64,000 nucleotides of DNA. Source: an uncultured SAR86 cluster bacterium (GTDB lineage Bacteria > Pseudomonadota > Gammaproteobacteria > Magnimaribacterales > D2472). Both the position numbers and the translations under genes were made by a program. Where the stretch lies: NCBI GenBank assembly GCA_943788515.1, contig CALSQM010000010.1:1-64000 (forward strand), given 5' to 3'. Below are positions 1 through 64,000 of this stretch, piece by piece. The notes beneath the pieces were generated by a model. The model saw only the letters and a program-made list of their open reading frames with translations, did not search any database and was not told where the DNA came from. Positions within the stretch are counted from its first letter, which is position 1. The number at the start of each line of letters is the position of its first letter.

Positions 1-57
1 GATTTCTTTAATTGTTAAAGTCCATAAGGCAGTAGATACACTAAAGTTTTTTTTCAT
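1..57 (-). CDS. yadH: ABC-2 type exporter permease, YadH-like (partial, N-terminus only)
   Basis: Only the first 19 codons are in the window; the gene runs off the left edge on the minus strand. The ATG shares one base with the stop of the ABC ATPase gene (TAATG overlap), so the two are translationally coupled. In enterobacteria YadG and YadH form an ATPase/permease pair of unknown substrate. The visible residues start with MKKNFSV and end in a Thr-Leu-Thr-Ile-Lys-Glu stretch, which suits the cytoplasmic N-terminus of an ABC-2 permease. The identity rests mainly on the strongly YadG-like neighbour. Confidence 0.6.
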   Translation of the reverse strand, partial: MKKNFSVSTALWTLTIKEI

Positions 58-983
58 TATTTTTTTACCATTTCAATAAAGAGCTCTTCAAGTCTATTAG
101 ACTCATTCCTCATAGACTTAACCTTGATTCCTTGTTCCGTTAGTTTCTCAAATAATGCATTAATAGACCTATCTTTATTTACAGCAGCTACCAAAGTCAA
201 AGGATCTTCCAGCTTTAAAGGAAACCCTTCTATTTCTGGAGCTTTACTTAAAGGAGAATCTAGATCAAAGACAAAGCCTTGCACATTCAAAGATCCCAGA
301 AGATCTTTCATGCCAGTATTAGTCACAATTTTACCACCGTCGATAATTCCAATGTTCCTACAAAGCTGTTCAGCCTCTTCCAAGTAATGAGTAGTAAGGA
401 TGATAGTTGTACCGTTTTCATTTATTTCTTTTAGGAAACTCCACATCTCTCTTCTTAATTCAATATCTACCCCAGCCGTAGGTTCATCAAGAATAAGAAG
501 CTTAGGTTCGTGAACAAGCGCTTTGGCTATCATCAATCTTCTTTTGTAACCACCAGAAAGTGTTCTAGCTTGAACATCTTTTTTATCCCACAAGCCTAGT
601 CTTTTTAACATAGATTCAACTCTTGGCATTGCTTCAGATTTTGAGATTCCATAGAAGCCGGCTTGGGTGACCACGATGTCGATAACCTTTTCAAACTGAG
701 AAAAATTAATTTCTTGAGAAACAACTCCGAGCAAGGCCTTTGCTGCTGCAACGTTAATATCAATATCATTATTAAAAATTTTTACTTTACCAGATGTTTT
801 GGTAACTACGGTTCCTATAATTCCTATAGTTGAGGACTTTCCGGCTCCATTAGGGCCTAATAAGGCATAAAAATCTCCCTCTTGAACTTTTAGAGATATT
901 CCTTTGAGTGCTTCAGTACCTCCAGAATATACCTTTTTAAGATTTTCTATTTCTAGTGCAAAACTGGCCAAAATGTTACTCAT
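57..983 (-). CDS. yadG: ABC transporter ATP-binding protein, YadG family
   Basis: A 308-residue ATPase of an ABC-2 type exporter, cytoplasmic face of the inner membrane. The Walker A motif GPNGAGKS lies at residues 43-50, the signature LSGGYKRR near 145, Walker B LLILDEPTAGVD near 165, and the switch His follows in ILTTHYLEEAE. Length and motif order match E. coli YadG from end to end, including the C-terminal NRLEELF segment. The start overlaps the upstream permease stop by 8 bases, and the stop overlaps the yadH start by one base. Substrate unknown. Confidence 0.9.
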   Translation of the reverse strand: MSNILASFALEIENLKKVYSGGTEALKGISLKVQEGDFYALLGPNGAGKSSTIGIIGTVVTKTSGKVKIFNNDIDINVAAAKALLGVVSQEINFSQFEKVIDIVVTQAGFYGISKSEAMPRVESMLKRLGLWDKKDVQARTLSGGYKRRLMIAKALVHEPKLLILDEPTAGVDIELRREMWSFLKEINENGTTIILTTHYLEEAEQLCRNIGIIDGGKIVTNTGMKDLLGSLNVQGFVFDLDSPLSKAPEIEGFPLKLEDPLTLVAAVNKDRSINALFEKLTEQGIKVKSMRNESNRLEELFIEMVKK

Positions 984-2311
984 GTTTCTTATTATCGACT
1001 AATACGTAACTTAAAATTAGTCCAGTTAATATTCCGAGCCACATGTACTCGCCTCCAAAAGCAATTAAAACAGCAGTAACAAGAGCAACAGCTTTCTCAG
1101 AATTTTTGACAGCTAGTGACATTGCAATATATGAACATGCTAGACCAGTTAAAATAAGAGTTACTCCCAAAGCAACTATCATTAAAGGTTCCATAATATC
1201 AATGAACGGAACTACAAAAAATAAAAAAGGAATACCCATCAAATAATAAGAATGAATACCATCAAACAATGATCTCATGGCATGTTTTCCTTGTTTCCAT
1301 CTTTCAACCACCACAACATGAACACCTGTCCATAAAGCACCTTGCGTGGGAAAAAAGGGATTAATTATGGCTCCAAGCGCATTTCTAATTCCAACACTAT
1401 TATGAGATCTATTTATATCTATATCTATAATTTCATCAGGTCTTTTTTCCTGACCCTCTTTAATGACTTCTAGAGCTGTAATAAAGTCACCAAATAATAA
1501 TAAATAACCAATAATTACTAAAGGTAAAACCTCTAGATACATCTCAGCTGGTGGAAAACCAATCGATAGTGGTGAAGTTTGTTTATATACATCAACAACA
1601 GCTGGAGCAGCCAAACCCCATTCTATGTTCCAGGTAATTTCACCTGTGATGTAACCAACTATCGCTGCAACTATAAAACCAGGCAATAAACCCAAAGATC
1701 CAATAACGGCAAGAATTTTATTTTTTTGAGCTAATCTTTTGAAAGGTTCTGAAAATGTTGTAACAGTACAAATTAGTAAAGCAGATATCATAGATATTGG
1801 AGCGTTACCAATATATCGATCAAAATCACTGAAGAAGATTTGATAAAAGGCAGCCAAAGCAGCACCTAAAATGATCCCAGATTTAAGGCCATTTGGAACT
1901 TTTTCTACAATTAACTTACCAATACCTGTTAATCCTAAAATCAAAACAAGAAGAGTAAACTCAATTGCCATAGCAGACATATAATGAAATGTCTCAACTC
2001 GATAAACTTCATCAAATAGACCTTTTGTCATAAAAAAAACCTATGACTAATGGTAAGGCTGGAGTGATCCATCCAGAAGCCATTGGCTCTCCGAAGATAA
2101 TTGGACTTGAAGTTATTAAGACACTAGCTATAAAACAGGCTGCAATTGCTTCATCTAATGACAATCCTAAAGCTATACCAACAGGCGCTGCTGCAAGTGC
2201 AGTTGCACCTGATATTACCAAACCTTGAAGAAATTCTGCAGTCAATAATTTGGTATGAATGAAAGGTATTCTTAATGTAAAAGGACCCCATTTTATTCCG
2301 TTTTTATTCAT
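976..2311 (-). pseudogene. Multi-spanning membrane transporter, SulP/NCS2-like, split by a frameshift
   Basis: Two reading frames on the minus strand, 2311-2012 (99 residues) and 2031-976 (351 residues), overlap at an 8-T run (plus-strand A run 2032-2039). Removing one T joins them into one protein of about 445 residues with roughly ten hydrophobic helices. The first fragment ends in a GWITPALPLVIGF motif and the second continues with a VPNGLKSGIILGAALAA motif. That order is typical of permeases with the SulP/xanthine-permease fold, although I cannot name the exact family or substrate. The second fragment alone has a usable ATG, so separate translation by coupling is possible but less likely. 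Confidence 0.6.
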
Positions 2312-2326
2312 ATTTTCATCCCATAA

Positions 2327-3502
2327 TTATTTTGATAAATCCGCCATTCCGTCTTCTAAACCTTTTAATGTTAAAGGATACATTCTATCCTCAAATAAGT
2401 CTTTTATTATACAAATTGATGAAGTGTAATCCCAATGATCATCTGGGACTGGGTTTAGCCATGCTAAATTATCAAAATGATCAGCAAGTCTTTTTATCCA
2501 AACATGACCCGGCTCATCATTCCAATGCTCAATGCTACCGCCTGCATTAGTAATTTCATATGGTGCCATCGTTGCATCACCAACAACAATTATTTTATAT
2601 TCAGATGAAAATTTATTAATTAAATCTTGAACAAGAAACCTCTCTTGTGATCTCCTGTTATTATCTTTCCAAATTGATTCATAAATACAATTATGAAAGT
2701 AATAATATTCTAAGTGCTTAAATTCCGTTTTTATTGCTGAAAAAAGCTCTTCACAAAGTTTTATATATGGATCCATTGAGCCACCAACATCAAATAAAAC
2801 AATAACTTTTACTGTATTTGACCTTTCAGGAACCATGTGAATATCTAAAAAACCAGCATTTTTTGCAGTTGATTTGATGGTGTTATCCATATCCAATTCA
2901 AGATCATTTCCCTGTCTTGCAAATTTTCTAAGCCTTCTCAAGGCCATTTTAATATCTCTAGTACCGATGATGACTGAGTCATCAAGATTGCTAAATTGTC
3001 TTTGCTCCCATACTTTTACAGCAGTTTTTTGACCACCTTCTCCGCCAACTCTAATACCCTCTGGATTTTGCCCACCATGACCAAATGGAGATGTACCATT
3101 CGTACCAACCCATTTATTACCACCTTCGTGCCTCTCTTTTTGTTCTTCTAGTCTTTTTTTAAACTCATCGAGTAATTTATCAAGGCCGCCTAGTGACTTA
3201 ATTCTCTTTAGCTCCTCAGGGTCTAGCTCTTTTTCAAAAGCCTTTCTTAACCAATCTTCCGGAATTAGAGCTTGAAATATATCCTCTAACTTTTCAATAC
3301 CTCTAAAATAAATATCAAATGCTTTATCGAATTTATCATAATGCTTTTCATCCTTTACAAGAATTGCTCGTGATAAGTAGTAAAAATCATCAATGTTTGC
3401 GTACACCATTTGTTTTTCAAGAGCGCCTAATAAATCAAGAAGCTCCCTTAGGGTGCATGGAACTCCTGATGATCTTACGGTTTGAAAAAGATTGATTAGC
3501 AT
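2327..3502 (-). CDS. vWA-domain protein, CoxE-like
   Basis: A 391-residue cytoplasmic protein with a basic, charged N-terminal half and a C-terminal von Willebrand A domain. The metal-site motif reads FDVGGSMD near residue 240, a DxGxS variant of the usual DxSxS. It lies directly after a MoxR-type AAA ATPase (TAA of that gene then ATG). MoxR/vWA pairs act as metal-insertion or complex-assembly chaperones, for example CoxD/CoxE for CO dehydrogenase. No CO dehydrogenase subunit is nearby, so the client is unknown. Confidence 0.75.
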   Translation of the reverse strand: MLINLFQTVRSSGVPCTLRELLDLLGALEKQMVYANIDDFYYLSRAILVKDEKHYDKFDKAFDIYFRGIEKLEDIFQALIPEDWLRKAFEKELDPEELKRIKSLGGLDKLLDEFKKRLEEQKERHEGGNKWVGTNGTSPFGHGGQNPEGIRVGGEGGQKTAVKVWEQRQFSNLDDSVIIGTRDIKMALRRLRKFARQGNDLELDMDNTIKSTAKNAGFLDIHMVPERSNTVKVIVLFDVGGSMDPYIKLCEELFSAIKTEFKHLEYYYFHNCIYESIWKDNNRRSQERFLVQDLINKFSSEYKIIVVGDATMAPYEITNAGGSIEHWNDEPGHVWIKRLADHFDNLAWLNPVPDDHWDYTSSICIIKDLFEDRMYPLTLKGLEDGMADLSK

Positions 3503-4354
3503 TTATTTACTATTAGCTTCTCTTCTAGACATAAAAGCTAGTCTTTCAAGAAGCTGGACATCTTGTTCGTTCTTTAAAAGAGCGCCATATAATGGAGGTA
3601 TAGCTTTGGATGAATCTGCATTCTTTAAGATCTCATCTGGCATATCATCTGAAAGTAAAAGCTTTAACCAATCAATTAGCTCTGAGGTGGATGGTTTCTT
3701 TTTTAATCCAGGTATTTTTCTTAAATCAAAAAATATTTCTAATGCCTCATTGACCAATTTCTTTTTTATTTTTGGGTAATGAACATCAACAATTTTATTC
3801 ATTGTGACTCTGTCTGGAAATTGGATGTAATGAAAGAAGCATCTTCTTAAAAATGCATCAGGAAGTTCTTTTTCATTATTTGAAGTTAAAATAATTAAAG
3901 GTCTGTGCTTCGCCTTAATTGTCTCACCTGTTTCATAGCAAAAGAATTCCATTCGATCAATTTCTTGGAGCAAGTCATTAGGAAATTCAATATCGGCTTT
4001 ATCTATTTCATCAATGAGAAGAACAACTTGTTTATCTGCTGTAAAGGCCTCCCAAAGCTTGCCCTTTTTAATGTAGTTAGCTATATCCTTAACCCGCTCA
4101 TCGCCTAGTTGAGAGTCTCTTAGTCTAGTAACAGCATCATATTCATATAAACCCTGTGATGCTTTTGTTGTAGATTTGATATGCCACTCTATTAAATCCA
4201 TTTTTAATGCCTTGGCAACTTCTTCAGCAAGAAGAGTCTTACCTGTACCAGGTTCACCCTTAATTAACAGAGGTCTTTCAAGAGCCATAGAGGCATTAAC
4301 TGCCATGCTGAGATCATCTGTAGAAATATAATTTTTAGTACCTTTGAATTGCAT
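3503..4354 (-). CDS. MoxR-family AAA+ ATPase
   Basis: A 283-residue AAA+ chaperone ATPase. Walker A GEPGTGKT is near residue 37, Walker B VVLLIDEIDKAD near 110, and sensor 1 ILTSNNEKELPDAFLRRCFFHY follows with its arginine finger. The pattern is that of MoxR/CoxD proteins. It is immediately followed by a vWA partner, the usual two-gene arrangement. It probably remodels or loads metal into a partner enzyme. The start is the ATG preceding the conserved QFKGTKNYI segment. Confidence 0.85.
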   Translation of the reverse strand: MQFKGTKNYISTDDLSMAVNASMALERPLLIKGEPGTGKTLLAEEVAKALKMDLIEWHIKSTTKASQGLYEYDAVTRLRDSQLGDERVKDIANYIKKGKLWEAFTADKQVVLLIDEIDKADIEFPNDLLQEIDRMEFFCYETGETIKAKHRPLIILTSNNEKELPDAFLRRCFFHYIQFPDRVTMNKIVDVHYPKIKKKLVNEALEIFFDLRKIPGLKKKPSTSELIDWLKLLLSDDMPDEILKNADSSKAIPPLYGALLKNEQDVQLLERLAFMSRREANSK

Positions 4355-4377
4355 TTGGATTCCTTGTTTTATTTTTT

Positions 4378-5217
4378 TTATGAAATTTTATCTTCTGATT
4401 TTAATATTCTAGTTAGTTGTCGGCCTGAAGCAACTAAATTATTGTTTAAATCCCAAATATTACAATCTTGTTCAAAGTAACCCTTGTTAATATCAGAGGC
4501 TTTAAAGTCTGCAAAAAGAATATTTGTTGTTGGAAGTTGTCTGATATGAGTTGTTAATGTGATTGTTGGTATCCAACCCAATGGTCCATATTTATTAGAT
4601 ACAACTGGGGGTAATATATCGGTATAAAAAGATAAGCAGAATTGATCAGGCATGCCTCCATCAAGTTCTAAAAATGCTGAGCATCTAGCCTTCGCATCTA
4701 ACTCAAGCTTTTCTTTATTCCACCATGCATGGTCTGGATGAACGAGACATTTGAGTTGCTTTATAAAGTTGGGAGTAAAGCCCTTAGAAATTTTGTCATA
4801 ATTCATTTCAACATAATTAGCTATATTAGATTCATCAAATATTTTTGGTAAAGGAGTGTTGAGTCCAGAGTAACCCTTCATGTGCTCAAAATCTGAACAT
4901 GTGCCAGTAAAAACAGCGCATACTTTTTTATCTTGAATTGCTCTAACTACCCCTGAAGAGCTACCTCTGCCGATCTTATATATATCGACAGTCAAAGTAA
5001 GATCATCATTCTCAATTCTATCTAAAAACTGAACAGAAGAACTTATGGCAGTAGCATGAGGAAGAATGGTTACTAATGCTTTGTGCATTAGTGCCTGTAA
5101 ATATCCTCCATGGGGTGTATTACCTACAAAGTATCTGCTGTCAGGTTTTACCAAAAAAATGTTGTTTTCTATGTGGGTTAAAGCTAAGGCTTCTTCAAAC
5201 TGATTGAATTGATTCAT
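4378..5217 (-). CDS. Acyl-CoA thioesterase family protein (double hotdog)
   Basis: A 279-residue protein with the layout of two fused hotdog domains, as in TesB-like and long-chain acyl-CoA thioesterases. The N-terminal half carries the helix motif GGYLQALMHKAL near residue 37, and the second half ends in a strand with ASGRQLTRIL. It would hydrolyse acyl-CoA to free acid and CoA in the cytoplasm. It is divergent from the tatD gene, with a 53-base gap holding both promoters. Substrate range cannot be told from sequence. Confidence 0.75.
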   Translation of the reverse strand: MNQFNQFEEALALTHIENNIFLVKPDSRYFVGNTPHGGYLQALMHKALVTILPHATAISSSVQFLDRIENDDLTLTVDIYKIGRGSSSGVVRAIQDKKVCAVFTGTCSDFEHMKGYSGLNTPLPKIFDESNIANYVEMNYDKISKGFTPNFIKQLKCLVHPDHAWWNKEKLELDAKARCSAFLELDGGMPDQFCLSFYTDILPPVVSNKYGPLGWIPTITLTTHIRQLPTTNILFADFKASDINKGYFEQDCNIWDLNNNLVASGRQLTRILKSEDKIS

Positions 5218-5270
5218 GATTCAGCAATTTTAGTTCATAATTCATATTATTAAAAATCAACCAAGTGGAA

Positions 5271-6056
5271 ATGAATAATTTATTTGATATAGCCTGTAAC
5301 TTTTCAAGCGATCGTTTTGACAAAGATTTAGATGCTGTTATTGAAAGAGCAAAAATTAATAATGTAAATAAATTCTTAATCGTTTCAGCCTCATTGAATG
5401 ATTTTGAAAAAACTTACAATATCTATAAAAGTAATCTCAAAGAAGCATTCTTTTCAATTGGAACACACCCACATCATGCAAATGAGATTGATAAAGAACA
5501 AATTCAAAATATGAGGAAAATGGTTAGTGAATATAATCCTAGTTGTATTGGTGAAACAGGATTGGATTTTTTTAGAAACCTCTCTTCACATGATGAGCAA
5601 ACATATGCCTTTGAAGAACAAATAAAAATTGCTATTGATTTTAATAAGCCTTTGTATCTTCATCAAAGAGACTCGCATTCTAAATTTATTAAAATAATTA
5701 GCGAATATAAAGACTATCTTCCAAAAAGTGTAGTTCATTGCTTTACAGGAACTCAATCTGAGCTTGAGGATTATCTTGATTTAGGTTTTTATATTGGTCT
5801 TACGGGATGGGTTTGCGATGAAAGAAGAAATGTAGAACTAAGGCAATCTATTAAAAATATTCCCTTAGACAAGCTAATGCTAGAAACGGATTGTCCATAC
5901 CTAATTCCAAGAAATCTTGATAGAAAACCAAAAAATAATAGGAATGAGCCTTCATTTCTTCCACATATTGCGAAAGAAATTTCTGGTTTAATGGAAATTA
6001 CCCCTAGCGAGCTTGCTGATAAAACTTTTGATAATAGTATTAAATTTTTTAGTTGA
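5271..6056 (+). CDS. tatD: TatD-family metal-dependent hydrolase
   Basis: A 261-residue TIM-barrel amidohydrolase-type nuclease. Visible family motifs are IGTHPHHA, IGETGLDFFR, a LHQRDSH segment with a metal-binding His, VVHCFTGT and LETDCPYLIPR near the end. The usual N-terminal DxHxH motif is replaced by LFDIACNF, as in many TatD proteins rather than YcfH-type ones. I chose the ATG at 5271; an in-frame GTG lies six bases upstream. It is convergent with the CoA-transferase gene and overlaps its stop by 8 bases. Confidence 0.85.
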   Translation: MNNLFDIACNFSSDRFDKDLDAVIERAKINNVNKFLIVSASLNDFEKTYNIYKSNLKEAFFSIGTHPHHANEIDKEQIQNMRKMVSEYNPSCIGETGLDFFRNLSSHDEQTYAFEEQIKIAIDFNKPLYLHQRDSHSKFIKIISEYKDYLPKSVVHCFTGTQSELEDYLDLGFYIGLTGWVCDERRNVELRQSIKNIPLDKLMLETDCPYLIPRNLDRKPKNNRNEPSFLPHIAKEISGLMEITPSELADKTFDNSIKFFS

Positions 6057-7152
6057 AGCAATCGGGGTTCAGATTGAACCTGTTACATATATCTAGATTA
6101 TTTGACCCAATTTTTTTGGCATTGTGTCTTACCTCAACTGAGTCTTCAGAAAATCTTGGCGATGGGGCTGGTTGAACAAACCCATCAATATCAATAAAGG
6201 CTCCTCTAGCTACATTGTGATCATTTAACTTTGCCTCAGTCATATCTAGTACTGGCGTAACACAAGAGTCTGTACCCTTAAATATTTCAACCCACTCATC
6301 TCTAGTTTTTTGTGAAATATTTAAAGCAATTACTTTCTTAAGTTCAGGCCATTTACTTTTATCCATATGATTATTAAAACAGTCATCATCGATCTTTAAT
6401 TTATCTAATAAGATTGCATAAAATTGAGGTTCGATTGAACCTATGGCTAAAAACTTACCATCAGAGCACTTGTATGTATCATAAAAATGAGCCGCCCCAT
6501 CTAGGAGATTAGATTCCCTTTTGTCTTCCCAGTGACCCATTTCTTTAAGAGAATAAAAAAAACTCATTAAAGATAAACTTCCGTCAATCATTGCAGCATC
6601 GACAACCTGCCCTTTTCCAGTCTTCATAGAACCAATCAGAGCAGACAAGATCCCAATTGCTAGCTGAGCGCCTCCTCCCCCATAGTCACCAACTAAATTA
6701 AGAGGTGCTTGTGGATTTTCCGACGATCTACCCATTGAATGTAAGGCTCCTGATAAACTAATGTAGTTAATGTCATGGCCTGCTTGCTTGGACATAGGGC
6801 CATCCTGACCCCAGCCAGTCATTCTTCCGTAAATCAATGACTTATTAACAGATAAGCACTCTTCAGGACCAAGTCCTAGTTTTTCCATAACGCCAGGTCT
6901 AAAACCTTCAAAAACAACATCTACATTTTCAACTAATTTTAATATTTCATTAGTAGTATCTGGATTTTTTAAGTCAGCGGTAATAGATAATTTAGATCTG
7001 TTATGAATATCAAACTTATTATCAATGCCTGTTTGATCTTTTTTGCTTAGTCTAATAACCTCTGCACCCAGATCAGCCAAAATCATCCCGCAGTATGGAC
7101 CTGGTCCAATGCCTGAGAATTCTAAAACTTTTATTCCATGTAAGGGTCCCAT
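6049..7152 (-). CDS. CaiB/BaiF CoA-transferase family, alpha-methylacyl-CoA racemase-like
   Basis: A 367-residue enzyme of the family III CoA-transferase fold. The N-terminus GIKVLEFSGIGPGPYCGM followed by LADLGAEVIR is close to alpha-methylacyl-CoA racemases. The active-site His and Asp of racemases have counterparts in QAGHDINYI near residue 125 and VGDYGGGG near 155. It would epimerise 2-methylacyl-CoA esters in branched-chain or sterol side-chain breakdown. It is downstream of the RND gene in the same direction, 9 bases away. Confidence 0.8.
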   Translation of the reverse strand: MGPLHGIKVLEFSGIGPGPYCGMILADLGAEVIRLSKKDQTGIDNKFDIHNRSKLSITADLKNPDTTNEILKLVENVDVVFEGFRPGVMEKLGLGPEECLSVNKSLIYGRMTGWGQDGPMSKQAGHDINYISLSGALHSMGRSSENPQAPLNLVGDYGGGGAQLAIGILSALIGSMKTGKGQVVDAAMIDGSLSLMSFFYSLKEMGHWEDKRESNLLDGAAHFYDTYKCSDGKFLAIGSIEPQFYAILLDKLKIDDDCFNNHMDKSKWPELKKVIALNISQKTRDEWVEIFKGTDSCVTPVLDMTEAKLNDHNVARGAFIDIDGFVQPAPSPRFSEDSVEVRHNAKKIGSNNLDICNRFNLNPDCFN

Positions 7153-7161
7153 AATCTAATC

Positions 7162-9633
7162 TTATTGGAAAACTTTAAATTTAACTAATAAATTTGGAAG
7201 TAATGATAAAGATGAAATAAACGCTATTAACATTGCCAAAGCTGTAAAGATACCAAACAACCTAGTTGGGAAAAAGTTCGATAAGGCAAGTATTGAAAAG
7301 CCTGCAGCTATTGTAGCTGCTGTATAGAATATTGCCCTTCCAGTAGTTGTATGTGCATTAATAAGAGCTATATTTGGCGACCCAGTAAGCTTGATTTCTT
7401 TCTTATATCTATAAATATAATGAATTGTATTATCTACTGCCATACCAACACTTATTGCAGCAACAGTTATCGTCATAATATCCAATGGAATCTTTAAAAG
7501 ACCCAATAAACCAATAACAGAAAGAGCAACAAATATATTAGGAATTAAACCAATTATCATAATCTTAAAAGATTTAAATATTAAAAGTAGCATCAAGGCA
7601 ATTACCATAAAGACAAGTGACAAGGATCCTATTTGAGAAGAAAAAAGCGATTGAAGCATATTGTTGTATAAAACAGCAAGACCAGTAAGCTCAAATTGAT
7701 CTTCTGTTAAATTAAACTTTGTCTGCAGATCTGTATTAATTTTTTCAAGCAAATCTTTTCTGTTTAAATCAGAGGATGACTCATTAACCCTTGTTGAAAT
7801 TCTTACAATAGAATCATCTTTGTTAATATATGAATAAAGCAAGGTTTCTCTTATGTCTTCAGGTAAAACAGATCGAAGTAAAGCAAGCTCAAGATCATTC
7901 AGATCATTTCCATCATTTATAAGTCTGGCTAATTTAATTCCACTCGAGACGCTTAGCACCTTTCCTATTTCAGGCAGGGATTCTAAGTAATCATGTATCT
8001 CTTCGAGTTGAGCCAGGGTATATACATTCCACCAATAGCCAGATGCATCACTGCCCTCATCCTCAAATAGATCGTCATCAAAAAGATCATCATTGAAGTC
8101 ATCATTCAATTCCAATATTATTGGTTGTTTAATAATAATATCTAGGGTTGATGTTCCACCAAGATGTTTGTCAATTTCCAGCATACCTTGATGTATTTCT
8201 GTATTTTTACCAAAGTAATCAATAAATCTATTCTCAACTTCAAGCTTTGAAGCTCCAAAAATTAAAGCAACAAATGATAGAGAAAATAAAATATAGATTA
8301 TCGAAGTTCTAGATTTTGATATTTTAAGAATACTATTAGTTATTTTATGAAGGTTTAATCTATCTTTAGTTGAAGTATTACCAATGACAGATAAGAGACT
8401 TGGTAAAAAAGTAAATGTTGATATGAAGGCTATCGTTATTCCAAATGCCATCATCTTTCCAAACTCAATAACAGGCTTCAGATCACCCAATAAAAGAGAT
8501 AGAAATGCGATTGCAGTTGTTAGAGCTGCAAAAAAACAAGGAAGAAACATCTGATTAATAGAATCGCTTAACGCTTCCTTATAATCATTGTGCTCTTTTG
8601 TAAGTTCATTAATCTTAACAAGAACATGAACGGTTAAAGATATAGTTAAAATAAGCAAGAGAGCAATAAAGTTAGATGAGACAACACTGATTTTCCAATC
8701 CATGAAACCTAAAAATCCAGCTGTTATAAAGGTTGTTGCAAAGGCATTTAATAGCGGAAGAATAACTAACCAAATGTTACCAAAAAATAAATAAAGCATG
8801 AGAGCAAAAATAAGGGCCGCGGCAGTTCCAAAAAGAACAAGATCAGATCTAATGAAATCCATCATATCTGAAGTTATCATTGTTGGCCCTCCTAGATAGA
8901 GAGTTGCATCAGAGCGATAATTGCCAAGAATCGATCTAATATCACTAACTAGATTAGCGTTAAAGGAAGATTCATCATCATTTATCTTGCTAATTTTTTG
9001 ATTGATAATTTTTAAATCATCAGTCAATAGCTGTTTATTTGTAATCGTGTCAGGCTCTTTAGATGACAGTATATCTAAGATCTCATATCTATCATTTATT
9101 AGCTGATCATACTCATCATTGCCTCGCAGCACTATCTGCATTGCAGTTAGAGCGCCATCTTTGCCAATAATTAAATCTTTGTAGATTGGATTAGAGACGA
9201 TTTCTTTTTTTGCTTCTAAGAGATCTATGCCTTCTGTTGTAAGATCTTTTAAATTATCAGCGACTTCAGTTAACCCAACCTTTGGTTGAAAAAATATTGG
9301 AGCATCTAGAAGAGATAAAATAGAATCAACTCCATCTATTTTAGATAAATCATTTTCAAGATTTTTTAATTTTTCCAGTGAGTCATTAGAAAACAACTCT
9401 GCATCTGGTTCATAAGTGACGATCAAAAAGCTTGAGTCTCCGAATTCTTTTTCATTTTTTCTATAGGTTTTAAATGCCTCATCCCCATCAAGAACTAGAG
9501 CATCTGAAGATGCATCTAACTTGAAATTTGATATTCCAAAAGATGCAAGGACAATTATGAGTGACGTCAAAAAAAGGACAGGAAAAGGTTTTGATGTTGC
9601 ATATACCGCTAAATTTTTTATGGCGTTTTTCAT
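7162..9633 (-). CDS. RND-superfamily (MMPL-type) exporter
   Basis: An 823-residue inner-membrane permease with two repeats of a large periplasmic loop plus a hydrophobic bundle, about twelve helices in all. The second transmembrane bundle carries the motif GMAVDNTIHYIYRYKKE, typical of predicted RND exporters with a sterol-sensing-like fold. An acidic DDDLFDDDLFEDE-like stretch sits in the second loop. The start at 9633 is chosen because its ATG overlaps the bolA stop as ATGA; a TGC-containing upstream extension in the same frame is less likely. Substrate is probably lipid-like, by analogy only. Confidence 0.8.
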   Translation of the reverse strand: MKNAIKNLAVYATSKPFPVLFLTSLIIVLASFGISNFKLDASSDALVLDGDEAFKTYRKNEKEFGDSSFLIVTYEPDAELFSNDSLEKLKNLENDLSKIDGVDSILSLLDAPIFFQPKVGLTEVADNLKDLTTEGIDLLEAKKEIVSNPIYKDLIIGKDGALTAMQIVLRGNDEYDQLINDRYEILDILSSKEPDTITNKQLLTDDLKIINQKISKINDDESSFNANLVSDIRSILGNYRSDATLYLGGPTMITSDMMDFIRSDLVLFGTAAALIFALMLYLFFGNIWLVILPLLNAFATTFITAGFLGFMDWKISVVSSNFIALLLILTISLTVHVLVKINELTKEHNDYKEALSDSINQMFLPCFFAALTTAIAFLSLLLGDLKPVIEFGKMMAFGITIAFISTFTFLPSLLSVIGNTSTKDRLNLHKITNSILKISKSRTSIIYILFSLSFVALIFGASKLEVENRFIDYFGKNTEIHQGMLEIDKHLGGTSTLDIIIKQPIILELNDDFNDDLFDDDLFEDEGSDASGYWWNVYTLAQLEEIHDYLESLPEIGKVLSVSSGIKLARLINDGNDLNDLELALLRSVLPEDIRETLLYSYINKDDSIVRISTRVNESSSDLNRKDLLEKINTDLQTKFNLTEDQFELTGLAVLYNNMLQSLFSSQIGSLSLVFMVIALMLLLIFKSFKIMIIGLIPNIFVALSVIGLLGLLKIPLDIMTITVAAISVGMAVDNTIHYIYRYKKEIKLTGSPNIALINAHTTTGRAIFYTAATIAAGFSILALSNFFPTRLFGIFTALAMLIAFISSLSLLPNLLVKFKVFQ

Positions 9634-9941
9634 TGGTCTCTGCTGGCACACTGAGGTGAGTCTAAAATCATAGGGTTTTCATTGAATTCTAAATTATCAA
9701 ATGCATGAATTGATAGAGCATGTATTTCATTCATTGTGCTGCCTAATACAGAATACACAGATCTATGTCTTTCTATAAGAGACATATCAATAAATTTGTC
9801 ACTTACTATAACTAATTTAAAATGAGATTCTGCGTCTGCTGGGACGTTGTGCATAAAACTTTCATTAATGATCCTTAGTGACGATGGATTGAAAAAAACA
9901 TTTAATTTTTCAACAATTTTTTTAGAAATAACGTTTTTCAC
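9630..9941 (-). CDS. bolA: BolA-family protein
   Basis: A 103-residue protein with the BolA core: ESHFKLVIVSDKF and the conserved SLIERHRSVYSVLG helix with its invariant His. BolA proteins work with monothiol glutaredoxins in iron-sulfur handling and affect morphology and envelope genes. The stop overlaps the RND gene start by four bases, making a coupled pair. No glutaredoxin gene is visible in the window. Confidence 0.9.
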   Translation of the reverse strand: MKNVISKKIVEKLNVFFNPSSLRIINESFMHNVPADAESHFKLVIVSDKFIDMSLIERHRSVYSVLGSTMNEIHALSIHAFDNLEFNENPMILDSPQCASRDQ

Positions 9942-9989
9942 AACATCATTATAGTGAGAAGTTTTGTAGTTAGCAGAAAATATTAAGAA

Positions 9990-10460
9990 TTATGGGTAAT
10001 TTCTTCCAATAATCCTGTTATAAAACATTGCAAAAATTACTATAAATATTGCACCAATCGCTACAGGCATAACAACAAAAGCAAGACCCTTCCCTCCAAG
10101 GATAGCAATTATTGGGTTCGCTCCTGCAGGAGGATGGATGATATTAAATGAAGCCATGACAAAAACAGCCAATCCAACTGCAACACCAAGGGATAAAGGA
10201 CTAGACCCCATTAGAGCAAAAATAATGACACCACTTAATGCTGATAAAACATGACCAAAAATAATATTCTTGGGTTGAGCTAATGGACTTTCATGAACAG
10301 CCATGACCAGAACCATAGTTGCACCAAATGGAGGTATCAGCCAGACTATTGATGGGTCGTGAGAATTAAGATAGGCAAGGCAAAAAATACATACAAAGGC
10401 GCCTATTGAAGCCAGTATATTTAATTTAATAACAGGATTTACTTTAAAAATATTCTTCAT
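9990..10460 (-). CDS. HPP-family integral membrane protein
   Basis: A 156-residue, four-helix membrane protein with the family signature IIHPPAGANP near residue 107. Members have been linked to nitrite transport in plants and cyanobacteria, but most bacterial ones are uncharacterised. The gene is monocistronic-looking, with about 45 bases on either side. Confidence 0.8.
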   Translation of the reverse strand: MKNIFKVNPVIKLNILASIGAFVCIFCLAYLNSHDPSIVWLIPPFGATMVLVMAVHESPLAQPKNIIFGHVLSALSGVIIFALMGSSPLSLGVAVGLAVFVMASFNIIHPPAGANPIIAILGGKGLAFVVMPVAIGAIFIVIFAMFYNRIIGRNYP

Positions 10461-10503
10461 ATTAAATACATTAACGTATTTAAATAAATAGATATATTAA
10501 AAT

Positions 10504-10689
10504 TTAACCGTCGAGTGGGCTTTTTTCATCAAAATTTTCAAGAATTTGCACAACCTTTTCCCATTTAATCCATTCTTCTTGATTAAAAGAAGCGGCATAT
10601 TCTGCTGCTCGAAGCATAGCAATGGTCTGAGCTTCCTCTCCATATTGGGAGACAAGAGTGATAGCTATTTGCTGCAAGTCATCCTTCAT
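10504..10689 (-). CDS. Small hypothetical protein
   Basis: A 61-residue acidic, helical protein (starts MKDDLQQIAI; contains RAAEYAASFNQEEWIKWEKV). A TTG two codons upstream overlaps the previous stop, but the ATG at 10689 is the more natural start, immediately after the phosphatase gene. I do not recognise a family. Its close spacing behind the LpxH-like gene suggests co-transcription. Confidence 0.6.
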   Translation of the reverse strand: MKDDLQQIAITLVSQYGEEAQTIAMLRAAEYAASFNQEEWIKWEKVVQILENFDEKSPLDG

Positions 10690-10691
10690 AT

Positions 10692-11465
10692 TCAAGAATT
10701 ACTTAAGAGTTTTATATTTTCTCTAGCTTTTTCAATATCGCCCCTATTAATCAGCTTAAATTCTCCTTTCATGGTCTCAACAAGAGCTGTGGCTGACTCA
10801 ACCCAATCACCGCAGTTTAGATAATCAATTCCATTAATAACAGATATTTGTGCTTTATGTATATGTCCACAGACAATACCATCTAGGTTTCTAGTCTTAC
10901 ATTCTTTTGATAAGCTTTCTTCGTAGTCGGAAGCTTTGTTAACGGCTTTCTTTGTGAGGTCTTTTAAATATTTAGCCAAAGACCAATATCCAAAACCTAG
11001 TCTAGATCTAAAAAAATTAAGAACTTTGTTAAGAGTCAGTAAAAATGTATATACCTTATCACCCAGAACTGAAAGACTTTTTCCATATTTCGTAACAATA
11101 TCAAACTGATCACCATGAATCACTAAGAAATTCTTACCAGACACTGTTTTATAAACATGTTCTTCCTTTAGCTCTAGATTTCCAAGTTGTAAAGGTTGGT
11201 ATATCCTTAGAAAGTCATCATGATTACCTGTTATATATGTTACTTTTGTACCATTCTTAGCCATAGACAATATATTACTAATTACATTGCTGTGCTCTTG
11301 AGGCCAATAAATCTTTGACTTTAACCTCCAACAGTCAATAATATCTCCAACAAGAAATAAGTTTTCACATGAGTGAGTTTTTAAAAAATTGTATAAATAT
11401 TTTGACTTACATCCTTTTGAACCAAGGTGAACGTCTGAAATAAATATAGACTTGTATTTTTCCAT
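10692..11465 (-). CDS. lpxH: UDP-2,3-diacylglucosamine diphosphatase-like metallophosphoesterase
   Basis: A 257-residue calcineurin-like phosphoesterase. The metal-binding blocks appear in order: FISDVHLGSKGC (residue 9 on), LVGDIIDCWRLK, ITGNHDDFLR, VIHGDQFD and VCGHIHKAQI. This pattern matches the LpxH/LpxH2 group, which removes UMP from UDP-diacylglucosamine in lipid A synthesis. The neighbours are divergent glycosyltransferases, in keeping with an envelope role. The exact substrate is by similarity. Confidence 0.75.
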   Translation of the reverse strand: MEKYKSIFISDVHLGSKGCKSKYLYNFLKTHSCENLFLVGDIIDCWRLKSKIYWPQEHSNVISNILSMAKNGTKVTYITGNHDDFLRIYQPLQLGNLELKEEHVYKTVSGKNFLVIHGDQFDIVTKYGKSLSVLGDKVYTFLLTLNKVLNFFRSRLGFGYWSLAKYLKDLTKKAVNKASDYEESLSKECKTRNLDGIVCGHIHKAQISVINGIDYLNCGDWVESATALVETMKGEFKLINRGDIEKARENIKLLSNS

Positions 11466-11519
11466 GACTCATTATGTTTATTAGAGAATAAAAATCAACC
11501 TGGACACTGACGATAATAT

Positions 11520-12485
11520 ATGAACATCCTTTGGATTAAAGATGGCAAGCTTGGTCATGAGAAACAAGTAAAAGCTATTCTTGATGAGCTTTCAAGAACT
11601 ATTGATATCAAAGTTTATGAAGAAAAATGTGTTATTGGGCCGCTCGAAAGATTATCTGAAATATTGATGTATGCCATAAGTTCATTTAGTAATGATCTAG
11701 AACTAATCTTTTTAAAATATCGTAAAAAAAATATTCATCTAATTATTGGTGCTGGAAGTAATATTCACGCAAGAGTTCTTGGAGTTAAAAAAGGTATGAA
11801 ATTAAAATTCAACAAAGATATTTTAGCTATGAGTGTTTTAACACCAATCTATTTTAAAAAACATTTTGATCTAATATGCGCACCAAAACATGATCGTCAT
11901 AAACTATCTGGGCATGAAGTTATTTATTTTGAAGGGTCCTTAGCAAAAGTATCAACTGAAGATGTTGATGAAAATGTTGGCTTAATAGCAATTGGTGGAA
12001 AAAACAAACACTATTTATTTAACGTGAATAAAATTATGGAGCAGATTGAATTTGTGACTTTAATATATCCCAATAAGACTTGGCACATTTTTTCATCAAG
12101 AAGAACACCTCAAAAGATGATCCAAGCTATAAAAAAACTTGCACAAAGTAATAAAAAAATAATTCTATCTGAAGACGGTTTTGATGAAATGTTACGTAAT
12201 GCTTCAATAAAAATTATTACTCAGGATAGTATGAATATGGTTTACGAAAGCCTTTCAACAAAGGGTAGTACTATATTATTTGATATGAAGTATCTAAGAA
12301 AAAACAAAGTTATTAACCAAATGAATGAGCTTTTGAATAACAAACAGGTTGGTTATATTGAATATAATGAGATGGTTAAGGGGTTAAATAAAATACAGAT
12401 TCATATGCAGAACCCTCATCATGAGATTTTTGCTGAAGTTGAAAAGCTTGCATATAAGATTAAAAATAAATTAAACCTTTCATGA
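11520..12485 (+). CDS. ELM1/GtrOC1-family putative glycosyltransferase
   Basis: A 321-residue protein starting ILWIKDGKLGHEKQ, the signature opening of the mitochondrial-fission ELM1-like family found in bacteria near lipopolysaccharide genes. It also has LIIGAGSNIHARVL and a late SEDGFDEMLRNA to ITQDSMNMVYES stretch, as in GT-B type donor-site regions. It likely transfers a sugar during surface glycan assembly. Its TGA overlaps the next glycosyltransferase ATG by four bases. Confidence 0.75.
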   Translation: MNILWIKDGKLGHEKQVKAILDELSRTIDIKVYEEKCVIGPLERLSEILMYAISSFSNDLELIFLKYRKKNIHLIIGAGSNIHARVLGVKKGMKLKFNKDILAMSVLTPIYFKKHFDLICAPKHDRHKLSGHEVIYFEGSLAKVSTEDVDENVGLIAIGGKNKHYLFNVNKIMEQIEFVTLIYPNKTWHIFSSRRTPQKMIQAIKKLAQSNKKIILSEDGFDEMLRNASIKIITQDSMNMVYESLSTKGSTILFDMKYLRKNKVINQMNELLNNKQVGYIEYNEMVKGLNKIQIHMQNPHHEIFAEVEKLAYKIKNKLNLS

Positions 12486-13453
12486 AAATAGCCCATTACG
12501 TTTTAAGCTCAACCTTTGCTGGTATTGAGCAACATGTTCAAGAATTGGCTGATATTCAGAGCAGAGATAATGAAATTGTAGTTATATGCAACCAATCTAT
12601 ATCTCATCACTTTTCAGACACTGAAGTTAAAATAGTAGAGAATATATCTAGGCGGTCTATATTTGGTATTCTTAGTTTAATACTAGTTCTAAGAAATATC
12701 CGTCCTGATATTGTTCATTCTCATGGCTCTAAAACAACCTCTATCATCAACTCTGTCAGAAGACTTATAAAGTTAAGACATGTGACGACGGTTCATGGGA
12801 TCAAGAGCAAAACAAAGGTCTATAACAAGGCCCATAGGGTTATAGCATGCAGCCAAAAAATACAGGACTCACTAGGTACTGAAAGTTCACTTGTCGAGAA
12901 CTGGTGGCACCCCTCTCTTCCTGAGAATATAAATAATACTGCTGAGTATATTCTTGCAATTGGAAGGCTTGAGCCAGTGAAGGGTTTTGATCTCTTAATA
13001 GAATCTTGGGTTAATATTAATAAGAATTTATTAATTATTGGAGATGGTCCTGAACACAGCAAACTAAATTCTTTGATAGATAAATATGGTTTAGATGATT
13101 TTATTACCATCACAGCATCGGTCTCAAAAGAAGCTCTTATTGAATACTATCAAAAGGCTTCACTTTTAATAGTATCATCAAGGCGTGAAGGCGGCCCTAG
13201 GGTAGCTCTAGAGGCCCTCTATCTTCATATTCCTGTCATATCAACAAATGTTGGGCATATGAGTCAAATACTTCCCCAGGAGCTCTTGGCAGAACCAGAC
13301 AATCTGGAGTCATTAAAAAGTCTTATTCATAACTGGGTTGATAGGAGTATGAGTCAAGAGTCTATTTTTGAATACATTGCAGAAGAATACTCAATAGATA
13401 AAGCATCCAAAAAAGTATTAAGTGTTTATGAGGATTTGTTAAGTAAGTCGTAG
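12482..13453 (+). CDS. Glycosyltransferase family 4
   Basis: A 323-residue GT-B enzyme. The N-terminal acceptor half starts KIAHYVLSSTFAGIEQHVQELA; the donor half has AIGRLEPVKGFDLLIESW, IIGDGPE and the SSRREGGPRVALEAL motif with its catalytic-site Glu. It is coupled to the ELM1-like gene by an ATGA overlap. It is shorter than many GT4 enzymes (about 360) but appears whole. It converges on, and overlaps by 28 bases, the 3' end of the next glycosyltransferase gene. Confidence 0.85.
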   Translation: MKIAHYVLSSTFAGIEQHVQELADIQSRDNEIVVICNQSISHHFSDTEVKIVENISRRSIFGILSLILVLRNIRPDIVHSHGSKTTSIINSVRRLIKLRHVTTVHGIKSKTKVYNKAHRVIACSQKIQDSLGTESSLVENWWHPSLPENINNTAEYILAIGRLEPVKGFDLLIESWVNINKNLLIIGDGPEHSKLNSLIDKYGLDDFITITASVSKEALIEYYQKASLLIVSSRREGGPRVALEALYLHIPVISTNVGHMSQILPQELLAEPDNLESLKSLIHNWVDRSMSQESIFEYIAEEYSIDKASKKVLSVYEDLLSKS

Positions 13454-14524
13454 TATAGATTTATAGTCGAATCAATCATTCTTTCAGATGTAAAAGTATT
13501 CCCTAATGGCTTGTCATTGTTGTTAAGGATGTTTAGCGTCACATCTTTTAACTCACCTGTATTACTTAACTCGGCAAGGCCTTGAGGAAAAAGATCTTCC
13601 AATATTTCTTGGGTACCTCCATGCCTCCATCCTGCTACCGGAGTTCCGCAGCTGATAGCCTCGATCGTAGTTCTTCCAAAAGGTTCAGGTTGTATAGAAA
13701 GGTTATAAACAATATCAGAAATTTTATAAATGTTTGCTATATCGTTTCTTGATCCGGTAAAAGTAATTTTATCTGATAATGATTTTTTATTAACCTTGTC
13801 TAGGATAGTTTGATAGTATCTTTTTTTAGATTCTGAAACTGGCCCTACAACCAAGGCATGCATATCATTACTATCTAAAGCTTCGACTAAATCAATAAAG
13901 CTATCAACGCCCTTCCATTTAGTGATTCTAGTTGGCAGCGTTAAAATTTTCTTGCCAATAGTTTGAGGAAACTCTTTATACCAATTCTCTAACCATGACT
14001 GATTCAATCTCATCTTGATTAAATTGCAAAGAGTCACAACCTCTTGGAATAATGGTTATCTGATCATCTGTCATTTTATAAGTAGACTTGATATAACTTT
14101 TTACTGTTTTAGAAATAGATATAGCATGATCAACTTTTGACATGACTTGGCTGTATATAGGAGTGCTATATAGTCCATGGAAGGTGGAAACTAATAATGG
14201 TTTTTGATGAAGCTTTTTAAAAGCTAAAAAATTAATCCAAGCTGGCATTCTAGAGCGCACATGAATAACATCTGGTTTCTCCTTTTCATAAATATCTTTT
14301 AATTTTGAGGAAAGCAATAATGAGGATATTCTCTTTTTATGAATTGGTAAATTGATGTGTTTGCCACCATTCTTCTCTATCTCTTCTTGGAGCAATCCAC
14401 CATTAGAAATTACTATGGATTGATGGCCTTTTTCTACTAAGGCTTTTGAGAAATCTTTAACGCCTCTTTCAACGCCTCCAAAATTAAGTTCAGGTAGTAA
14501 TTGAATAACTTTTAATTTATTCAT
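13426..14524 (-). pseudogene. Glycosyltransferase family 4, interrupted by a one-base frameshift
   Basis: The N-terminal frame (14524-13976) encodes the acceptor domain (VIQLLPELNFGGVERGV to IIPRGCDSLQFNQDEIE). The second frame (14037-13426) carries the donor domain (KILTLPTRITKWKG to EPFGRTTIEAISCGTPVAGW). Dropping one base near 14005 joins them into about 365 residues, the standard GT4 length, with the join falling in a poorly conserved linker. The start overlaps the end of the MacB-like permease gene by 8 bases, so it sits at the end of that operon. Substrate unknown. Confidence 0.75.
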
Positions 14525-15725
14525 ACCTTAAAGATGTAGCTGGATCTAATTTAGCTGCTTTTTTTGCAGGCCAAATACCAAAGAATAACCCAACCATTGC
14601 AGAGAAAGTTATGGATCCAATCATAGCCCCAATAGGAAGAGCGAATGGCCAATCAAATAACGTTGCACAAATCCACAATATACCAATACCAATAAACAGG
14701 CCAATCAAGCCACCTATGATGCAGAGCAGTATTGCTTCAACTACAAACTGAAGCATAATAGCGCTATGCGTTGCACCGAGTGCTTTTCTTAGACCAATCT
14801 CTCTTGTTCTTTCTGTTACAGATACAAGCATTATATTCATGACACCAATACCCCCAACCACAAGGCTTATCCCAGCTATTGCGGCAATAAGTAATGTAAA
14901 TATTCCTGTAGCCTGTCTTCTAAGATCTGCAAACTGGCTATAGTCACTTATTCTAAAATCATTATCTTGACCTGGACCAATATCATGCTTGGCTCTAAGT
15001 ATCTGCTCAATTGACATCATTATCTCATCAACATTTTGATCATTAGAGATACCAACATTAATTGAGTCAACATTAGGAGTTCCAAATACTCTTTGTGCCC
15101 CTGTAAGCAAGGGTATATAGAGTTCCTCATCTGGGTTCTGCCATCCCGTTGAGCCCTCTTCTTTGAGAATACCAATCACCTTATAAGATGTTCCAGCAAT
15201 TAATATTTCTTTATTAAGTAAATTGCCAGCTATAGTCTTTAACTCACTAGGTATTTTAGATCCCAGAACAACAACCCTTTTTCTTCCTAAATTATCATCC
15301 TCGTCAAAAAGCCTTCCAGATTCTAATTCATAACCTCGAACGCCAAAATGAATAGGTAGATATGCTCCTATTCTTTGATTAATATTTGCATTACCATACT
15401 TGACCTGTCTATTTCTAGTAATAGTTGGTGATATTTCCCAGTCATGTTCTTTATAATTAGCTAGAGCCTCAGCATCTTTAATATCTAAAGGGATTATGCC
15501 CTTGGTAACTGCGCCTCTTCTGTTTTGACCAGGTGCGACATATAGAGTCCTCCCACCCAAATCGTCAATACTTGCCTCAAGAGCTTTTTCTGCACTTGAA
15601 CCAATGCCTATTACTGCAATAACTGCAGCAGTACCAATAATTATTGCTAATGAAGTAAGAAAAGATCTAACAGAATTTGATCTTATCGAGGATATAGCCG
15701 ATATTAATGATTCTTTAAAAAGCAT
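14517..15725 (-). CDS. MacB-like ABC permease (FtsX/MacB_PCD)
   Basis: A 402-residue inner-membrane permease with an N-terminal helix, a periplasmic MacB core domain (about residues 45-270) and three C-terminal FtsX-type helices. The start of those helices carries GGIGVMNIMLVSVTERTREIGL, diagnostic of MacB-family permeases. Unlike E. coli MacB, the ATPase is a separate gene in the same operon. The ATG shares one base with the adaptor stop (TAATG). Together with the adaptor and ATPase it should form a tripartite efflux or lipoprotein/peptide exporter. Confidence 0.88.
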   Translation of the reverse strand: MLFKESLISAISSIRSNSVRSFLTSLAIIIGTAAVIAVIGIGSSAEKALEASIDDLGGRTLYVAPGQNRRGAVTKGIIPLDIKDAEALANYKEHDWEISPTITRNRQVKYGNANINQRIGAYLPIHFGVRGYELESGRLFDEDDNLGRKRVVVLGSKIPSELKTIAGNLLNKEILIAGTSYKVIGILKEEGSTGWQNPDEELYIPLLTGAQRVFGTPNVDSINVGISNDQNVDEIMMSIEQILRAKHDIGPGQDNDFRISDYSQFADLRRQATGIFTLLIAAIAGISLVVGGIGVMNIMLVSVTERTREIGLRKALGATHSAIMLQFVVEAILLCIIGGLIGLFIGIGILWICATLFDWPFALPIGAMIGSITFSAMVGLFFGIWPAKKAAKLDPATSLRYE

Positions 15726-16939
15726 TATCCGAAACTAAATGATGCGTTCACACGCTGTTTAAATCTTTGTTGATAGTCATAAAGACTTTTGCTTGGCAGA
15801 ATAAACACTGTATCACCCTGTGATAGACCGCTAATTATCTCAACATTAGATAAATCTGAAACACCTATTTCAACCCAAGAGAGTTGAGGCCCTTTTTTGG
15901 ATTCTTTTATAACAATAAATTTATTAAAATTCTCACCTTTAACTTTTTCTAATAAGAATGAATCAACGGTTTCTTTGGGAATATTGAGTATTGTTGCTGC
16001 TGAATATATATCCTTTCTTGTTCTAAGTGACATAGAGGGCGCCGTCATTGAAACATCTTTATTTAAAATTTCAATAACAACATCGGTATTCATCCCTAAT
16101 AAGAGAAGATTTTCATCATTATCGATATCAATAAGAACTGGGAAAGTAGTAACATTTTGCTCAACCTTTGCCAATGGCTCGATTTTAGCAACTGTTCCAA
16201 AAAATTCTTTATCTCTGTATGCTGCTACCTTTATCGAGACAACTTGACCTATAGACACTTTGCCAACATCTATCTCATCAACCAAAGCTCTAACCCTAAC
16301 TTTTGATAGATCCGCCAGTGTCATAAGTATCGTCCCTCCACCTACCGCCATAGTTGGTGAAGATATAACCTGTCCTACCTCAACAGGCCTTGAGATAACT
16401 GTGCCAGCAACTGGTGATCTGACGATAGTATCATCTAGAGCTATTTTGGCGTTTTCATAAGAAACCTCAGTTCTTACAACACTTGATTTAGCTTGGGCTA
16501 GGTTCTCTTGAATGTCCTCATAGTCTTTATCAGAGATACTTCCTTTAGAATGAAGTTCGGATCCTCTTTCAAACTGAGATTTTGCATTATCAAGCCTAAC
16601 CTTTGATGCCTCTAGGTCTGATTCAGACTGATCAAGTATATTTTTTGGCGTCCTTTGATCAATTTGTCCAAGCATTGATCCCTTCTCTACAGTGTCACCA
16701 ACTTCAGCACCAAGAAATAAAATTTCACCAGAGGCCTTCGACTTAATCTCAACAGATGATATCGCCTCAATGATTCCAGAAGCTTCAATACTAACTTCGA
16801 GTTTTTTTTCAGAAACACTATCTTTTTTATAAAAAGTTGTAGCTTCAGCTGATTGATCTGGTTTGCCACAGGCAACTATTAATAAAGCGGTAGAGATTGT
16901 TAGTAAGTTTTTAATTTTCATATTTTTTATTGTATTCAT
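15725..16939 (-). CDS. MacA/HlyD-type periplasmic adaptor lipoprotein
   Basis: A 404-residue membrane-fusion protein. The leader ends in a lipobox LLIVACGK, giving a lipidated Cys at about residue 24. A biotinyl-lipoyl-like half motif (SGEILFLGAEVGDTVEKGSML) precedes a coiled-coil hairpin and is followed by the return half (VRSPVAGTVISRPVEVGQV). A beta-barrel domain follows. The ATG overlaps the ATPase stop as ATGA, and the stop is fused to the permease start. It bridges the MacB-like permease to an outer-membrane channel encoded elsewhere. Confidence 0.85.
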   Translation of the reverse strand: MNTIKNMKIKNLLTISTALLIVACGKPDQSAEATTFYKKDSVSEKKLEVSIEASGIIEAISSVEIKSKASGEILFLGAEVGDTVEKGSMLGQIDQRTPKNILDQSESDLEASKVRLDNAKSQFERGSELHSKGSISDKDYEDIQENLAQAKSSVVRTEVSYENAKIALDDTIVRSPVAGTVISRPVEVGQVISSPTMAVGGGTILMTLADLSKVRVRALVDEIDVGKVSIGQVVSIKVAAYRDKEFFGTVAKIEPLAKVEQNVTTFPVLIDIDNDENLLLLGMNTDVVIEILNKDVSMTAPSMSLRTRKDIYSAATILNIPKETVDSFLLEKVKGENFNKFIVIKESKKGPQLSWVEIGVSDLSNVEIISGLSQGDTVFILPSKSLYDYQQRFKQRVNASFSFG

Positions 16940-17613
16940 ATTCTTGTATCGGATTCAATTAATCCATCCTTAATGTTAATAATTCTTTTTGATTGATTGG
17001 CAATATTTTTTTCATGGGTTATTACTATAATTGTTTGCCCATCTTCGTTTAGCTCTTTAAATAGGCCCATAACCTCGCCTTCTGTTTTAGAGTCCAAATT
17101 ACCAGTTGGCTCATCTGCAAATAAAATACTTGGTTTATTTACCATTGCCCTTGCTATTGCAACTCTTTGTTGCTGACCGCCTGAAAGCTCAGTTGGGCCA
17201 TGATTCATCCTGTCCGATAGACCAACTTGATCTAGGACATGTTTTGCTCTAACAGTTGCTTCATCAATATTTGTACCAGCATACTTCATAGGAAGTAAAA
17301 CATTATCTAAGGCAGAATTTTTGGCAAGCAAATGAAATGATTGAAAAACAAAACCAATCTCTTTATTTCTAATGCCGGCTAACTCGTTTTCATTAAGTTC
17401 ATTAACTAGCTTATTATTTAAAAAATACTCACCGCTTGTTGGAGTATCTAAACAGCCAATGATATTCATTAGAGTTGTTTTACCTGATCCAGATGGTCCA
17501 GTGATTGCAAGAAATTCGCCAGCTTGAACCTCTAAATTAATGCCTTTAATTGCCTCAACAGTTTCTGAGCCAACCTCAAACGAACGTTTTAGTTCTGTGG
17601 TTTTAATGATCAT
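16936..17613 (-). CDS. MacB/LolD-type ABC ATPase
   Basis: A 225-residue ATPase. Walker A GPSGSGKT is near residue 39, the Q-loop reads VFQSFHLL, the signature ELSGGQQQRVAIARA is near 140, and Walker B ILFADEPTGNLD follows. This is the classic LolD/MacB/FtsE subgroup. It is first in a three-gene operon with adaptor and permease, each joined by an overlapping stop/start. Confidence 0.9.
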   Translation of the reverse strand: MIIKTTELKRSFEVGSETVEAIKGINLEVQAGEFLAITGPSGSGKTTLMNIIGCLDTPTSGEYFLNNKLVNELNENELAGIRNKEIGFVFQSFHLLAKNSALDNVLLPMKYAGTNIDEATVRAKHVLDQVGLSDRMNHGPTELSGGQQQRVAIARAMVNKPSILFADEPTGNLDSKTEGEVMGLFKELNEDGQTIIVITHEKNIANQSKRIINIKDGLIESDTRI

Positions 17614-17638
17614 ATTATTAAGACAGTATTTATGTGAA

Positions 17639-18862
17639 TTAGTTCGCTGCAGCTGCAGCTCTTAAGCTATCTGTAGAGTCCATATAGCTGATCCATGACT
17701 CTGCTTCATCTTCCTTGCCTAAGGCAATCGCTTTAGCAAGCTCTATTCTAGCATTTTTAAAGTCATCTAACTCTATATAACTTATGCCAATAAGCATTTC
17801 TAAAGATCCTGCTTTACCATCCCAGTTTTTTGAGCGAGCTATCTTGAGGAATTTTATTGCATTTTTATAATCAGAATTTTGAAGATAAATTTGACCGATT
17901 CTATAGTCATACTTAGCATCATCTGAAAGTTTTGTTACATTAATTAATGAATTAACAGCATTATCGAAATCCTTAGCAATAATATAAGCATTACTAAGCA
18001 GCTCATTATGTTTAATATTGTTATCAAGCACGCCAAGAGCCAGGCCTTTCTTTATGACCTTAGAAGAATCTATTGGAAGTCCTTTAAAGAGGTAAAAATT
18101 AGCTAGATTGACATATTCCGATGATTTTTTAAGCAGATCTTGTTGCAGCTTAAATTCTAAAGAAGCTAAAGATTCTTCTTCAAATTTAATAATATTATAA
18201 ACTCCAGCCATTTGCTCTATATAAGCTTTATTTTTTGGCTTGACTCTTACCAAGTCCTGAGCGACCTCTAATGCGATCATATATTGTTTCTTTTGGATAT
18301 GAATTGCAAATTTTAATTGAGCCCAATTTTCAACAAACACCGCCGTATTATCAATTGCTAATGTTATATAGATGAGAGCATTATCCCAGTCAGCATCTTG
18401 AGCATAAATTGTGGCTAATGTTGCATAACCTTCAGGACGAAGATCGAACTCATTATCTTCGCCTATTTGAATCCACTCTAGAAAAGATTTTTTTGCCTCT
18501 TCTTTTTGACCCTCAACATAATAAATCTGACCTAAAATAAATTTTAAATTAAAGACATCCATAGGTGGCATCTTACGCTTCTGGTCTGCAAGCTTAAGAT
18601 ACTTAAGAGCCTCTTCGTTTCTGTCTTGTTGAAGTAAGAAATATCCATAAGTTCTTAAAATAACAAAATGATCATACGACTTACTGGAGTAAGTCGATGT
18701 TGCATAATCATAGTAAATCTTTTCAGCAGCTTCCAAATTGCCTTTATCTACGTTTAGCTGAGCTCTTTCAAGAGTGTTATAGACCCACTGCTGAATAGCT
18801 TCTTGTGAATGCAAAGTCACAGAAAGAATAAGTGTAAAAAATATTATTGATCTTTTAATCAT
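17639..18862 (-). CDS. Secreted TPR-repeat protein of the TonB2 operon
   Basis: A 407-residue protein with a signal peptide (hydrophobic FFTLILSVTLHSQE end) followed by tandem tetratricopeptide-like helices across most of its length. TPR proteins encoded last in TonB2-type operons (TtpB-like position) are known from Vibrio and Shewanella relatives; their exact role is not settled. Its ATG overlaps the tonB stop as ATGA, so it is coupled to the energy-transducing complex. It is probably periplasmic. Confidence 0.75.
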   Translation of the reverse strand: MIKRSIIFFTLILSVTLHSQEAIQQWVYNTLERAQLNVDKGNLEAAEKIYYDYATSTYSSKSYDHFVILRTYGYFLLQQDRNEEALKYLKLADQKRKMPPMDVFNLKFILGQIYYVEGQKEEAKKSFLEWIQIGEDNEFDLRPEGYATLATIYAQDADWDNALIYITLAIDNTAVFVENWAQLKFAIHIQKKQYMIALEVAQDLVRVKPKNKAYIEQMAGVYNIIKFEEESLASLEFKLQQDLLKKSSEYVNLANFYLFKGLPIDSSKVIKKGLALGVLDNNIKHNELLSNAYIIAKDFDNAVNSLINVTKLSDDAKYDYRIGQIYLQNSDYKNAIKFLKIARSKNWDGKAGSLEMLIGISYIELDDFKNARIELAKAIALGKEDEAESWISYMDSTDSLRAAAAAN

Positions 18863-19500
18863 AAGTTAAATTCTATAGTTGTAGTGCCTACTTGCTGAAC
18901 AGGAACTCCATTTACAACACGTGGTTTAAATTTCCATCGAAGCACAGCTTGGAGAGCAGCTCTATCAAAAACTCTTGGAGGTCTTGAATTAGTAATAACA
19001 GCATCTATTACCTTTCCGTCTTCGTCAACAGTTAGCTTTATTGTAACAAAACCAGTCTTTCCTGAAACTAATGCATCTCTTGGGTATCTGGGTGCAATTC
19101 GAACAAGAGGAATCAAGGCACTATTTGATGCTAAAGAATTTGATCCTTGTAGCATAGCTCCTTTTAAATCAACAGGTGTTTTAATATCAGGGAATTTAAT
19201 ATCAAGATTAGGAGTTACTGGCTCAACAATATCAGGCATCTCTAATTTTGGAGGTGGTGGTTTCTTTGGTGGAGGTGGTTTATCTGGAAGTGCTCTTTGT
19301 CTTTCGTTGAGATAATCATTTTTTCTTAACCTAACAAAATCTACAACACTTGAATCTTTTATGGATTCAAAAGCCTTTCCACCCGGAAGGATGATGATAT
19401 AAATTATAAGAAATATTATAAAAGATGATAAGAAGCCGCCAAGAAGTGAGGCAATCTTTTTGTTCTTTAAATCAATCTTGCTCAGCAGCGATTGATACAT
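18859..19500 (-). CDS. tonB: TonB energy transducer, TonB2-like
   Basis: A 213-residue protein with one N-terminal transmembrane helix (about residues 20-45), a proline-rich periplasmic stretch with PPPPKKPPPP, and a C-terminal TonB domain (PLVRIAPRYPRDAL to LRWKFKPRVV and TTIEFNL). It transmits proton-motive force from ExbB/ExbD to outer-membrane receptors. The start at 19500 is chosen because an AGGAG sequence stands six bases upstream; the longer TTG form is unlikely. The start overlaps the exbD 3' end by 29 bases. Confidence 0.9.
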   Translation of the reverse strand: MYQSLLSKIDLKNKKIASLLGGFLSSFIIFLIIYIIILPGGKAFESIKDSSVVDFVRLRKNDYLNERQRALPDKPPPPKKPPPPKLEMPDIVEPVTPNLDIKFPDIKTPVDLKGAMLQGSNSLASNSALIPLVRIAPRYPRDALVSGKTGFVTIKLTVDEDGKVIDAVITNSRPPRVFDRAALQAVLRWKFKPRVVNGVPVQQVGTTTIEFNL

Positions 19501-19873
19501 TTTGAACTCCTGCAAGCCTTACCTGATCCATTGTTTCTACAAGGAAACCTGTTTTAGATGATTTATCTGCTTGAATAATTACAGAACCTTCTGGATTTTC
19601 AGCTTTAAGTCTTTCTACATTAGCTCTAACTGATCTTAAATCAACTCTTCGCTTATCGATCCAAATTTCGTCATTAGCAGTAATGGCTATGAGTATATTA
19701 CCTCTCTCATCTCTAACAGCTGTAGAAGCATTAGGACGATTGACTTCAACCCCTGTCTCTTTTACAAAAGAAGTTGTAACAATAAAAAATATTAGCATTA
19801 TAAAAACAATGTCTAACATTGGTGTTATATCTATAGTTGAATCATCTCTTTCTTTATTTCTTCTTCTGATCAT
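19472..19873 (-). CDS. exbD: ExbD/TolR-family biopolymer transport protein
   Basis: A 133-residue protein with a short cytoplasmic start, one helix (ITPMLDIVFIMLIFFIVTTSF, including the family's conserved membrane Asp) and a periplasmic domain ending near NVSIAAEQD. It forms the proton channel with ExbB. It lies between exbB and tonB with minimal spacing. Confidence 0.92.
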   Translation of the reverse strand: MIRRRNKERDDSTIDITPMLDIVFIMLIFFIVTTSFVKETGVEVNRPNASTAVRDERGNILIAITANDEIWIDKRRVDLRSVRANVERLKAENPEGSVIIQADKSSKTGFLVETMDQVRLAGVQNVSIAAEQD

Positions 19874-19875
19874 AT

Positions 19876-20403
19876 TTATATTTGCTCAATTCCGTATTTA
19901 ATATCAAGAGTTGCTTTGTCGATTGTTGATTTTATAGCCGTAAGCAAGAATAAACCTACAATTGAAATAAATAGGCCTGTCATTGTTGGTAACGTAGCTT
20001 TTGCAATGCCTGAAGCCATAGCTCGTGCATTTCCTGTACCTGTTATAGCCATTATATCAAAGACCTCAATCATTCCTGTAACAGTGCCAAGAAGCCCAAG
20101 AAGCGGACATAAAGCAATTAAACCCTGAATTAATAGAAGATTTCTATTAGCTGCTACATTAATAACAGAGATATTTTTTGATTTAATTTTATTTAGAATC
20201 CAGGCATTAACATCTTTGTATGAGGAAACTTCCTTATAGGAAATATCTGATAAGTCTTTTAATTCAGAAATATAGAAAAAAAGCCTTTCTATTAAAAGAG
20301 TAGTCATTACTATTGCCAATACAAACAAAACAATAATTACTGGCCCGCCCCTATCAAAAAAATCAAATAGAGATGTGAAAGGTAGGGCGAGGTAATAAAA
20401 CAT
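19876..20403 (-). CDS. exbB: ExbB/TolQ/MotA-family proton channel protein
   Basis: A 175-residue integral membrane protein. The C-terminal hairpin carries LLGLLGTVTGMIEVFD and ASGIAKATLPTMTGLF, the conserved channel helices of ExbB/TolQ. It is the shorter of two ExbB-type genes in the operon, as in TonB2 systems. Its ATG overlaps the stop of the longer one (TAATG). Confidence 0.9.
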   Translation of the reverse strand: MFYYLALPFTSLFDFFDRGGPVIIVLFVLAIVMTTLLIERLFFYISELKDLSDISYKEVSSYKDVNAWILNKIKSKNISVINVAANRNLLLIQGLIALCPLLGLLGTVTGMIEVFDIMAITGTGNARAMASGIAKATLPTMTGLFISIVGLFLLTAIKSTIDKATLDIKYGIEQI

Positions 20404-21764
20404 TACTTTTTAATAGAAACTAATGCCAAAAGACCAATTGCTTGCTCTTCATAAATTTGTGAAATAGCTCTACTTCTTGAATCAAGAATATTATGAACAA
20501 AAAGTAATGGTACTGCTGCAATTAAACCAAGCATAGTAGTTACTAGTGCTTGTGAAATTCCACCAGCCATAAGCTTAGGATCTCCTGTTCCAAATAGTGT
20601 AATGGCTTGGAAGGTTTCAATCATTCCTATAACTGTACCTAAAAGGCCCAATAAAGGAGCAACTGCTGCTAAAAGCTTAATAACACTTAAGTTCTTCTCA
20701 AGCGGAGGTGTCGCCTTGGCCAATATATCTTCAAGTTGAGATTCTAAATCCTCAGGATTATTTCCAGAATATTTAGAGTAGATACTATTTAATTTTCCTA
20801 AGATGGAGTCTTCTGAAAAATTATTAGTTTCAAGTTCTTTGTTTATTGATTTAGATTCTTCGTCCAAGAATTTGAATCTTAGAACTCCCATAGTTAAACC
20901 TAAAATAAGAATTATTATAATAACGTAACCTACAAAGCCACCCGCATTAATTCTTTCAAGCCATGTATCTCTGTCTATTAGTTTTGTTAATAAAGAGCCT
21001 CTTGTTGGATCAATAAAAACTTCTCTATAATCATCAGAGTTTTGTAATTTCTTAACTGATCTTCTGATGGATCTTTCTGGTTGTTTTGCTAAGTATTCTA
21101 AAAGGTTTTGTTCAGCAACAAGATTTAAATAATCCCCATTAGATACAGAGTTAAAAACACCTATTCGCATTACATCCTGATTAACTAGTTCACCAGATTT
21201 AGTAAGAATGTCAGCATTATAAGATTTAACTTTACCACTTTGGTTAAGCTCATTAAGAATCTCATACCATAGCCTTTCAAGCTCTTCAGTAGTTGGTAAG
21301 TCTAGACTCTTTCTTTCTGCAAGGTCTCCTAAGAATTCTATACGGTCTGGAAATTCAATATTTGTTAAGGACAACATAAACTGACCCTTTGACTCACCAG
21401 CAGTCTGTCTAACAATACCAAAAAGCTCACCAAAAGACCCAAGTTTTAATGTTAATTGCTCCTCAAGATCAGATAGTTCAGCATCATTATCCTCATATTC
21501 CTTAGTTAGCCTTTCGCTTCTTCTTTCTTCAAGAGTAAGCTTGTACTTCATATTGTCTAATAAGGATTGCTGTTTATTTTTATCAGAAAGAAATTTATTA
21601 AGTCTTGCCCTATCCTCTTTAGCTCTAATAGAGGCTGTTGTTTTAACAGATTCAACAAGAAGATCTAAGTCTGTTATAACTGGCTCCGTAATGGGAGCAG
21701 GATCAGCATCCTGGGCATTCAGTGCAAAAATTAAAAAAGGTAATAAATATAATTTTTTATTCAT
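20403..21764 (-). CDS. ttpC: TtpC-like ExbB-family protein with periplasmic extension
   Basis: A 453-residue protein: a signal peptide, a coiled-coil periplasmic domain of about 250 residues, then an ExbB-type membrane domain with LLGLLGTVIGMIETFQ and GGISQALVTTMLGLIAAVPLL. This architecture is that of TtpC, the extra component needed by Vibrio TonB2 systems. Its ATG overlaps the DUF3450 gene stop by 8 bases. The symbol is by analogy with Vibrio. Confidence 0.85.
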   Translation of the reverse strand: MNKKLYLLPFLIFALNAQDADPAPITEPVITDLDLLVESVKTTASIRAKEDRARLNKFLSDKNKQQSLLDNMKYKLTLEERRSERLTKEYEDNDAELSDLEEQLTLKLGSFGELFGIVRQTAGESKGQFMLSLTNIEFPDRIEFLGDLAERKSLDLPTTEELERLWYEILNELNQSGKVKSYNADILTKSGELVNQDVMRIGVFNSVSNGDYLNLVAEQNLLEYLAKQPERSIRRSVKKLQNSDDYREVFIDPTRGSLLTKLIDRDTWLERINAGGFVGYVIIIILILGLTMGVLRFKFLDEESKSINKELETNNFSEDSILGKLNSIYSKYSGNNPEDLESQLEDILAKATPPLEKNLSVIKLLAAVAPLLGLLGTVIGMIETFQAITLFGTGDPKLMAGGISQALVTTMLGLIAAVPLLFVHNILDSRSRAISQIYEEQAIGLLALVSIKK

Positions 21765-22531
21765 TTGAATCTCTGTATAAAGGTATTTTAATTAACGCTG
21801 GTGGCGCCTGTTTAGATGCAATTTTTAAGGCATCTCCTGTTGCTCTTCTAATTGAAGAAGAGGCTTTCATATACGATGATGCTTGAGTATCCCAGTAACC
21901 GCCTTTGTTTCCATCAACAGTTAGATAGGTTAAGGCTATTCTGCCCACTCTTAAGAAATCAGCACTAGTTTCAACGCCATCAATAAGAATGTTATCTCTA
22001 TAGGTCTCAATTGTTCTTCCATACTCAAGCTCAGTTTTGTAAGCCTCAGTAATAAGCCTAAATTTTTCAGAGGTAGAAATATCCCCTCTATCCATTGTAT
22101 TTTTTAAGTTTTGAACTCTTGTTGATCTTTCTGTCATTAAAAAAGGTAGGTCTAATAAAATAAAATTTTCTAAACCTTCAATCATTTTGAGCATGAGAGG
22201 AACTATTCTTTGGTTAGTTTTATCAAGTTCATCTATTTTTAAAATAATATTTTCAATCTCTTCGATCTGAGAATTTATTATTTTTTGAACTTGATCATTA
22301 TAAAGCTTCAGCGACTCAAATTCTTTAGTAGTCGACTGGTAATCAGCTAATAAAATTCTGGTAGTCTCATCTAGTTTTACGATTTGCTCTTGAGTCAATC
22401 CTGATTTTTCAATACTCTTTGTAGAAACTGCAACTGACTCAGTAACAGGATTTATATCTTCAACTGCTTGGTCTTGTCCGATAGCAAATAAAGAGAAAAA
22501 CAGGGGCGTGATTAATATTAATTTTATTCAT
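21757..22531 (-). pseudogene. DUF3450-family secreted coiled-coil protein, start frameshifted
   Basis: The main frame (22398-21757) encodes 213 residues of coiled coil typical of DUF3450, the first gene of TonB2/TtpC operons. It has no ATG and could only start at TTG. The missing N-terminus is visible upstream: an ATG at 22531 followed, after removing one A from the run at about 22521-22524, by a clean signal peptide (hydrophobic run ending FFSLFAIGQDQ) continuing into the main frame. The intact protein would be about 257 residues, periplasmic. Confidence 0.75.
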
Positions 22532-22555
22532 AATTGTGCATGATTTTAATATAAA

Positions 22556-22578
22556 AGGGAGACCAATGTCTCCCTTTT
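22556..22578 (-). terminator. Rho-independent terminator after the first TonB receptor
   Basis: A perfect 7-base-pair stem (GGGAGAC/GTCTCCC, four-base loop) flanked by A and T runs, lying 25-45 bases beyond the receptor stop and just before the DUF3450 start. On the minus strand the stem is followed by TTTTAT. It separates the receptor from the TonB operon. Confidence 0.75.
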
Positions 22579-22600
22579 ATAAGTTAATTTAACTAAGTTC

Positions 22601-25600
22601 TTAGAACTTCATTTGATATGCTATATATGCACTTGGTCCAAATCTAGGATATCTAAATGAGTTGAAGCCATATGGATAGAAAGAACTACCATTATCATAT
22701 GCTAAGTCACTATCTGGTATAGCATCAAACAAGTTATTAATTGTAAATGATACAAATGAATCTTGAGTAATGTCATAACCTACAGCAACGTTGGTATCAA
22801 AGTAAGGACTACCAACTGTTCCATCTGAGAAGTTCATGTGACCAATTCTAAGAACAGATGCGCTTGCACTCCAGTCACCTCTTGACCAACCCATTCTCAT
22901 GGACTGTCTAGATCTTGGTGTATATGAATTGTTCATATAGCTTACTAAGTGGATCACCAACATCTTCAGCATACTTCATATCTATTTGGTTTGTATTATG
23001 TAATACTAAATGAGAAATCTCCAGCTGCATCTGTAACCCATCTGTAGCTTATTGAAGTATCAACACCTATGAATTCTTGACCAGCAATATTTACTGGTGT
23101 TTCATAAAGCGCTGATATACTACCTTCAGCAAGAACATTCGCAGTTCCATTTCCATTAGCATCCACAGGAGTAAAGTCTCTTCCACCCCTTACAATGCTG
23201 TCATAAACTTGCTGACAGTATGAATCAGGGTAGTTTAGCAAAAGCGTTTAATGTATCGCCATTTTCTCTTGCTCTACAAACAGCCTCATCTCTAACAATT
23301 GTAGTTAGGTCTTTAGTTGAAACAATATCATTTAACTGAATATGGAAAGCATCGAAATGTTATAGCTAACCTATCTACTGGCTCCCATACAAAACCTATA
23401 GAGTATGAGTCACCTTCTTCTTCTTTAAGATTTAAGTTACCTGTTGTAACACCATCGATATTGTTTATGCCGTATTGAGCTCCACAAGCAGCACCAGTTT
23501 GACCAAAGTCACCAGATGCATAACATTGATAATAATCAATTTCACTAGCAAAGAATCTTCTTTCTCCAACAAATGAATATGGTAAATCTGGAGCTTTGAA
23601 TGACTCAGACCATGAACCTCTTAGCAAGAAGTTGTCTGCAGGTCTCCATTCAAATGAAGCACCCATAGTTTTTCTGTCAACGTTAACTTTATCAGCATCA
23701 TATTCATCAAGACGAGATGATACGTTTATTTGGAAAGTTTCAGTAAGTGGAATGTTGAATTCAACACCAAAAGCAGTTCTGTCTCTTTCACCACCACCGT
23801 CAACACCACCAATACCCCATAATAGGCCATCTTTGTTAGCTTGACTTAATTGAACGTCATAACCTTTAGTTTGATGCTCAACAACAGCAGCAAAAGATAA
23901 AGGACCATAAGGTAATTGCATTAGTTCACCAGTAATACTAGCTTGTAATAATTCTGAGAATGCATTTGCAGGCTCAACATTATCAACTCTTAAAGCTTCT
24001 AAATCTGCAGAACTTTGTGTGTTTAGATAAAAATCCCAGTTGTAGCAGTTTGGTTGGTCGAAAATATGCTGAGTAACCATACCAGCCGTAAGTATCAACC
24101 GCTTCTCCATTTGAAGGATCTCCATCTATTAAATCATTAGAGTTTAGAACACACTGATTGCCCCATCCGTCAACTCCACCAATATTATGGATTTTGTCGT
24201 ACATAGCTGAAGCTAAGAAGTTTCTACCAGTTGAAACTACATCATATGTATTATCTGTATAAGAGATATCCCACTCGTAACCATTAGATAGAACGCCTCT
24301 AAAACCAATATCCATAGTAGTTGTATCTTCTTCATAAGATGTTCCTCTTACAGCATTGGTGAAGATTTTTTGTATTCTAAAGTCCATCATTGCAGCTGCA
24401 CCGCCAGCATTTGGCTGACCAGCTGGAACACCATAGTTTTGCGTGTATTGAGTACCGTACTGCTGAGGACCAGCTACCCACACAAATGGTGTGAATAAGT
24501 TATCCAAAACACCGTCAGTATTAGTCTCTAGATGCACAATTTTTGCATACATTTCAACTTTATCATTGATTTCATATGTTCCTGAAAGATATACAGAAGC
24601 TCTGTCTCTGTAGTTTGTTAGAGAACCGTTAGAACTTGTGTCTTGACCACAATATGAACCAAAGAATGAAGTGCCAGCATAGGTAGCATGCTCTTCAGGT
24701 GTTGCTAATGTGTATCCAGGATCTGCTTGTTCACAAGTTGCGCCTAATGATTGCCCTGTGTTTAGATCAATTAATTGCTGAGGATGAATATGTAATGCGT
24801 AGTAATACTGATCTCTAATTAGCAATCCTCTTGAAGGAATTTGTCTTCCAGGTCTAGCATCTAAATAGCTATCATGCTCACTTCTACTTGCAACAGGAAC
24901 TTCTTCGTCTTGTCTGTACTCAAGTGCATATGTGTATGCAAATCTATCACCGAATCCACCACCAGCGAATTCAACATTAATTGATTCACCACCAGTACCT
25001 GATCCAATTCCGCTACCAGCAACAACTCTTAGAGTTCTATCTTCTAAGCCATCTACTAATATGATGTTCACAACACCAGCAACAGCATCAGAACCGTAGA
25101 TAGATGATGCGCCAGATGTTAAGACTTCAATTCTTTCTACAGCAGCTAAAGGAATAGATGCGTAGTTAAAAGATGCAGACTCTCCATTATATGGGAATGG
25201 GTAGTCAGCTGTTCTTTTACCATTAACAAGCACAAGAGTCCTACCAGGACCAAAGTCTCTTAAGTTAATTGGCTGAAGTGATCCGTTAAAACCAGCTTGG
25301 AAGTTTTCACCATTTACTGAACCAGTATTTTGAGTAAGGTTGCTAACTGCATCAAATACAGTTTGGAAGCCTTGGGCTCTAATATCGTCTTTAGTAATAG
25401 TTATTAAAGGAGTAGCTCCTTCAATGTCTGTTCTTTTAATTCTTGAACCAGTAACACTTACTCGTCCTAGATCTTGTGAATCACCTGAAGCTTCGGTAGC
25501 TTCGCTGTCATCACTAGTATCAACAGTTGTTTCTGCTACAGTTGTTTCAACAACAGCTTCTTGAGCTGGCGCTGCAACAGGCGCAGATGTCATATCTTCT

Positions 25601-25671
25601 CCTGGATTGTCAGCAAAAACTAAGCCAACAGTTAAGAAAGAAAATATAGTTAAATATTTAAAATTATTCAT
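22601..25671 (-). pseudogene. TonB-dependent outer-membrane receptor broken by five frameshifts
   Basis: The N-terminal frame (start 25671, signal peptide ending GLVFADNPGE) carries a plug domain with SVTGSRIKRTDI and a TLVLVNGKRTADYP segment, then barrel strands to about 24070. The barrel continues in other frames at 24085-23357, 23355-23235, 23241-23000, about 22998-22935 and 22972-22601, ending in a C-terminal aromatic FGPSAYIAYQMKF-type strand. Removing one base near 24062, 23354, 23234, 23000 and 22931 restores one protein of about 1021 residues. It would import a large substrate using the adjacent TonB2 complex. It is divergent from a secreted S9 peptidase gene, which suggests peptide use. 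Confidence 0.85.
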
Positions 25672-25907
25672 AGCATATCCCCATATGATTATGTTAAACA
25701 CACAGCTTTATGCCGTGTAGTAGATGAAATATACATAAATAGTAGATATTTGTATACATTTTTAGTTATTTAATTATTTTTGATTAAAACGTATATTTTT
25801 TAGCACAAAATATGGAATTTTTGTTCATGTAAAGGTAACTTTACATAAATTTAATGATACTATTATTGTAAAACCATAAATGTATATATTCTTAAAGGTA
25901 CTAAATT

Positions 25908-28001
25908 ATGTATAAACTATTTAAATTAAACTTAAACCAAATGATAAAAGGCTTCTCATTTGCAGTATTTGCGCTTGCTATTTCAACATTCTCAATGGAT
26001 GCATCAGCTAAAGATGGGATGATACCTATAGAAAAACTTGTCTGTTACGGACAAGGATCCAGTTATCAACTATCTCCATCGGGCAACTTTATAGCAACTA
26101 TGGTTTCAACAAAGGAAAATGTTTGCGAAATTAAAGATGATACTATGCAAGAGGAAATGTCTTCTGGAAGAGTTCTGGTTGTAACAGATTTAAGAACTAT
26201 GGAACCTAAAGTATTATCAGGAACCACCGCAGGCTCTGCTGTTGCATCATTTTCTTGGTTAAATGATGACCAGCTATTAGTTACGACTGACGCAAGAAGA
26301 GGATATGATGGCTATAGCTTGTATACTATAAATAAAGATGGAAGTAATACCAAAAGATTAATAGAAGCTAAAGATTTTAAATCTAAAGCAGGTATCCAGG
26401 TCCCTTTTCTTGAGGGTATTTACCAAAAATTCCCTAACAAAATATTAATTAGTATTAACAGGCAAAGTGTTGTTTATAAAAATAGAGATTTATATTGGTT
26501 AGATTTAACTACTAAAAAAACCTCTTTAGTTGCAAGAGTACCCTCACTTCCTGCTAACGAAACATTTGCTGGCTGGGAGCTCGATTGGAATGGGGTTCCA
26601 AAAGGTTTTTCAACTTATGATTCAGAAGGCCCTGATATGGGCTTGGTAAACTCTTTTTATCTATTTGATTCAAAAAATAATTCATATGAAAAAATTGCCT
26701 CATGTCGACATCAGGAAGCTTGTTTTATGCCTCTTGGTTTTGATATTGATAACAAAACAATTTTAGGAGTTGGTCAAGCTGTTCTTCCGGATGGCTCTAT
26801 TTTAGACGAAACAGATACCAATGCTATGTGGGCATGGGATTCTGAAAGTAGAGAATATACTGAGATGATATATCATGATCCAGACTTTGATATCTCAAGT
26901 CCAATGCACGGTGATAACACTGTCAGCCTATGGTTTGAATCAGATGGTTCAGATTTATATGGTTTCTCTTATGAGGCTGCTAAGACTGAAAAAGTATACT
27001 TTAATAACTATTTTGCATCTGTTGAAAAATCACTTGCAGGTGCCTTTCCTGGCTACGAAATTTCAATTGCAGATTGGAGTAAGGATTTAACAAAATTTGT
27101 TGTTTATGCTGGGAATGAAAAAGATCCAGGTGGGGTCTATTTCTTTGATGTCTCAAAAGGATCATTATCAGAAATCACTCAATATGCTCCATGGCTAAAA
27201 GATTACAATTTAGCTTCAACAGAACCATTTACCTATACGGCAAGAGATGGGCTTAAATTACATGGATATTTAACGCTTCCAGTAGACTATAAAAAAGGAG
27301 ATAAAATCCCATTTATTCTTCACCCTCATGGTGGACCTAATGCTAGAGATAAATTTGGTTACAATCCAGAGGTTCAGTTTTATGCATCAAGAGGATATGG
27401 AGTTATCCAACCTAATTATAGAGGATCAACCGGCTTTGGAAGATCAGAAATGATTCTCGCTAATCATGAAATGGGTAAAACCATGCAAACTGATAAATAT
27501 GATGCATTGTTCTGGGCAAGAGATAAAGGCTATGTTGATATGGATAAGGTCTGTCTATCTGGTGCGAGTTATGGCGGCTATGCTGCAATGCACGCAGCCA
27601 CAAAAATGCCAGGTATGTTTAATTGTATAGTCACATATGTTGGGACTTTCGACTTGGTTAGTAAAGATTTACGTGGCCTAAGATGGAGTGAAGTTGGTAT
27701 GCCTATGGAGTACATAGAAAAAGGAAATCCTGATATTGAAGAAGATTATGCAAACCTCTATGACAATAGCCCAATATTTTTTGTAGAGAATGTTACAGAA
27801 CCTGTCTTAATTATCACTGGCAGAAGAGATAATCAAGTAAGGTTTCAAGAAACTGTAGACATGGTAAATGAGTTTCAAAAGCATGGTGTTGATTATGAGT
27901 ACATAATTAAGGGAGACGAAGGTCATGGCTTCAGAAGCGAAACTGCAAGACTTGAACTATTTAAGGACTATGAGAAATTCTTAAGCAAGCATCTTAACTA
28001 A
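25908..28001 (+). CDS. Secreted S9-family (prolyl oligopeptidase-like) serine peptidase
   Basis: A 697-residue enzyme. A signal peptide (core [15 protein letters not shown], end near DASAKDG) precedes a seven-bladed propeller region and a C-terminal alpha/beta hydrolase domain. The nucleophile Ser is in GASYGGYAA at about residue 554; Asp in GRRDNQVRF and His in GDEGHGF complete the triad. It is of the acylaminoacyl-peptidase/DPP type and trims oligopeptides in the periplasm. The ATG at 25908 follows an AAAGG site; an in-frame ATG at 25941 would give a more compact leader. It is divergent from the first TonB receptor. Confidence 0.88.
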
Positions 28002-29155
28002 AAACTAGCTATATCTGTTTGTTTTTGACCAAGTATTAAGGAATGCACATCGTGCGTTCCTTCATACGTATTCACCGCTTCTAAATTCATGCAGTGACGT
28101 ATTACATGATATTCATCACTAATTCCATTACCGCCATGAATGTCTCTAGCCTCTCTTGCTATATCAAGTCCTTTTTGGCAATTGTTTCTTTTAACAAGTG
28201 AAATCATTTCTGGCTTCATTTTATTATCATCAATAAGCCTGCCCACCCGAAGAGCACCTTGAAGGCCTAAAGCTATATCTGTTTGCATATTAGCAAGTTT
28301 CATTTGAACGAGTTGTTTTGAGGCAAGTGGTTTTCCAAATTGAACTCTGTCTAAGGTATATTCTAATGAAGCATTCCAGCAAAACTCTGCAGCGCCCATC
28401 GCACCCCATGCTATTCCATATCGAGCCATATTAAGGCAAGAAAACGGACCTTTAAAACTTTGAACCTCTGGTAAAACTTTATGATCAGAAACAAAAACGT
28501 CATCAAGAAAAATCTGCCCTGTAACAGAAGCCCTTAATGAAAACTTTCCTTCAAGCTTTGGGGTATTTAAACCATCAACTCCCCTATCAACTATGAAGCC
28601 TCTTAGAATGCCCTGCTCGTCCTTTGCCCAAATAATAAGAACATCAGCAATCGGTGAATTGGTTATCCAGGTTTTAGAGCCATTCAAGTTATAACCACCA
28701 TCTACTTTTTTGGCATTAGTCTTCATTGCACCAGGATCTGAACCTGCATCAGGCTCTGTTAGACCAAAGCACCCTATTAATTCACCCTTTGCCATTTGCG
28801 GTAGGTAAAATTCTTTCTGTTCTTCTGAGCCGAATTTATGAATAGCATGCATTGCTAATGATGTTTGAACACTAAAAGCAGATCTATAACTCGAGTCTAC
28901 TCTTTCAATCTCTCTAGCAATAAGTCCATAAGAAACATAATTAGTTCCAGCACATCCGTAACCATCTATAGGAGCTCCTAAAAAACCAAGCTGACCCATT
29001 TCTTTATAAATAGATTTATTAAATATTTCATTCCTATTGGCATCTAATATTCCTGGCATTAATTCTTTTTGACAATAGTCTCTCGCAGATTTTTGAATGC
29101 TAAGTTCTTCGTCAGTTAACTGGTCATCTAATAATAAAATATCTTGAATGGTCAT
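27998..29155 (-). CDS. gcdH: Glutaryl-CoA dehydrogenase-like acyl-CoA dehydrogenase
   Basis: A 385-residue flavoprotein. The C-terminal [18 protein letters not shown] motif with its catalytic Glu, and the preceding [20 protein letters not shown], are the hallmarks of glutaryl-CoA dehydrogenase rather than straight-chain enzymes. The FAD/substrate motif [16 protein letters not shown] lies in the middle. It converts glutaryl-CoA to crotonyl-CoA in lysine and tryptophan breakdown. It overlaps the peptidase gene tail-to-tail by four bases. Confidence 0.88.
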
Positions 29156-29158
29156 AAT

Positions 29159-29392
29159 TTATATCCTCTCAATTCTTATAATACCAAATCTTGGTGAAGA
29201 ATAAGTAATCGAATCTTTATCTAATTCGCTTTTAACAATTCTTATCATTTCAACACTGTTGCCACAAATAATAATCAGCGGAATCTCGCTTTGATATTGA
29301 TATACAAAATTAAGAATAATTCCTTCAACATCGAAATGTCTTTCCCCATGAAGATCTAGATGTGTAATACCCCTTTCTTGAAAAACGTTCAT
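29159..29392 (-). CDS. Small Smr-like domain protein
   Basis: A 77-residue protein with LDLHGERHFDVEGIILNF near the start and IPLIIICGNSVEM in the middle. This matches the DLHG and hydrophobic-strand-then-G pattern of Smr domains found at MutS2 C-termini and in standalone nucleases. It is shorter than typical Smr proteins, and the catalytic loop is divergent (CGNS rather than HGKG). It may bind or nick nucleic acid. It lies three bases upstream of gcdH. Confidence 0.55.
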   Translation of the reverse strand: MNVFQERGITHLDLHGERHFDVEGIILNFVYQYQSEIPLIIICGNSVEMIRIVKSELDKDSITYSSPRFGIIRIERI

Positions 29393-29430
29393 GAACTATT
29401 ATTACATTCCTAATTAATAAAATAAAAATA

Positions 29431-30012
29431 ATGGCTAAACTTCATTTTTTCTACTCAACAATGAATGCTGGAAAGTCTACATCACTCCTTCAATCTAATC
29501 ATAACTATTTAGAAAGTAACTTAGATACAATAATTTTTCTTCCTGATGAAACTAATAAGTCATCGAAAGGCCAGATAGTCTCAAGAATTGGATTAAAGGC
29601 CAAGGCCGTAATAGCTGATAAAGATTTTAATTTTATTGTGTACATTAAAAAAAATAAAACCTCAAAATTAAGTTGCATTCTTATCGATGAAGCTCAGTTT
29701 CTATCTAAAATTCAAATTAGGCAGCTTGGTGAAGTAGCGGATAAATTAAATATCCCAGTTATGTGCTATGGAATTAGAACTGACTTTAGAGGTGAGCTTT
29801 TTGAGGGCAGCTCTGAGCTTCTTGCTCTTGCAGATAACCTCATTGAATTAAAAACTATCTGTTATGACTGTGGAAGGAAAGCTACTATGGTTGTTAGAAT
29901 AGATAAAGATGGAGGAGTTGTTACTGAAGGTTCAAAAATACAGATTGGTGGAAATGATCAGTACACCCCAGTATGCAGAAAGCATTTTAGAAAAAGAACC
30001 AAACTAATATAA
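29431..30012 (+). CDS. tdk: Thymidine kinase (class II)
   Basis: A 193-residue enzyme. The P-loop is in YSTMNAGKSTSLL (residues 9-21), the DEAQF motif is near residue 86, and zinc-binding Cys pairs appear in CYDCGRKA and the C-terminal VCRKHF. It phosphorylates thymidine for salvage. Full length for the family. Confidence 0.95.
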   Translation: MAKLHFFYSTMNAGKSTSLLQSNHNYLESNLDTIIFLPDETNKSSKGQIVSRIGLKAKAVIADKDFNFIVYIKKNKTSKLSCILIDEAQFLSKIQIRQLGEVADKLNIPVMCYGIRTDFRGELFEGSSELLALADNLIELKTICYDCGRKATMVVRIDKDGGVVTEGSKIQIGGNDQYTPVCRKHFRKRTKLI

Positions 30013-30022
30013 AAGGAACACA

Positions 30023-31036
30023 ATGAACTACTTAAATACTCAATACCTTCTAGATAAGAGACCATCAGGAATGCCTGAAGATGACTGCTGGAAGCTTCAC
30101 CAAGAATCTATTACCTCCTTAGAAAAAAATGAAATTCTTATTGAGGTCAAGTATCTTTCAATTGATCCTTATATGAGAGGAAGAATGAATGAAGGAGCAT
30201 CATATGCGGCTCCAACAAAAATTGGTGAACCAATGGCAGGTGAGACTGTTGGTGTTGTGGTTGAGAGTAATTCAAATATATTTAAAGTAGGTGATAAAGT
30301 TTGCGCGCACATGGGGTGGCAAACATATATAAAAACGAAAGATACAAATCCAGTATTATTAAAAGTTCCGGAATCCTCAATACCCCTGTCTACGTATTTA
30401 GGAACTGTTGGTATGCCTGGCAGGACAGCTTACTTTGGACTTAATAGAGTAGGCAAACCAAAAGCTGGAGAAACATTAGTTGTTTCTGCAGCCTCAGGTG
30501 CAGTTGGAACTGTCGTGGGGCAGTTGGCAAAATCATATGGATTAAAAGTTATTGGTATCGCCGGTGGACCGGAAAAATGTTCCTTTGTTAAAGATGAGTT
30601 AGGTTTCGATGCGTGCGTTGATTACAAAGCTGGTAACTTAGTAGCTGATCTTGCAGACGCCTGCCCAAATGGTGTTGATATATATTTTGAAAATGTAGGT
30701 GGAGAAGTTACAAGAGCTATAGCTCCCCTTCTTAATAAAGGTTCAAGGGTTCCTGTTTGTGGTTTTATATCTCAATATAATGCAAAAGATATATTTGAAA
30801 CTGAGACTCCTTTTCACGTACTAGGAAAGCTTAACCCAAAACCAGTTCATAGATTTTTTGTTGTGACCGAATGGGCTGATGAATGGGATAAGGCAACAGA
30901 TGAAATATCAAAGCTTATTGAAAGCAATGATTTAATTTATCGAGAAACTATAACCAAAGGATTTGAGAATGCACCCCAGGCACTTAGAGATGTTTTGACT
31001 GGTAAAAACTTTGGCAAACAAATTATAGAAATCTAA
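30023..31036 (+). CDS. NADP-dependent MDR-family oxidoreductase (CurA/LTB4DH-like)
   Basis: A 337-residue zinc-independent medium-chain reductase. The N-terminal IDPYMRGRMNEGASYAAP and the nucleotide-binding VVSAASGAVGTVVGQLAK segment are typical of leukotriene-B4 dehydrogenase/CurA-type enone reductases. It would reduce alpha,beta-unsaturated ketones with NADPH. It is 10 bases after tdk and ends in a two-way terminator at about 31060. Confidence 0.85.
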   Translation: MNYLNTQYLLDKRPSGMPEDDCWKLHQESITSLEKNEILIEVKYLSIDPYMRGRMNEGASYAAPTKIGEPMAGETVGVVVESNSNIFKVGDKVCAHMGWQTYIKTKDTNPVLLKVPESSIPLSTYLGTVGMPGRTAYFGLNRVGKPKAGETLVVSAASGAVGTVVGQLAKSYGLKVIGIAGGPEKCSFVKDELGFDACVDYKAGNLVADLADACPNGVDIYFENVGGEVTRAIAPLLNKGSRVPVCGFISQYNAKDIFETETPFHVLGKLNPKPVHRFFVVTEWADEWDKATDEISKLIESNDLIYRETITKGFENAPQALRDVLTGKNFGKQIIEI

Positions 31037-31054
31037 TTTACCAAACTCCAGACG

Positions 31055-31085
31055 AAAAAAAACAGAGGCTAGCTCTGTCTTTTTA
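31055..31085. terminator. Bidirectional Rho-independent terminator
   Basis: Stem ACAGAG/CTCTGT (31062-31067 with 31073-31078), five-base loop, eight A on the left and CTTTTT on the right. It can end both the oxidoreductase transcript (plus) and the candidate small RNA (minus). Confidence 0.75.
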
Positions 31086-31275
31086 ATTCGAGATCCTTAG
31101 GGGTCTAAAGTGAGATTATCCTTAGCTCCTTGATTTCTTTCTCTTGAAATCTTGGTGGGTTTATAAGCTCTTTTTTATCGTCGACTCTTACAAACGCTTT
31201 CACCCTATGGGCTCTACCTCTTTGATTCTCTCTACGTCCCGTCTGCAGTTGATCTTTAGTCGGAATCAAGTAGGT
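31055..31275 (-). ncRNA. Candidate structured small RNA (about 220 nt)
   Basis: A transcription unit without an ATG-started gene: a near-consensus promoter (TTGACA at 31309-31304, 16-base spacer, TATATT at 31287-31282) and a strong hairpin terminator (31078-31062 plus an 8-T tail on the minus strand). Long-range pairs inside it include TTGATTC (31269-31263) with GAATCAA (31228-31222), extended by CTAC/GTAG across a short bulge. GTTTGTAAG (31195-31187) pairs with CTTATAAAC (31167-31159), one G-U, closed by GGTG/CACC. I do not recognise a known family; it does not look like 6S, SRP, RNase P or tmRNA. A 55-codon TTG-started frame (31269-31105, Arg/Lys-rich) overlaps it, so a small protein is the alternative. 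Confidence 0.5.
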
Positions 31276-31281
31276 CTATTA

Positions 31282-31309
31282 AATATACGCCTATGAATTT
31301 TATTGTCAA
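31282..31309 (-). promoter_or_regulatory. Near-consensus sigma-70 promoter of the candidate RNA
   Basis: On the minus strand, TTGACA (31309-31304), 16 bases, then TATATT (31287-31282). The predicted start is near 31275. It is among the best -35/-10 pairs in the window and has no ATG-started gene behind it, supporting a noncoding transcript. Confidence 0.6.
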
Positions 31310-31381
31310 CACCTAATATGCAAAAAGATTAAATAATTTCAAGATTATTATCTATATAAACTATTTGTATATATAAAATAT

Positions 31382-32548
31382 GTGTTTACTATATTAATGA
31401 TGAAAACATTCCTTCCAAAAAAAGACCCATTAAAGAAATATAAGACTTCTGCAAAGTCTCTTGAAAAGCTAGCTCATATTGCTGAACAGCTTCCCAAACT
31501 CCTTCTTACTGGGACTGTTCAAAAAACAATAATTTCTTTATCAGTTAATGCTCTCTCAGTAGATAAGGTAATTAAGAATAATGACCGACGTGAGCTTAAG
31601 TTAGCCATGGCGCATCTAAGTTTTATTGCTCATGCTTATATTTGGGGCGGAACCAATCCAGAAAAACTATTACCCGAAGTAATTGCTAAACCATGGGTAA
31701 AAATTTCTAAAATATTAGGAAGGCCTCCTATCCTAAGTTATGGAAGTTATTGTTTGGATAACTGGTATAGGCCAAACCCTAAAGAAGACATATCTTTAGA
31801 GAATGTTGCTCTTTTAACAAATTTTTTAGGTGGAGTTGACGAAGATTGGTTTGTAACTATTCATGTCTGCATAGAGAATGCTGCTAGTAACGCAGTAGAT
31901 GCCGCAACAAAATTATCTTACTTAAAAGAAAGTGATTCAATAGAAGCCTATTCTGTTCATTTAAAAGAAATCATTTCGTCCTTAAGAGAAGTAAACAAGA
32001 TTTTTGCTAGGATGCCGGAGAAGTGCGACCCCTACGTTTATTACCACAGAGTGAGGCCTTTTATTTTTGGGACTAAAGATAATCCTGATCTCAAGAAGGG
32101 ACTTGTTTATGAAAACCAGTTTGATAATAAACCCCAATTTTATAGAGGTGAGACTGGTGCGCAAAGTAGCATTATGCCCTTCTTGGATGGCGCCCTTGGT
32201 ATCTACCATACAGAAGATCATCTAAGGCACTACCTTAATGAAATGAGAGACTATATGCCTCCAGAACATAAGTTAATGATAGAAAAAGTTGAAGCAAGAT
32301 CTAATGCAAAAGAATTTATTCATAAATCTAAGAAACTCAAAAATGAATACAACAAATGCCTTGAAGAGATAAGACAGTTTAGAGCCATGCACCTTGAATT
32401 TGCTGCAACCTATATTCATAAACAATCCCAAATAAAAAACCCATTTGGCAGAGGAGGATCAACCATTACAGGGACTGGTGGAACCCCTTTCATGAAGTAC
32501 TTGAAGAAGCACAGGGATGAAACTCAGAAGCAAAAAATAAAGAGCTAG
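31382..32548 (+). CDS. Indoleamine 2,3-dioxygenase family protein
   Basis: A 388-residue heme dioxygenase of the IDO superfamily. The distal-pocket region RPPILSYGSYCLDNWYRPNP is near residue 113, and the proximal-His helix FRAMHLEFAATYI is near residue 338. The family's GTGGTPFMKYLKKHRDE closes the protein. It opens the indole ring of tryptophan or a related indole to a formylkynurenine product. The start at 31382 (GTG) may be long; an ATG at 31397 or 31400 is equally reasonable. It is convergent with a DUF1330 gene, overlapping by four bases. Confidence 0.85.
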   Translation: MFTILMMKTFLPKKDPLKKYKTSAKSLEKLAHIAEQLPKLLLTGTVQKTIISLSVNALSVDKVIKNNDRRELKLAMAHLSFIAHAYIWGGTNPEKLLPEVIAKPWVKISKILGRPPILSYGSYCLDNWYRPNPKEDISLENVALLTNFLGGVDEDWFVTIHVCIENAASNAVDAATKLSYLKESDSIEAYSVHLKEIISSLREVNKIFARMPEKCDPYVYYHRVRPFIFGTKDNPDLKKGLVYENQFDNKPQFYRGETGAQSSIMPFLDGALGIYHTEDHLRHYLNEMRDYMPPEHKLMIEKVEARSNAKEFIHKSKKLKNEYNKCLEEIRQFRAMHLEFAATYIHKQSQIKNPFGRGGSTITGTGGTPFMKYLKKHRDETQKQKIKS

Positions 32549-32832
32549 GCAACGCCCTCAACAATGACAACCAACCTCTCTGCTGATTTCTTAATAAATT
32601 CTAGAGCTTTTTTGTAGTCATCAGATTCATAGCAAGACTTTGCCTCATCCATAGAACTAAATTCAATCAAGACGGTTCTTTCATAACCCTCTCCTTCCAG
32701 CTCAATCTGCTTGCCGCCTCTGGTTAAAAATGTACCATTAAATTTAGTAATTATCGGACCGGCTAATTCAACGTAATTTGCAAACTCTTCAGGCTCAAAA
32801 ACATGACACCTGACTATCCAATATGCTTTCAT
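32545..32832 (-). CDS. DUF1330-family protein
   Basis: A 95-residue ferredoxin-like (dimeric alpha/beta barrel) protein. It has YWIVRCHVFEPEEFANYVELA at the start and TVLIEFSSMDEAKSCYES in the middle, the family pattern. Function unknown. The ATG follows the malate synthase stop directly (TAA then ATG), so the two are co-transcribed. Confidence 0.8.
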   Translation of the reverse strand: MKAYWIVRCHVFEPEEFANYVELAGPIITKFNGTFLTRGGKQIELEGEGYERTVLIEFSSMDEAKSCYESDDYKKALEFIKKSAERLVVIVEGVA

Positions 32833-35058
32833 TTATGCCTTAAATTTAAGTCGCATTTCATGCAGGATTGGCTCTGTATATCCACTAGGCTGAACTCTTC
32901 CTTTGATAGCAAGGTCGCATGCAGCCTGAAAAGCTATTCCATCATAAGATGGGGCCATATTTATATATTCAGAGTCAGAAGCATTTTGACCATCGACAAT
33001 CAGTGCCATTTTTTTCATTGACTGCATAACCTGCTCTTCAGAGCAAATGCCATGATGTAGCCAGTTCGCTATATGTTGACTAGATATCCTGCATGTTGCT
33101 CTATCTTCCATCAGGCCAACGTTATTAATATCTGGAACTTTTGAACATCCAACACCCTGATCTACCCATCGAACTACATACCCTAGAATCCCTTGAGAGT
33201 TATTATCTAATTCAGCTGTTATCTGATCTTCTGTTAGTGAGTCTGGATTGGGATGTAATGGAATTGTTAGAATGTCATCGATACTTGCCTTTGATCGAGT
33301 TTGTATTTTTTCTTGTTCAGCATCTACCAATATTTGATGATAGTGAATAGCATGCAGTGATGCTGCTGTTGGTGATGGAACCCAAGCACAGTTAGCGCCT
33401 GCTTTTGGGTGCATTGTTTTAGTATTGTACATACCCAGCATTTCATCTGGCATTGGCCACATACCTTTACCAATTTGGGCATTACCCCTAAATCCAGTCT
33501 CAAGACCTGTATCAACATTCCAGTCTTCATATGCTGCAATCCATGGTTGCTGTTTCATATCTGCTTTAGCAATCATTGGACCTGCCTCCATGCTTGTATG
33601 GATTTCATCGCCAGTTCTATCTAAGAATCCTGTATTAATAAAAATAACTCTATCTTGTGCTGTCTTAATACATTCTTTTAGATTAACTGTAGTTCTTCTC
33701 TCCTCATCCATAATTCCAATCTTTACAGTCAAGGGCTTAATGTTTAGTGCTTTCTCAACAGCTGCAAATAAATCACAAGTAAAATTAACCTCTTCAGGTC
33801 CATGCATTTTTGGTTTCACAATATACACACTCCCAGTTTGAGAGTTTTTATAATTACTATTCCCATTCAAGTCATGCATCGCTATACAAATAGTAAACAT
33901 TGCATCAAGAATTCCTTCTGGTATCTCTTCTCCGTTTGCATCTATTACTGCAGGGTTGGTCATTAAGTGCCCTACATTTCTAACCAACATGAGACTTCTA
34001 CCCGGTAAAGTAAATTCTTGCCCTTGCGGTGATTTATAGGATCTATCTTGACTGAGCTCTCTAGTCATCTCTTGTCCATTTTTAGAGAATGTTTCTTTTA
34101 AGTCTCCCTTCATTAGGCCTAGCCAGTTCCTATAAACCAGAGTCTTATCAGCTCCGTCCACTGCAGCTACAGAGTCTTCAGCATCCTGAATGGTAGTGAT
34201 GGCAGATTCAATTAAAATATCCTTAATTCCGGCTGCATCTGACTTTCCTATTGGGTGCCCCTTATCCACTTGTATTTCAAAATGCAGATTATTATTTTTA
34301 AATAGCAATCCAAATGAATCATTTCCACTATCAACATACCCCATATAAGACTCTTGATTAAGAAGGCTTACAGTCGACCCATCTTTCAATGACATTGAAA
34401 GAGTCCCATCACTAAAATCAAACCCATTAACATCTGCAAATGAGCCATTGTCTAAAGGAATTGTTGAGTTAAGAAAATCTTTTGCGAATGCAATAACCTT
34501 ATCGCCCCTTACCGGATTATAAGCTCCAGCTTTCGTTGCACCATCATCTTCAGATATCACATCTGTTCCATATAAAACATCATACAAACTCCCCCAGCGT
34601 GCATTAGCTGCATTCAAGGCAAATCTCGCATTCATAACAGGCACTACTAGCTGAGGCCCTGCAATTGTCTTAATCTCATTATCAACATCTGAGGTAGATA
34701 TTTTGAAGTCCCCAGTATCAGAAACTATATAACCAATCTCTTTAAGAAAATCTTTATATTCTTCATGGTCATGATCAGTATTTTTTCTTGCAAGGTGCCA
34801 TTGATCAATTTGTGATTGAATAACTTCCCTTTTATCCAAGAGAGCTTTATTTCTAGGACCAAATTCTGCAAGAATTGATTCAAGAGAACTCCAAAAATGC
34901 TCAGGGCTAATATCTAAACCATCTACAACTTCATTTTCTAGAAAGCTTTTTAATTCTCCTGAAACTCTCATAGATTGTGGTTCTTGGCTTTCAGGTGTGA
35001 CTGGACTAGTGTCTGTTTGGGTTTTAAAAAAAGAAGCTATTTTGTTTAAGATATTCAT
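32833..35058 (-). CDS. glcB: Malate synthase G
   Basis: A 741-residue cytoplasmic enzyme condensing glyoxylate and acetyl-CoA to malate. Family stretches include [37 protein letters not shown] with its catalytic Arg, [13 protein letters not shown] and the C-terminal [21 protein letters not shown] with its active-site Asp. An N-terminal extension of about 25 polar residues ([11 protein letters not shown]) precedes the usual start region. The ATG at 35058 is preferred over the TTG two codons upstream. No isocitrate lyase is in the window, so glyoxylate may come from glycolate or purine breakdown. Confidence 0.93.
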
Positions 35059-35105
35059 GTTCAAAATTATAGCAACTTTATATGATTATCCAACACGCAA
35101 AAATA

Positions 35106-36240
35106 TTAACTAATTTTTTTTATTTCAACATCTGGATCATAGCCCCATATTGAATTCGGTTTTAATGCAGCAACTGGTGTGTACTTCATTAATTGATTTC
35201 TGCAAAAGGCAATAAGAGGGTTTGAAATATGATTCAATTTACCTTGCAATGCTGAATCCTTATATATTTTATTTACTCTGTTATATCTAAGTTTTTGATA
35301 CATTTTTTGGGATTTTTGCATATCACCATTTAACTTAATTAGCTTTCCAAATATATATGCATCCTCCAATGCCATGCAGCCCCCTTGCCCAAGAAACGGA
35401 ACCATTGGGTGTGCAGCATCTCCTAGAAAAGTAATATTATTATCGAATAAATGATCAGGTATTTTTTTTGTATATACGCCCCATTTATATATTTCATTAC
35501 TGTCTTGAAGTGACTCATAGATATGTCTTGTTGACTCTGGAAGGTCATGACACAGATCCTCATATGTACCTTTAGTTTTCCATGACTCCTCTGTCTCTTT
35601 TGGAGTTCTTTACAGCAGCTACAAAACTAGTTCTAGTATTGTCAATTGGGTAAGTGACTATATGAAAGTTAGGGCCAAGATGAATGTGATTTTCGGTTTG
35701 GTTCTTTTCAAGAATTCCTCTCCATACCGAATATCCACTATAAGCTGGTTGCTCAGCATCCTTATATATTAAGGATCTACATTTCGATTTAATCCCATCA
35801 CAGGCAGCAATATGATTTACATTGAAGGAACTACCATTTGAAAAAGATATGCTCGGATCAGTTAAGTTAATACTTGAAACCTCGTGATCAAATAAAATCT
35901 CACCACCTAAGGAAAGATACTTATTGAGTAAATTTTTATAAAGACATTGGCGTGATGTGGTCACAATATCAACTGGAAAAGAGGTTAATTTATTTTGGTT
36001 ATAAAAGAATTGAACTTCCTTGGGGTTGCCTGATTCACTGCGCAGCTCATTCTCTATGCCAATATTTTTAATAACTCTTAGCCCATTTGGAGAAATTGAG
36101 ATCCCAGCACCTTGCTCACTGGCCGTTGATGATTTTTCAAAAATGATCACTGGCATACCTGATTGCTTTAATACGCACCCAAGAGTTAGACCGGAAATGC
36201 CTGCTCCAATAATAGCAATATGAGATGAGTAATCTTTCAT
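35106..36240 (-). pseudogene. FAD-dependent monooxygenase, interrupted by a frameshift
   Basis: A group A flavin monooxygenase resembling salicylate hydroxylases. The N-terminal frame has the GxGxxG motif IAIIGAGISGLTLG and reaches DNTRTSFVAAVKN; the second frame carries the FAD-closing GDAAHPMVPFLGQGG motif (about 35425-35385) and the C-terminus. Deleting one A from the run at 35598-35601 (T run on the plus strand) joins them into about 377 residues, normal for the family. ATG chosen at 36240; a longer frame begins at 36255. It would hydroxylate an aromatic acid. Confidence 0.8.
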
Positions 36241-36276
36241 GGAAATATTATGCACCTTTTATAAAGTTAAAACAAA

Positions 36277-36302
36277 AAAATGGGAGCAGTTGCTCCCATT
36301 AA
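36277..36302 (-). terminator. Rho-independent terminator
   Basis: A perfect stem AATGGGAGCA/TGCTCCCATT around a two-base loop (36279-36300), with a seven-base T run following on the minus strand. It ends the upstream secreted-protein gene (36318-37084) just before the monooxygenase start. Confidence 0.8.
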
Positions 36303-36317
36303 AAATAAAAAGTTTAT

Positions 36318-37084
36318 TTATCCCGCAGCTTTCATAGAAAGACCGAAGTATGATCTTGCATTATTACAAGAGAATCCCTTCAGATTTTTTGAAGCTTGAG
36401 AGTCTCCAATTTTTGAGAAATACAGATCTGCATTTGAGCCTCTCTCCGAAATAGAAGATGTATACATTAATCTAATAAAATCAACTCCATCATCAAACTT
36501 TAAGCCTGCATCAGGAACAATTAATTTTCTTCCAACAGTGTCACCTTGGGATTGAGCATAAATTGCAAAGTCCTTATAGAGATCATAAACTTTTCTCATA
36601 TCGTAACCTTCCTCAAGACTACAGTCAGCATATGTCGCATACATCATATCTCCAACTGAAGATGGGCTTGGCTTAGAAACCAACCACTGCCATGTATCAA
36701 CCTGTCTAGAATTAGTAACCGGAAGCGATTCAAGAAGCTTACCGCCACCACCAGTAATCCATCCTTCCAATCCAGCAAATTGCTCTGAAGGGTTTGGCCA
36801 TGTATTAACCCATACCAACGTCTTGCGCAGACATATCTGAGTGAAAGTATGGCTGAAGTATCGCAGTCGTCATGTTCTTGTATGTATCGCCTTTATCACT
36901 CATCCAGTCGACTGTTTTGTCATGCCATTTAACTAAGATCTTCCATATCCTTTCCTTTATTGAAAGTACCGATATAGTATTCAGCTTTGTTGGCTTCTGG
37001 TTCGTATTTATATTTAGCTTCTTCATGATGGTCAGCGATAAGACCCATGGTGAAAACCAATGATAATGTTAAAAATATTCTCAT
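36318..37084 (-). pseudogene. Secreted ABM-like protein of unknown function with two frameshifts
   Basis: The ATG at 37084 follows a GGGAGA ribosome site and starts a signal peptide (MRIFLTLSLVFTMGLIADHH). The coding frame continues at 37026-36805 and 36818-36318; removing one T near 36929 and one G near 36816 gives a single protein of about 254 residues. The reconstructed protein is Trp/Tyr-rich with two related halves. Its layout recalls the lipoprotein at 50886-51710 and dimeric alpha/beta-barrel (ABM-like) proteins, although similarity is weak by eye. Periplasmic; no enzyme motif seen. Confidence 0.65.
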
Positions 37085-37159
37085 TATTTATTTCTCCCTA
37101 TTAAATATATGAATTTTAATACTACATTATTTCAAGTATTTTAAAAGGCTGAAGTGAAT

Positions 37160-38161
37160 TTAAACTAAATGTAATATTTTTAATCTATTTTTCCTTGCTA
37201 GATCGAATTGATTGATAAAGGACCATATTTCTCTGGTAGCTTCTATGCCATAAAGAGACTCTATAGGCCATGTATGTGCCATACCACTACTCTTAAATAA
37301 CTCTACGCGAACATCGTTTTGACAATCTTTGTATGTTTGATGATCTACAGAAATACCAAGATCAAAAAAATCTATAATCTGAAGATCTGGAACTGGATTG
37401 CATAAGTTGTAATCGGACCAAAACTCCAAAGTGGTTTCTATTGGAACCATTCCGAGAGCTGAATTACCATCAAATGGGACTGTTGGATCAAGGGCCCCAT
37501 GAATTTGCATAACTGGTGTTGGGTGCTCTGGATTACAGTCCGCCAACATCTTCTGTGCTAAATGAGCCAGTTACAGATACTATCGCAGCAATTCTTGAGC
37601 TTAAGTTACATGCAAGGTTGTAGCTCATAAAGCCGCCATTAGACATGCCAGAAGAATAGATTCTATTCTTATTAATTACTGCTTTGTCATCAATAAGATT
37701 GATAACAGTATCGATAAAATCAATATCATCAACAGTACTGCCAATAGTCCAGGCACCGACATTCCAATGCGATGAGCTAGATGTTAAAGCAGTTTCTAAT
37801 TTGTAACCTTGTGCATATACAACAATAGCCTTATTAGTGTTCGCAAAAGGCTCATGCATTGTATAGGCCTTGTGCGTTTCGGCAGATGACCCATAGCCAT
37901 GCAATGCAAATAAAACTGGAGCTGCATCATTATTAGTTATGGTTGTTGGTGTATATATTAAATAATATCTATCAAGGCCCTTATGAGTAAGTGAACATCT
38001 TTCTGTGTTTGTGGAATAGGAAACACATGTTTCAGCTGGCTCTGATACAGGGGGTGCTGGTGCTGGCTCAACATCATTAATCGATGAGCCTCCACCTCCA
38101 CCGCACGAGACAACAATACACTGATAATAGGAGTAAATATAAATAATTTTCTAGTAGTCAT
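37160..38161 (-). pseudogene. Lipid-anchored PHB-depolymerase/feruloyl-esterase-like hydrolase, frameshifted
   Basis: An alpha/beta hydrolase of the LpqC/Esterase_PHB group. The leader start (MTTRKLFIF at 38161) and the lipobox with poly-Gly (VVSCGGGGG, about 38110-38090) lie in different frames, as do the two halves of the catalytic domain (join near 37546). The nucleophile is in SSGMSNGGFMSYN, and Asp and His are in HGALDPTVPF and SSGMAHTWP. The second break is repaired by dropping one base; the first needs one base added or two removed. The corrected protein is about 333 residues. It would hydrolyse esters at the outer membrane or in the periplasm. Confidence 0.75.
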
Positions 38162-38205
38162 AAAGATAATTTAACTTATTCAAGAAAAAGAATCAAGGAG
38201 GAAAT

Positions 38206-38281
38206 TGGTGCGGTACGCCGGTCTCGAACCGGCGGCCTTCTGCTTGGCAAGCAGACGCTCTACCAACTGAGCTAGTACCGC
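38206..38281 (-). tRNA. glyT: tRNA-Gly (GCC)
   Basis: A 76-base cloverleaf on the minus strand. Acceptor GCGGTAC pairs with GTACCGC, the anticodon stem TCTGC/GCAGA encloses loop TTGCCAA with anticodon GCC, and the T-arm is GCCGGTTCGAGACCGGC. The 3' CCA is encoded (38208-38206). The symbol is generic. Confidence 0.95.
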
Positions 38282-38371
38282 AATTTGAGGAGTAATATAA
38301 CCTTTAAGGCATATCCTTTCAAGCATCAATTAAAAGGTATTCAGTTAAAATATGAGACTTTTAAAAAGATA

Positions 38372-38842
38372 TTATTTAACTTTTATTTTTTTGATTTCCT
38401 TAAAGCCAAACTCATCCTGAGAGAGCAATACAAAATATGCAGCATTAGACGTAACAGGCATAGCTATATCGAAGTTCTGAGGAATGTCTGCCTGAAAAAC
38501 TGTTTCGTTCTCATGACCTATATGGTCTATATGAACTGTAAAAGGATCGCCAAGACCGACGAACATAATTTGATTTCCTTTTTCATTTAGAACTTTTATT
38601 GCATATTTATCTTTTCGAGAGATGAGTCCATATTGCTTTAAAGAATGAGCATCCGGTTTCGCAACTTTTACACCCGATAGGGAAATATTGTTTACACTGC
38701 CAGTGATACTAAATATTTTTGCATCTTTATAAATACTGACCTTTTGATCTAATCTGTCAAATTGCTTAAGGGGTGCATTTTCTTCGGCCCCCAAAGTGAG
38801 TGTGAATAGAATAATCGGTATTGAATATAACTTATTTACCAT
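38372..38842 (-). CDS. Secreted hypothetical protein coupled to the M64 peptidase
   Basis: A 156-residue protein with a signal peptide (YSIPIILFTLTLGAEE) and a mostly beta-strand body without a recognised domain. The ATG at 38842 overlaps the peptidase stop by seven bases, which supports this start over an upstream ATG at 38863. Its coupling suggests an inhibitor, chaperone or partner of the peptidase, but there is no direct evidence for which. Confidence 0.65.
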   Translation of the reverse strand: MVNKLYSIPIILFTLTLGAEENAPLKQFDRLDQKVSIYKDAKIFSITGSVNNISLSGVKVAKPDAHSLKQYGLISRKDKYAIKVLNEKGNQIMFVGLGDPFTVHIDHIGHENETVFQADIPQNFDIAMPVTSNAAYFVLLSQDEFGFKEIKKIKVK

Positions 38843-40938
38843 TTTTCCCAATTTATCCCCCATGTGAAACCCAAAGGACCATTCATATAGCCGTAATAAA
38901 AGCCACTATATTCACTAGAATCCGGCTCGGTTCTAAAATCATTACATCCGCCATCTGAATAATCAGCACACCAAACAAAATACGATTGAAACACCCCTTC
39001 ATAAAAATCAGTATTATCTAGAACGTCATCTGTTGCAATAATTGTGCCAGTGAGGTCAAAGGCTTTTGCTGTATATATATCAACGCCAGCAGTTCTATTA
39101 AATGATACGGTTTTTTGATTCTGCAGCGCAACCTGTTCAACACCATTAACGTACCATTTTAAAGTGATTTTAGTTGTGTCATATTCTACATTAACAGTCA
39201 TATCCCAAGAGGAGTTACCTTCACCAAAACCAAAGTCAACATCATCGAATGCACCATAAAATCCTTGATTTTGAATGGACCCAACTGCAAAACCTTCAAC
39301 ATTCACTTCGCCATAACCACCACTTGAGCATGTATCCATTATTGAACAAAATGTTGGCCTATAATTATCAAACTCACCATAATAATTACCCTCAAAAAGT
39401 CCAACGCCTGCACAGTCAGGGTTTTTTCCAATAAATGGATAATATGGATCTCCGCCATCAGGGTCATCTGTTAATGATCCCCATATATTTGCAAGACAGC
39501 CACAGTCTGTTCCAGGAACATACTCATCCGAATCTAGATCATAAATTCTTCCATCACCAACGTTATAACAAACCTCAATATCTCTTCCAAGAACATTGAG
39601 CTGATCAGTAATATGATGGTTCCATTTTAAAAGCGAGACATCACTTTGAGTCGAGGTATTAGGATTAGCATCAGCATACTGACTAACATCCCTATCATCA
39701 TCTGACCTATACTCGTCTCCCATATAGCCATGTGCATGACCAAGCTCATGCATTAAAGTCGTGCTTGTTCTTTCAGGGTCAGTATCTCTGATCTTTTGAA
39801 TATTTCTATTGCCTATATTTACTCCCCTACCCTGAACTCTTGTTAGTGTTGAAACCAAGACATAATCTGAAAGCAGGTCTGCAAAAATACCTGTATCCAT
39901 ATCTCCGATACAATAAACATCTTCATCAAAGTCATAGCAGCCAGTTCTAATTCCAACTGGAGAGGATCCGTCTGGATCAACTGGCTCAGCAGAAATGATT
40001 GTAAAGTAATCCTCACTAAAAAAGTCTGCAGCATCTGAATCATTTAATTTGTTAATAGAGGCTATTAATGCACGTCTATAAAGATCAATATCTGATATTC
40101 CATCCAATGAATCAGCTATAAATAAATATTTGGTTTTTCCAAGCGAGCTTGGGTTCCCAGACAAATAATAAACAATATAATCTTTTGGAGTTTTTGCTCC
40201 TTCCGCACCAAAGCCATCCTCTGGGTCATCATCCTGTTGAATAGTTATGGTTGTCTTGTTGGATACAAACCAAGCCTCAAAGCTTACTATTCCGCTGGTT
40301 GCACTATCAGAGGCTCTTAACTGTGCGGTATAAAGTCCAGCTTTTTGAAGGCTAGAAAGATCTAAAGAAAGAGTCCCTGAACCATTCGTATTATCATCAG
40401 TATCTAAAGTAAAAACTGCATCTATAGATTGGTTGCCGATAAGCGCATCAAAAGTAAGGGTATCTAAGCTAGAATCAACATCACTCACTGTTAATCTAAA
40501 AGACTGGTTATCCTCAAATAACATCTTGCTTTTAGAAAAATCATTTGCAGTTTCAAAAGCCAATACCGGAGCATCATCTACTGAGTTAACCGTAATGGTA
40601 GCGGTTCCTGTTCTGGTTATATTTTTTTCAGATACATTAACAGAATATTGGAACTCGTCTGTTCCAAAAAAATTACTATTAGGAACATATGTAATTGAGC
40701 CATTCGCACTCAGAGTTAAAACCCCAGAGGATACGTTTGATGTTATTGCATAGGTTAATGTCACTGCTTCGTTAGCAGTTGCTGCAATGGAGCCACTTAA
40801 ATCTGTATCTTCATTAGTTGAAAAAATTCCTGATGCTAGTGTTAGGGCAAAAGCTACTGGTGGAGCACTTCCACCTCCGCCACCTCCGCCACCGCAGGAT
40901 ACTAATAAAAATATAAGAAATAGATAAAAATTTTTCAT
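38836..40938 (-). CDS. M64 (IgA-peptidase-like) zinc metallopeptidase lipoprotein
   Basis: A 700-residue lipoprotein. The lipobox LLVSCGGGG (eight Gly after Cys) is followed by a cadherin/VCBS-like beta domain (about residues 30-130; tandem 'T..Y.P.NF.G.D.F.Y' pattern) and then a peptidase M64 domain. The zinc motif MHELGHAHGYMGDEY starts near residue 397. Many Cys residues follow (for example CGCLANIW, CSIMDTCSSGGYG), probably disulfides. It is a surface or periplasmic endopeptidase that may feed the peptide-uptake receptors. Confidence 0.85.
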   Translation of the reverse strand: MKNFYLFLIFLLVSCGGGGGGGGSAPPVAFALTLASGIFSTNEDTDLSGSIAATANEAVTLTYAITSNVSSGVLTLSANGSITYVPNSNFFGTDEFQYSVNVSEKNITRTGTATITVNSVDDAPVLAFETANDFSKSKMLFEDNQSFRLTVSDVDSSLDTLTFDALIGNQSIDAVFTLDTDDNTNGSGTLSLDLSSLQKAGLYTAQLRASDSATSGIVSFEAWFVSNKTTITIQQDDDPEDGFGAEGAKTPKDYIVYYLSGNPSSLGKTKYLFIADSLDGISDIDLYRRALIASINKLNDSDAADFFSEDYFTIISAEPVDPDGSSPVGIRTGCYDFDEDVYCIGDMDTGIFADLLSDYVLVSTLTRVQGRGVNIGNRNIQKIRDTDPERTSTTLMHELGHAHGYMGDEYRSDDDRDVSQYADANPNTSTQSDVSLLKWNHHITDQLNVLGRDIEVCYNVGDGRIYDLDSDEYVPGTDCGCLANIWGSLTDDPDGGDPYYPFIGKNPDCAGVGLFEGNYYGEFDNYRPTFCSIMDTCSSGGYGEVNVEGFAVGSIQNQGFYGAFDDVDFGFGEGNSSWDMTVNVEYDTTKITLKWYVNGVEQVALQNQKTVSFNRTAGVDIYTAKAFDLTGTIIATDDVLDNTDFYEGVFQSYFVWCADYSDGGCNDFRTEPDSSEYSGFYYGYMNGPLGFTWGINWEKW

Positions 40939-40960
40939 GAAAAAAAATTATAACTTAACC

Positions 40961-40993
40961 AAAAAAAAAGGGGACTATTTAGTCCCCTTTTTA
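40961..40993. terminator. Bidirectional Rho-independent terminator
   Basis: Stem GGGGACT/AGTCCCC (40970-40976 with 40981-40987), four-base loop, nine A on the left and a T run on the right. It sits at the 3' end of the large TonB receptor and just upstream of the M64 gene, isolating the two. Confidence 0.85.
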
Positions 40994-41007
40994 AATCATT
41001 CGTATTC

Positions 41008-44000
41008 TTAGAAGTTTACTCTGAAACCAACTTTATAGATTGGTCCATGCTCTTGATATAAGAAAGTCATTTCTTCATATCTTGAGTACAGTAGAACATC
41101 TTCATCAGTTACGTTAATACCCTCAACAAATACTGCTGCTTTATCAGTTATGTTGTAAGTAGCGTTGAAATCAACAGTACTTCTTTCAGTAACAAATAGT
41201 GGGTTATATTGATCGTAACCAGTGAAATATTCACCTGTCATGTTGTATGCAACTCTAGCTGATACTTTTTCGTTTTCATAGAAAACAGAGAAGTTAGCTG
41301 CATCACCAAATCCTGGTAAAGCAAATTGCTCAGCTGATTCGATTGCGTATACATCAGCATTAGTGTCTCCACCAATTTTAGTAATGTTAGCCATTACACC
41401 GAAGTCATTATCAAATAAATGCTGAACAGCAATTTCCATACCATCGAGTGTTCCCTCGTATTGGTTGATAGGTTTAGCTAAATTGAATATGTACAAAGGA
41501 TCATCAGAATTACTCTGGAATACTGCATTTCCATTACCTGGATCTGCAAAACAGTCAGCAGCACCGTTACAACCAAATGTAAAGCCAGTGTTGTTTAACC
41601 ATGTCCAATCAAGAGCATTAGACCATCCACATGCCCAGTAGCCTTGTGGTGCAGTCCATTGACATAATGCATCATCGTTCTCAGGAACATTTAATGTAGC
41701 TCTAGGTCCCGCAGTGATGTCAGTAACACCGTTGAATGAACCTTGTTCAAAACCAGCTCCATGGTAGCCTGAAATTTCTTTAACAAAGAAGTTAACAGAT
41801 ACATAACTGCCTTCTTTATAGTAGTACTCATAAGCTAAGTCATAGTTGATTGATTCATATGGCTCTAAAGCTGGGTTACCAGTAGATAGAGTTGTAGGCA
41901 TTCTCCAATCAAATGGACTTGATGTAACTGCTGTATCCATCTGCTCTAAAGCAGGTCTTGCAATAGTTTTACTTGCTGCAAATTTAATAACTCTGTTTTC
42001 AGCATGCTCAAATGAAACATTTAAACTTGGAAGTACATAGTCATTTGAACCATAGCCTGTGTATGAAGCTGGTCCAGTAAGAAGGCCAACTTTATCACCA
42101 TAAGTGAAAGCACCTAAACTGTGAACAGTATTAGTTGGAACAGTTGTGTCAGAAGTTGAAGATCTATCTTCTTCTTCATATCTTAGACCAAACTGAGCTC
42201 TAAGCTCTTGTCCTTTTTCAGTAACAGTTTCAAAGTTAAAGTTTACAAAAAGTGCATCAAGTGATTCAGTAATAACTGATCTTGAGTCTCTATCACCATA
42301 ACAACCTTCTAACTGTCCCCAGTTTGAAGTTTTAGCATCATACACACTAGTTGCAACTAATCCATTAGGGTTGCCATTAGCATCAAATGCATCGTTTCTG
42401 TAACAAGAAGCAGGCCAATCTGAAGCAGGACCAAAAGCATTCCACCAAGTACCGTCACCAGTATTTAAGTCGCCCATGAATCCAGCTCTACCAAACCAGT
42501 AGAACATATCTTCTTTACTCATGTCGAAGTAATAGAAATTATTACCTGAACCTAAGAAATTGTTAATTGAAACTTTATTTAAAACATCATCAGGTAAAAA
42601 TGCATACGTCATGTTAACTGGATTTCCATTTTCAATATGACCAGTTCTTACATAGTTAAACCATTTCTGACTGTTAAAAGTTGTTTCTTGTTCAGATACA
42701 CCAAAGTCTACAGAAACCAATGATTCCATAAATAAGCCTTGGTTGTTGTCCCATTTACCAATGATTTGAAGCTGATCTAAGTCACTTTTTCTTTCTTGGT
42801 AGTTAATGTATGCCTCTCTAGGACCTATATCGCTAGAATCAAATTCTGTAGCACCTGTGTTAACGCCTCTTAGGTTTTTGTCAACACCCCAAGACAAACC
42901 ACCAGCTGAATTCTGAGTGAAATCAAAAGATCTATCTCTGAAACATGCTGAAGCTTCTCCAACTGGGTAGTAGTCCCAACCAGCCCAACATCCGTTACCA
43001 AATGTTACTGAACTTGTTGCGCTTCCACCAGGATTGCCTTTGTAAGCTGCTGATGAGTCGTGATAGTCAACTGATAATGTGAAATCATCAGTTACTCTGA
43101 ATTCTAAATTTAAACCAACAGATTTATTATTAGTATTGTCTTCTGCAAAACGGAAGTTGTTATTAAAAACACCTCCATCAAAATAAGTACCATTAACTTC
43201 ACCTGCAGTAACTGCTCCATTAGGGTTAATAGTTAATGCAGTTGTATCCCAACCAGACAGCCATGAGCCAGCTTGAACGCCAAACTGCTCAGAGAATACT
43301 GATGAAACAGTATAGTCTAAAGTTGCAGTAACTCTTCCCAGTTCATATTGAAATGTGGTTTGAAGATTTTGTCTTTCTCTTTCGTTATCCATATTTTGAT
43401 AAAGAAGACCGCTTGGGTAGAAGAAAGCTCCGTCTGCTCTTGCATTAGAAGAATTAAAAGCTGCATTAGCAGGTACGTTATTAATTATAGGGCTTGGTAA
43501 CCATGTTATTTCATTAGTACCTGACTCTCTGTTATGCATTACGTGATGAGAACCAGAAACTGAGAAACCCCATTTACCTTCGTTATACTCACCATTTCTG
43601 ATGAAGACTACATCAACTTCAGGAGTTGATGAATCACCAGTAACTACGTTGTCATGTTTCATTAATCTAGCTGAAATACCAAAAGTATTTTTTGCATTTA
43701 AAGGCTTGGTTGTAACCATGTTAATAGTTGCGCCTAATCCACCTGTTGGTAGGATTGCATTTGCTGATTTATAAACCTCAACAGCAGCAACACCAGAAGA
43801 TGAAATATCACCAAAGTCAAATGATCTACCGCCAACCCATAATGGGGGAACAGTAGGCATTGATCTTCCATTAAGAGTAACTAGGTTAAATTCTGGTCCT
43901 AGACCCCTAACAGTAACAGATGTACTTTCACCATTATCTCTGTTAGTTGTAACACCAACTAATCTAGATAAAGCTTCAGCAATATTTCTATCGGCAAACT

Positions 44001-44205
44001 TACCAATATCTTCAGCTGTTATAGCATCAACAACACCAACGTTGTCTCTTTTAATAGAAATAGCATCGATCAAACTTGATCTAATACCGGTAGTAACAAC
44101 TTCTTCAACTACTGAATCTTCAGACTCTTCTTCTTGTTGAGCAGAAATCGATGTTGTCATGGATAATGGTAGTAATACCATTAAAGATAATAAGTATTTA
44201 TTCAC
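41008..44205 (-). CDS. TonB-dependent outer-membrane receptor (TonB-Xanth-Caul type)
   Basis: A 1065-residue intact receptor. A signal peptide ends at SISAQQEE; a TonB box-like VEEVVTTGIRSSL is followed by the plug (ITAEDIGKFADRNIAEAL, TVRGLGPEFNLVTLNGRSM) characteristic of the TonB-Xanth-Caul subfamily. The barrel ends in the aromatic strand IYKVGFRVNF. This subfamily often handles oligosaccharides or other large nutrients. Its 5' region (44206-44415) is AT-rich and holds only the terminator of the next gene. Confidence 0.92.
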   Translation of the reverse strand: MNKYLLSLMVLLPLSMTTSISAQQEEESEDSVVEEVVTTGIRSSLIDAISIKRDNVGVVDAITAEDIGKFADRNIAEALSRLVGVTTNRDNGESTSVTVRGLGPEFNLVTLNGRSMPTVPPLWVGGRSFDFGDISSSGVAAVEVYKSANAILPTGGLGATINMVTTKPLNAKNTFGISARLMKHDNVVTGDSSTPEVDVVFIRNGEYNEGKWGFSVSGSHHVMHNRESGTNEITWLPSPIINNVPANAAFNSSNARADGAFFYPSGLLYQNMDNERERQNLQTTFQYELGRVTATLDYTVSSVFSEQFGVQAGSWLSGWDTTALTINPNGAVTAGEVNGTYFDGGVFNNNFRFAEDNTNNKSVGLNLEFRVTDDFTLSVDYHDSSAAYKGNPGGSATSSVTFGNGCWAGWDYYPVGEASACFRDRSFDFTQNSAGGLSWGVDKNLRGVNTGATEFDSSDIGPREAYINYQERKSDLDQLQIIGKWDNNQGLFMESLVSVDFGVSEQETTFNSQKWFNYVRTGHIENGNPVNMTYAFLPDDVLNKVSINNFLGSGNNFYYFDMSKEDMFYWFGRAGFMGDLNTGDGTWWNAFGPASDWPASCYRNDAFDANGNPNGLVATSVYDAKTSNWGQLEGCYGDRDSRSVITESLDALFVNFNFETVTEKGQELRAQFGLRYEEEDRSSTSDTTVPTNTVHSLGAFTYGDKVGLLTGPASYTGYGSNDYVLPSLNVSFEHAENRVIKFAASKTIARPALEQMDTAVTSSPFDWRMPTTLSTGNPALEPYESINYDLAYEYYYKEGSYVSVNFFVKEISGYHGAGFEQGSFNGVTDITAGPRATLNVPENDDALCQWTAPQGYWACGWSNALDWTWLNNTGFTFGCNGAADCFADPGNGNAVFQSNSDDPLYIFNLAKPINQYEGTLDGMEIAVQHLFDNDFGVMANITKIGGDTNADVYAIESAEQFALPGFGDAANFSVFYENEKVSARVAYNMTGEYFTGYDQYNPLFVTERSTVDFNATYNITDKAAVFVEGINVTDEDVLLYSRYEEMTFLYQEHGPIYKVGFRVNF

Positions 44206-44352
44206 GGATTATTCCCCTGTTATATATAAAACTGGGTGCATTAAACAACATTGTTGTTTATACGTCAAGAATATGAGAAAAGATAAAAAAAATGTAAATA
44301 TTTTACATTTATGTGAAGAAAAAAATAAGAAAAGTAAGTGTTTGTAAAAAAC

Positions 44353-44380
44353 AAAACCCAGCCTGTTTAGACTGGGCTTG
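44353..44380 (-). terminator. Rho-independent terminator after the RRM gene
   Basis: Stem of CCCAG pairing with CTGGG (about 44357-44361 with 44372-44376), with further flanking pairs, followed on the minus strand by a T-rich tail. It lies about 40 bases beyond the RNA-binding protein stop. Confidence 0.6.
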
Positions 44381-44415
44381 TGTTTAAATGAATTTATTTA
44401 AGATTAAGTAATTAC

Positions 44416-44661
44416 TTATCTTGTTTCACGAGGTCTTGATTCATTCACAACTAATTTTCTGCCCTCTATTTCACTGTCATTTAGAGCTGCAATTGCTGCT
44501 TCAGCACCATCACTCATTTCAACAAAACCAAAACCTCTAGAACGATTAGTCATTCTGTCAGTAATAATTTTTGCTGATGTTACAGAACCATGTTCTGCAA
44601 AAAGATTTTCAAGGTCTTGGTCGCTCATTCCCCAAGAAAGATTTCCAACGTATATATTCAT
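44416..44661 (-). CDS. RRM-type RNA-binding protein
   Basis: An 81-residue single RRM domain: RNP2 NIYVGNLSW at the N-terminus and RNP1 RSRGFGFVEM near residue 44, with a short basic tail ending PRETR. Small glycine-poor RRM proteins of this type are common in marine proteobacteria and cyanobacteria. ATG at 44661 chosen over an upstream TTG. Confidence 0.9.
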   Translation of the reverse strand: MNIYVGNLSWGMSDQDLENLFAEHGSVTSAKIITDRMTNRSRGFGFVEMSDGAEAAIAALNDSEIEGRKLVVNESRPRETR

Positions 44662-44721
44662 AGTATCCAATAATTAAAAAAATGTATCTTACAATAAAAA
44701 TTGTACTATTTGTTAAATTAT

Positions 44722-45660
44722 TTAATCTTTTAAAAACTCTAAGGCTTGCTCTCCGAACTCTGACCACCAATGCATACCCATCAAATGTATTTTTTCCAGA
44801 TTTAAATCAGAGCTGTCATCAAGTATTTTATTGATATTGCCTAGCGATGAATTAATTCTAAGATATGAGTCGCCTATAATATCTTCAGCGATATCATGGT
44901 GAATTTCTGAATCAAGCATCATTCCCATTATATCATTTCGAAGCCACCCAACTCCTCCCCAAATAGATGATGATTTACCATTTATTTTTTTCTTATTTAG
45001 ACCTGCACCAATACTAAGAATTTTAATCCTATCGGTTTGAAAATATTCCTTAGCCTGAGCAAAGCCAATCATTGAGGGGTTATTTGTTACAACACCTCCG
45101 TCTATCATCCACTTACCATTTTGCATTTGGTATGTTGGAAAGTACATTGGCGCTGCGCTTGAGGCACACACTGCATCAGTTATGCTTATTTCAGGTGTAG
45201 AAAAATTACTATGAATAGCGTGAACTCTATTCTCGACATCATAAGCTAATGTAACTAGGGGTTTTTTTACTTCTCTAAGCAAGTCCGTGGAGAAGATTTC
45301 ATTAAGCACTCCAACCCTGCCCTCTGATTCGTACCTTGGCCTGGCCTGAATAAGAGATGCTTTATCCCAGAAGAATGAGGTTTTCATAATTCTTTCAAGA
45401 TACTCCCTAGACCAATATTTTTTTAATTCTGATGCTTGCATTCCATTATGAGCAAGACAAGCAGCATTAAATGCACCTGCGCTAGTGCCAACAAACATGT
45501 CAAAGGAATCAAAAATTTTTTTTCCAGACTCTGCTTCAAGTTTTTTTAAAAATACAATACCAGCGATAGCTCTAACTCCCCCGCCGTCAAGTGAAAGAAC
45601 TTTTTTAAACTTTGACTTCTGCTGGGGTTTTTTAAAAACATTAAAAAAACTATTCATCAT
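44722..45660 (-). CDS. Patatin-like phospholipase
   Basis: A 312-residue acyl hydrolase. The glycine-rich oxyanion loop DGGGVRAIAG is near residue 27, the nucleophile in FVGTSAGAFNAA near 60 and the catalytic Asp in MIDGGVVTNNP near 175. The first two codons are both ATG. Cytoplasmic or peripheral membrane; releases fatty acids from lipids. No signal peptide visible. Confidence 0.87.
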   Translation of the reverse strand: MMNSFFNVFKKPQQKSKFKKVLSLDGGGVRAIAGIVFLKKLEAESGKKIFDSFDMFVGTSAGAFNAACLAHNGMQASELKKYWSREYLERIMKTSFFWDKASLIQARPRYESEGRVGVLNEIFSTDLLREVKKPLVTLAYDVENRVHAIHSNFSTPEISITDAVCASSAAPMYFPTYQMQNGKWMIDGGVVTNNPSMIGFAQAKEYFQTDRIKILSIGAGLNKKKINGKSSSIWGGVGWLRNDIMGMMLDSEIHHDIAEDIIGDSYLRINSSLGNINKILDDSSDLNLEKIHLMGMHWWSEFGEQALEFLKD

Positions 45661-45690
45661 TTTATTGTAAACAGATAAAAAATTTTAGAT

Positions 45691-45720
45691 ATAAAAAAGG
45701 GCCTACAAAGACCCTTTTTT
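45691..45720 (-). terminator. Rho-independent terminator after the PAN-domain gene
   Basis: Stem AAAGGG/CCCTTT flanked by longer A and T runs (45693-45701 with 45712-45720) around a ten-base loop, 16 bases beyond the stop of the PAN-like gene. Confidence 0.75.
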
Positions 45721-45735
45721 ATTTAATGCTGGTAA

Positions 45736-46023
45736 CTAATTCTTAAGGCCTGATACTGCATCTGTGTTTTCGGTTTCTTTAGTAACTGTTTTTAGAATTG
45801 TACAGCTGCCTTTTGATGCATCAAGTGTAAAAGCCACACATGATGATCTGCTAGTGCAAAGTGCCTGACAACTTTCTACTGTTCTAAATTTCTTTGAAGT
45901 TTTCACGGTTGCTATTTTTCCAGATAGTGAAATATCAGCTTTAGGTGTGAAGTTCATGTCTGCAGCAAAAGCAGGAAGTGCAAACATAGCTGTGAATACA
46001 ATAATTGAAGTTAGTTTTTTCAT
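45736..46023 (-). CDS. Small secreted PAN/Apple-like domain protein
   Basis: A 95-residue periplasmic protein. The signal peptide ends at LPAFAADMNF; the mature part has TVESCQALCTSRSSCVAFTLDASKGSCTIL, the Cys spacing of a PAN/Apple domain, a binding module for proteins or sugars. The ATG at 46023 follows a TAAAGG site; the longer frame to 46062 is unlikely. An inverted repeat (CTTACTTATGTAAG, about 46064-46077) lies in its upstream region. Confidence 0.7.
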   Translation of the reverse strand: MKKLTSIIVFTAMFALPAFAADMNFTPKADISLSGKIATVKTSKKFRTVESCQALCTSRSSCVAFTLDASKGSCTILKTVTKETENTDAVSGLKN

Positions 46024-46142
46024 ATTTATACCTTTAGGGGGGTTAAAAATTATTATTTGCACTTACTTATGTAAGCACTGAACACATCTTAAATAAAAAT
46101 GTATGCACTGTATACATTAAAAGTATATAAATATTGAATCTA

Positions 46143-46454
46143 TTATTTGACTATATTTAAATTCAAGAGATCGCTGGCCTGTTTAAGACTTCCAGCATTA
46201 GTAACGTTTGAATATCCAGCATCAATTAATATTTGAGTAGCTCTTCCTGATCTATTTCCACTTCTGCAATACAAATAGATTTTTTCATCTTTATTTACTG
46301 AGTTTGTGATATTTTGAATATCTTGCCACTCGATATTCATTGCATTTTCTAAGTGGCCACTGGACCATTCGTCTGGAGTTCTGACATCAATTACTACATC
46401 TGCATATATTATAGGCAGAAACAATATGCCCATAAGAATCTTCTTCAAAACCAT
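46143..46454 (-). CDS. Secreted rhodanese-domain protein
   Basis: A 103-residue protein with a short signal peptide (ILMGILFLPIIYADV) and one rhodanese domain. IDVRTPDEWSSGHLENAMNI and the active loop YCRSGNRSGRA with its Cys are visible. Periplasmic sulfur transfer or redox role. The ATG shares a base with the GMC oxidoreductase stop (TAATG). Confidence 0.85.
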   Translation of the reverse strand: MVLKKILMGILFLPIIYADVVIDVRTPDEWSSGHLENAMNIEWQDIQNITNSVNKDEKIYLYCRSGNRSGRATQILIDAGYSNVTNAGSLKQASDLLNLNIVK

Positions 46455-48133
46455 TAAGCCCAGTCCTCTAAAATCATATCTGATGCTTTTTCACCTATCA
46501 TGATTGTTGGAGCATTTGTATTGCCCCCAACTAAGGTAGGCATAATAGATGCGTCTATTACCCTTAACCCAGATACTTTATGCACTTTTAATCTTTCATT
46601 TACAACTGACATCTCATCACTACCCATTTTACATGTTCCAACCGGATGATAGACAGTGTCTGCGTCCTCTCTAATAGCCTGCTCAATGTCTTCATCATTA
46701 TCTAAGTCGACAGGTCTTTGAACATGACCGCTTGTGTATTTAGATAAAGGTTCTTTATTCATAACTTTCATCATTTTTTTATACCCAGCAACCATATCTC
46801 TCATATCATCTGGATGAGATAAGAATTTCGGATCTATTTTTGGATCATCTGTTGGATCTGCGGATTGAAGCGTAACCTCCCCTCTAGATTTGGGTCTAAG
46901 TAAGCAAGTATGACAACTTAATCCAGTGCCCCAAACACTTTCTCTTCCATGATCGACAACCATCCCTGGTGCAAAATGGAGTTGAATATCAGGAACTGTA
47001 ATATCATTTCTTGATCTAATAAAACCACCAGCCTCAGCGACGGTTGAGGTAAACATTCCAGTCTTTATAAGAAGGTATTTAACAAGCTCGTAGGGATACT
47101 TTAAGAAAATTGTTCCTAAAGAAAAACCAAATAAATTAAGAGACTTATATTTATGAACAGATAAATAATCTATGTGATCTTGAAGATTCTTCCCAACACC
47201 AGGTAAATCAACTTTGTGTTCAATACCGTGCTTTGTAATCTCTTGCTCTGGCCCAATTCCAGATCTAAGTAATACCTGAGGAGAACCAAAAGCGCCCGAT
47301 GATAATAAAACTTCTTTAGTAGCATTAAGTGTGAATTCATTGCCATCCTCTCCAATACATGACACACCGGTGGCCCTACTATCATTTACCAAAATTTTAT
47401 TTACATTAGTATCAGTTAAAACTGTCAAGTTTTCTCTCTCCAATGCGGGGACTAAATATGCCTTAGCAGCACTACATCTCTTACCGTTTTTTTGAGTAGT
47501 TTGATAATACCCAATGCCCTCTTGGCTTTCGCCATTAAAATCTTCATTAAAACCAAAAACCGATGACCCTGTTTCAACAAAATCGTCTACAGGTTTATTT
47601 TTGTGACGAATATTAGCTACATTTAAGGGACCATCCTGGCCATGGAAATCATTTTGATGAATTTCGTTATGCTCAGCTTTCTTAAAGTAAGGCAGGATCT
47701 CATCATATGACCAACCATTATTTCCAAGCTCAGACCAATGATCATAATCCCACTTGTGACCTCTAACATATAACATTGCATTGATTGAACTAGAGCCGCC
47801 CAGTGTTTTGCCTCTTGGCTGATACCCTCTTCTATATTCCTCACTTTCAGATTCAACCTCATGGACGCCGCCTGATGAATCTACCATAGCCTTGGCAGGC
47901 TCGGTTACTTTTACTTTTGCGAACTCTTTTTGAGGTTCTGTATTGTAATTCCAGCTGTATTTACTTCCCGCTCCAAGGAATGCAAAGCCCAGGGGAACAT
48001 GAAGTCTTACATCGGTATCTCTTGATCCTGCTTCAATTAAACATACATTAAAGTGAGGGTTTGAACTTAGCCTGTTGGCTAGAACACAACCTGCGGAGCC
48101 GGCACCTAAAATTATAAAATCATATTCTTTCAT
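46454..48133 (-). CDS. GMC-family choline dehydrogenase-like oxidoreductase
   Basis: A 559-residue flavoprotein. The FAD motif LGAGSAGCVLANRLS is near residue 10, GKTLGGSSSINAMLYVRG near 108, and the C-terminal catalytic-His segment VYHPVGTCKMG leads into GGNTNAPTIMIGEKASDMI. Closest in layout to choline/alcohol dehydrogenases (BetA group). No betaine-aldehyde dehydrogenase is nearby, so the alcohol substrate is open. Confidence 0.87.
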   Translation of the reverse strand: MKEYDFIILGAGSAGCVLANRLSSNPHFNVCLIEAGSRDTDVRLHVPLGFAFLGAGSKYSWNYNTEPQKEFAKVKVTEPAKAMVDSSGGVHEVESESEEYRRGYQPRGKTLGGSSSINAMLYVRGHKWDYDHWSELGNNGWSYDEILPYFKKAEHNEIHQNDFHGQDGPLNVANIRHKNKPVDDFVETGSSVFGFNEDFNGESQEGIGYYQTTQKNGKRCSAAKAYLVPALERENLTVLTDTNVNKILVNDSRATGVSCIGEDGNEFTLNATKEVLLSSGAFGSPQVLLRSGIGPEQEITKHGIEHKVDLPGVGKNLQDHIDYLSVHKYKSLNLFGFSLGTIFLKYPYELVKYLLIKTGMFTSTVAEAGGFIRSRNDITVPDIQLHFAPGMVVDHGRESVWGTGLSCHTCLLRPKSRGEVTLQSADPTDDPKIDPKFLSHPDDMRDMVAGYKKMMKVMNKEPLSKYTSGHVQRPVDLDNDEDIEQAIREDADTVYHPVGTCKMGSDEMSVVNERLKVHKVSGLRVIDASIMPTLVGGNTNAPTIMIGEKASDMILEDWA

Positions 48134-48221
48134 GAAATTCTCCCCAAAATCAATATCTACAGTTTATGTTTAACTTCTATATCTGTAAACTTATTAATAT
48201 TTATAAAGTTTATGTGCTCCT

Positions 48222-48971
48222 ATGAGTTTATTTAATATATTTATTATTTTTTGGGTCCTTGTGGCTATCGCTACATTTATTTACCTTTTTTTTAATAATG
48301 CACCTTATGGCAGGCACATAGAGGAAGGCTGGGGAACAAATATTTCAGCAAGAGCTGGTTGGGTTATTATGGAATCGCCTTGCGTTATATTGATGATCAT
48401 ATTTGGTTTAATAGTTAGGAATGACCTAGATTTAGTCCATGAAGTATTCTTGATGATTTGGTTAACGCATTACACTCATAGAACATTTATTTATCCATTT
48501 GTGATTGATATGACGAACCCAAAAATGCCAATAAGCATAGCTGTATCGGCATTCTGTTTTAATCTAGTGAATGTTAGTATCCAGGCCTTTGGTATATTTT
48601 ATTTTACGAGTTACTCTTCTGATTGGCTTTCATCTGATACCTTTATTGTAGGCTTGTCTTTATTTTTTATTGGTATGTTTATTAATATCAGATCAGATTA
48701 TTTAATTGTAGGCCTAAGAAAGAAAATGGGACCAGGCTATCATTTGCCTAATAAATTCCTTCATAAGTATGTATCTTCCCCTAACTATTTTGGAGAAATC
48801 ATAGAGTGGATTGGTTGGGCAATATTAACCTGGAGTATTTCTGGATTAGTTTTTTTACTTTGGACAATAGCTAACCTTTTCCCAAGGGCTATAGCACACC
48901 ATAAATGGTACCAAGAAAAATTTGGAAACTATCCTAAAAATAGAAAGGCTATTATTCCAGGAATAATTTAA
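48222..48971 (+). CDS. Steroid 5-alpha-reductase-like membrane enzyme
   Basis: A 249-residue, six-helix membrane protein. The C-terminal part has GPGYHLPNKFLHKYVSSPNY, FGEIIEWIGWA and a final YQEKFGNYPKNRKAIIPG. This is the conserved NADPH-binding end of 3-oxo-5-alpha-steroid 4-dehydrogenases and related DUF1295 proteins. Bacterial versions act on sterols or other polyprenoid-like enones. Convergent with the epimerase gene, overlapping by four bases. Confidence 0.85.
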   Translation: MSLFNIFIIFWVLVAIATFIYLFFNNAPYGRHIEEGWGTNISARAGWVIMESPCVILMIIFGLIVRNDLDLVHEVFLMIWLTHYTHRTFIYPFVIDMTNPKMPISIAVSAFCFNLVNVSIQAFGIFYFTSYSSDWLSSDTFIVGLSLFFIGMFINIRSDYLIVGLRKKMGPGYHLPNKFLHKYVSSPNYFGEIIEWIGWAILTWSISGLVFLLWTIANLFPRAIAHHKWYQEKFGNYPKNRKAIIPGII

Positions 48972-49966
48972 ATCAAATCGTAATCAACAATTTGTTTTGC
49001 AGCGGCTAAGATAGATTCTTCTGCAGCAATAGGGTTCCATCCAAGCACATCTTTTGCCTTAGTTGTATTGCAGTCCCTTTGCTTCCCAGCCATTTTAGAA
49101 ATAGTTTTTAAGTCACTTTTAAACAAAGCCATTACTTTTAATAAAAGGTTTGGCATATTTTTTTCAGGAGCTTTGTATCCATTAGCATTCAGGACATTGG
49201 CGATATCACTCATCCACATCTCTTTTTCAGAAACAATAAACCTTTCGCCATCCGACTCTGTATTTTTCATAGCTAATATGTGAGCCTTAGCAACATCCCT
49301 TACATCCACAATACCTATATGAATTTTTGCAAGAGCTGGCATGGAGCCGTTAAGCATTCTTAGGACCATTGAATTAGAAATGCCAACATCATCTGACAAT
49401 GATGGCCCTAGAACTCCAACAGGATTAATTACAGTTAATTTATAACTTACATCATTGTCCTTTACATAATCCCATGCAGCTCTTTCGGCTAAAGTCTTGC
49501 TCTTGGAATAGAAAGTCATTTTGTCATTAGAAGTATCTGACCAATGGGTTTCATTAAAACTTGTAGTGCCATCAAAAGTATCACCGACAGCAGCAAAGGA
49601 TGAAGTTAACACCACTTTTTTAATATCGTGCTTGTCAGCAAATTTTAAAGCCCTTAATGCGCCTTCTACAGCAGGCTTAACAAAAAACTCTTCGGTTTCA
49701 TTTGAAAGTACAAATGGTGACGCGACATGCAGAAGGTAATCACAGCCGGACATAGCCTCATCCCAACCCTCATCGCTCATTAAATCAACAGGAAATAGAG
49801 TAAGGTTTTCACAAGAAGTATTATGCTTTTCAAGTGACTGTCTTACTTCAGACTCTCTTTGCATTGAACGCAGACTTCCATTAACTGCATAGCCTTGCTC
49901 AAGAAGCTGTTGTATACAATGAAGACCGATAAACCCAGTCGCACCAGTTACTAATACTTTTTCCAT
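48968..49966 (-). CDS. NAD(P)-dependent epimerase/dihydroflavonol-reductase-like SDR
   Basis: A 332-residue extended SDR. The cofactor motif VLVTGATGFIGLHC is at the N-terminus, DYLLHVASPF near residue 82, and the catalytic YxxxK is FYSKSKTLAE near 152. This matches the dihydroflavonol-4-reductase/3-beta-HSD group, plausible beside a steroid-reductase-like gene. Substrate unknown. Confidence 0.85.
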   Translation of the reverse strand: MEKVLVTGATGFIGLHCIQQLLEQGYAVNGSLRSMQRESEVRQSLEKHNTSCENLTLFPVDLMSDEGWDEAMSGCDYLLHVASPFVLSNETEEFFVKPAVEGALRALKFADKHDIKKVVLTSSFAAVGDTFDGTTSFNETHWSDTSNDKMTFYSKSKTLAERAAWDYVKDNDVSYKLTVINPVGVLGPSLSDDVGISNSMVLRMLNGSMPALAKIHIGIVDVRDVAKAHILAMKNTESDGERFIVSEKEMWMSDIANVLNANGYKAPEKNMPNLLLKVMALFKSDLKTISKMAGKQRDCNTTKAKDVLGWNPIAAEESILAAAKQIVDYDLI

Positions 49967-50032
49967 ACTTCACCTTTTTAAAAATTAGATTAATCATCAT
50001 ACATTAATTTATTTTTATATTAAGATTGCCTA

Positions 50033-50431
50033 ATGAATAAATATATCAAAGCATTAGCAATCGTATCCATTGCGCTCAATTCGCAGGCAGATACCTCAAA
50101 AGAACAATCTGCATGTATCAATGATGCCTTAATACAAATATTAAAAACTGACGAATCTAAAAGAGAAAGGCTGGTTATATTTAATGAAAGTAGTGATGAT
50201 CTAGAATTAAAAGAGCTATTACATCAATTGAAAACAAGCTCAGAAAATAATACCTTCTACTTAATCGATCTGGATACTTTATGGAATTGGGATAGGAAAA
50301 ATGAAATGAAGTTTATTTATAAAATTCTTGATTTAATGAACAGAAACTATCAATTGGAATCTGTAAGCCCTAACTTAAAAAATAAATACCTTTTAGAAGC
50401 TAGGCATATGTGTGAAGGCCTAAGTAAATAG
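50033..50431 (+). CDS. Secreted hypothetical protein
   Basis: A 132-residue protein with a probable signal peptide (ALAIVSIALNSQA) and a charged helical body. Two Cys (residues about 26 and 128) could pair. No recognised family. Convergent with the ABM-like gene at 50453-50875. Confidence 0.55.
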   Translation: MNKYIKALAIVSIALNSQADTSKEQSACINDALIQILKTDESKRERLVIFNESSDDLELKELLHQLKTSSENNTFYLIDLDTLWNWDRKNEMKFIYKILDLMNRNYQLESVSPNLKNKYLLEARHMCEGLSK

Positions 50432-50452
50432 GCCCTCATCGATTTAACAATC

Positions 50453-50875
50453 TTACCTTTTAAAACCGTTTATTAAGGTCCTGTGGTCCTGGGTGAAAGC
50501 CGACATGGCCTCCTTGAGCTCATCGCTGGTATCTCCCATCACTTGAAAATTAGTGATGACAAATGTGTCAATGAACTTTTGTTTATGCGAGGCTTTGTCG
50601 AATGCATCCATATGAAATAAAGCATCCTCATTGCTATGATAGACCTCCATTAAAGATACTTTTGTTTTGTCCTCTGAGATCCAGTACTTATAATACATAG
50701 TCTTAGGTTCCGTTTTTTTTACTGTTTTTACTAGATAGTCTACGAAGCCTTGAACGCTATCAGATTTACCCTCAGCAATATCCATATCTAGATAAAAAAT
50801 TATAGGTTCAGACTTGTGATGCATGGCCATCAGAAATGATGGCATCAGCATGGTTAGTAATAATAATTTTTTCAT
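50453..50875 (-). CDS. Secreted ABM-like (dimeric alpha/beta barrel) protein
   Basis: A 140-residue protein: signal peptide MKKLLLLTMLMPSFLMAMHH, then a single ferredoxin-like domain with YYKYWISEDKTKVSLMEVYH and DALFHMDAF, the pattern of antibiotic-biosynthesis-monooxygenase-like folds. A clear AAGGAG site precedes the ATG. It follows the 274-residue lipoprotein by 10 bases, so they form a pair. Confidence 0.65.
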   Translation of the reverse strand: MKKLLLLTMLMPSFLMAMHHKSEPIIFYLDMDIAEGKSDSVQGFVDYLVKTVKKTEPKTMYYKYWISEDKTKVSLMEVYHSNEDALFHMDAFDKASHKQKFIDTFVITNFQVMGDTSDELKEAMSAFTQDHRTLINGFKR

Positions 50876-50885
50876 TTAGCTCTCC

Positions 50886-51710
50886 TTAATTGGATGGGAA
50901 CGTAGGCATGAAATCTTTATCATCTGCATTATATAAAGTGAACCCATGATACAAGTCAGGAACCTCGCCACAGGATGCAAATGTGCTAAATATTGGGAAC
51001 ATTGTTTCCCTAACGCTTGCCTCAAATGAATTATTTGCTTTGTTCATTGACTCCTCGCTATTTGTAAAATTAGCCCAAAGAAAACCACCACTTCCATCAA
51101 CATTGAAATAATTTCCTAAGTGATACGAAGTATCTGAATAATCTGCATTAGAGACTGCATCTGTAAAACCTGAAAGGAAACTTATTGCTTCTTCTTGTGT
51201 AGAGCCATCATTCAACTCACAGATATGAACCTCACCATAGAAGTATCCTGAATCAGGAAGCTCGCTATATTGAGCAGAAGCTATAGGAAAAACGCTCTCG
51301 AAACCATTTATGAGTGATTCATCGCACTGAAGCACAGATGCGTACTTTTCATTCCATGCAGCAGCTTCTTTATTTTGAGACCATTCTGACCATGCCTCTT
51401 GAGCCTCTTCTTTTGATCCCCACTGGATTTCCCACCAACCGTTATCTGGAAAAGAGTTTGTAGCTACAGCTGGCGCGTAACCCCAGACACCTTGAAGATT
51501 TTCATTGGTAAGCAGCTTTTGCCATTCAGCGATCATGCTTGTCATATTCTCAGATGTATAATCTGGTCCTGCCGTGCATGGCATAAATTCGGTGTAATAG
51601 ACCTTTGAAAGTCTATCCTCAACAGTTTCGTTGATGCATCGCTCGGACTCCTCCATAGAGCAACTGACAATAAATACCAAAGGTAAAATAAAATTAAATA
51701 TGTTTTTCAT
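50886..51710 (-). CDS. Lipoprotein with repeated ABM-like halves, unknown function
   Basis: A 274-residue protein with lipobox VFIVSCSMEE (Cys about residue 17). The body is Trp-rich with two halves of similar layout (WWEIQWGSKEEAQEAWSEW, and later GFLWANFTNSEESMNKA). This resembles tandem dimeric-barrel domains and the broken secreted protein at 36318-37084. It forms an operon with the single-domain ABM-like gene. Possibly binds a small ligand in the periplasm. Confidence 0.6.
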   Translation of the reverse strand: MKNIFNFILPLVFIVSCSMEESERCINETVEDRLSKVYYTEFMPCTAGPDYTSENMTSMIAEWQKLLTNENLQGVWGYAPAVATNSFPDNGWWEIQWGSKEEAQEAWSEWSQNKEAAAWNEKYASVLQCDESLINGFESVFPIASAQYSELPDSGYFYGEVHICELNDGSTQEEAISFLSGFTDAVSNADYSDTSYHLGNYFNVDGSGGFLWANFTNSEESMNKANNSFEASVRETMFPIFSTFASCGEVPDLYHGFTLYNADDKDFMPTFPSN

Positions 51711-51941
51711 AATTCTCCCAATTATGTAATTGAATATTTATTCTCTCATTTAGTAAGAGCATGTCAAATATTAAAAACACATATAATTTTTAGATCTAAA
51801 TGAAAGGTACAATAGGTATATTGCAGGATGCTAAGACAAGGAGACTTAAAATAATAAGTATAATTTTCATAAAATTTATTAATTGATAGTTGCCCTATTA
51901 TACATAGGAAGAGATTTAAATTCTGAATGTTATGATGCCTC

Positions 51942-52160
51942 ATGGCACATGAACAGAAAAATAATCCATTGCATGGAATTACATTAGAAAAGATAGTTAC
52001 AAGCCTTGTTGACTACTATGGATGGGCAGCTCTTTCCAAACAAATTGATATCAACTGCTTTAAGAGCAACCCCTCTATTAAGTCATCATTAAAATTTCTA
52101 AGAAAGACGCCCTGGGCTAGAGAAAAGGTTGAGGCCCTGTATCTGACGATCTCTAACTAA
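51942..52160 (+). CDS. VF530-family DNA-binding-like protein
   Basis: A 72-residue protein matching the VF530 family almost end to end: [12 protein letters not shown] at the start and [20 protein letters not shown] at the end. A solved VF530 structure from Vibrio suggested DNA binding, but the role is not established. The 231 bases upstream contain no gene I can support. Confidence 0.85.
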
Positions 52161-52166
52161 GTTCAA

Positions 52167-52451
52167 GTGATTAAATCCTTATATCTATTTTTTACAGCCT
52201 TAGCTTTAATATATGTAACTAAATTTGATAGCTATGGCTTGTATTTATTCATTGCTATTGTATGGATTATTGCCGGGTTCATTGAAAAAATTCAAAGGCC
52301 AGCTATATGGAGCATTATCATTTTTATGTCAGGCTTTGCTGTAATGAGATTAGTAAATATTGCAATAAATGGATTGCCGAGCTCCTTCTATCTTGCTATG
52401 TTTATTTCCGAGCTGATAATTATTTTAATTGGCATCAAATTAATCAAATAA
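52167..52451 (+). CDS. Small integral membrane protein (DUF4345-like)
   Basis: A 94-residue, mostly hydrophobic protein with about four short helices. The order (N-terminal helix, AIVWIIAGFIEKIQRP, then RLVNIAINGLPSSFYL) resembles DUF4345. The start is a GTG seven bases after the VF530 stop, with no ATG available. Confidence 0.5.
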   Translation: MIKSLYLFFTALALIYVTKFDSYGLYLFIAIVWIIAGFIEKIQRPAIWSIIIFMSGFAVMRLVNIAINGLPSSFYLAMFISELIIILIGIKLIK

Positions 52452-52530
52452 AAAACCTTAATAAGAGATAGTATTACGCCAATGTTACAAGCAGCAATGA
52501 TAAAAAAGAAGAAATAGAGCTGAGAGTTTT

Positions 52531-52992
52531 TTATTCCTTCTTCATACTATCTGATATTTCAGCCCAACTTCTATCCTTAGATGCAGCAGGGTTTTTTTTA
52601 AGATTATTGTTAGGATCTTTATATTTAGATGGGGTTTCTTCTAAATTTTCTACAAAACTTTTTTTCTTAGATGAAGAAGAGGAATTTTCTTTAGATTCCT
52701 TTTGTTTTTTATTTACTAAAGCTTCTTTGCTATTGAGGGAATTCTGAGTAACAAGATTATAAGACTGATTTTTGAGAGTACTATTTAATGAGAAGAGCAA
52801 ATCAATAATATTGGAAATACCTTTAAATAAATATCCTGAGACTAAACCGCTAAATAATGCACTTAATCCAATTAGAAGATAAAAGAGTTCTTTTTCTAGT
52901 ATAGAAAAAAGTATACAAAGGATTCCTGTAAGAATCCCAACCACTATAAAAATTGTTCCTATTGTATTTAGTGGCTCTTCTACTGTTTTCAT
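52531..52992 (-). CDS. Two-helix membrane protein with basic, Ser/Lys-rich tail
   Basis: A 153-residue protein: two transmembrane helices (about residues 13-60) followed by a low-complexity cytoplasmic tail rich in Lys, Ser and Asn (KENSSSSSKKKSF). No family recognised. Its start lies immediately next to the shared intergenic module at 52996-53043. Confidence 0.5.
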   Translation of the reverse strand: MKTVEEPLNTIGTIFIVVGILTGILCILFSILEKELFYLLIGLSALFSGLVSGYLFKGISNIIDLLFSLNSTLKNQSYNLVTQNSLNSKEALVNKKQKESKENSSSSSKKKSFVENLEETPSKYKDPNNNLKKNPAASKDRSWAEISDSMKKE

Positions 52993-53014
52993 ATTTCAAT
53001 AATGCCATAACCAA

Positions 53015-53043
53015 TTATCAAAATAAAATATATAAAATAATTT
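53015..53043 (+). promoter_or_regulatory. Sigma-70-like promoter in a shared intergenic module
   Basis: TTATCA (53015-53020), 17 bases, TAATTT (53038-53043). The same block with the same spacing occurs at 55094-55122 and 59603-59631. It lies directly upstream of the ECF-type promoter of the sigma gene, giving a tandem arrangement. Confidence 0.4.
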
Positions 53044-53068
53044 GTAACATTTTCCATTCTGCTTCGTT
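53043..53068 (+). promoter_or_regulatory. ECF-type promoter of the sigma/anti-sigma operon
   Basis: AATTTGTAACA then, after 13 bases, TTCGTT. The AAC-to-CGT distance is 16 bases, the usual architecture of ECF sigma promoters. The same sequence blocks with identical spacing recur at 54328-54353. Upstream of the sigma gene itself, this suggests autoregulation. Confidence 0.55.
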
Positions 53069-53077
53069 ATAGAGTAT

Positions 53078-53661
53078 ATGGAGGCATTGGCAAAGGTTAA
53101 TACTGATACTGTAATTAAGCAGTCTAATTCTATTGTGCTTAAACATTCTAATAATAAAGTGTGCAAGAATAGAATAGAGATGCCCTTCAAAGAATTAATC
53201 AAACATATCAGTAAAAAACTCATGGGTTATGCCATGACACTTAGTAATAATGACCAGATGATGCATTGGATTTAATTCAATCCACCATGGTAAAGCTTAT
53301 AAAAAATCAAGATAAGCTTATGGATTCTGACCAGCCAATGGCATATGCAAAGAAGATTTTATGAAATGACTTTATAGATGGCTATCGGAAGAAACAAAAG
53401 ATGCCATTGGTATCAATCGAAGCAAATAATATTCCAGTAAGAAGTGAAGGTTTTCAAGAGGATGCTGTTGCATATCAAGAGATGCTTAGTTGTCTTGAGA
53501 GTTTTGATGAAACAGATAGAACCATACTAGCCATGCTTGGAGCTGGTCACAGTTATACAGAGATTCAAGAAGTTGTCAGCGATATCAGCATGGCAAATTT
53601 AAGAGTAAAAGCAAACAGAGCAAGGATACAACTTGCCAACTGCATAGGTAGAAAATTATGA
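53078..53661 (+). pseudogene. ECF (RpoE-like) sigma factor, disrupted
   Basis: Region 2 is split: frame one ends ...KLMGYAMTLSNND (about 53255), and the rest continues one base off as DDALDLIQSTMVKLIKNQDKL, the typical ECF region 2 helix. An in-frame TGA at 53362-53364 then falls where KKIL-W-NDFIDGYRK would be expected. Region 4 follows intact (53401-53661) with LESFDETDRTILAML and the helix-turn-helix HSYTEIQEVV to LRVKANRARIQL. Adding one base and reading TGG for TGA gives about 194 residues, normal for ECF factors. Translation may begin at 53180 rather than 53078, given the promoter. It is coupled to the anti-sigma gene by ATGA. Confidence 0.7.
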
Positions 53662-54320
53662 ATGAAGAAACACAAATACAAATAATTGAACTGATGGATG
53701 ATGGTGCAACTCTTGAGAGTTCTCCTGAACTCAAAGGACTAGTTGAAGCTTCAGAAGAAGCAACCAAGTTCTATGAGAGCCTATTAGTTTCAGAGTCTAT
53801 GCTAGAAGGATTCTTTGGTGGAGAGAAAGCTAAAGAGCTTGATCAGAAGATAGATGCTTTTATTGATCAGCAACTTGAAAAGCCTTCTAATGTTTCCTCT
53901 ATAACTTTCAAACCCTTTATAGGTTTTGCAGTTGCAGCAAGTTTAGCTGTCATAGCTTTTACCTTTGTGAACTCCCCTGCTGAAATACTAGAACCAGTTG
54001 CTCCAGTACAAATAGCATATGAAGAACCTGCTCCAGTTGTTGTAGAAGAAATTATTGAAGAGCCTGAACCAATGTTTGTTGCTGGTTCAGATATGGAGAC
54101 TCTATGGAGTACCGCATCCCAGATAGCTAATGAATTAGGTGTAGATAGATACCAAGTTATGTATGCCCTTTATGAAGCTAACAAAGATTTCTTTGTTAAT
54201 AACAATATCAATGCCCCAAGAGCAGATAGAAATTACTTTGTTGACTTGGCTATCATTGAATCTGTTGACCCAATCTTTGCATCAAGAGAAGTTAAAAACC
54301 ATATTTTCTGTAGTTGTTAA
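53658..54320 (+). CDS. Transmembrane anti-sigma factor with FimV/LysM-like periplasmic end
   Basis: A 220-residue protein: an acidic helical cytoplasmic domain (1-80), one helix (about 86-105), a Pro/Glu/Val-rich periplasmic linker (107-140), and a C-terminal module (145-196). The module reads METLWSTASQIANELGVDRY then VMYALYEANKDFFVNNNINA, closely following the FimV N-terminal 'TLW.IA...V...QMM.AL..ANP.AF..NNIN' pattern. Gene order and the ATGA overlap with the sigma gene identify it as its anti-sigma. The FimV-like part may sense peptidoglycan or envelope state (inference). Cys residues at positions 218 and 220 end the protein. Confidence 0.7.
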   Translation: MNEETQIQIIELMDDGATLESSPELKGLVEASEEATKFYESLLVSESMLEGFFGGEKAKELDQKIDAFIDQQLEKPSNVSSITFKPFIGFAVAASLAVIAFTFVNSPAEILEPVAPVQIAYEEPAPVVVEEIIEEPEPMFVAGSDMETLWSTASQIANELGVDRYQVMYALYEANKDFFVNNNINAPRADRNYFVDLAIIESVDPIFASREVKNHIFCSC

Positions 54321-54327
54321 ATTAATT

Positions 54328-54353
54328 TGTAACAAATCCTAATTTGGTTCGTT
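54328..54353 (+). promoter_or_regulatory. Second ECF-type promoter
   Basis: AATTTGTAACA and TTCGTT separated by 13 bases, matching the sigma-gene promoter at 53043-53068 in both blocks and spacing; the spacer itself differs. It precedes the membrane protein gene at 54390 with a 30-base leader and an AGGAG site. Confidence 0.5.
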
Positions 54354-54389
54354 GAAGGAGTAACGAAACATTTTTTATAGGAGTTACAA

Positions 54390-54719
54390 ATGGAAGAAGT
54401 TATTGGGTATGTCATTGTTGGATTAGTTGTTCTTGGTCTATATCTAGGCATAAAAAAATTATTTAAAAAGAAAGCAGGTTTGTTTACCTATGAAGATGAG
54501 ATTATTTTAGACAAGAAGATGTTGCATTACGGTCCGTTCTCCGGGGCTTTTGTGTATCCGCATCGTAAGTTTATCCTCCTCCTATCAATCTCATCTTCAT
54601 TTCTCACAGCAGAATGGGATATAAGAACCATAGATGGTTGGGGCATAGATGCTTATTCAAATGAAAATCTCATCATGCATAAAACTGGAGACGATCACCT
54701 GAATCTAATTTATATCTAG
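54390..54719 (+). CDS. Single-pass membrane protein, probable ECF-regulon member
   Basis: A 109-residue protein with one N-terminal helix (VIGYVIVGLVVLGLYLGI), a KKLFKKKAG basic stop, and a globular C-terminal part with EWDIRTIDGWGIDAY. No family recognised. It has its own AGGAG ribosome site and the ECF-type promoter 37 bases upstream. Confidence 0.6.
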   Translation: MEEVIGYVIVGLVVLGLYLGIKKLFKKKAGLFTYEDEIILDKKMLHYGPFSGAFVYPHRKFILLLSISSSFLTAEWDIRTIDGWGIDAYSNENLIMHKTGDDHLNLIYI

Positions 54720-54721
54720 AA

Positions 54722-55092
54722 ATGGCTAGACCCTTTTGTGTTACCTCTGAGCCAACAGTAACGACACCAGTTGGAAAAACTAACTATTCAGTAGATCGAC
54801 CGTATCAAAGCAACCATGACTAGTTAATAGAGGTAAGTCAAAAGATATAGTTTTAAAGGTTGGTAATATAATCGGTGAAGGTTCTGATATTGATTATGTC
54901 TTAAAGCTTATGTACTTCCCTTCTTTTAGATACGCAGAAACATTTGATATCAAGTTCAACCATGCCTCTCCCATGGAAGATATGAGTTTCACTATAAAAG
55001 GAATGTCTAATGCAATGAAGCAGTCAGAGAAAATGTGTATGAGTAGCTTTGATTTGCAAGAACCAGAGATGCAAGAGACAAACTTAATTTAG
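54722..55092 (+). pseudogene. Hypothetical protein, probably frameshifted
   Basis: An ATG two bases after the previous stop opens a 33-codon frame (MARPFCVTSEPTVTTPVG) that stops at 54821. A second frame one base off runs from about 54818 to 55092 (GKSKDIVLKVGNIIGEGSDI and on). Adding one base near 54820 gives about 123 residues in one frame. No family recognised. The alternative is two unrelated short frames, with the second starting at 54910. Confidence 0.4.
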
Positions 55093-55093
55093 T

Positions 55094-55122
55094 TTGTCAA
55101 AATAAAACACATTGTTTAATAT
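55094..55122 (+). promoter_or_regulatory. Sigma-70-like promoter, shared module copy
   Basis: TTGTCA (55094-55099), a 17-base spacer and TAATAT (55117-55122), 20 bases before the next gene. The first 23 bases, covering the -35 box and the whole spacer, are identical to the block at 59603-59625. Confidence 0.55.
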
Positions 55123-55142
55123 TAATTTAACAAACTTTAGGA

Positions 55143-55559
55143 ATGCTGATGGACATAGTAAAGATATTTAGAATATTAGTTGTAGTGAATTTTATGATTT
55201 TTATTAGTTTTCTTTTTATAGATGACCAGTCACTTATTAACTCAAACACTGACTTGAATGCTGCTATTGAAGAGTCATCTAAAAGTGTAGTTAATAGTTG
55301 GAGTATTTATGCAATGATGGCTTTTGCGGTGGCTGCAATTGCCACAGGTCCTTTGTTATTTTTCTTTGTTAAATGGAGTAGAGAGTTACTTATTGGAGTT
55401 CTATCAACAGTCGTTCTTGTAGGGCTGATTGATTCATCTAACGGTTCTTTTGTTGTTGTTAGTGAGTTAGGTTTTCATATGACCGCATTAGAAGCACTAA
55501 GTCATGGAGCTATCTTAGCAATAGCTTATCTTACGCCTGTTAAAGATAAGTTTAATTAA
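55143..55559 (+). CDS. Hypothetical membrane protein, about four helices
   Basis: A 138-residue protein with hydrophobic segments near residues 8-27, 52-75, 80-97 and 110-130. A polar loop after the first helix contains SNTDLNAAIEESSKS. No family recognised. The second ATG (55149) is an alternative start. It is followed four bases later by a lipoprotein gene. Confidence 0.5.
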   Translation: MLMDIVKIFRILVVVNFMIFISFLFIDDQSLINSNTDLNAAIEESSKSVVNSWSIYAMMAFAVAAIATGPLLFFFVKWSRELLIGVLSTVVLVGLIDSSNGSFVVVSELGFHMTALEALSHGAILAIAYLTPVKDKFN

Positions 55560-55562
55560 GTA

Positions 55563-56198
55563 ATGAAATACTTTCTATTAATTCTCGTCTTTTTTATTAC
55601 TTCTTGCAGTCCTCCAGAACCCGGTACTAATGAATGGTTTAAAGAAAAATATAAAGAATTACTGAAAGCTGACCCAGAAGTAACTCTTAGCCTAGAGGAG
55701 TTTAAGGATATTTTTTCATCTCAGCTTTCAGAAGAAGTATCTGACAAAAAATTAATGGAAAAGCACAGTATAGGCTTTTGGTTAATGGAGGAGGACTTAT
55801 TACCATCATCTGAGGATTCAAAATCTATCGCTCCTGTGTATATAAGAACATTGAAACAATGTGCCGCAAATTTCTCTGTTATGTATTCCAATATGGAGGC
55901 TGGCCTTATGTATGGAAAAGCTATTACAGGCTTAGATGATGTAAACGAAATGTCTAGATTGTCAGGTGAATACAAAGACAATGCTTTTTATTTTGCTACT
56001 AGGGCTTCAGAGATTCATTTCAAACTAACCAATGAAGCAGTTGAGGCTGATATTAGCAATGAGATAAAGTTGATACAAGATGAAATAAATAGAATTAATT
56101 CAGATGAAAAGTTTTTAGAATTATTAGATGCTAATGCTGAAATATGTGTAATGGTAAGAAATCAAAATCCTAATAATAAAGATTATATTTTTGATTAA
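55563..56198 (+). CDS. Hypothetical lipoprotein
   Basis: A 211-residue protein with lipobox VFFITSCSPPEP (Cys about residue 16) and a mainly helical acidic body containing one later Cys pair candidate (CAANFSV and ICVMVRN). No recognised domain. In operon with the preceding membrane protein. Confidence 0.6.
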   Translation: MKYFLLILVFFITSCSPPEPGTNEWFKEKYKELLKADPEVTLSLEEFKDIFSSQLSEEVSDKKLMEKHSIGFWLMEEDLLPSSEDSKSIAPVYIRTLKQCAANFSVMYSNMEAGLMYGKAITGLDDVNEMSRLSGEYKDNAFYFATRASEIHFKLTNEAVEADISNEIKLIQDEINRINSDEKFLELLDANAEICVMVRNQNPNNKDYIFD

Positions 56199-56224
56199 AA
56201 TCCAAATTTAAAAAATATTAATAT

Positions 56225-56287
56225 TTATAAGCAACCAACAATTACGAATAGAAGTGATAGAGCTAGGAGTTTTTTTATTTCTTCCAT
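56225..56287 (-). other. Orphan lipoprotein signal peptide (leader remnant)
   Basis: A 20-codon frame whose translation is a complete lipoprotein leader, with IKKLLALSLLFVIVGC followed by one Leu and a stop. The DNA closely matches the leader of the lipoprotein gene at 58028-58846. It is either a decayed duplicate or a tiny lipopeptide gene; a duplication remnant is the simpler reading. Confidence 0.45.
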
Positions 56288-56294
56288 CAGGTTT

Positions 56295-56606
56295 TTAAAC
56301 TTTTGTACATTCTGACACACTTAAAAACATTTCTTTATCAGATTCGTAGAATGAAAAAAATCTTTTAGTTTTACCAACTGTGAAGTAATATTTATAGACA
56401 GTAGACCCACTAGTTCTTTTGTCTACACTATATATAGGCACTTTATATACAAGAGTTTCACTTCTAAAATTAACACTGAGAACTTCTTTAGTATCATCAA
56501 TACTTACTTCATACAATCCATTTAAACATTCATAGTTATATTGTTTAGGAGAGCAGCTTACAAGTACCAAAGGCGATAGAAGTAATAGAGCTAAGAGTTT
56601 TTTCAT
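56295..56606 (-). CDS. Small lipoprotein
   Basis: A 103-residue protein with leader MKKLLALLLLSPLVLVSCSPK (lipobox LVSC) and a small beta-rich domain with two further Cys (YECLNGLYEV and VSECTKV), likely a disulfide. No family recognised. Three bases after the MORN gene stop. Its leader DNA is one of four near-identical cassettes in the island. Confidence 0.6.
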   Translation of the reverse strand: MKKLLALLLLSPLVLVSCSPKQYNYECLNGLYEVSIDDTKEVLSVNFRSETLVYKVPIYSVDKRTSGSTVYKYYFTVGKTKRFFSFYESDKEMFLSVSECTKV

Positions 56607-56609
56607 TAA

Positions 56610-57302
56610 CTATAGTTTATTAATTAACGTAATAATGCATTGACCAAATTCTGAACTTCCTTTAACCAACCCCATGTTTTTGCAGGTAGTAGGTATGTAT
56701 TTATCATTTAAATAATAGCCTGTCAGCTGTTCTCCATCGGCAAAAGTGTAAGTACCTTGGCCATGTCTATTGCCATCTTTAAACTCACCGACGAATTTGT
56801 CTCCATCGGCAAAAGTGTAAGTACCTTGGCCATGTCTATTGCCATCTTTAAACTCACCGACGTATTTGTTTCCATCGGCATAAGTGTAAGTACCTTGGCC
56901 ATGTCTCATGTCATCTTTCCACTCACCAACGTACTTGTTTCCAGTGGCATAAGTGTGAGTACCTTCGCCATGTTTTTTGTCATCTTTATACTCACCGACG
57001 TACTCGGATCCAGCCCATTGGCTTTGATTGCCAACAGTTAAAGTACCTTGGCCATGTTTTTTGCCATCTTTAAACTCACCGACGTACTTGTCTCCAGCCC
57101 ATTTGCCTTGATTGCCCCAAGTATAAGTACCTTGGCCATGTGCTTTGTCATCTTTAAACTCACCGACGTACTTGTCTCCATTGGCAAAAGTGTAAGCACC
57201 AAAACATTTGTCCCCGATCTTGATAGTGCCACTATGGCAATCTGGAAGAGCATAAGCATTAGTGGTTATAGAGAAAAGAAGAAGCATAATAAGTTTATTC
57301 AT
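56610..57302 (-). CDS. Secreted MORN-repeat protein
   Basis: A 230-residue protein: signal peptide, then seven MORN units of the form KYVGEFKDGxxHGQGTYTxADG (residues about 38-195) and a short C-terminal tail. MORN repeats bind membranes or proteins in eukaryotes; secreted bacterial versions are uncharacterised. Two neighbouring units are identical over most of 69 bases of DNA (56737-56874), evidence of recent tandem duplication. Cys at residues 22, 33, 209 and 222 (approximate) may be oxidised. Confidence 0.85.
   Translation of the reverse strand: MNKLIMLLLFSITTNAYALPDCHSGTIKIGDKCFGAYTFANGDKYVGEFKDDKAHGQGTYTWGNQGKWAGDKYVGEFKDGKKHGQGTLTVGNQSQWAGSEYVGEYKDDKKHGEGTHTYATGNKYVGEWKDDMRHGQGTYTYADGNKYVGEFKDGNRHGQGTYTFADGDKFVGEFKDGNRHGQGTYTFADGEQLTGYYLNDKYIPTTCKNMGLVKGSSEFGQCIITLINKL
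56737..56874. repeat. Tandem 69-base repeat within the MORN gene
   Basis: Two adjacent 69-base units that differ at only a few positions, each encoding one 23-residue MORN repeat. Further more diverged copies of the unit extend to about 57190. Confidence 0.8.
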
Positions 57303-57342
57303 ATCTCAATAATGCCATAATATTTTGTCAAATAAGTAATAT

Positions 57343-57573
57343 CTACCCAGTTGCATTAATAAAAAATATTAAACCTATAAAAACAAATAGAATGTAGATA
57401 CTAATTATTTTTGTTTTAGTTGATGTGTTTTTTAAAGGATTAACCTTATCCATAAAATTATGAAACTTTTCCTTCAAGATGAAATCAAGCATAGCCATTA
57501 AGCTACCAAAGAAAATAAATCCAATAAAAGGTGAAGCTATAAAAATAACAAAGATATATTTAAGAATCTCCAT
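57343..57573 (-). CDS. Small two-helix membrane protein
   Basis: A 76-residue protein with hydrophobic helices near residues 5-32 and 52-73 separated by a basic loop with KNTSTKTK. No family recognised. Lies in the minus-strand run of island genes. Confidence 0.45.
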   Translation of the reverse strand: MEILKYIFVIFIASPFIGFIFFGSLMAMLDFILKEKFHNFMDKVNPLKNTSTKTKIISIYILFVFIGLIFFINATG

Positions 57574-57585
57574 AATCTCTCCTCT

Positions 57586-58026
57586 TTATTCTTCTTGTGA
57601 TGTTGTCATAGCTGTTAGAATTTCAAGACAAAACTTTAAATCTGATTTCATTAATTCAGAGAACAGCTCTTCACTTTGAGTTCTGTTTCTAAAATCTAAA
57701 AAGTGAGCTTCGTATTGTTTAAAGTAAGTCTGAATTGAATCTTGAGTATTACGCCATCTAGTATCCATATCTACATTTGGTGATTTTATTTTTCTAATTG
57801 AATAAGATTGGTTCATAAACATATCACCAACATCTTCAACTTCTGGGTTATCACCACCGATACTCAAGAAAGTTATAGCACTACACTTATCCGAACTATA
57901 AACAAAAAGGTCTAACTCTGATTCATTGGATGCATAAGGATTTTTATCAAAGTAATCATAGAGACTTTCAATCTCACCACTAGCCACCAAAGGCGATAGA
58001 AGTAATAGAGCTATGAGTTTCTTCAT
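57586..58026 (-). CDS. Secreted hypothetical protein
   Basis: A 146-residue protein with leader MKKLIALLLLSPLVASGEIE and an acidic helical body with two Cys (SDKCSAI and KFCLEIL). Not lipidated: the leader has no Cys, unlike its sister at 56295-56606, although the leader DNA is nearly the same. ATG at 58026 chosen; an ATG three codons upstream overlaps the previous gene. Confidence 0.55.
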   Translation of the reverse strand: MKKLIALLLLSPLVASGEIESLYDYFDKNPYASNESELDLFVYSSDKCSAITFLSIGGDNPEVEDVGDMFMNQSYSIRKIKSPNVDMDTRWRNTQDSIQTYFKQYEAHFLDFRNRTQSEELFSELMKSDLKFCLEILTAMTTSQEE

Positions 58027-58027
58027 A

Positions 58028-58846
58028 TTAATCATTATCTCTATAAAGAGATTTTAATGCTGACTCAGCCGAGCTTCCCGAATAAGTTGATTTCGATTTA
58101 AGTGCAATAATATCTTTTTTCATTTTGTTCATACTCTCAGCTTTTTTTGATTCAGCATAAGCATTTAAAAACATTAAAAATAAAGGTTCCTCGTCAGCTA
58201 CATGTGAACTAGTTGACGATAATTTTTGTTCTAATACCTTTATTTCATGCCTTTGTTTTTCAATTTGTAAATCTCTAAAGGCTTCTTGCTGAACACATGC
58301 AGCAATACTTGCAGTATCTGACCATCCAAAACTTTCACATCTTGAGGTAAGTCCTGCAAGAATAATTTCTTTTTGTTTTTTTTCTTTTTTTTCCCTAGAT
58401 TTTATATAATTTTTTTGTCTATTAAATACATCTTCAGGCATTGCAGTAGCAATCTTCATCTTTTTTAGATTCTTATATGAGCTTAAGTCATTGAAATAAA
58501 CTCTATCTTGATATCTAGACAATACACATCTTGTTTCTGAATCTTGAATCCCTCCCCATTTAGATACTCGATTCTCACATATATCTACTATCCATTTTCT
58601 TATATCAGTTACACCACCAGCTTCAAAATTAGAAGAATCTGAACCATAAAATAACTTTTCACCTGTTTGCAAATTAATTGCTTCAGCCCTCCAATAAGAT
58701 TTCATATCATCATATCTTTCTAAACCCTTGGAGATATTTGGATTTCCATTATATATTTCTAACATTGTTTTAGATTTTTCATCATTAAATGTGGTAGCAC
58801 ACCCAACAATTCCGAATAGAAGTAATAGAGCTAGGAGTTTTTTCAT
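58028..58846 (-). CDS. Lipoprotein with C-x-GF-like motif and coiled coil
   Basis: A 272-residue lipoprotein (leader MKKLLALLLLFGIVGCATT). A basic coiled coil (KSREKKEKKQKE) leads into SRCESFGWSDTASIAACVQQE, a variant of the widespread short C...GF..GT..FA.C motif. The C-terminus is helical with a Ser-rich tail. The ATG shares one base with the upstream stop (TGATG). Function unknown. Confidence 0.6.
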   Translation of the reverse strand: MKKLLALLLLFGIVGCATTFNDEKSKTMLEIYNGNPNISKGLERYDDMKSYWRAEAINLQTGEKLFYGSDSSNFEAGGVTDIRKWIVDICENRVSKWGGIQDSETRCVLSRYQDRVYFNDLSSYKNLKKMKIATAMPEDVFNRQKNYIKSREKKEKKQKEIILAGLTSRCESFGWSDTASIAACVQQEAFRDLQIEKQRHEIKVLEQKLSSTSSHVADEEPLFLMFLNAYAESKKAESMNKMKKDIIALKSKSTYSGSSAESALKSLYRDND

Positions 58847-59580
58847 CAATAGCCCGAGTAAGCAATTCCAAGAAAAAAGCCTAAGATTCCATATAATCCA
58901 ATAACAACTGGAAGTCCTATAATAAGTAGTGCTAATGCTTTAAATATTTTTACAGGCCAACTATTTTCATCATCCAAAATTAGGTTATATATAGGAAATA
59001 TAAGAGCTATTGAAAGTAAGGATTTAAATAAATTAGGGTACAGCATCGATTTAATTGAAGAGCCAGCAGACTCAAGTGATTGAAAAATACCTCTGCTTCG
59101 ACTGTAATTGCCGACAATATCATAATCTGTTGACCTATATTCAGCATCAAAAAAAATAAAGACTAATGCTGGAATAAGGATTGCAGGAAGAAAAAATAAA
59201 AATATGATAAATTTTCCAATCCAATAATCAGAACTATCACTTACTTCATAATTAGCGTTTGGTTTCTTTGGGTATTGTTTTTTTTTGTAAATAGCTTTTA
59301 ATCTTTTCTGTTCTTTCCATTCTGCTATCACTTCACTATTTTTATGCTCATCGCAAAATGGAGCTTCTCCTCTCCCAATTTCAATATTTTTTCTGCACTT
59401 ATGCCCCCTCCAATAAGACTCCTCCACCACATTTTTATTATTATTTTGTTTATAAATAGAATCAGCATGCTTCCAAGGTCTGCCATAAGCACCTGGTTGT
59501 TTATTGGCAAGGTCTAATTCTTTAGATTCTATTTCTGAAAACTTATACTCACATTTTTTTTTAAACTTTCTGTCAGTCAT
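58846..59580 (-). CDS. Membrane protein with N-terminal Cys/His cluster
   Basis: A 244-residue protein. The N-terminal 85 residues are polar and include HKCRKNIEIGRGEAPFCDEH, a possible zinc-binding cluster. Three to four helices follow (about 120-145, 190-205, 213-240). No family recognised. Starts beside the shared intergenic module, divergent from the 841-residue secreted protein. Confidence 0.5.
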   Translation of the reverse strand: MTDRKFKKKCEYKFSEIESKELDLANKQPGAYGRPWKHADSIYKQNNNKNVVEESYWRGHKCRKNIEIGRGEAPFCDEHKNSEVIAEWKEQKRLKAIYKKKQYPKKPNANYEVSDSSDYWIGKFIIFLFFLPAILIPALVFIFFDAEYRSTDYDIVGNYSRSRGIFQSLESAGSSIKSMLYPNLFKSLLSIALIFPIYNLILDDENSWPVKIFKALALLIIGLPVVIGLYGILGFFLGIAYSGY

Positions 59581-59584
59581 CCCT

Positions 59585-59631
59585 TAATAATGCCATAACC
59601 AATTGTCAAAATAAAACACATTGTTTAGGAT
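59585..59631. repeat. Shared intergenic module (copies near 52996, 55094, 57303 and 59585)
   Basis: AATAATGCCATAACCAATT followed by GTCAAAATAAAACACA and a TTGTTTA end. One copy is here, one at about 52999-53030 (a few changes), a diverged one at 57307-57335, and the right half alone at 55094-55117. The right half carries a TTGTCA-N17-TAGGAT promoter for the plus-strand gene here; the left half abuts minus-strand start codons in three of the four places. Confidence 0.6.
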
Positions 59632-59637
59632 GTGGTT

Positions 59638-62157
59638 ATGAGGAAACTTTTTATTTTTTTATCCTTACTTTTGTCTATTGGAGCTATTGCCCAGTCAACT
59701 GATATAAATCAATATCAATCTGAATTAATGAGTGAATATCAATCACTCTTGACTGAAGATAAATTTAATCAAGATAGAATTAATGAGATTGAAACTATAG
59801 CTCTTGAAAATCCATACTATGATTTACGACAATGGATAGCCTTGTCGTATATAACAAAGAGCGATGTAAGAGAGTTAAATTCAGAAAACTTTAAAAAAGC
59901 TTTTAACATTCTTCATAAATCAATTAAAGAAAATTTCTTTAAGTCCATTCCATTGGCAATTTATGCAACAAAACAGATTGAATTAAGAGATGAAAGAGAA
60001 GAATTTATTAAAACACTTGATGAGAAAGTTTTACTTGGATACTTGAGTCCGGTTCCTTTGGCAGAGCTATATATACTTAACAACAATTATGATGCTGTTT
60101 TTAAAACTTTAGGGGCATTAAAAACCAAACAACTTGGTATTTTTTATAATAGAAACTCCCAAGAAGTTTTAAATGTGCTACCAAGTTCAACTGTTTCTTT
60201 CTTAGAGAAGGGAGATAAAATTTTATATATCGATAATGAACTTGTTTCATTTAAAAGCCTTTCAGAAATACTATCAAAATATAAAACAAATTCAGAGCAA
60301 GAAATTACTTTTGAAAGAGACGGTGAAGTAATTTCAAGAAATTTTATTACCCCGGAGGATAAATTTAATATAAACACTGCTGCACATACTATGTTATTTC
60401 GCTCATTTTCTAATGAGGGTTTTGTTGAAGATGATGCTTTAGATTTTCTTGCTGATATAGAAATTCAAAAACTGCCATCATTTCCTTATTACAAAAACTT
60501 ACTTAATGCTTCTCTATGTCATTTCTATTTAGAAGATGATTTAAATACTAATGATAAAACAGGACTAGAGTTATGTAGAAATGTTGCAGATGGATATATC
60601 GGTCAGTTCGAATCTCTAAAAAATTCTATGCCAAATTACTCTATAACTGATTATGAGTTTTATTCAGAGATTGGAGATAGGACACAATACTTAATATACA
60701 AAACAACACTTCATCACATCATAAGTGAAGCAAATGATATGTATTATGGATTTAAGATGCCTCAGGATAAGAAAGCATCGATTGATTTATTAAGTAAATA
60801 TTTTCAATATTTTACAGACAACTTTCACAACACACATAAATGGGCAAGTAGGATTCTTACTGAAGAACATATCTCAGGTAATTTGCTTGATAAGAGTCCA
60901 GAAAAAGCATTTGAATATTCAAAAAATCTCTTCGGGGAAGATGAGAGAATAACAAAATTACTTACAGCTCTTGTTCTAGACGGTGAAGTGGATGTGAGTG
61001 AATCCTTTTTAAGAACTTTAATTGATAATGAGACAGTACATAAGTTTTTAGTGGATGCGAACCTTTATGAATATGTGGTCTATAAATCTTTTTTTGATTT
61101 AAAACCTTTTGAAAAAGGCAATATTGATTCATGTGAATTAGCAAATAAAAATGAAAGAATAGTTCAAGATAAACTTACGCAAATTGTCTATTCAGCATGT
61201 GTTATTGGAGATGAAATCGAAAACCCTGCATATGACATCACAAAATTTATAAATAAATTGTCTGCTGATGGAATAAGTTCAGGAACATACTTAGTTCATA
61301 AATATAATCTTGATACACCGTCATATGCTTCAGATTATAAAAAACAATTAGAAGTTCTTAACCTTGCAAAAAATCAATCCAAGGTAAATAAAAAACAAAA
61401 GCCAACACAGTCTTGGTTAACTGGAGCACCCTATTTATATTTTGCATTTGAAAGCATGATTAATGAGGATATAGATACTGTTACTAGATTGCTTAAAGAG
61501 GAAGAGCAACATCAACTTGCATTATTAAAAGCAAAAGACCAAAAAGAAAAAGAAAGACTTGCAAAAATTAGAGCTGCAAGAAGACAAGAGGCATTAGAAA
61601 ATACTGGAAACTTTCTTGTTAATGTTTTGGAATTTACTGTTAAAGCTGCATTAGTTGTTGGTGCTGTTGCTCTTGCTGGAGATGCTCTTGAGGACTCAAG
61701 CCCAGAAGTACAACAAGCTTTTGTTGACTCCTTATCAAGCAGTATGACTGGTTCAAGTCAAACTTACTCAAGTAAATATAATTCTTATCAATGTGTGGAT
61801 GCAAGAAATGACCTAGCTTCAGCTAGAAGAAAATTGGGTCTATCAAATAATCTCATGGGTAATATGAGTTGTAGTAATGTCGGAGGTAGTTGTATGACTC
61901 CTCTTCCAAGACAATGTTATAACAGAGCAGCAAGTTGTAGACCCGGTGACTATACATGCACATCAAGAGAAAATACCAATTATCATAACTGTCAATCACA
62001 AGCTAGATTTGCAGCACAAAATGAAAAAAGAAGATGTGAGCAAAGAAAACAGCAATTAATTAATCAATGCAATACAAGGGTTAATAACAATAATAGGAAT
62101 GCAGCTAATTTTGAGATTAGACAAGCACAATCAAAAGTAAATCAATATTGTTATTAA
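59638..62157 (+). CDS. Large secreted protein with PDZ-like, Sel1-like and Cys-rich regions
   Basis: An 839-residue protein with a signal peptide (LLLSIGAIAQS). Helical repeats are followed by a PDZ-like segment (SFLEKGDKILYIDNELVSF, about residues 185-245) and a Sel1-like DKKASIDLLSKYF region. A basic coiled coil (KAKDQKEKERLAKIRAARRQ) and a hydrophobic helix (AALVVGAVALAGDAL) come next, then a C-terminal tail of about 110 residues with ten Cys. ATG at 59638 preferred over the GTG two codons earlier. I know no family with this combination. The tail Cys count fits disulfide cross-linking outside the cytoplasm. Confidence 0.65.
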   Translation: MRKLFIFLSLLLSIGAIAQSTDINQYQSELMSEYQSLLTEDKFNQDRINEIETIALENPYYDLRQWIALSYITKSDVRELNSENFKKAFNILHKSIKENFFKSIPLAIYATKQIELRDEREEFIKTLDEKVLLGYLSPVPLAELYILNNNYDAVFKTLGALKTKQLGIFYNRNSQEVLNVLPSSTVSFLEKGDKILYIDNELVSFKSLSEILSKYKTNSEQEITFERDGEVISRNFITPEDKFNINTAAHTMLFRSFSNEGFVEDDALDFLADIEIQKLPSFPYYKNLLNASLCHFYLEDDLNTNDKTGLELCRNVADGYIGQFESLKNSMPNYSITDYEFYSEIGDRTQYLIYKTTLHHIISEANDMYYGFKMPQDKKASIDLLSKYFQYFTDNFHNTHKWASRILTEEHISGNLLDKSPEKAFEYSKNLFGEDERITKLLTALVLDGEVDVSESFLRTLIDNETVHKFLVDANLYEYVVYKSFFDLKPFEKGNIDSCELANKNERIVQDKLTQIVYSACVIGDEIENPAYDITKFINKLSADGISSGTYLVHKYNLDTPSYASDYKKQLEVLNLAKNQSKVNKKQKPTQSWLTGAPYLYFAFESMINEDIDTVTRLLKEEEQHQLALLKAKDQKEKERLAKIRAARRQEALENTGNFLVNVLEFTVKAALVVGAVALAGDALEDSSPEVQQAFVDSLSSSMTGSSQTYSSKYNSYQCVDARNDLASARRKLGLSNNLMGNMSCSNVGGSCMTPLPRQCYNRAASCRPGDYTCTSRENTNYHNCQSQARFAAQNEKRRCEQRKQQLINQCNTRVNNNNRNAANFEIRQAQSKVNQYCY

Positions 62158-62248
62158 ACTAGTTAACACCCAAAACCTTTCAAAATATTCGACCACTAGA
62201 TATATACCCACCCCACCCGGCTGGTACTCCTGCCCCCATATAGCTTAA

Positions 62249-62326
62249 GTAGGTACAAATTAATTAAATTGTAGGTACATCAGTTGATGGAAATTGTAGG
62301 TACAAAAAGGTATCAATGTAGGTACA
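62249..62326. repeat. Four direct repeats of GTAGGTACA, spaced 22-25 bases
   Basis: Exact 9-base copies begin at 62249, 62271, 62296 and 62318 (spacings 22, 25, 22). Flanks are partly shared (AAATT before copies two and three). Two-helical-turn spacing suits cooperative protein binding on one DNA face. It lies between the 839-residue protein gene and the tRNA-Glu terminator, with no gene in it. Confidence 0.7.
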
Positions 62327-62343
62327 TTATTTTCGTAAGACAT

Positions 62344-62369
62344 AAAAAAAGCCTACAGTTGTAGGCTTC
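62344..62369 (-). terminator. Rho-independent terminator of tRNA-Glu
   Basis: Stem GCCTACA/TGTAGGC (62351-62357 with 62360-62366), two-base loop, with seven T following on the minus strand, ten bases past the tRNA 3' end. Confidence 0.8.
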
Positions 62370-62378
62370 TTAGTAAAT

Positions 62379-62454
62379 TGGCATCCCGTAGGGGAGTCGA
62401 ACCCCTGTTGCCGAGATGAAAACCCGGTGTCCTAGGCCTCTAGACGAACGGGAC
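62379..62454 (-). tRNA. gltT: tRNA-Glu (TTC)
   Basis: A 76-base cloverleaf on the minus strand. Acceptor GTCCCGT pairs with ACGGGAT, the anticodon stem CCGGG/CTCGG encloses TTTTCAT with anticodon TTC, and the T-arm is GGGGTTCGAATCCCC. The 3' CCA is encoded (62381-62379). The symbol is generic. Confidence 0.95.
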
Positions 62455-62507
62455 TAGATGCGAAACGTATTATATGGAATCGAGAGCAATTAGCAAAGGG
62501 AAAAAAC

Positions 62508-63233
62508 TTATTTTATCTTCTTATTTATAGCTGCTAAAAAACCTCTTAGAAAACTAGCTTCCATTTCATCGGGATGGAGCCTGCTGAACATTCTTTTTAT
62601 TCTAGAAATAATTTTCTTTGGGTTATCTGGATGAATTACATCTATATTCACTGCTGTTTCAATAAAGTGATCTATGAGCATCTGCAAGTTAGCAGAATCA
62701 ACTTCTGGGTAGTCATGCCAATCTCTTGCCTCGGTATTATTGGAGGCTTTAAAAATCTCATAGCATAGAATCTGTGCAGACATAGCCAAATTAAGAACCG
62801 GGTATTCAGGATTAGCAGGAATCTCGATATGGGTGTTGGCTAGCTGAAGCTCCTCATTGGTAAGACCCCTATCCTCCCTTCCAAATAATATTGAAACGCC
62901 CTTCTCATTGTTGGACTGATCACAAATAGTTGCGGCTGCAGTCTCAGAATTTAATGTTGGCCACTGGATAGTTCTATTTCTTGAAGAGGTTGCATATACA
63001 TAGGTACTGTCCTTGATAGCCTCTTCTATCGATGAAAAGACTGTTGCATTTTCAAGGACATCGGTTGCATTCCCTGAAAGTGCATTTGCCTCACCCGAAG
63101 GAAAGTTTCTAGGGTTCACCAAGGAAAGCCTTGAAAGACCCATGGTTTTCATAGCTCTTGCCACCGAACCAATGTTCCCTGGATGCGATGTTTCCACTAA
63201 AACAATATTAATTAAATTACTTTGTAAACTCAT
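62508..63233 (-). CDS. trmJ: tRNA 2'-O-methyltransferase TrmJ
   Basis: A 241-residue SPOUT methyltransferase. The N-terminal ETSHPGNIGSVARAMKTMG, middle SILFGREDRGLTNEEL and IEIPANPEYPVLNLAMSAQI form the trefoil-knot SAM site of TrmJ/TrmH enzymes. It methylates position 32 of tRNAs. It is divergent from suhB with 35 bases between starts, a conserved neighbourhood in gammaproteobacteria. Confidence 0.92.
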   Translation of the reverse strand: MSLQSNLINIVLVETSHPGNIGSVARAMKTMGLSRLSLVNPRNFPSGEANALSGNATDVLENATVFSSIEEAIKDSTYVYATSSRNRTIQWPTLNSETAAATICDQSNNEKGVSILFGREDRGLTNEELQLANTHIEIPANPEYPVLNLAMSAQILCYEIFKASNNTEARDWHDYPEVDSANLQMLIDHFIETAVNIDVIHPDNPKKIISRIKRMFSRLHPDEMEASFLRGFLAAINKKIK

Positions 63234-63268
63234 ATGCCTATTATCTCCATTTCCATTACAATAGCGAC

Positions 63269-64000
63269 ATGTCTATACCAGCTTTATTAAATGTAAATCA
63301 ACTTGCGGCCCGAAAAGGAGCTCATGAGCTTGAGTTTTCAGTAAAAAAAGTACACAGCCTCGATACGTCTAAGGGTGGTCCTGAGGGATACCTTAAGGCT
63401 ATAAAAAGAAGAGTTGAGGAAATGGTAATAGAAGAGATCAGAAGGTTCTATCCTGAGGACAACTTTTTCGGAACAGAAACTGGTTCAGAAGTGAACAACT
63501 CAAATATCACTTGGCTTTTAAAGGCTATTGATGGTGAAACAAACTTCATAAATGGATATCCTCACTTTGCAATTTCTTTGTGCTCAATGATCGATTCAGT
63601 TCCAACAACAGCAGTAATAATTGATCCTGTTAGAAGAGAAGAGTTTTCTGCCTCAAAAGGCGCGGGTGCTGATCTAAACAACGGAAAGATCAGAGTCAGT
63701 AAACAAAATGGTCTTGACGATTCAATACTAGCCTATTCAACCTCAAAAGATGTCCCAAAGGATTATGTGTATGATTTTGAGCAAACTTACAAAGAGCTAG
63801 CAAATCAAAACCTAGCAATCAGAAACTCAGGATCTATCGCTCTAGATCTTGCTTATATTGCCACAGGAAGACTGGATGGCATGTGGGCGCATAATGTCAG
63901 ATTATGGGATGTAGCGGCCGGCTTATTAATAGCTCAAGAATCTGGAGCATTGATTAGTAACTTTAATGGCGATCCAAAATACCTTGATGGAGATCACTTC
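63269..64000 (+). CDS. suhB: SuhB-like inositol monophosphatase family protein (partial)
   Basis: The first 244 codons; the gene runs off the right edge. N-terminus SIPALLNVNQLAARKGAHEL, metal region DNFFGTETGSE near residue 73, and WLLKAIDGETNFINGYPHFA near 90. The late LRLWDVAAGLLIAQESGALI-type segment retains its Asp. In active family members the second motif reads DPLDGTTNF; here the first Asp is Lys and the Thr after DG is Glu, so catalysis is doubtful. SuhB also acts in rRNA antitermination, which does not need phosphatase activity. Confidence 0.85.
   Translation, partial: MSIPALLNVNQLAARKGAHELEFSVKKVHSLDTSKGGPEGYLKAIKRRVEEMVIEEIRRFYPEDNFFGTETGSEVNNSNITWLLKAIDGETNFINGYPHFAISLCSMIDSVPTTAVIIDPVRREEFSASKGAGADLNNGKIRVSKQNGLDDSILAYSTSKDVPKDYVYDFEQTYKELANQNLAIRNSGSIALDLAYIATGRLDGMWAHNVRLWDVAAGLLIAQESGALISNFNGDPKYLDGDHF

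Follow-up and report, generated by a model that had tools for sequence, protein, structure and literature searches.

What does a FimV-like module do at the periplasmic end of a probable anti-sigma factor? The question is raised by an open frame of 220 amino acids at positions 53658..54320 (forward strand) of the window, the stretch of 64,000 nucleotides from an uncultured member of SAR86 that is analyzed here. SAR86 is an abundant uncultured marine group. An earlier note on this DNA had read the frame as a one-helix anti-sigma factor ending in a FimV/LysM-like module, and had proposed a sigma pathway that would sense the cell wall directly.

The frame, whose start overlaps the sigma gene by 4 bases, encodes four parts, all on the forward strand. 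An RseA-like cytoplasmic domain (residues 1-85, 53658..53912), outlined from an AlphaFold model and from profile matches to RseA proteins, is followed by a single transmembrane helix (residues about 86-104, 53913..53969), a flexible Glu/Pro-rich linker (residues about 105-138, 53970..54071) recognized by its sequence and low pLDDT, and the FimV LysM module (residues 139-220, 54072..54317). The latter comprises FimV_core (residues 147-186), a C-terminal helix, and a terminal CxC, and was delimited using TIGR03505, the AlphaFold model, and hhalign. Hydropathy analysis shows one strongly hydrophobic segment, at residues about 86-104. In the model, the N-terminal domain consists of helices 3-14, 23-30, 33-54, and 56-73, with pLDDT of 84-90 for residues 1-40 and 55-69 for residues 41-70; residues 72-134 fall below 50, and the FimV module is the only folded periplasmic domain.

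The pattern from which the module had been recognized, TLW.IA, is a loose fit to the corresponding segment, TLWSTASQIANELGVDRYQVMYALYEANKDFFVNNNINAPRAD, but can be made out there; the assignment to FimV/LysM itself was borne out by profile comparison. No Pfam family matched the 220-aa frame. The NCBIfam model TIGR03505 (FimV_core) aligned with residues 147-186 at E=2.8e-9 and 36.7 bits, short of its curated cut-off of 43.45, and hhalign comparison of 14 anti-sigma C-terminal parts with the FimV cores of 18 SAR86 proteins gave a probability of 99.6 over 73 columns, taking in both the LysM and the helix behind it. The FimV match is more than chance. In the model the module contains a strand (139-141), two helices (149-160 and 164-174), and a second strand (193-195), with pLDDT of about 90; this strand-helix-helix-strand order is LysM-like, and the best Z score in the structure library is only 4.9. 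That score comes from a VIA-align look-up in PDB (6j0n_b, model residues 127-197), a weak match to what we take to be a LysM-bearing structure and not counted as evidence. Foldseek of the whole model against PDB returned nothing under E 3 (best E 3.2) and no confident LysM match. Searches of PDB sequences and PHROGs with the protein gave nothing useful, the one PHROG found being of unknown function (E 0.042, residues 145-184), and the sole matches to a profile of the C-terminal part, haemoglobins at E 0.26 or worse, were rejected as chance.

The fusion is not confined to the window. A scan of named contigs identified 23 loci, namely 21 full-length relatives (L045-L065), one copy cut by a contig end (L066), and one locus (L067) in which FimV_core matched alone, above the cut-off. 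The last is left out of the family counts, which refer to 22 loci (L045-L066); the alignment A4 also has 22 rows, the window protein and the 21 full-length relatives, L066 being omitted. Two subgroups are distinguished, A (L045-L055) and B (L057-L066), and L056 is apart from both. The contig titles name SAR86 in 18 of the 22 loci, and Pseudomonadota, Crocinitomicaceae, and Gammaproteobacteria (twice) in the others. Five module residues (W150, M168, Y169, N175, and F179) are invariant in all aligned proteins (22/22). The full-length protein was found in 12 of 101 genomes (the window's own and relatives, the own copy counted), and each of these 12 has a second FimV-module match in a longer, separate frame, which in the window's genome is a FimV-like protein of 385 aa on contig C4. 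The profile A6, which spans 107 N-terminal positions, gave strong matches (E<=1e-9) in 25 of 203 SAR86-order genomes; G005, one of the 25, is without the FimV module, and G194 is cut short. The earlier note had held that homologues lacking the segment would speak against the fusion: one distant relative (L043, in G005) does lack it, whereas 21 of the 22 aligned members match FimV_core at E<=0.01. The probable anti-sigma protein with the FimV module is a recurrent family in SAR86.

FimV_core as such is common, with matches in 289 of 369 Gammaproteobacteria. In the five stretches of 3.5-4.5 kb inspected around such matches, a very small part of the total, no sigma gene was seen by eye beside FimV_core and no second origin of the anti-sigma/FimV fusion emerged. 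In a tree of 46 cores, the anti-sigma modules fall on the SAR86 side and are separated (100/100) from six FimV cores of outside origin. The anti-sigma group needs two changes on this tree and one change in 28% of bootstrap trees; the tree, built from few columns, is compatible with one fusion or two and cannot say which. No phage relative of the protein was found in our search, and none of the 42 viral-contig stretches that matched a pattern for the N-terminal domain was confirmed as a relative.

Directly upstream of the frame, the window contains an ECF sigma gene (53078..53661, forward strand), located by tblastn with a relative's sigma protein, which aligned in two frames at 75% and 67% identity. 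In the window's assembly the gene is broken: its reading frame shifts near 53257, an in-frame TGA occupies 53362-53364, and the last 86 codons are open. Among the named loci, open sigma frames are 186-260 aa long in 21 of 22 and 158 aa long in L052. Sigma70_r2 is above cut-off in all three relatives' sigma proteins compared with it (L047, L053, and L060), and TIGR02937 (sigma70-ECF) is above cut-off for the first two and just below for L060. The open sigma frame overlaps the anti-sigma start in every named locus; the overlap measures 4 bases in 19 loci and 8 bases in three (L054-L056), so that the search for homologues in the same order beside ECF genes, proposed in the earlier note, returned that order in 22 of 22 loci.

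The N-terminal domain points to the RseA type. Run over 369 Gammaproteobacteria at E<=0.001, A6 matched seven, two in SAR86 and five outside it (E 1.5e-5 to 7e-4); three of these five were inspected, and all three are Pfam RseA_N proteins with a MucB/RseB gene next. In hhalign, the N-terminal profile reached 97.4 over 102 columns against three RseA proteins and 51.6 with the cytoplasmic parts alone; against five sequences that include SAR86's own RseA the values were 96.5 and 8.2, respectively. Not one of the 22 members was matched by Pfam RseA_N (PF03872; E<=0.1) or by any anti-sigma family in Pfam or NCBIfam, and the RseA_N controls L199, L200, L202, and L217 all matched above cut-off. The link to RseA is supported, in these profile comparisons, but owes much to the transmembrane region. 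Because the Pfam match is lacking and the similarity leans on that region, we call the protein RseA-like and do not file it as RseA. Moreover, A6 compared with the two RseA_N proteins that SAR86 itself possesses (L216 and L217) gave 0.5 and no alignment, which argues against simple common descent inside SAR86. A closer counterpart is L043, from the same-genus relative G005: its N-terminal domain is similar (E 2.2e-10; hhalign 96.8, and 94.7 for the cytoplasmic parts alone), and it has an ECF gene of its own and no FimV_core match. This locus (L043:2761-3898) is another ECF/anti-sigma pair of G005, with an unrelated periplasmic end. With an RseA-like N-terminal domain, a transmembrane helix, and a sigma gene overlapping its start throughout the named loci, the 220-aa protein is a probable anti-sigma factor, as had been claimed.

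A third gene, here called X (54390..55092, forward strand), follows the pair and is also broken in the window's assembly, by several frame changes and stops; in relatives it encodes two hydrophobic segments and a predicted IalB-fold domain. Of the 22 named loci, 20 have X (about 230 aa) downstream of the pair; the remaining two are truncated by contig ends that lie 88 and 109 bases past the match. In L062-L065, one or two inserted genes (by eye AlbA/Schlafen-like, AlkB-like, and Sel1-repeat) separate the anti-sigma gene from X with its promoter, and X is still kept. In a VIA comparison, residues 74-216 of the X model aligned with IalB of Bartonella (PDB 3dtd) with Z 10.1 and rmsd 3.4 over 131 residues at 18% identity, the next-best match being MotY (Z 7.3). 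The model has a mean pLDDT of 66, its Foldseek matches are weak (best E 0.045, with IalB outside the top 50), and none of 14 X members matched IalB or another family in Pfam or NCBIfam. X is present in 28 of 203 SAR86-order genomes, 22 of which have a strong A6 match. Shorter X-like frames with a signal-peptide-like start were seen by eye in seven genomes (G023, G025, G061, G064, G073, G097, and G182), where no sigma gene was seen by eye within about 3 kb. In G023 (L013; C1:472041), the X beside the anti-sigma gene is a short remnant, and at a distance of about 15 kb there is a shorter X-like frame.

The sigma gene and X share a candidate promoter. A motif search revealed the ECF-type sequence TGTAAC-N16-CGT upstream of the sigma gene (53043..53067, forward strand) and again upstream of X (54328..54352, forward strand); these are the only two matches in the window, against 0.12 expected. 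All 11 subgroup A loci have the motif before the sigma gene. Before X it occurs in 19 of 20 loci, the exception being L060, which has TGTCAC. In eight operon-bearing genomes, 15 of the 16 copies of exact TGTAAC-N16-CGTT are located at the operon, and eight genomes without the operon contain two copies in all; a reversed control pattern occurs 13 times in the former and 18 times in the latter. When the last T is dropped, 17 of 24 copies are at the operon and the other seven are scattered. Because 15 of the 16 exact copies lie there, the regulon detectable from sequence is the operon itself, as seen with a strict motif that misses looser promoters and in incomplete genomes. No strict forward motif was found close to the start of the subgroup B sigma genes, and L056 has no strict sigma promoter match. 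The subgroup B loci (10/10) instead carry the motif on the other strand in outward orientation, 70-72 bases before sigma, with a differing spacer and a differing stretch beyond it, facing differing neighbourhoods. A conserved small RNA or gene driven by it was considered and dropped, since little is conserved beyond the two promoter boxes.

Taken together, these data suggest an autoregulated ECF sigma/anti-sigma pathway of the RpoE-RseA kind, accessory in SAR86, in which the anti-sigma factor is anchored to peptidoglycan; we assign this reading a probability of roughly 55%. By its similarity and gene order, the RseA-like cytoplasmic domain would keep sigma at the inner membrane. The helix and the flexible acidic linker would reach the periplasm, where the FimV-related LysM module may bind glycan strands of peptidoglycan, as FimV does. 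One report describes binding of the FimV LysM of Pseudomonas putida to peptidoglycan of several species, apparently to strands two or more disaccharide units long (PMC12918733), in line with the link to peptidoglycan at the poles drawn in the earlier note. Altered attachment to the wall might then let a site-1 protease reach the periplasmic stalk, after which RseP could cleave the RseA-like helix and set sigma free; a Peptidase_M50 (RseP family) match was found in each of 6 genomes, the one in the window's assembly (G000) being disrupted. Free sigma would transcribe its own operon and X from TGTAAC-N16-CGTT, with X as the sole detectable output besides the pair. The state of the wall may in this way control the small gene circuit directly, with RsgI of Bacillus subtilis as a precedent for a wall-monitoring anti-sigma factor. 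More tentatively, the family could represent an anti-sigma factor hooked to peptidoglycan by a polar-landmark module, forming a self-contained wall-sensing circuit with one output (sigma, anti-sigma, and an IalB-fold effector) in changing SAR86 gene surroundings and perhaps firing preferentially at poles or septa.

The window copy itself may be dead or misassembled. One alternative, a serious one though short of an even chance, is that it is a decayed relict: sigma and X would be pseudogenes, and the anti-sigma would either persist by chance or regulate the sigma encoded by a second copy. The disruption of sigma and X suggests this, and G000 does contain a second X (C6:2-577), open, cut by the contig start, and sharing 92% identity with the window across 609 bases. 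Real decay is further favored because, in a comparison of the flank 44630-51905 with G004, the larger frames are free of uncompensated single-base indels; one such indel is seen close to where a 108-aa frame begins, a start that is itself uncertain. Sequence errors are favored, on the other hand, because fimV and rseP of the same assembly likewise look disrupted. The intact anti-sigma gene, with dN 0.129 and dS 1.12 relative to L047 (dN/dS about 0.12), also speaks against a relict. Either way, decay would touch the window copy and not the family. The second X and a second, likewise open copy of the lipoprotein-like gene that follows X stand at the contig start (L219, C6:1-6000) near frames that by eye resemble a restriction endonuclease and a DNA cytosine methylase. 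The operon occupies a variable slot (51900-62160) between conserved flanks, the left one reaching to the VF530 gene and the right one starting before a TrmJ-like gene, as named by eye: G011 is collinear on both sides and has about 2-3 kb (L168) where the window has about 10 kb. By eye, the window's slot includes small lipoprotein-like frames and a MORN-repeat-like protein.

For the family as a whole, the main competitor of wall sensing is that the module could only anchor or localise the complex. In that case the module would hold sigma and anti-sigma at the polar or septal wall, and the signal would come in by another route, for example through X or cleavage of the linker. This is rather unlikely, since signals usually reach anti-sigma factors of the RseA type by way of their extracytoplasmic part and the AlphaFold model offers no other folded periplasmic domain. 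Its appeal comes from FimV, whose LysM is reported to be required for polar position (PMC12918733) and for placing pilus parts at the poles (PMC5285504). All 12 genomes with the full-length anti-sigma factor have another, separate protein that carries the module, and X is constantly present beside the pair, save at the two contig ends; both observations agree with it as well.

Less probable still is a module that no longer binds sugar and has taken on a protein partner, most likely X or FimV itself, with the CxC and the X cysteines perhaps making a redox or metal contact. The CxC ends 13 of the 22 aligned proteins, C115 and C214 of X are invariant in 14 of 14 members, and the second-strand region of the module is unlike the LRxGxxLRIP of FimV; however, the nine subgroup B proteins have no CxC, and the five module residues invariant throughout the family speak against such a change of partner. 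Finally, that the 220-aa protein is a small FimV-like membrane anchor merely beside a sigma gene, as the want of any Pfam or NCBIfam anti-sigma match among members might suggest given that verified RseA controls do match RseA_N, is very improbable in view of the overlap with sigma in 22 of 22 loci, the RseA proteins found by the N-terminal profile, and L043, where a similar N-terminal domain stands beside another ECF gene without the FimV module.

If peptidoglycan anchoring with wall sensing is correct, transcription in a Gram-negative bacterium would be coupled directly to the state or place of the wall, without a separate sensor protein. SAR86 genomes hold few sigma genes (three or four Sigma70_r2 matches in each of six genomes), and the whole detectable regulon of this pathway is one operon. 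A domain swap makes sigma activity that follows the wall a testable question in E. coli. In the literature searched, in which subscription journals are thinly covered, we found no description of a fusion of an anti-sigma factor with a FimV or LysM domain, in agreement with the earlier note, which knew of none. In the portions available, PMC8103513 and PMC6863773 name no anti-sigma factor with LysM, and the sole mention of LysM in PMC3426412 is an entry in a promoter table.

Several known systems invite comparison. Relative to IalB (3dtd), X has extra N-terminal hydrophobic segments, linkage to a sigma gene, and no Pfam match. The RsgI-SigI system is Gram-positive, with another sigma class and another extracellular part than the SAR86 pathway. 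Common to both, for SAR86 as proposed here and for RsgI of Bacillus subtilis as described, are an extracellular part that monitors the cell wall and an intramembrane protease step, in RsgI the cut by RasP (PMC10202637; the wall-monitoring precedent also in PMC7478892); the available text of PMC10202637 mentions no LysM for RsgI.

The RseA-RpoE system shares more: an ECF sigma gene directly upstream, an N-terminal domain whose profile finds RseA, an RseP homologue in the genome, a promoter motif upstream of the own sigma gene, and one transmembrane helix of similar sequence (KPLAGFAIAASVA in the RseA_N control L199 and KPFIGFAVAASLA in the window protein). In contrast to RseA, the SAR86 anti-sigma factor has no Pfam RseA_N match and possesses a periplasmic FimV LysM module, and no rseB or degP-like gene is seen beside it, X being the next conserved gene. 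SAR86 also has a core sigma-E-like operon (L217; L216 by eye), which includes an ECF sigma gene, a Pfam RseA_N protein whose periplasmic part differs, and a trypsin/PDZ protease. With FimV/HubP the protein shares the periplasmic LysM-type FimV_core and the same helical extension behind it, whereas the module is C-terminal here, after the transmembrane helix of a 220-aa anti-sigma factor devoid of the long acidic cytoplasmic region and the C-terminal TPR domain. The anti-sigma factor carries the module of FimV but is no FimV.
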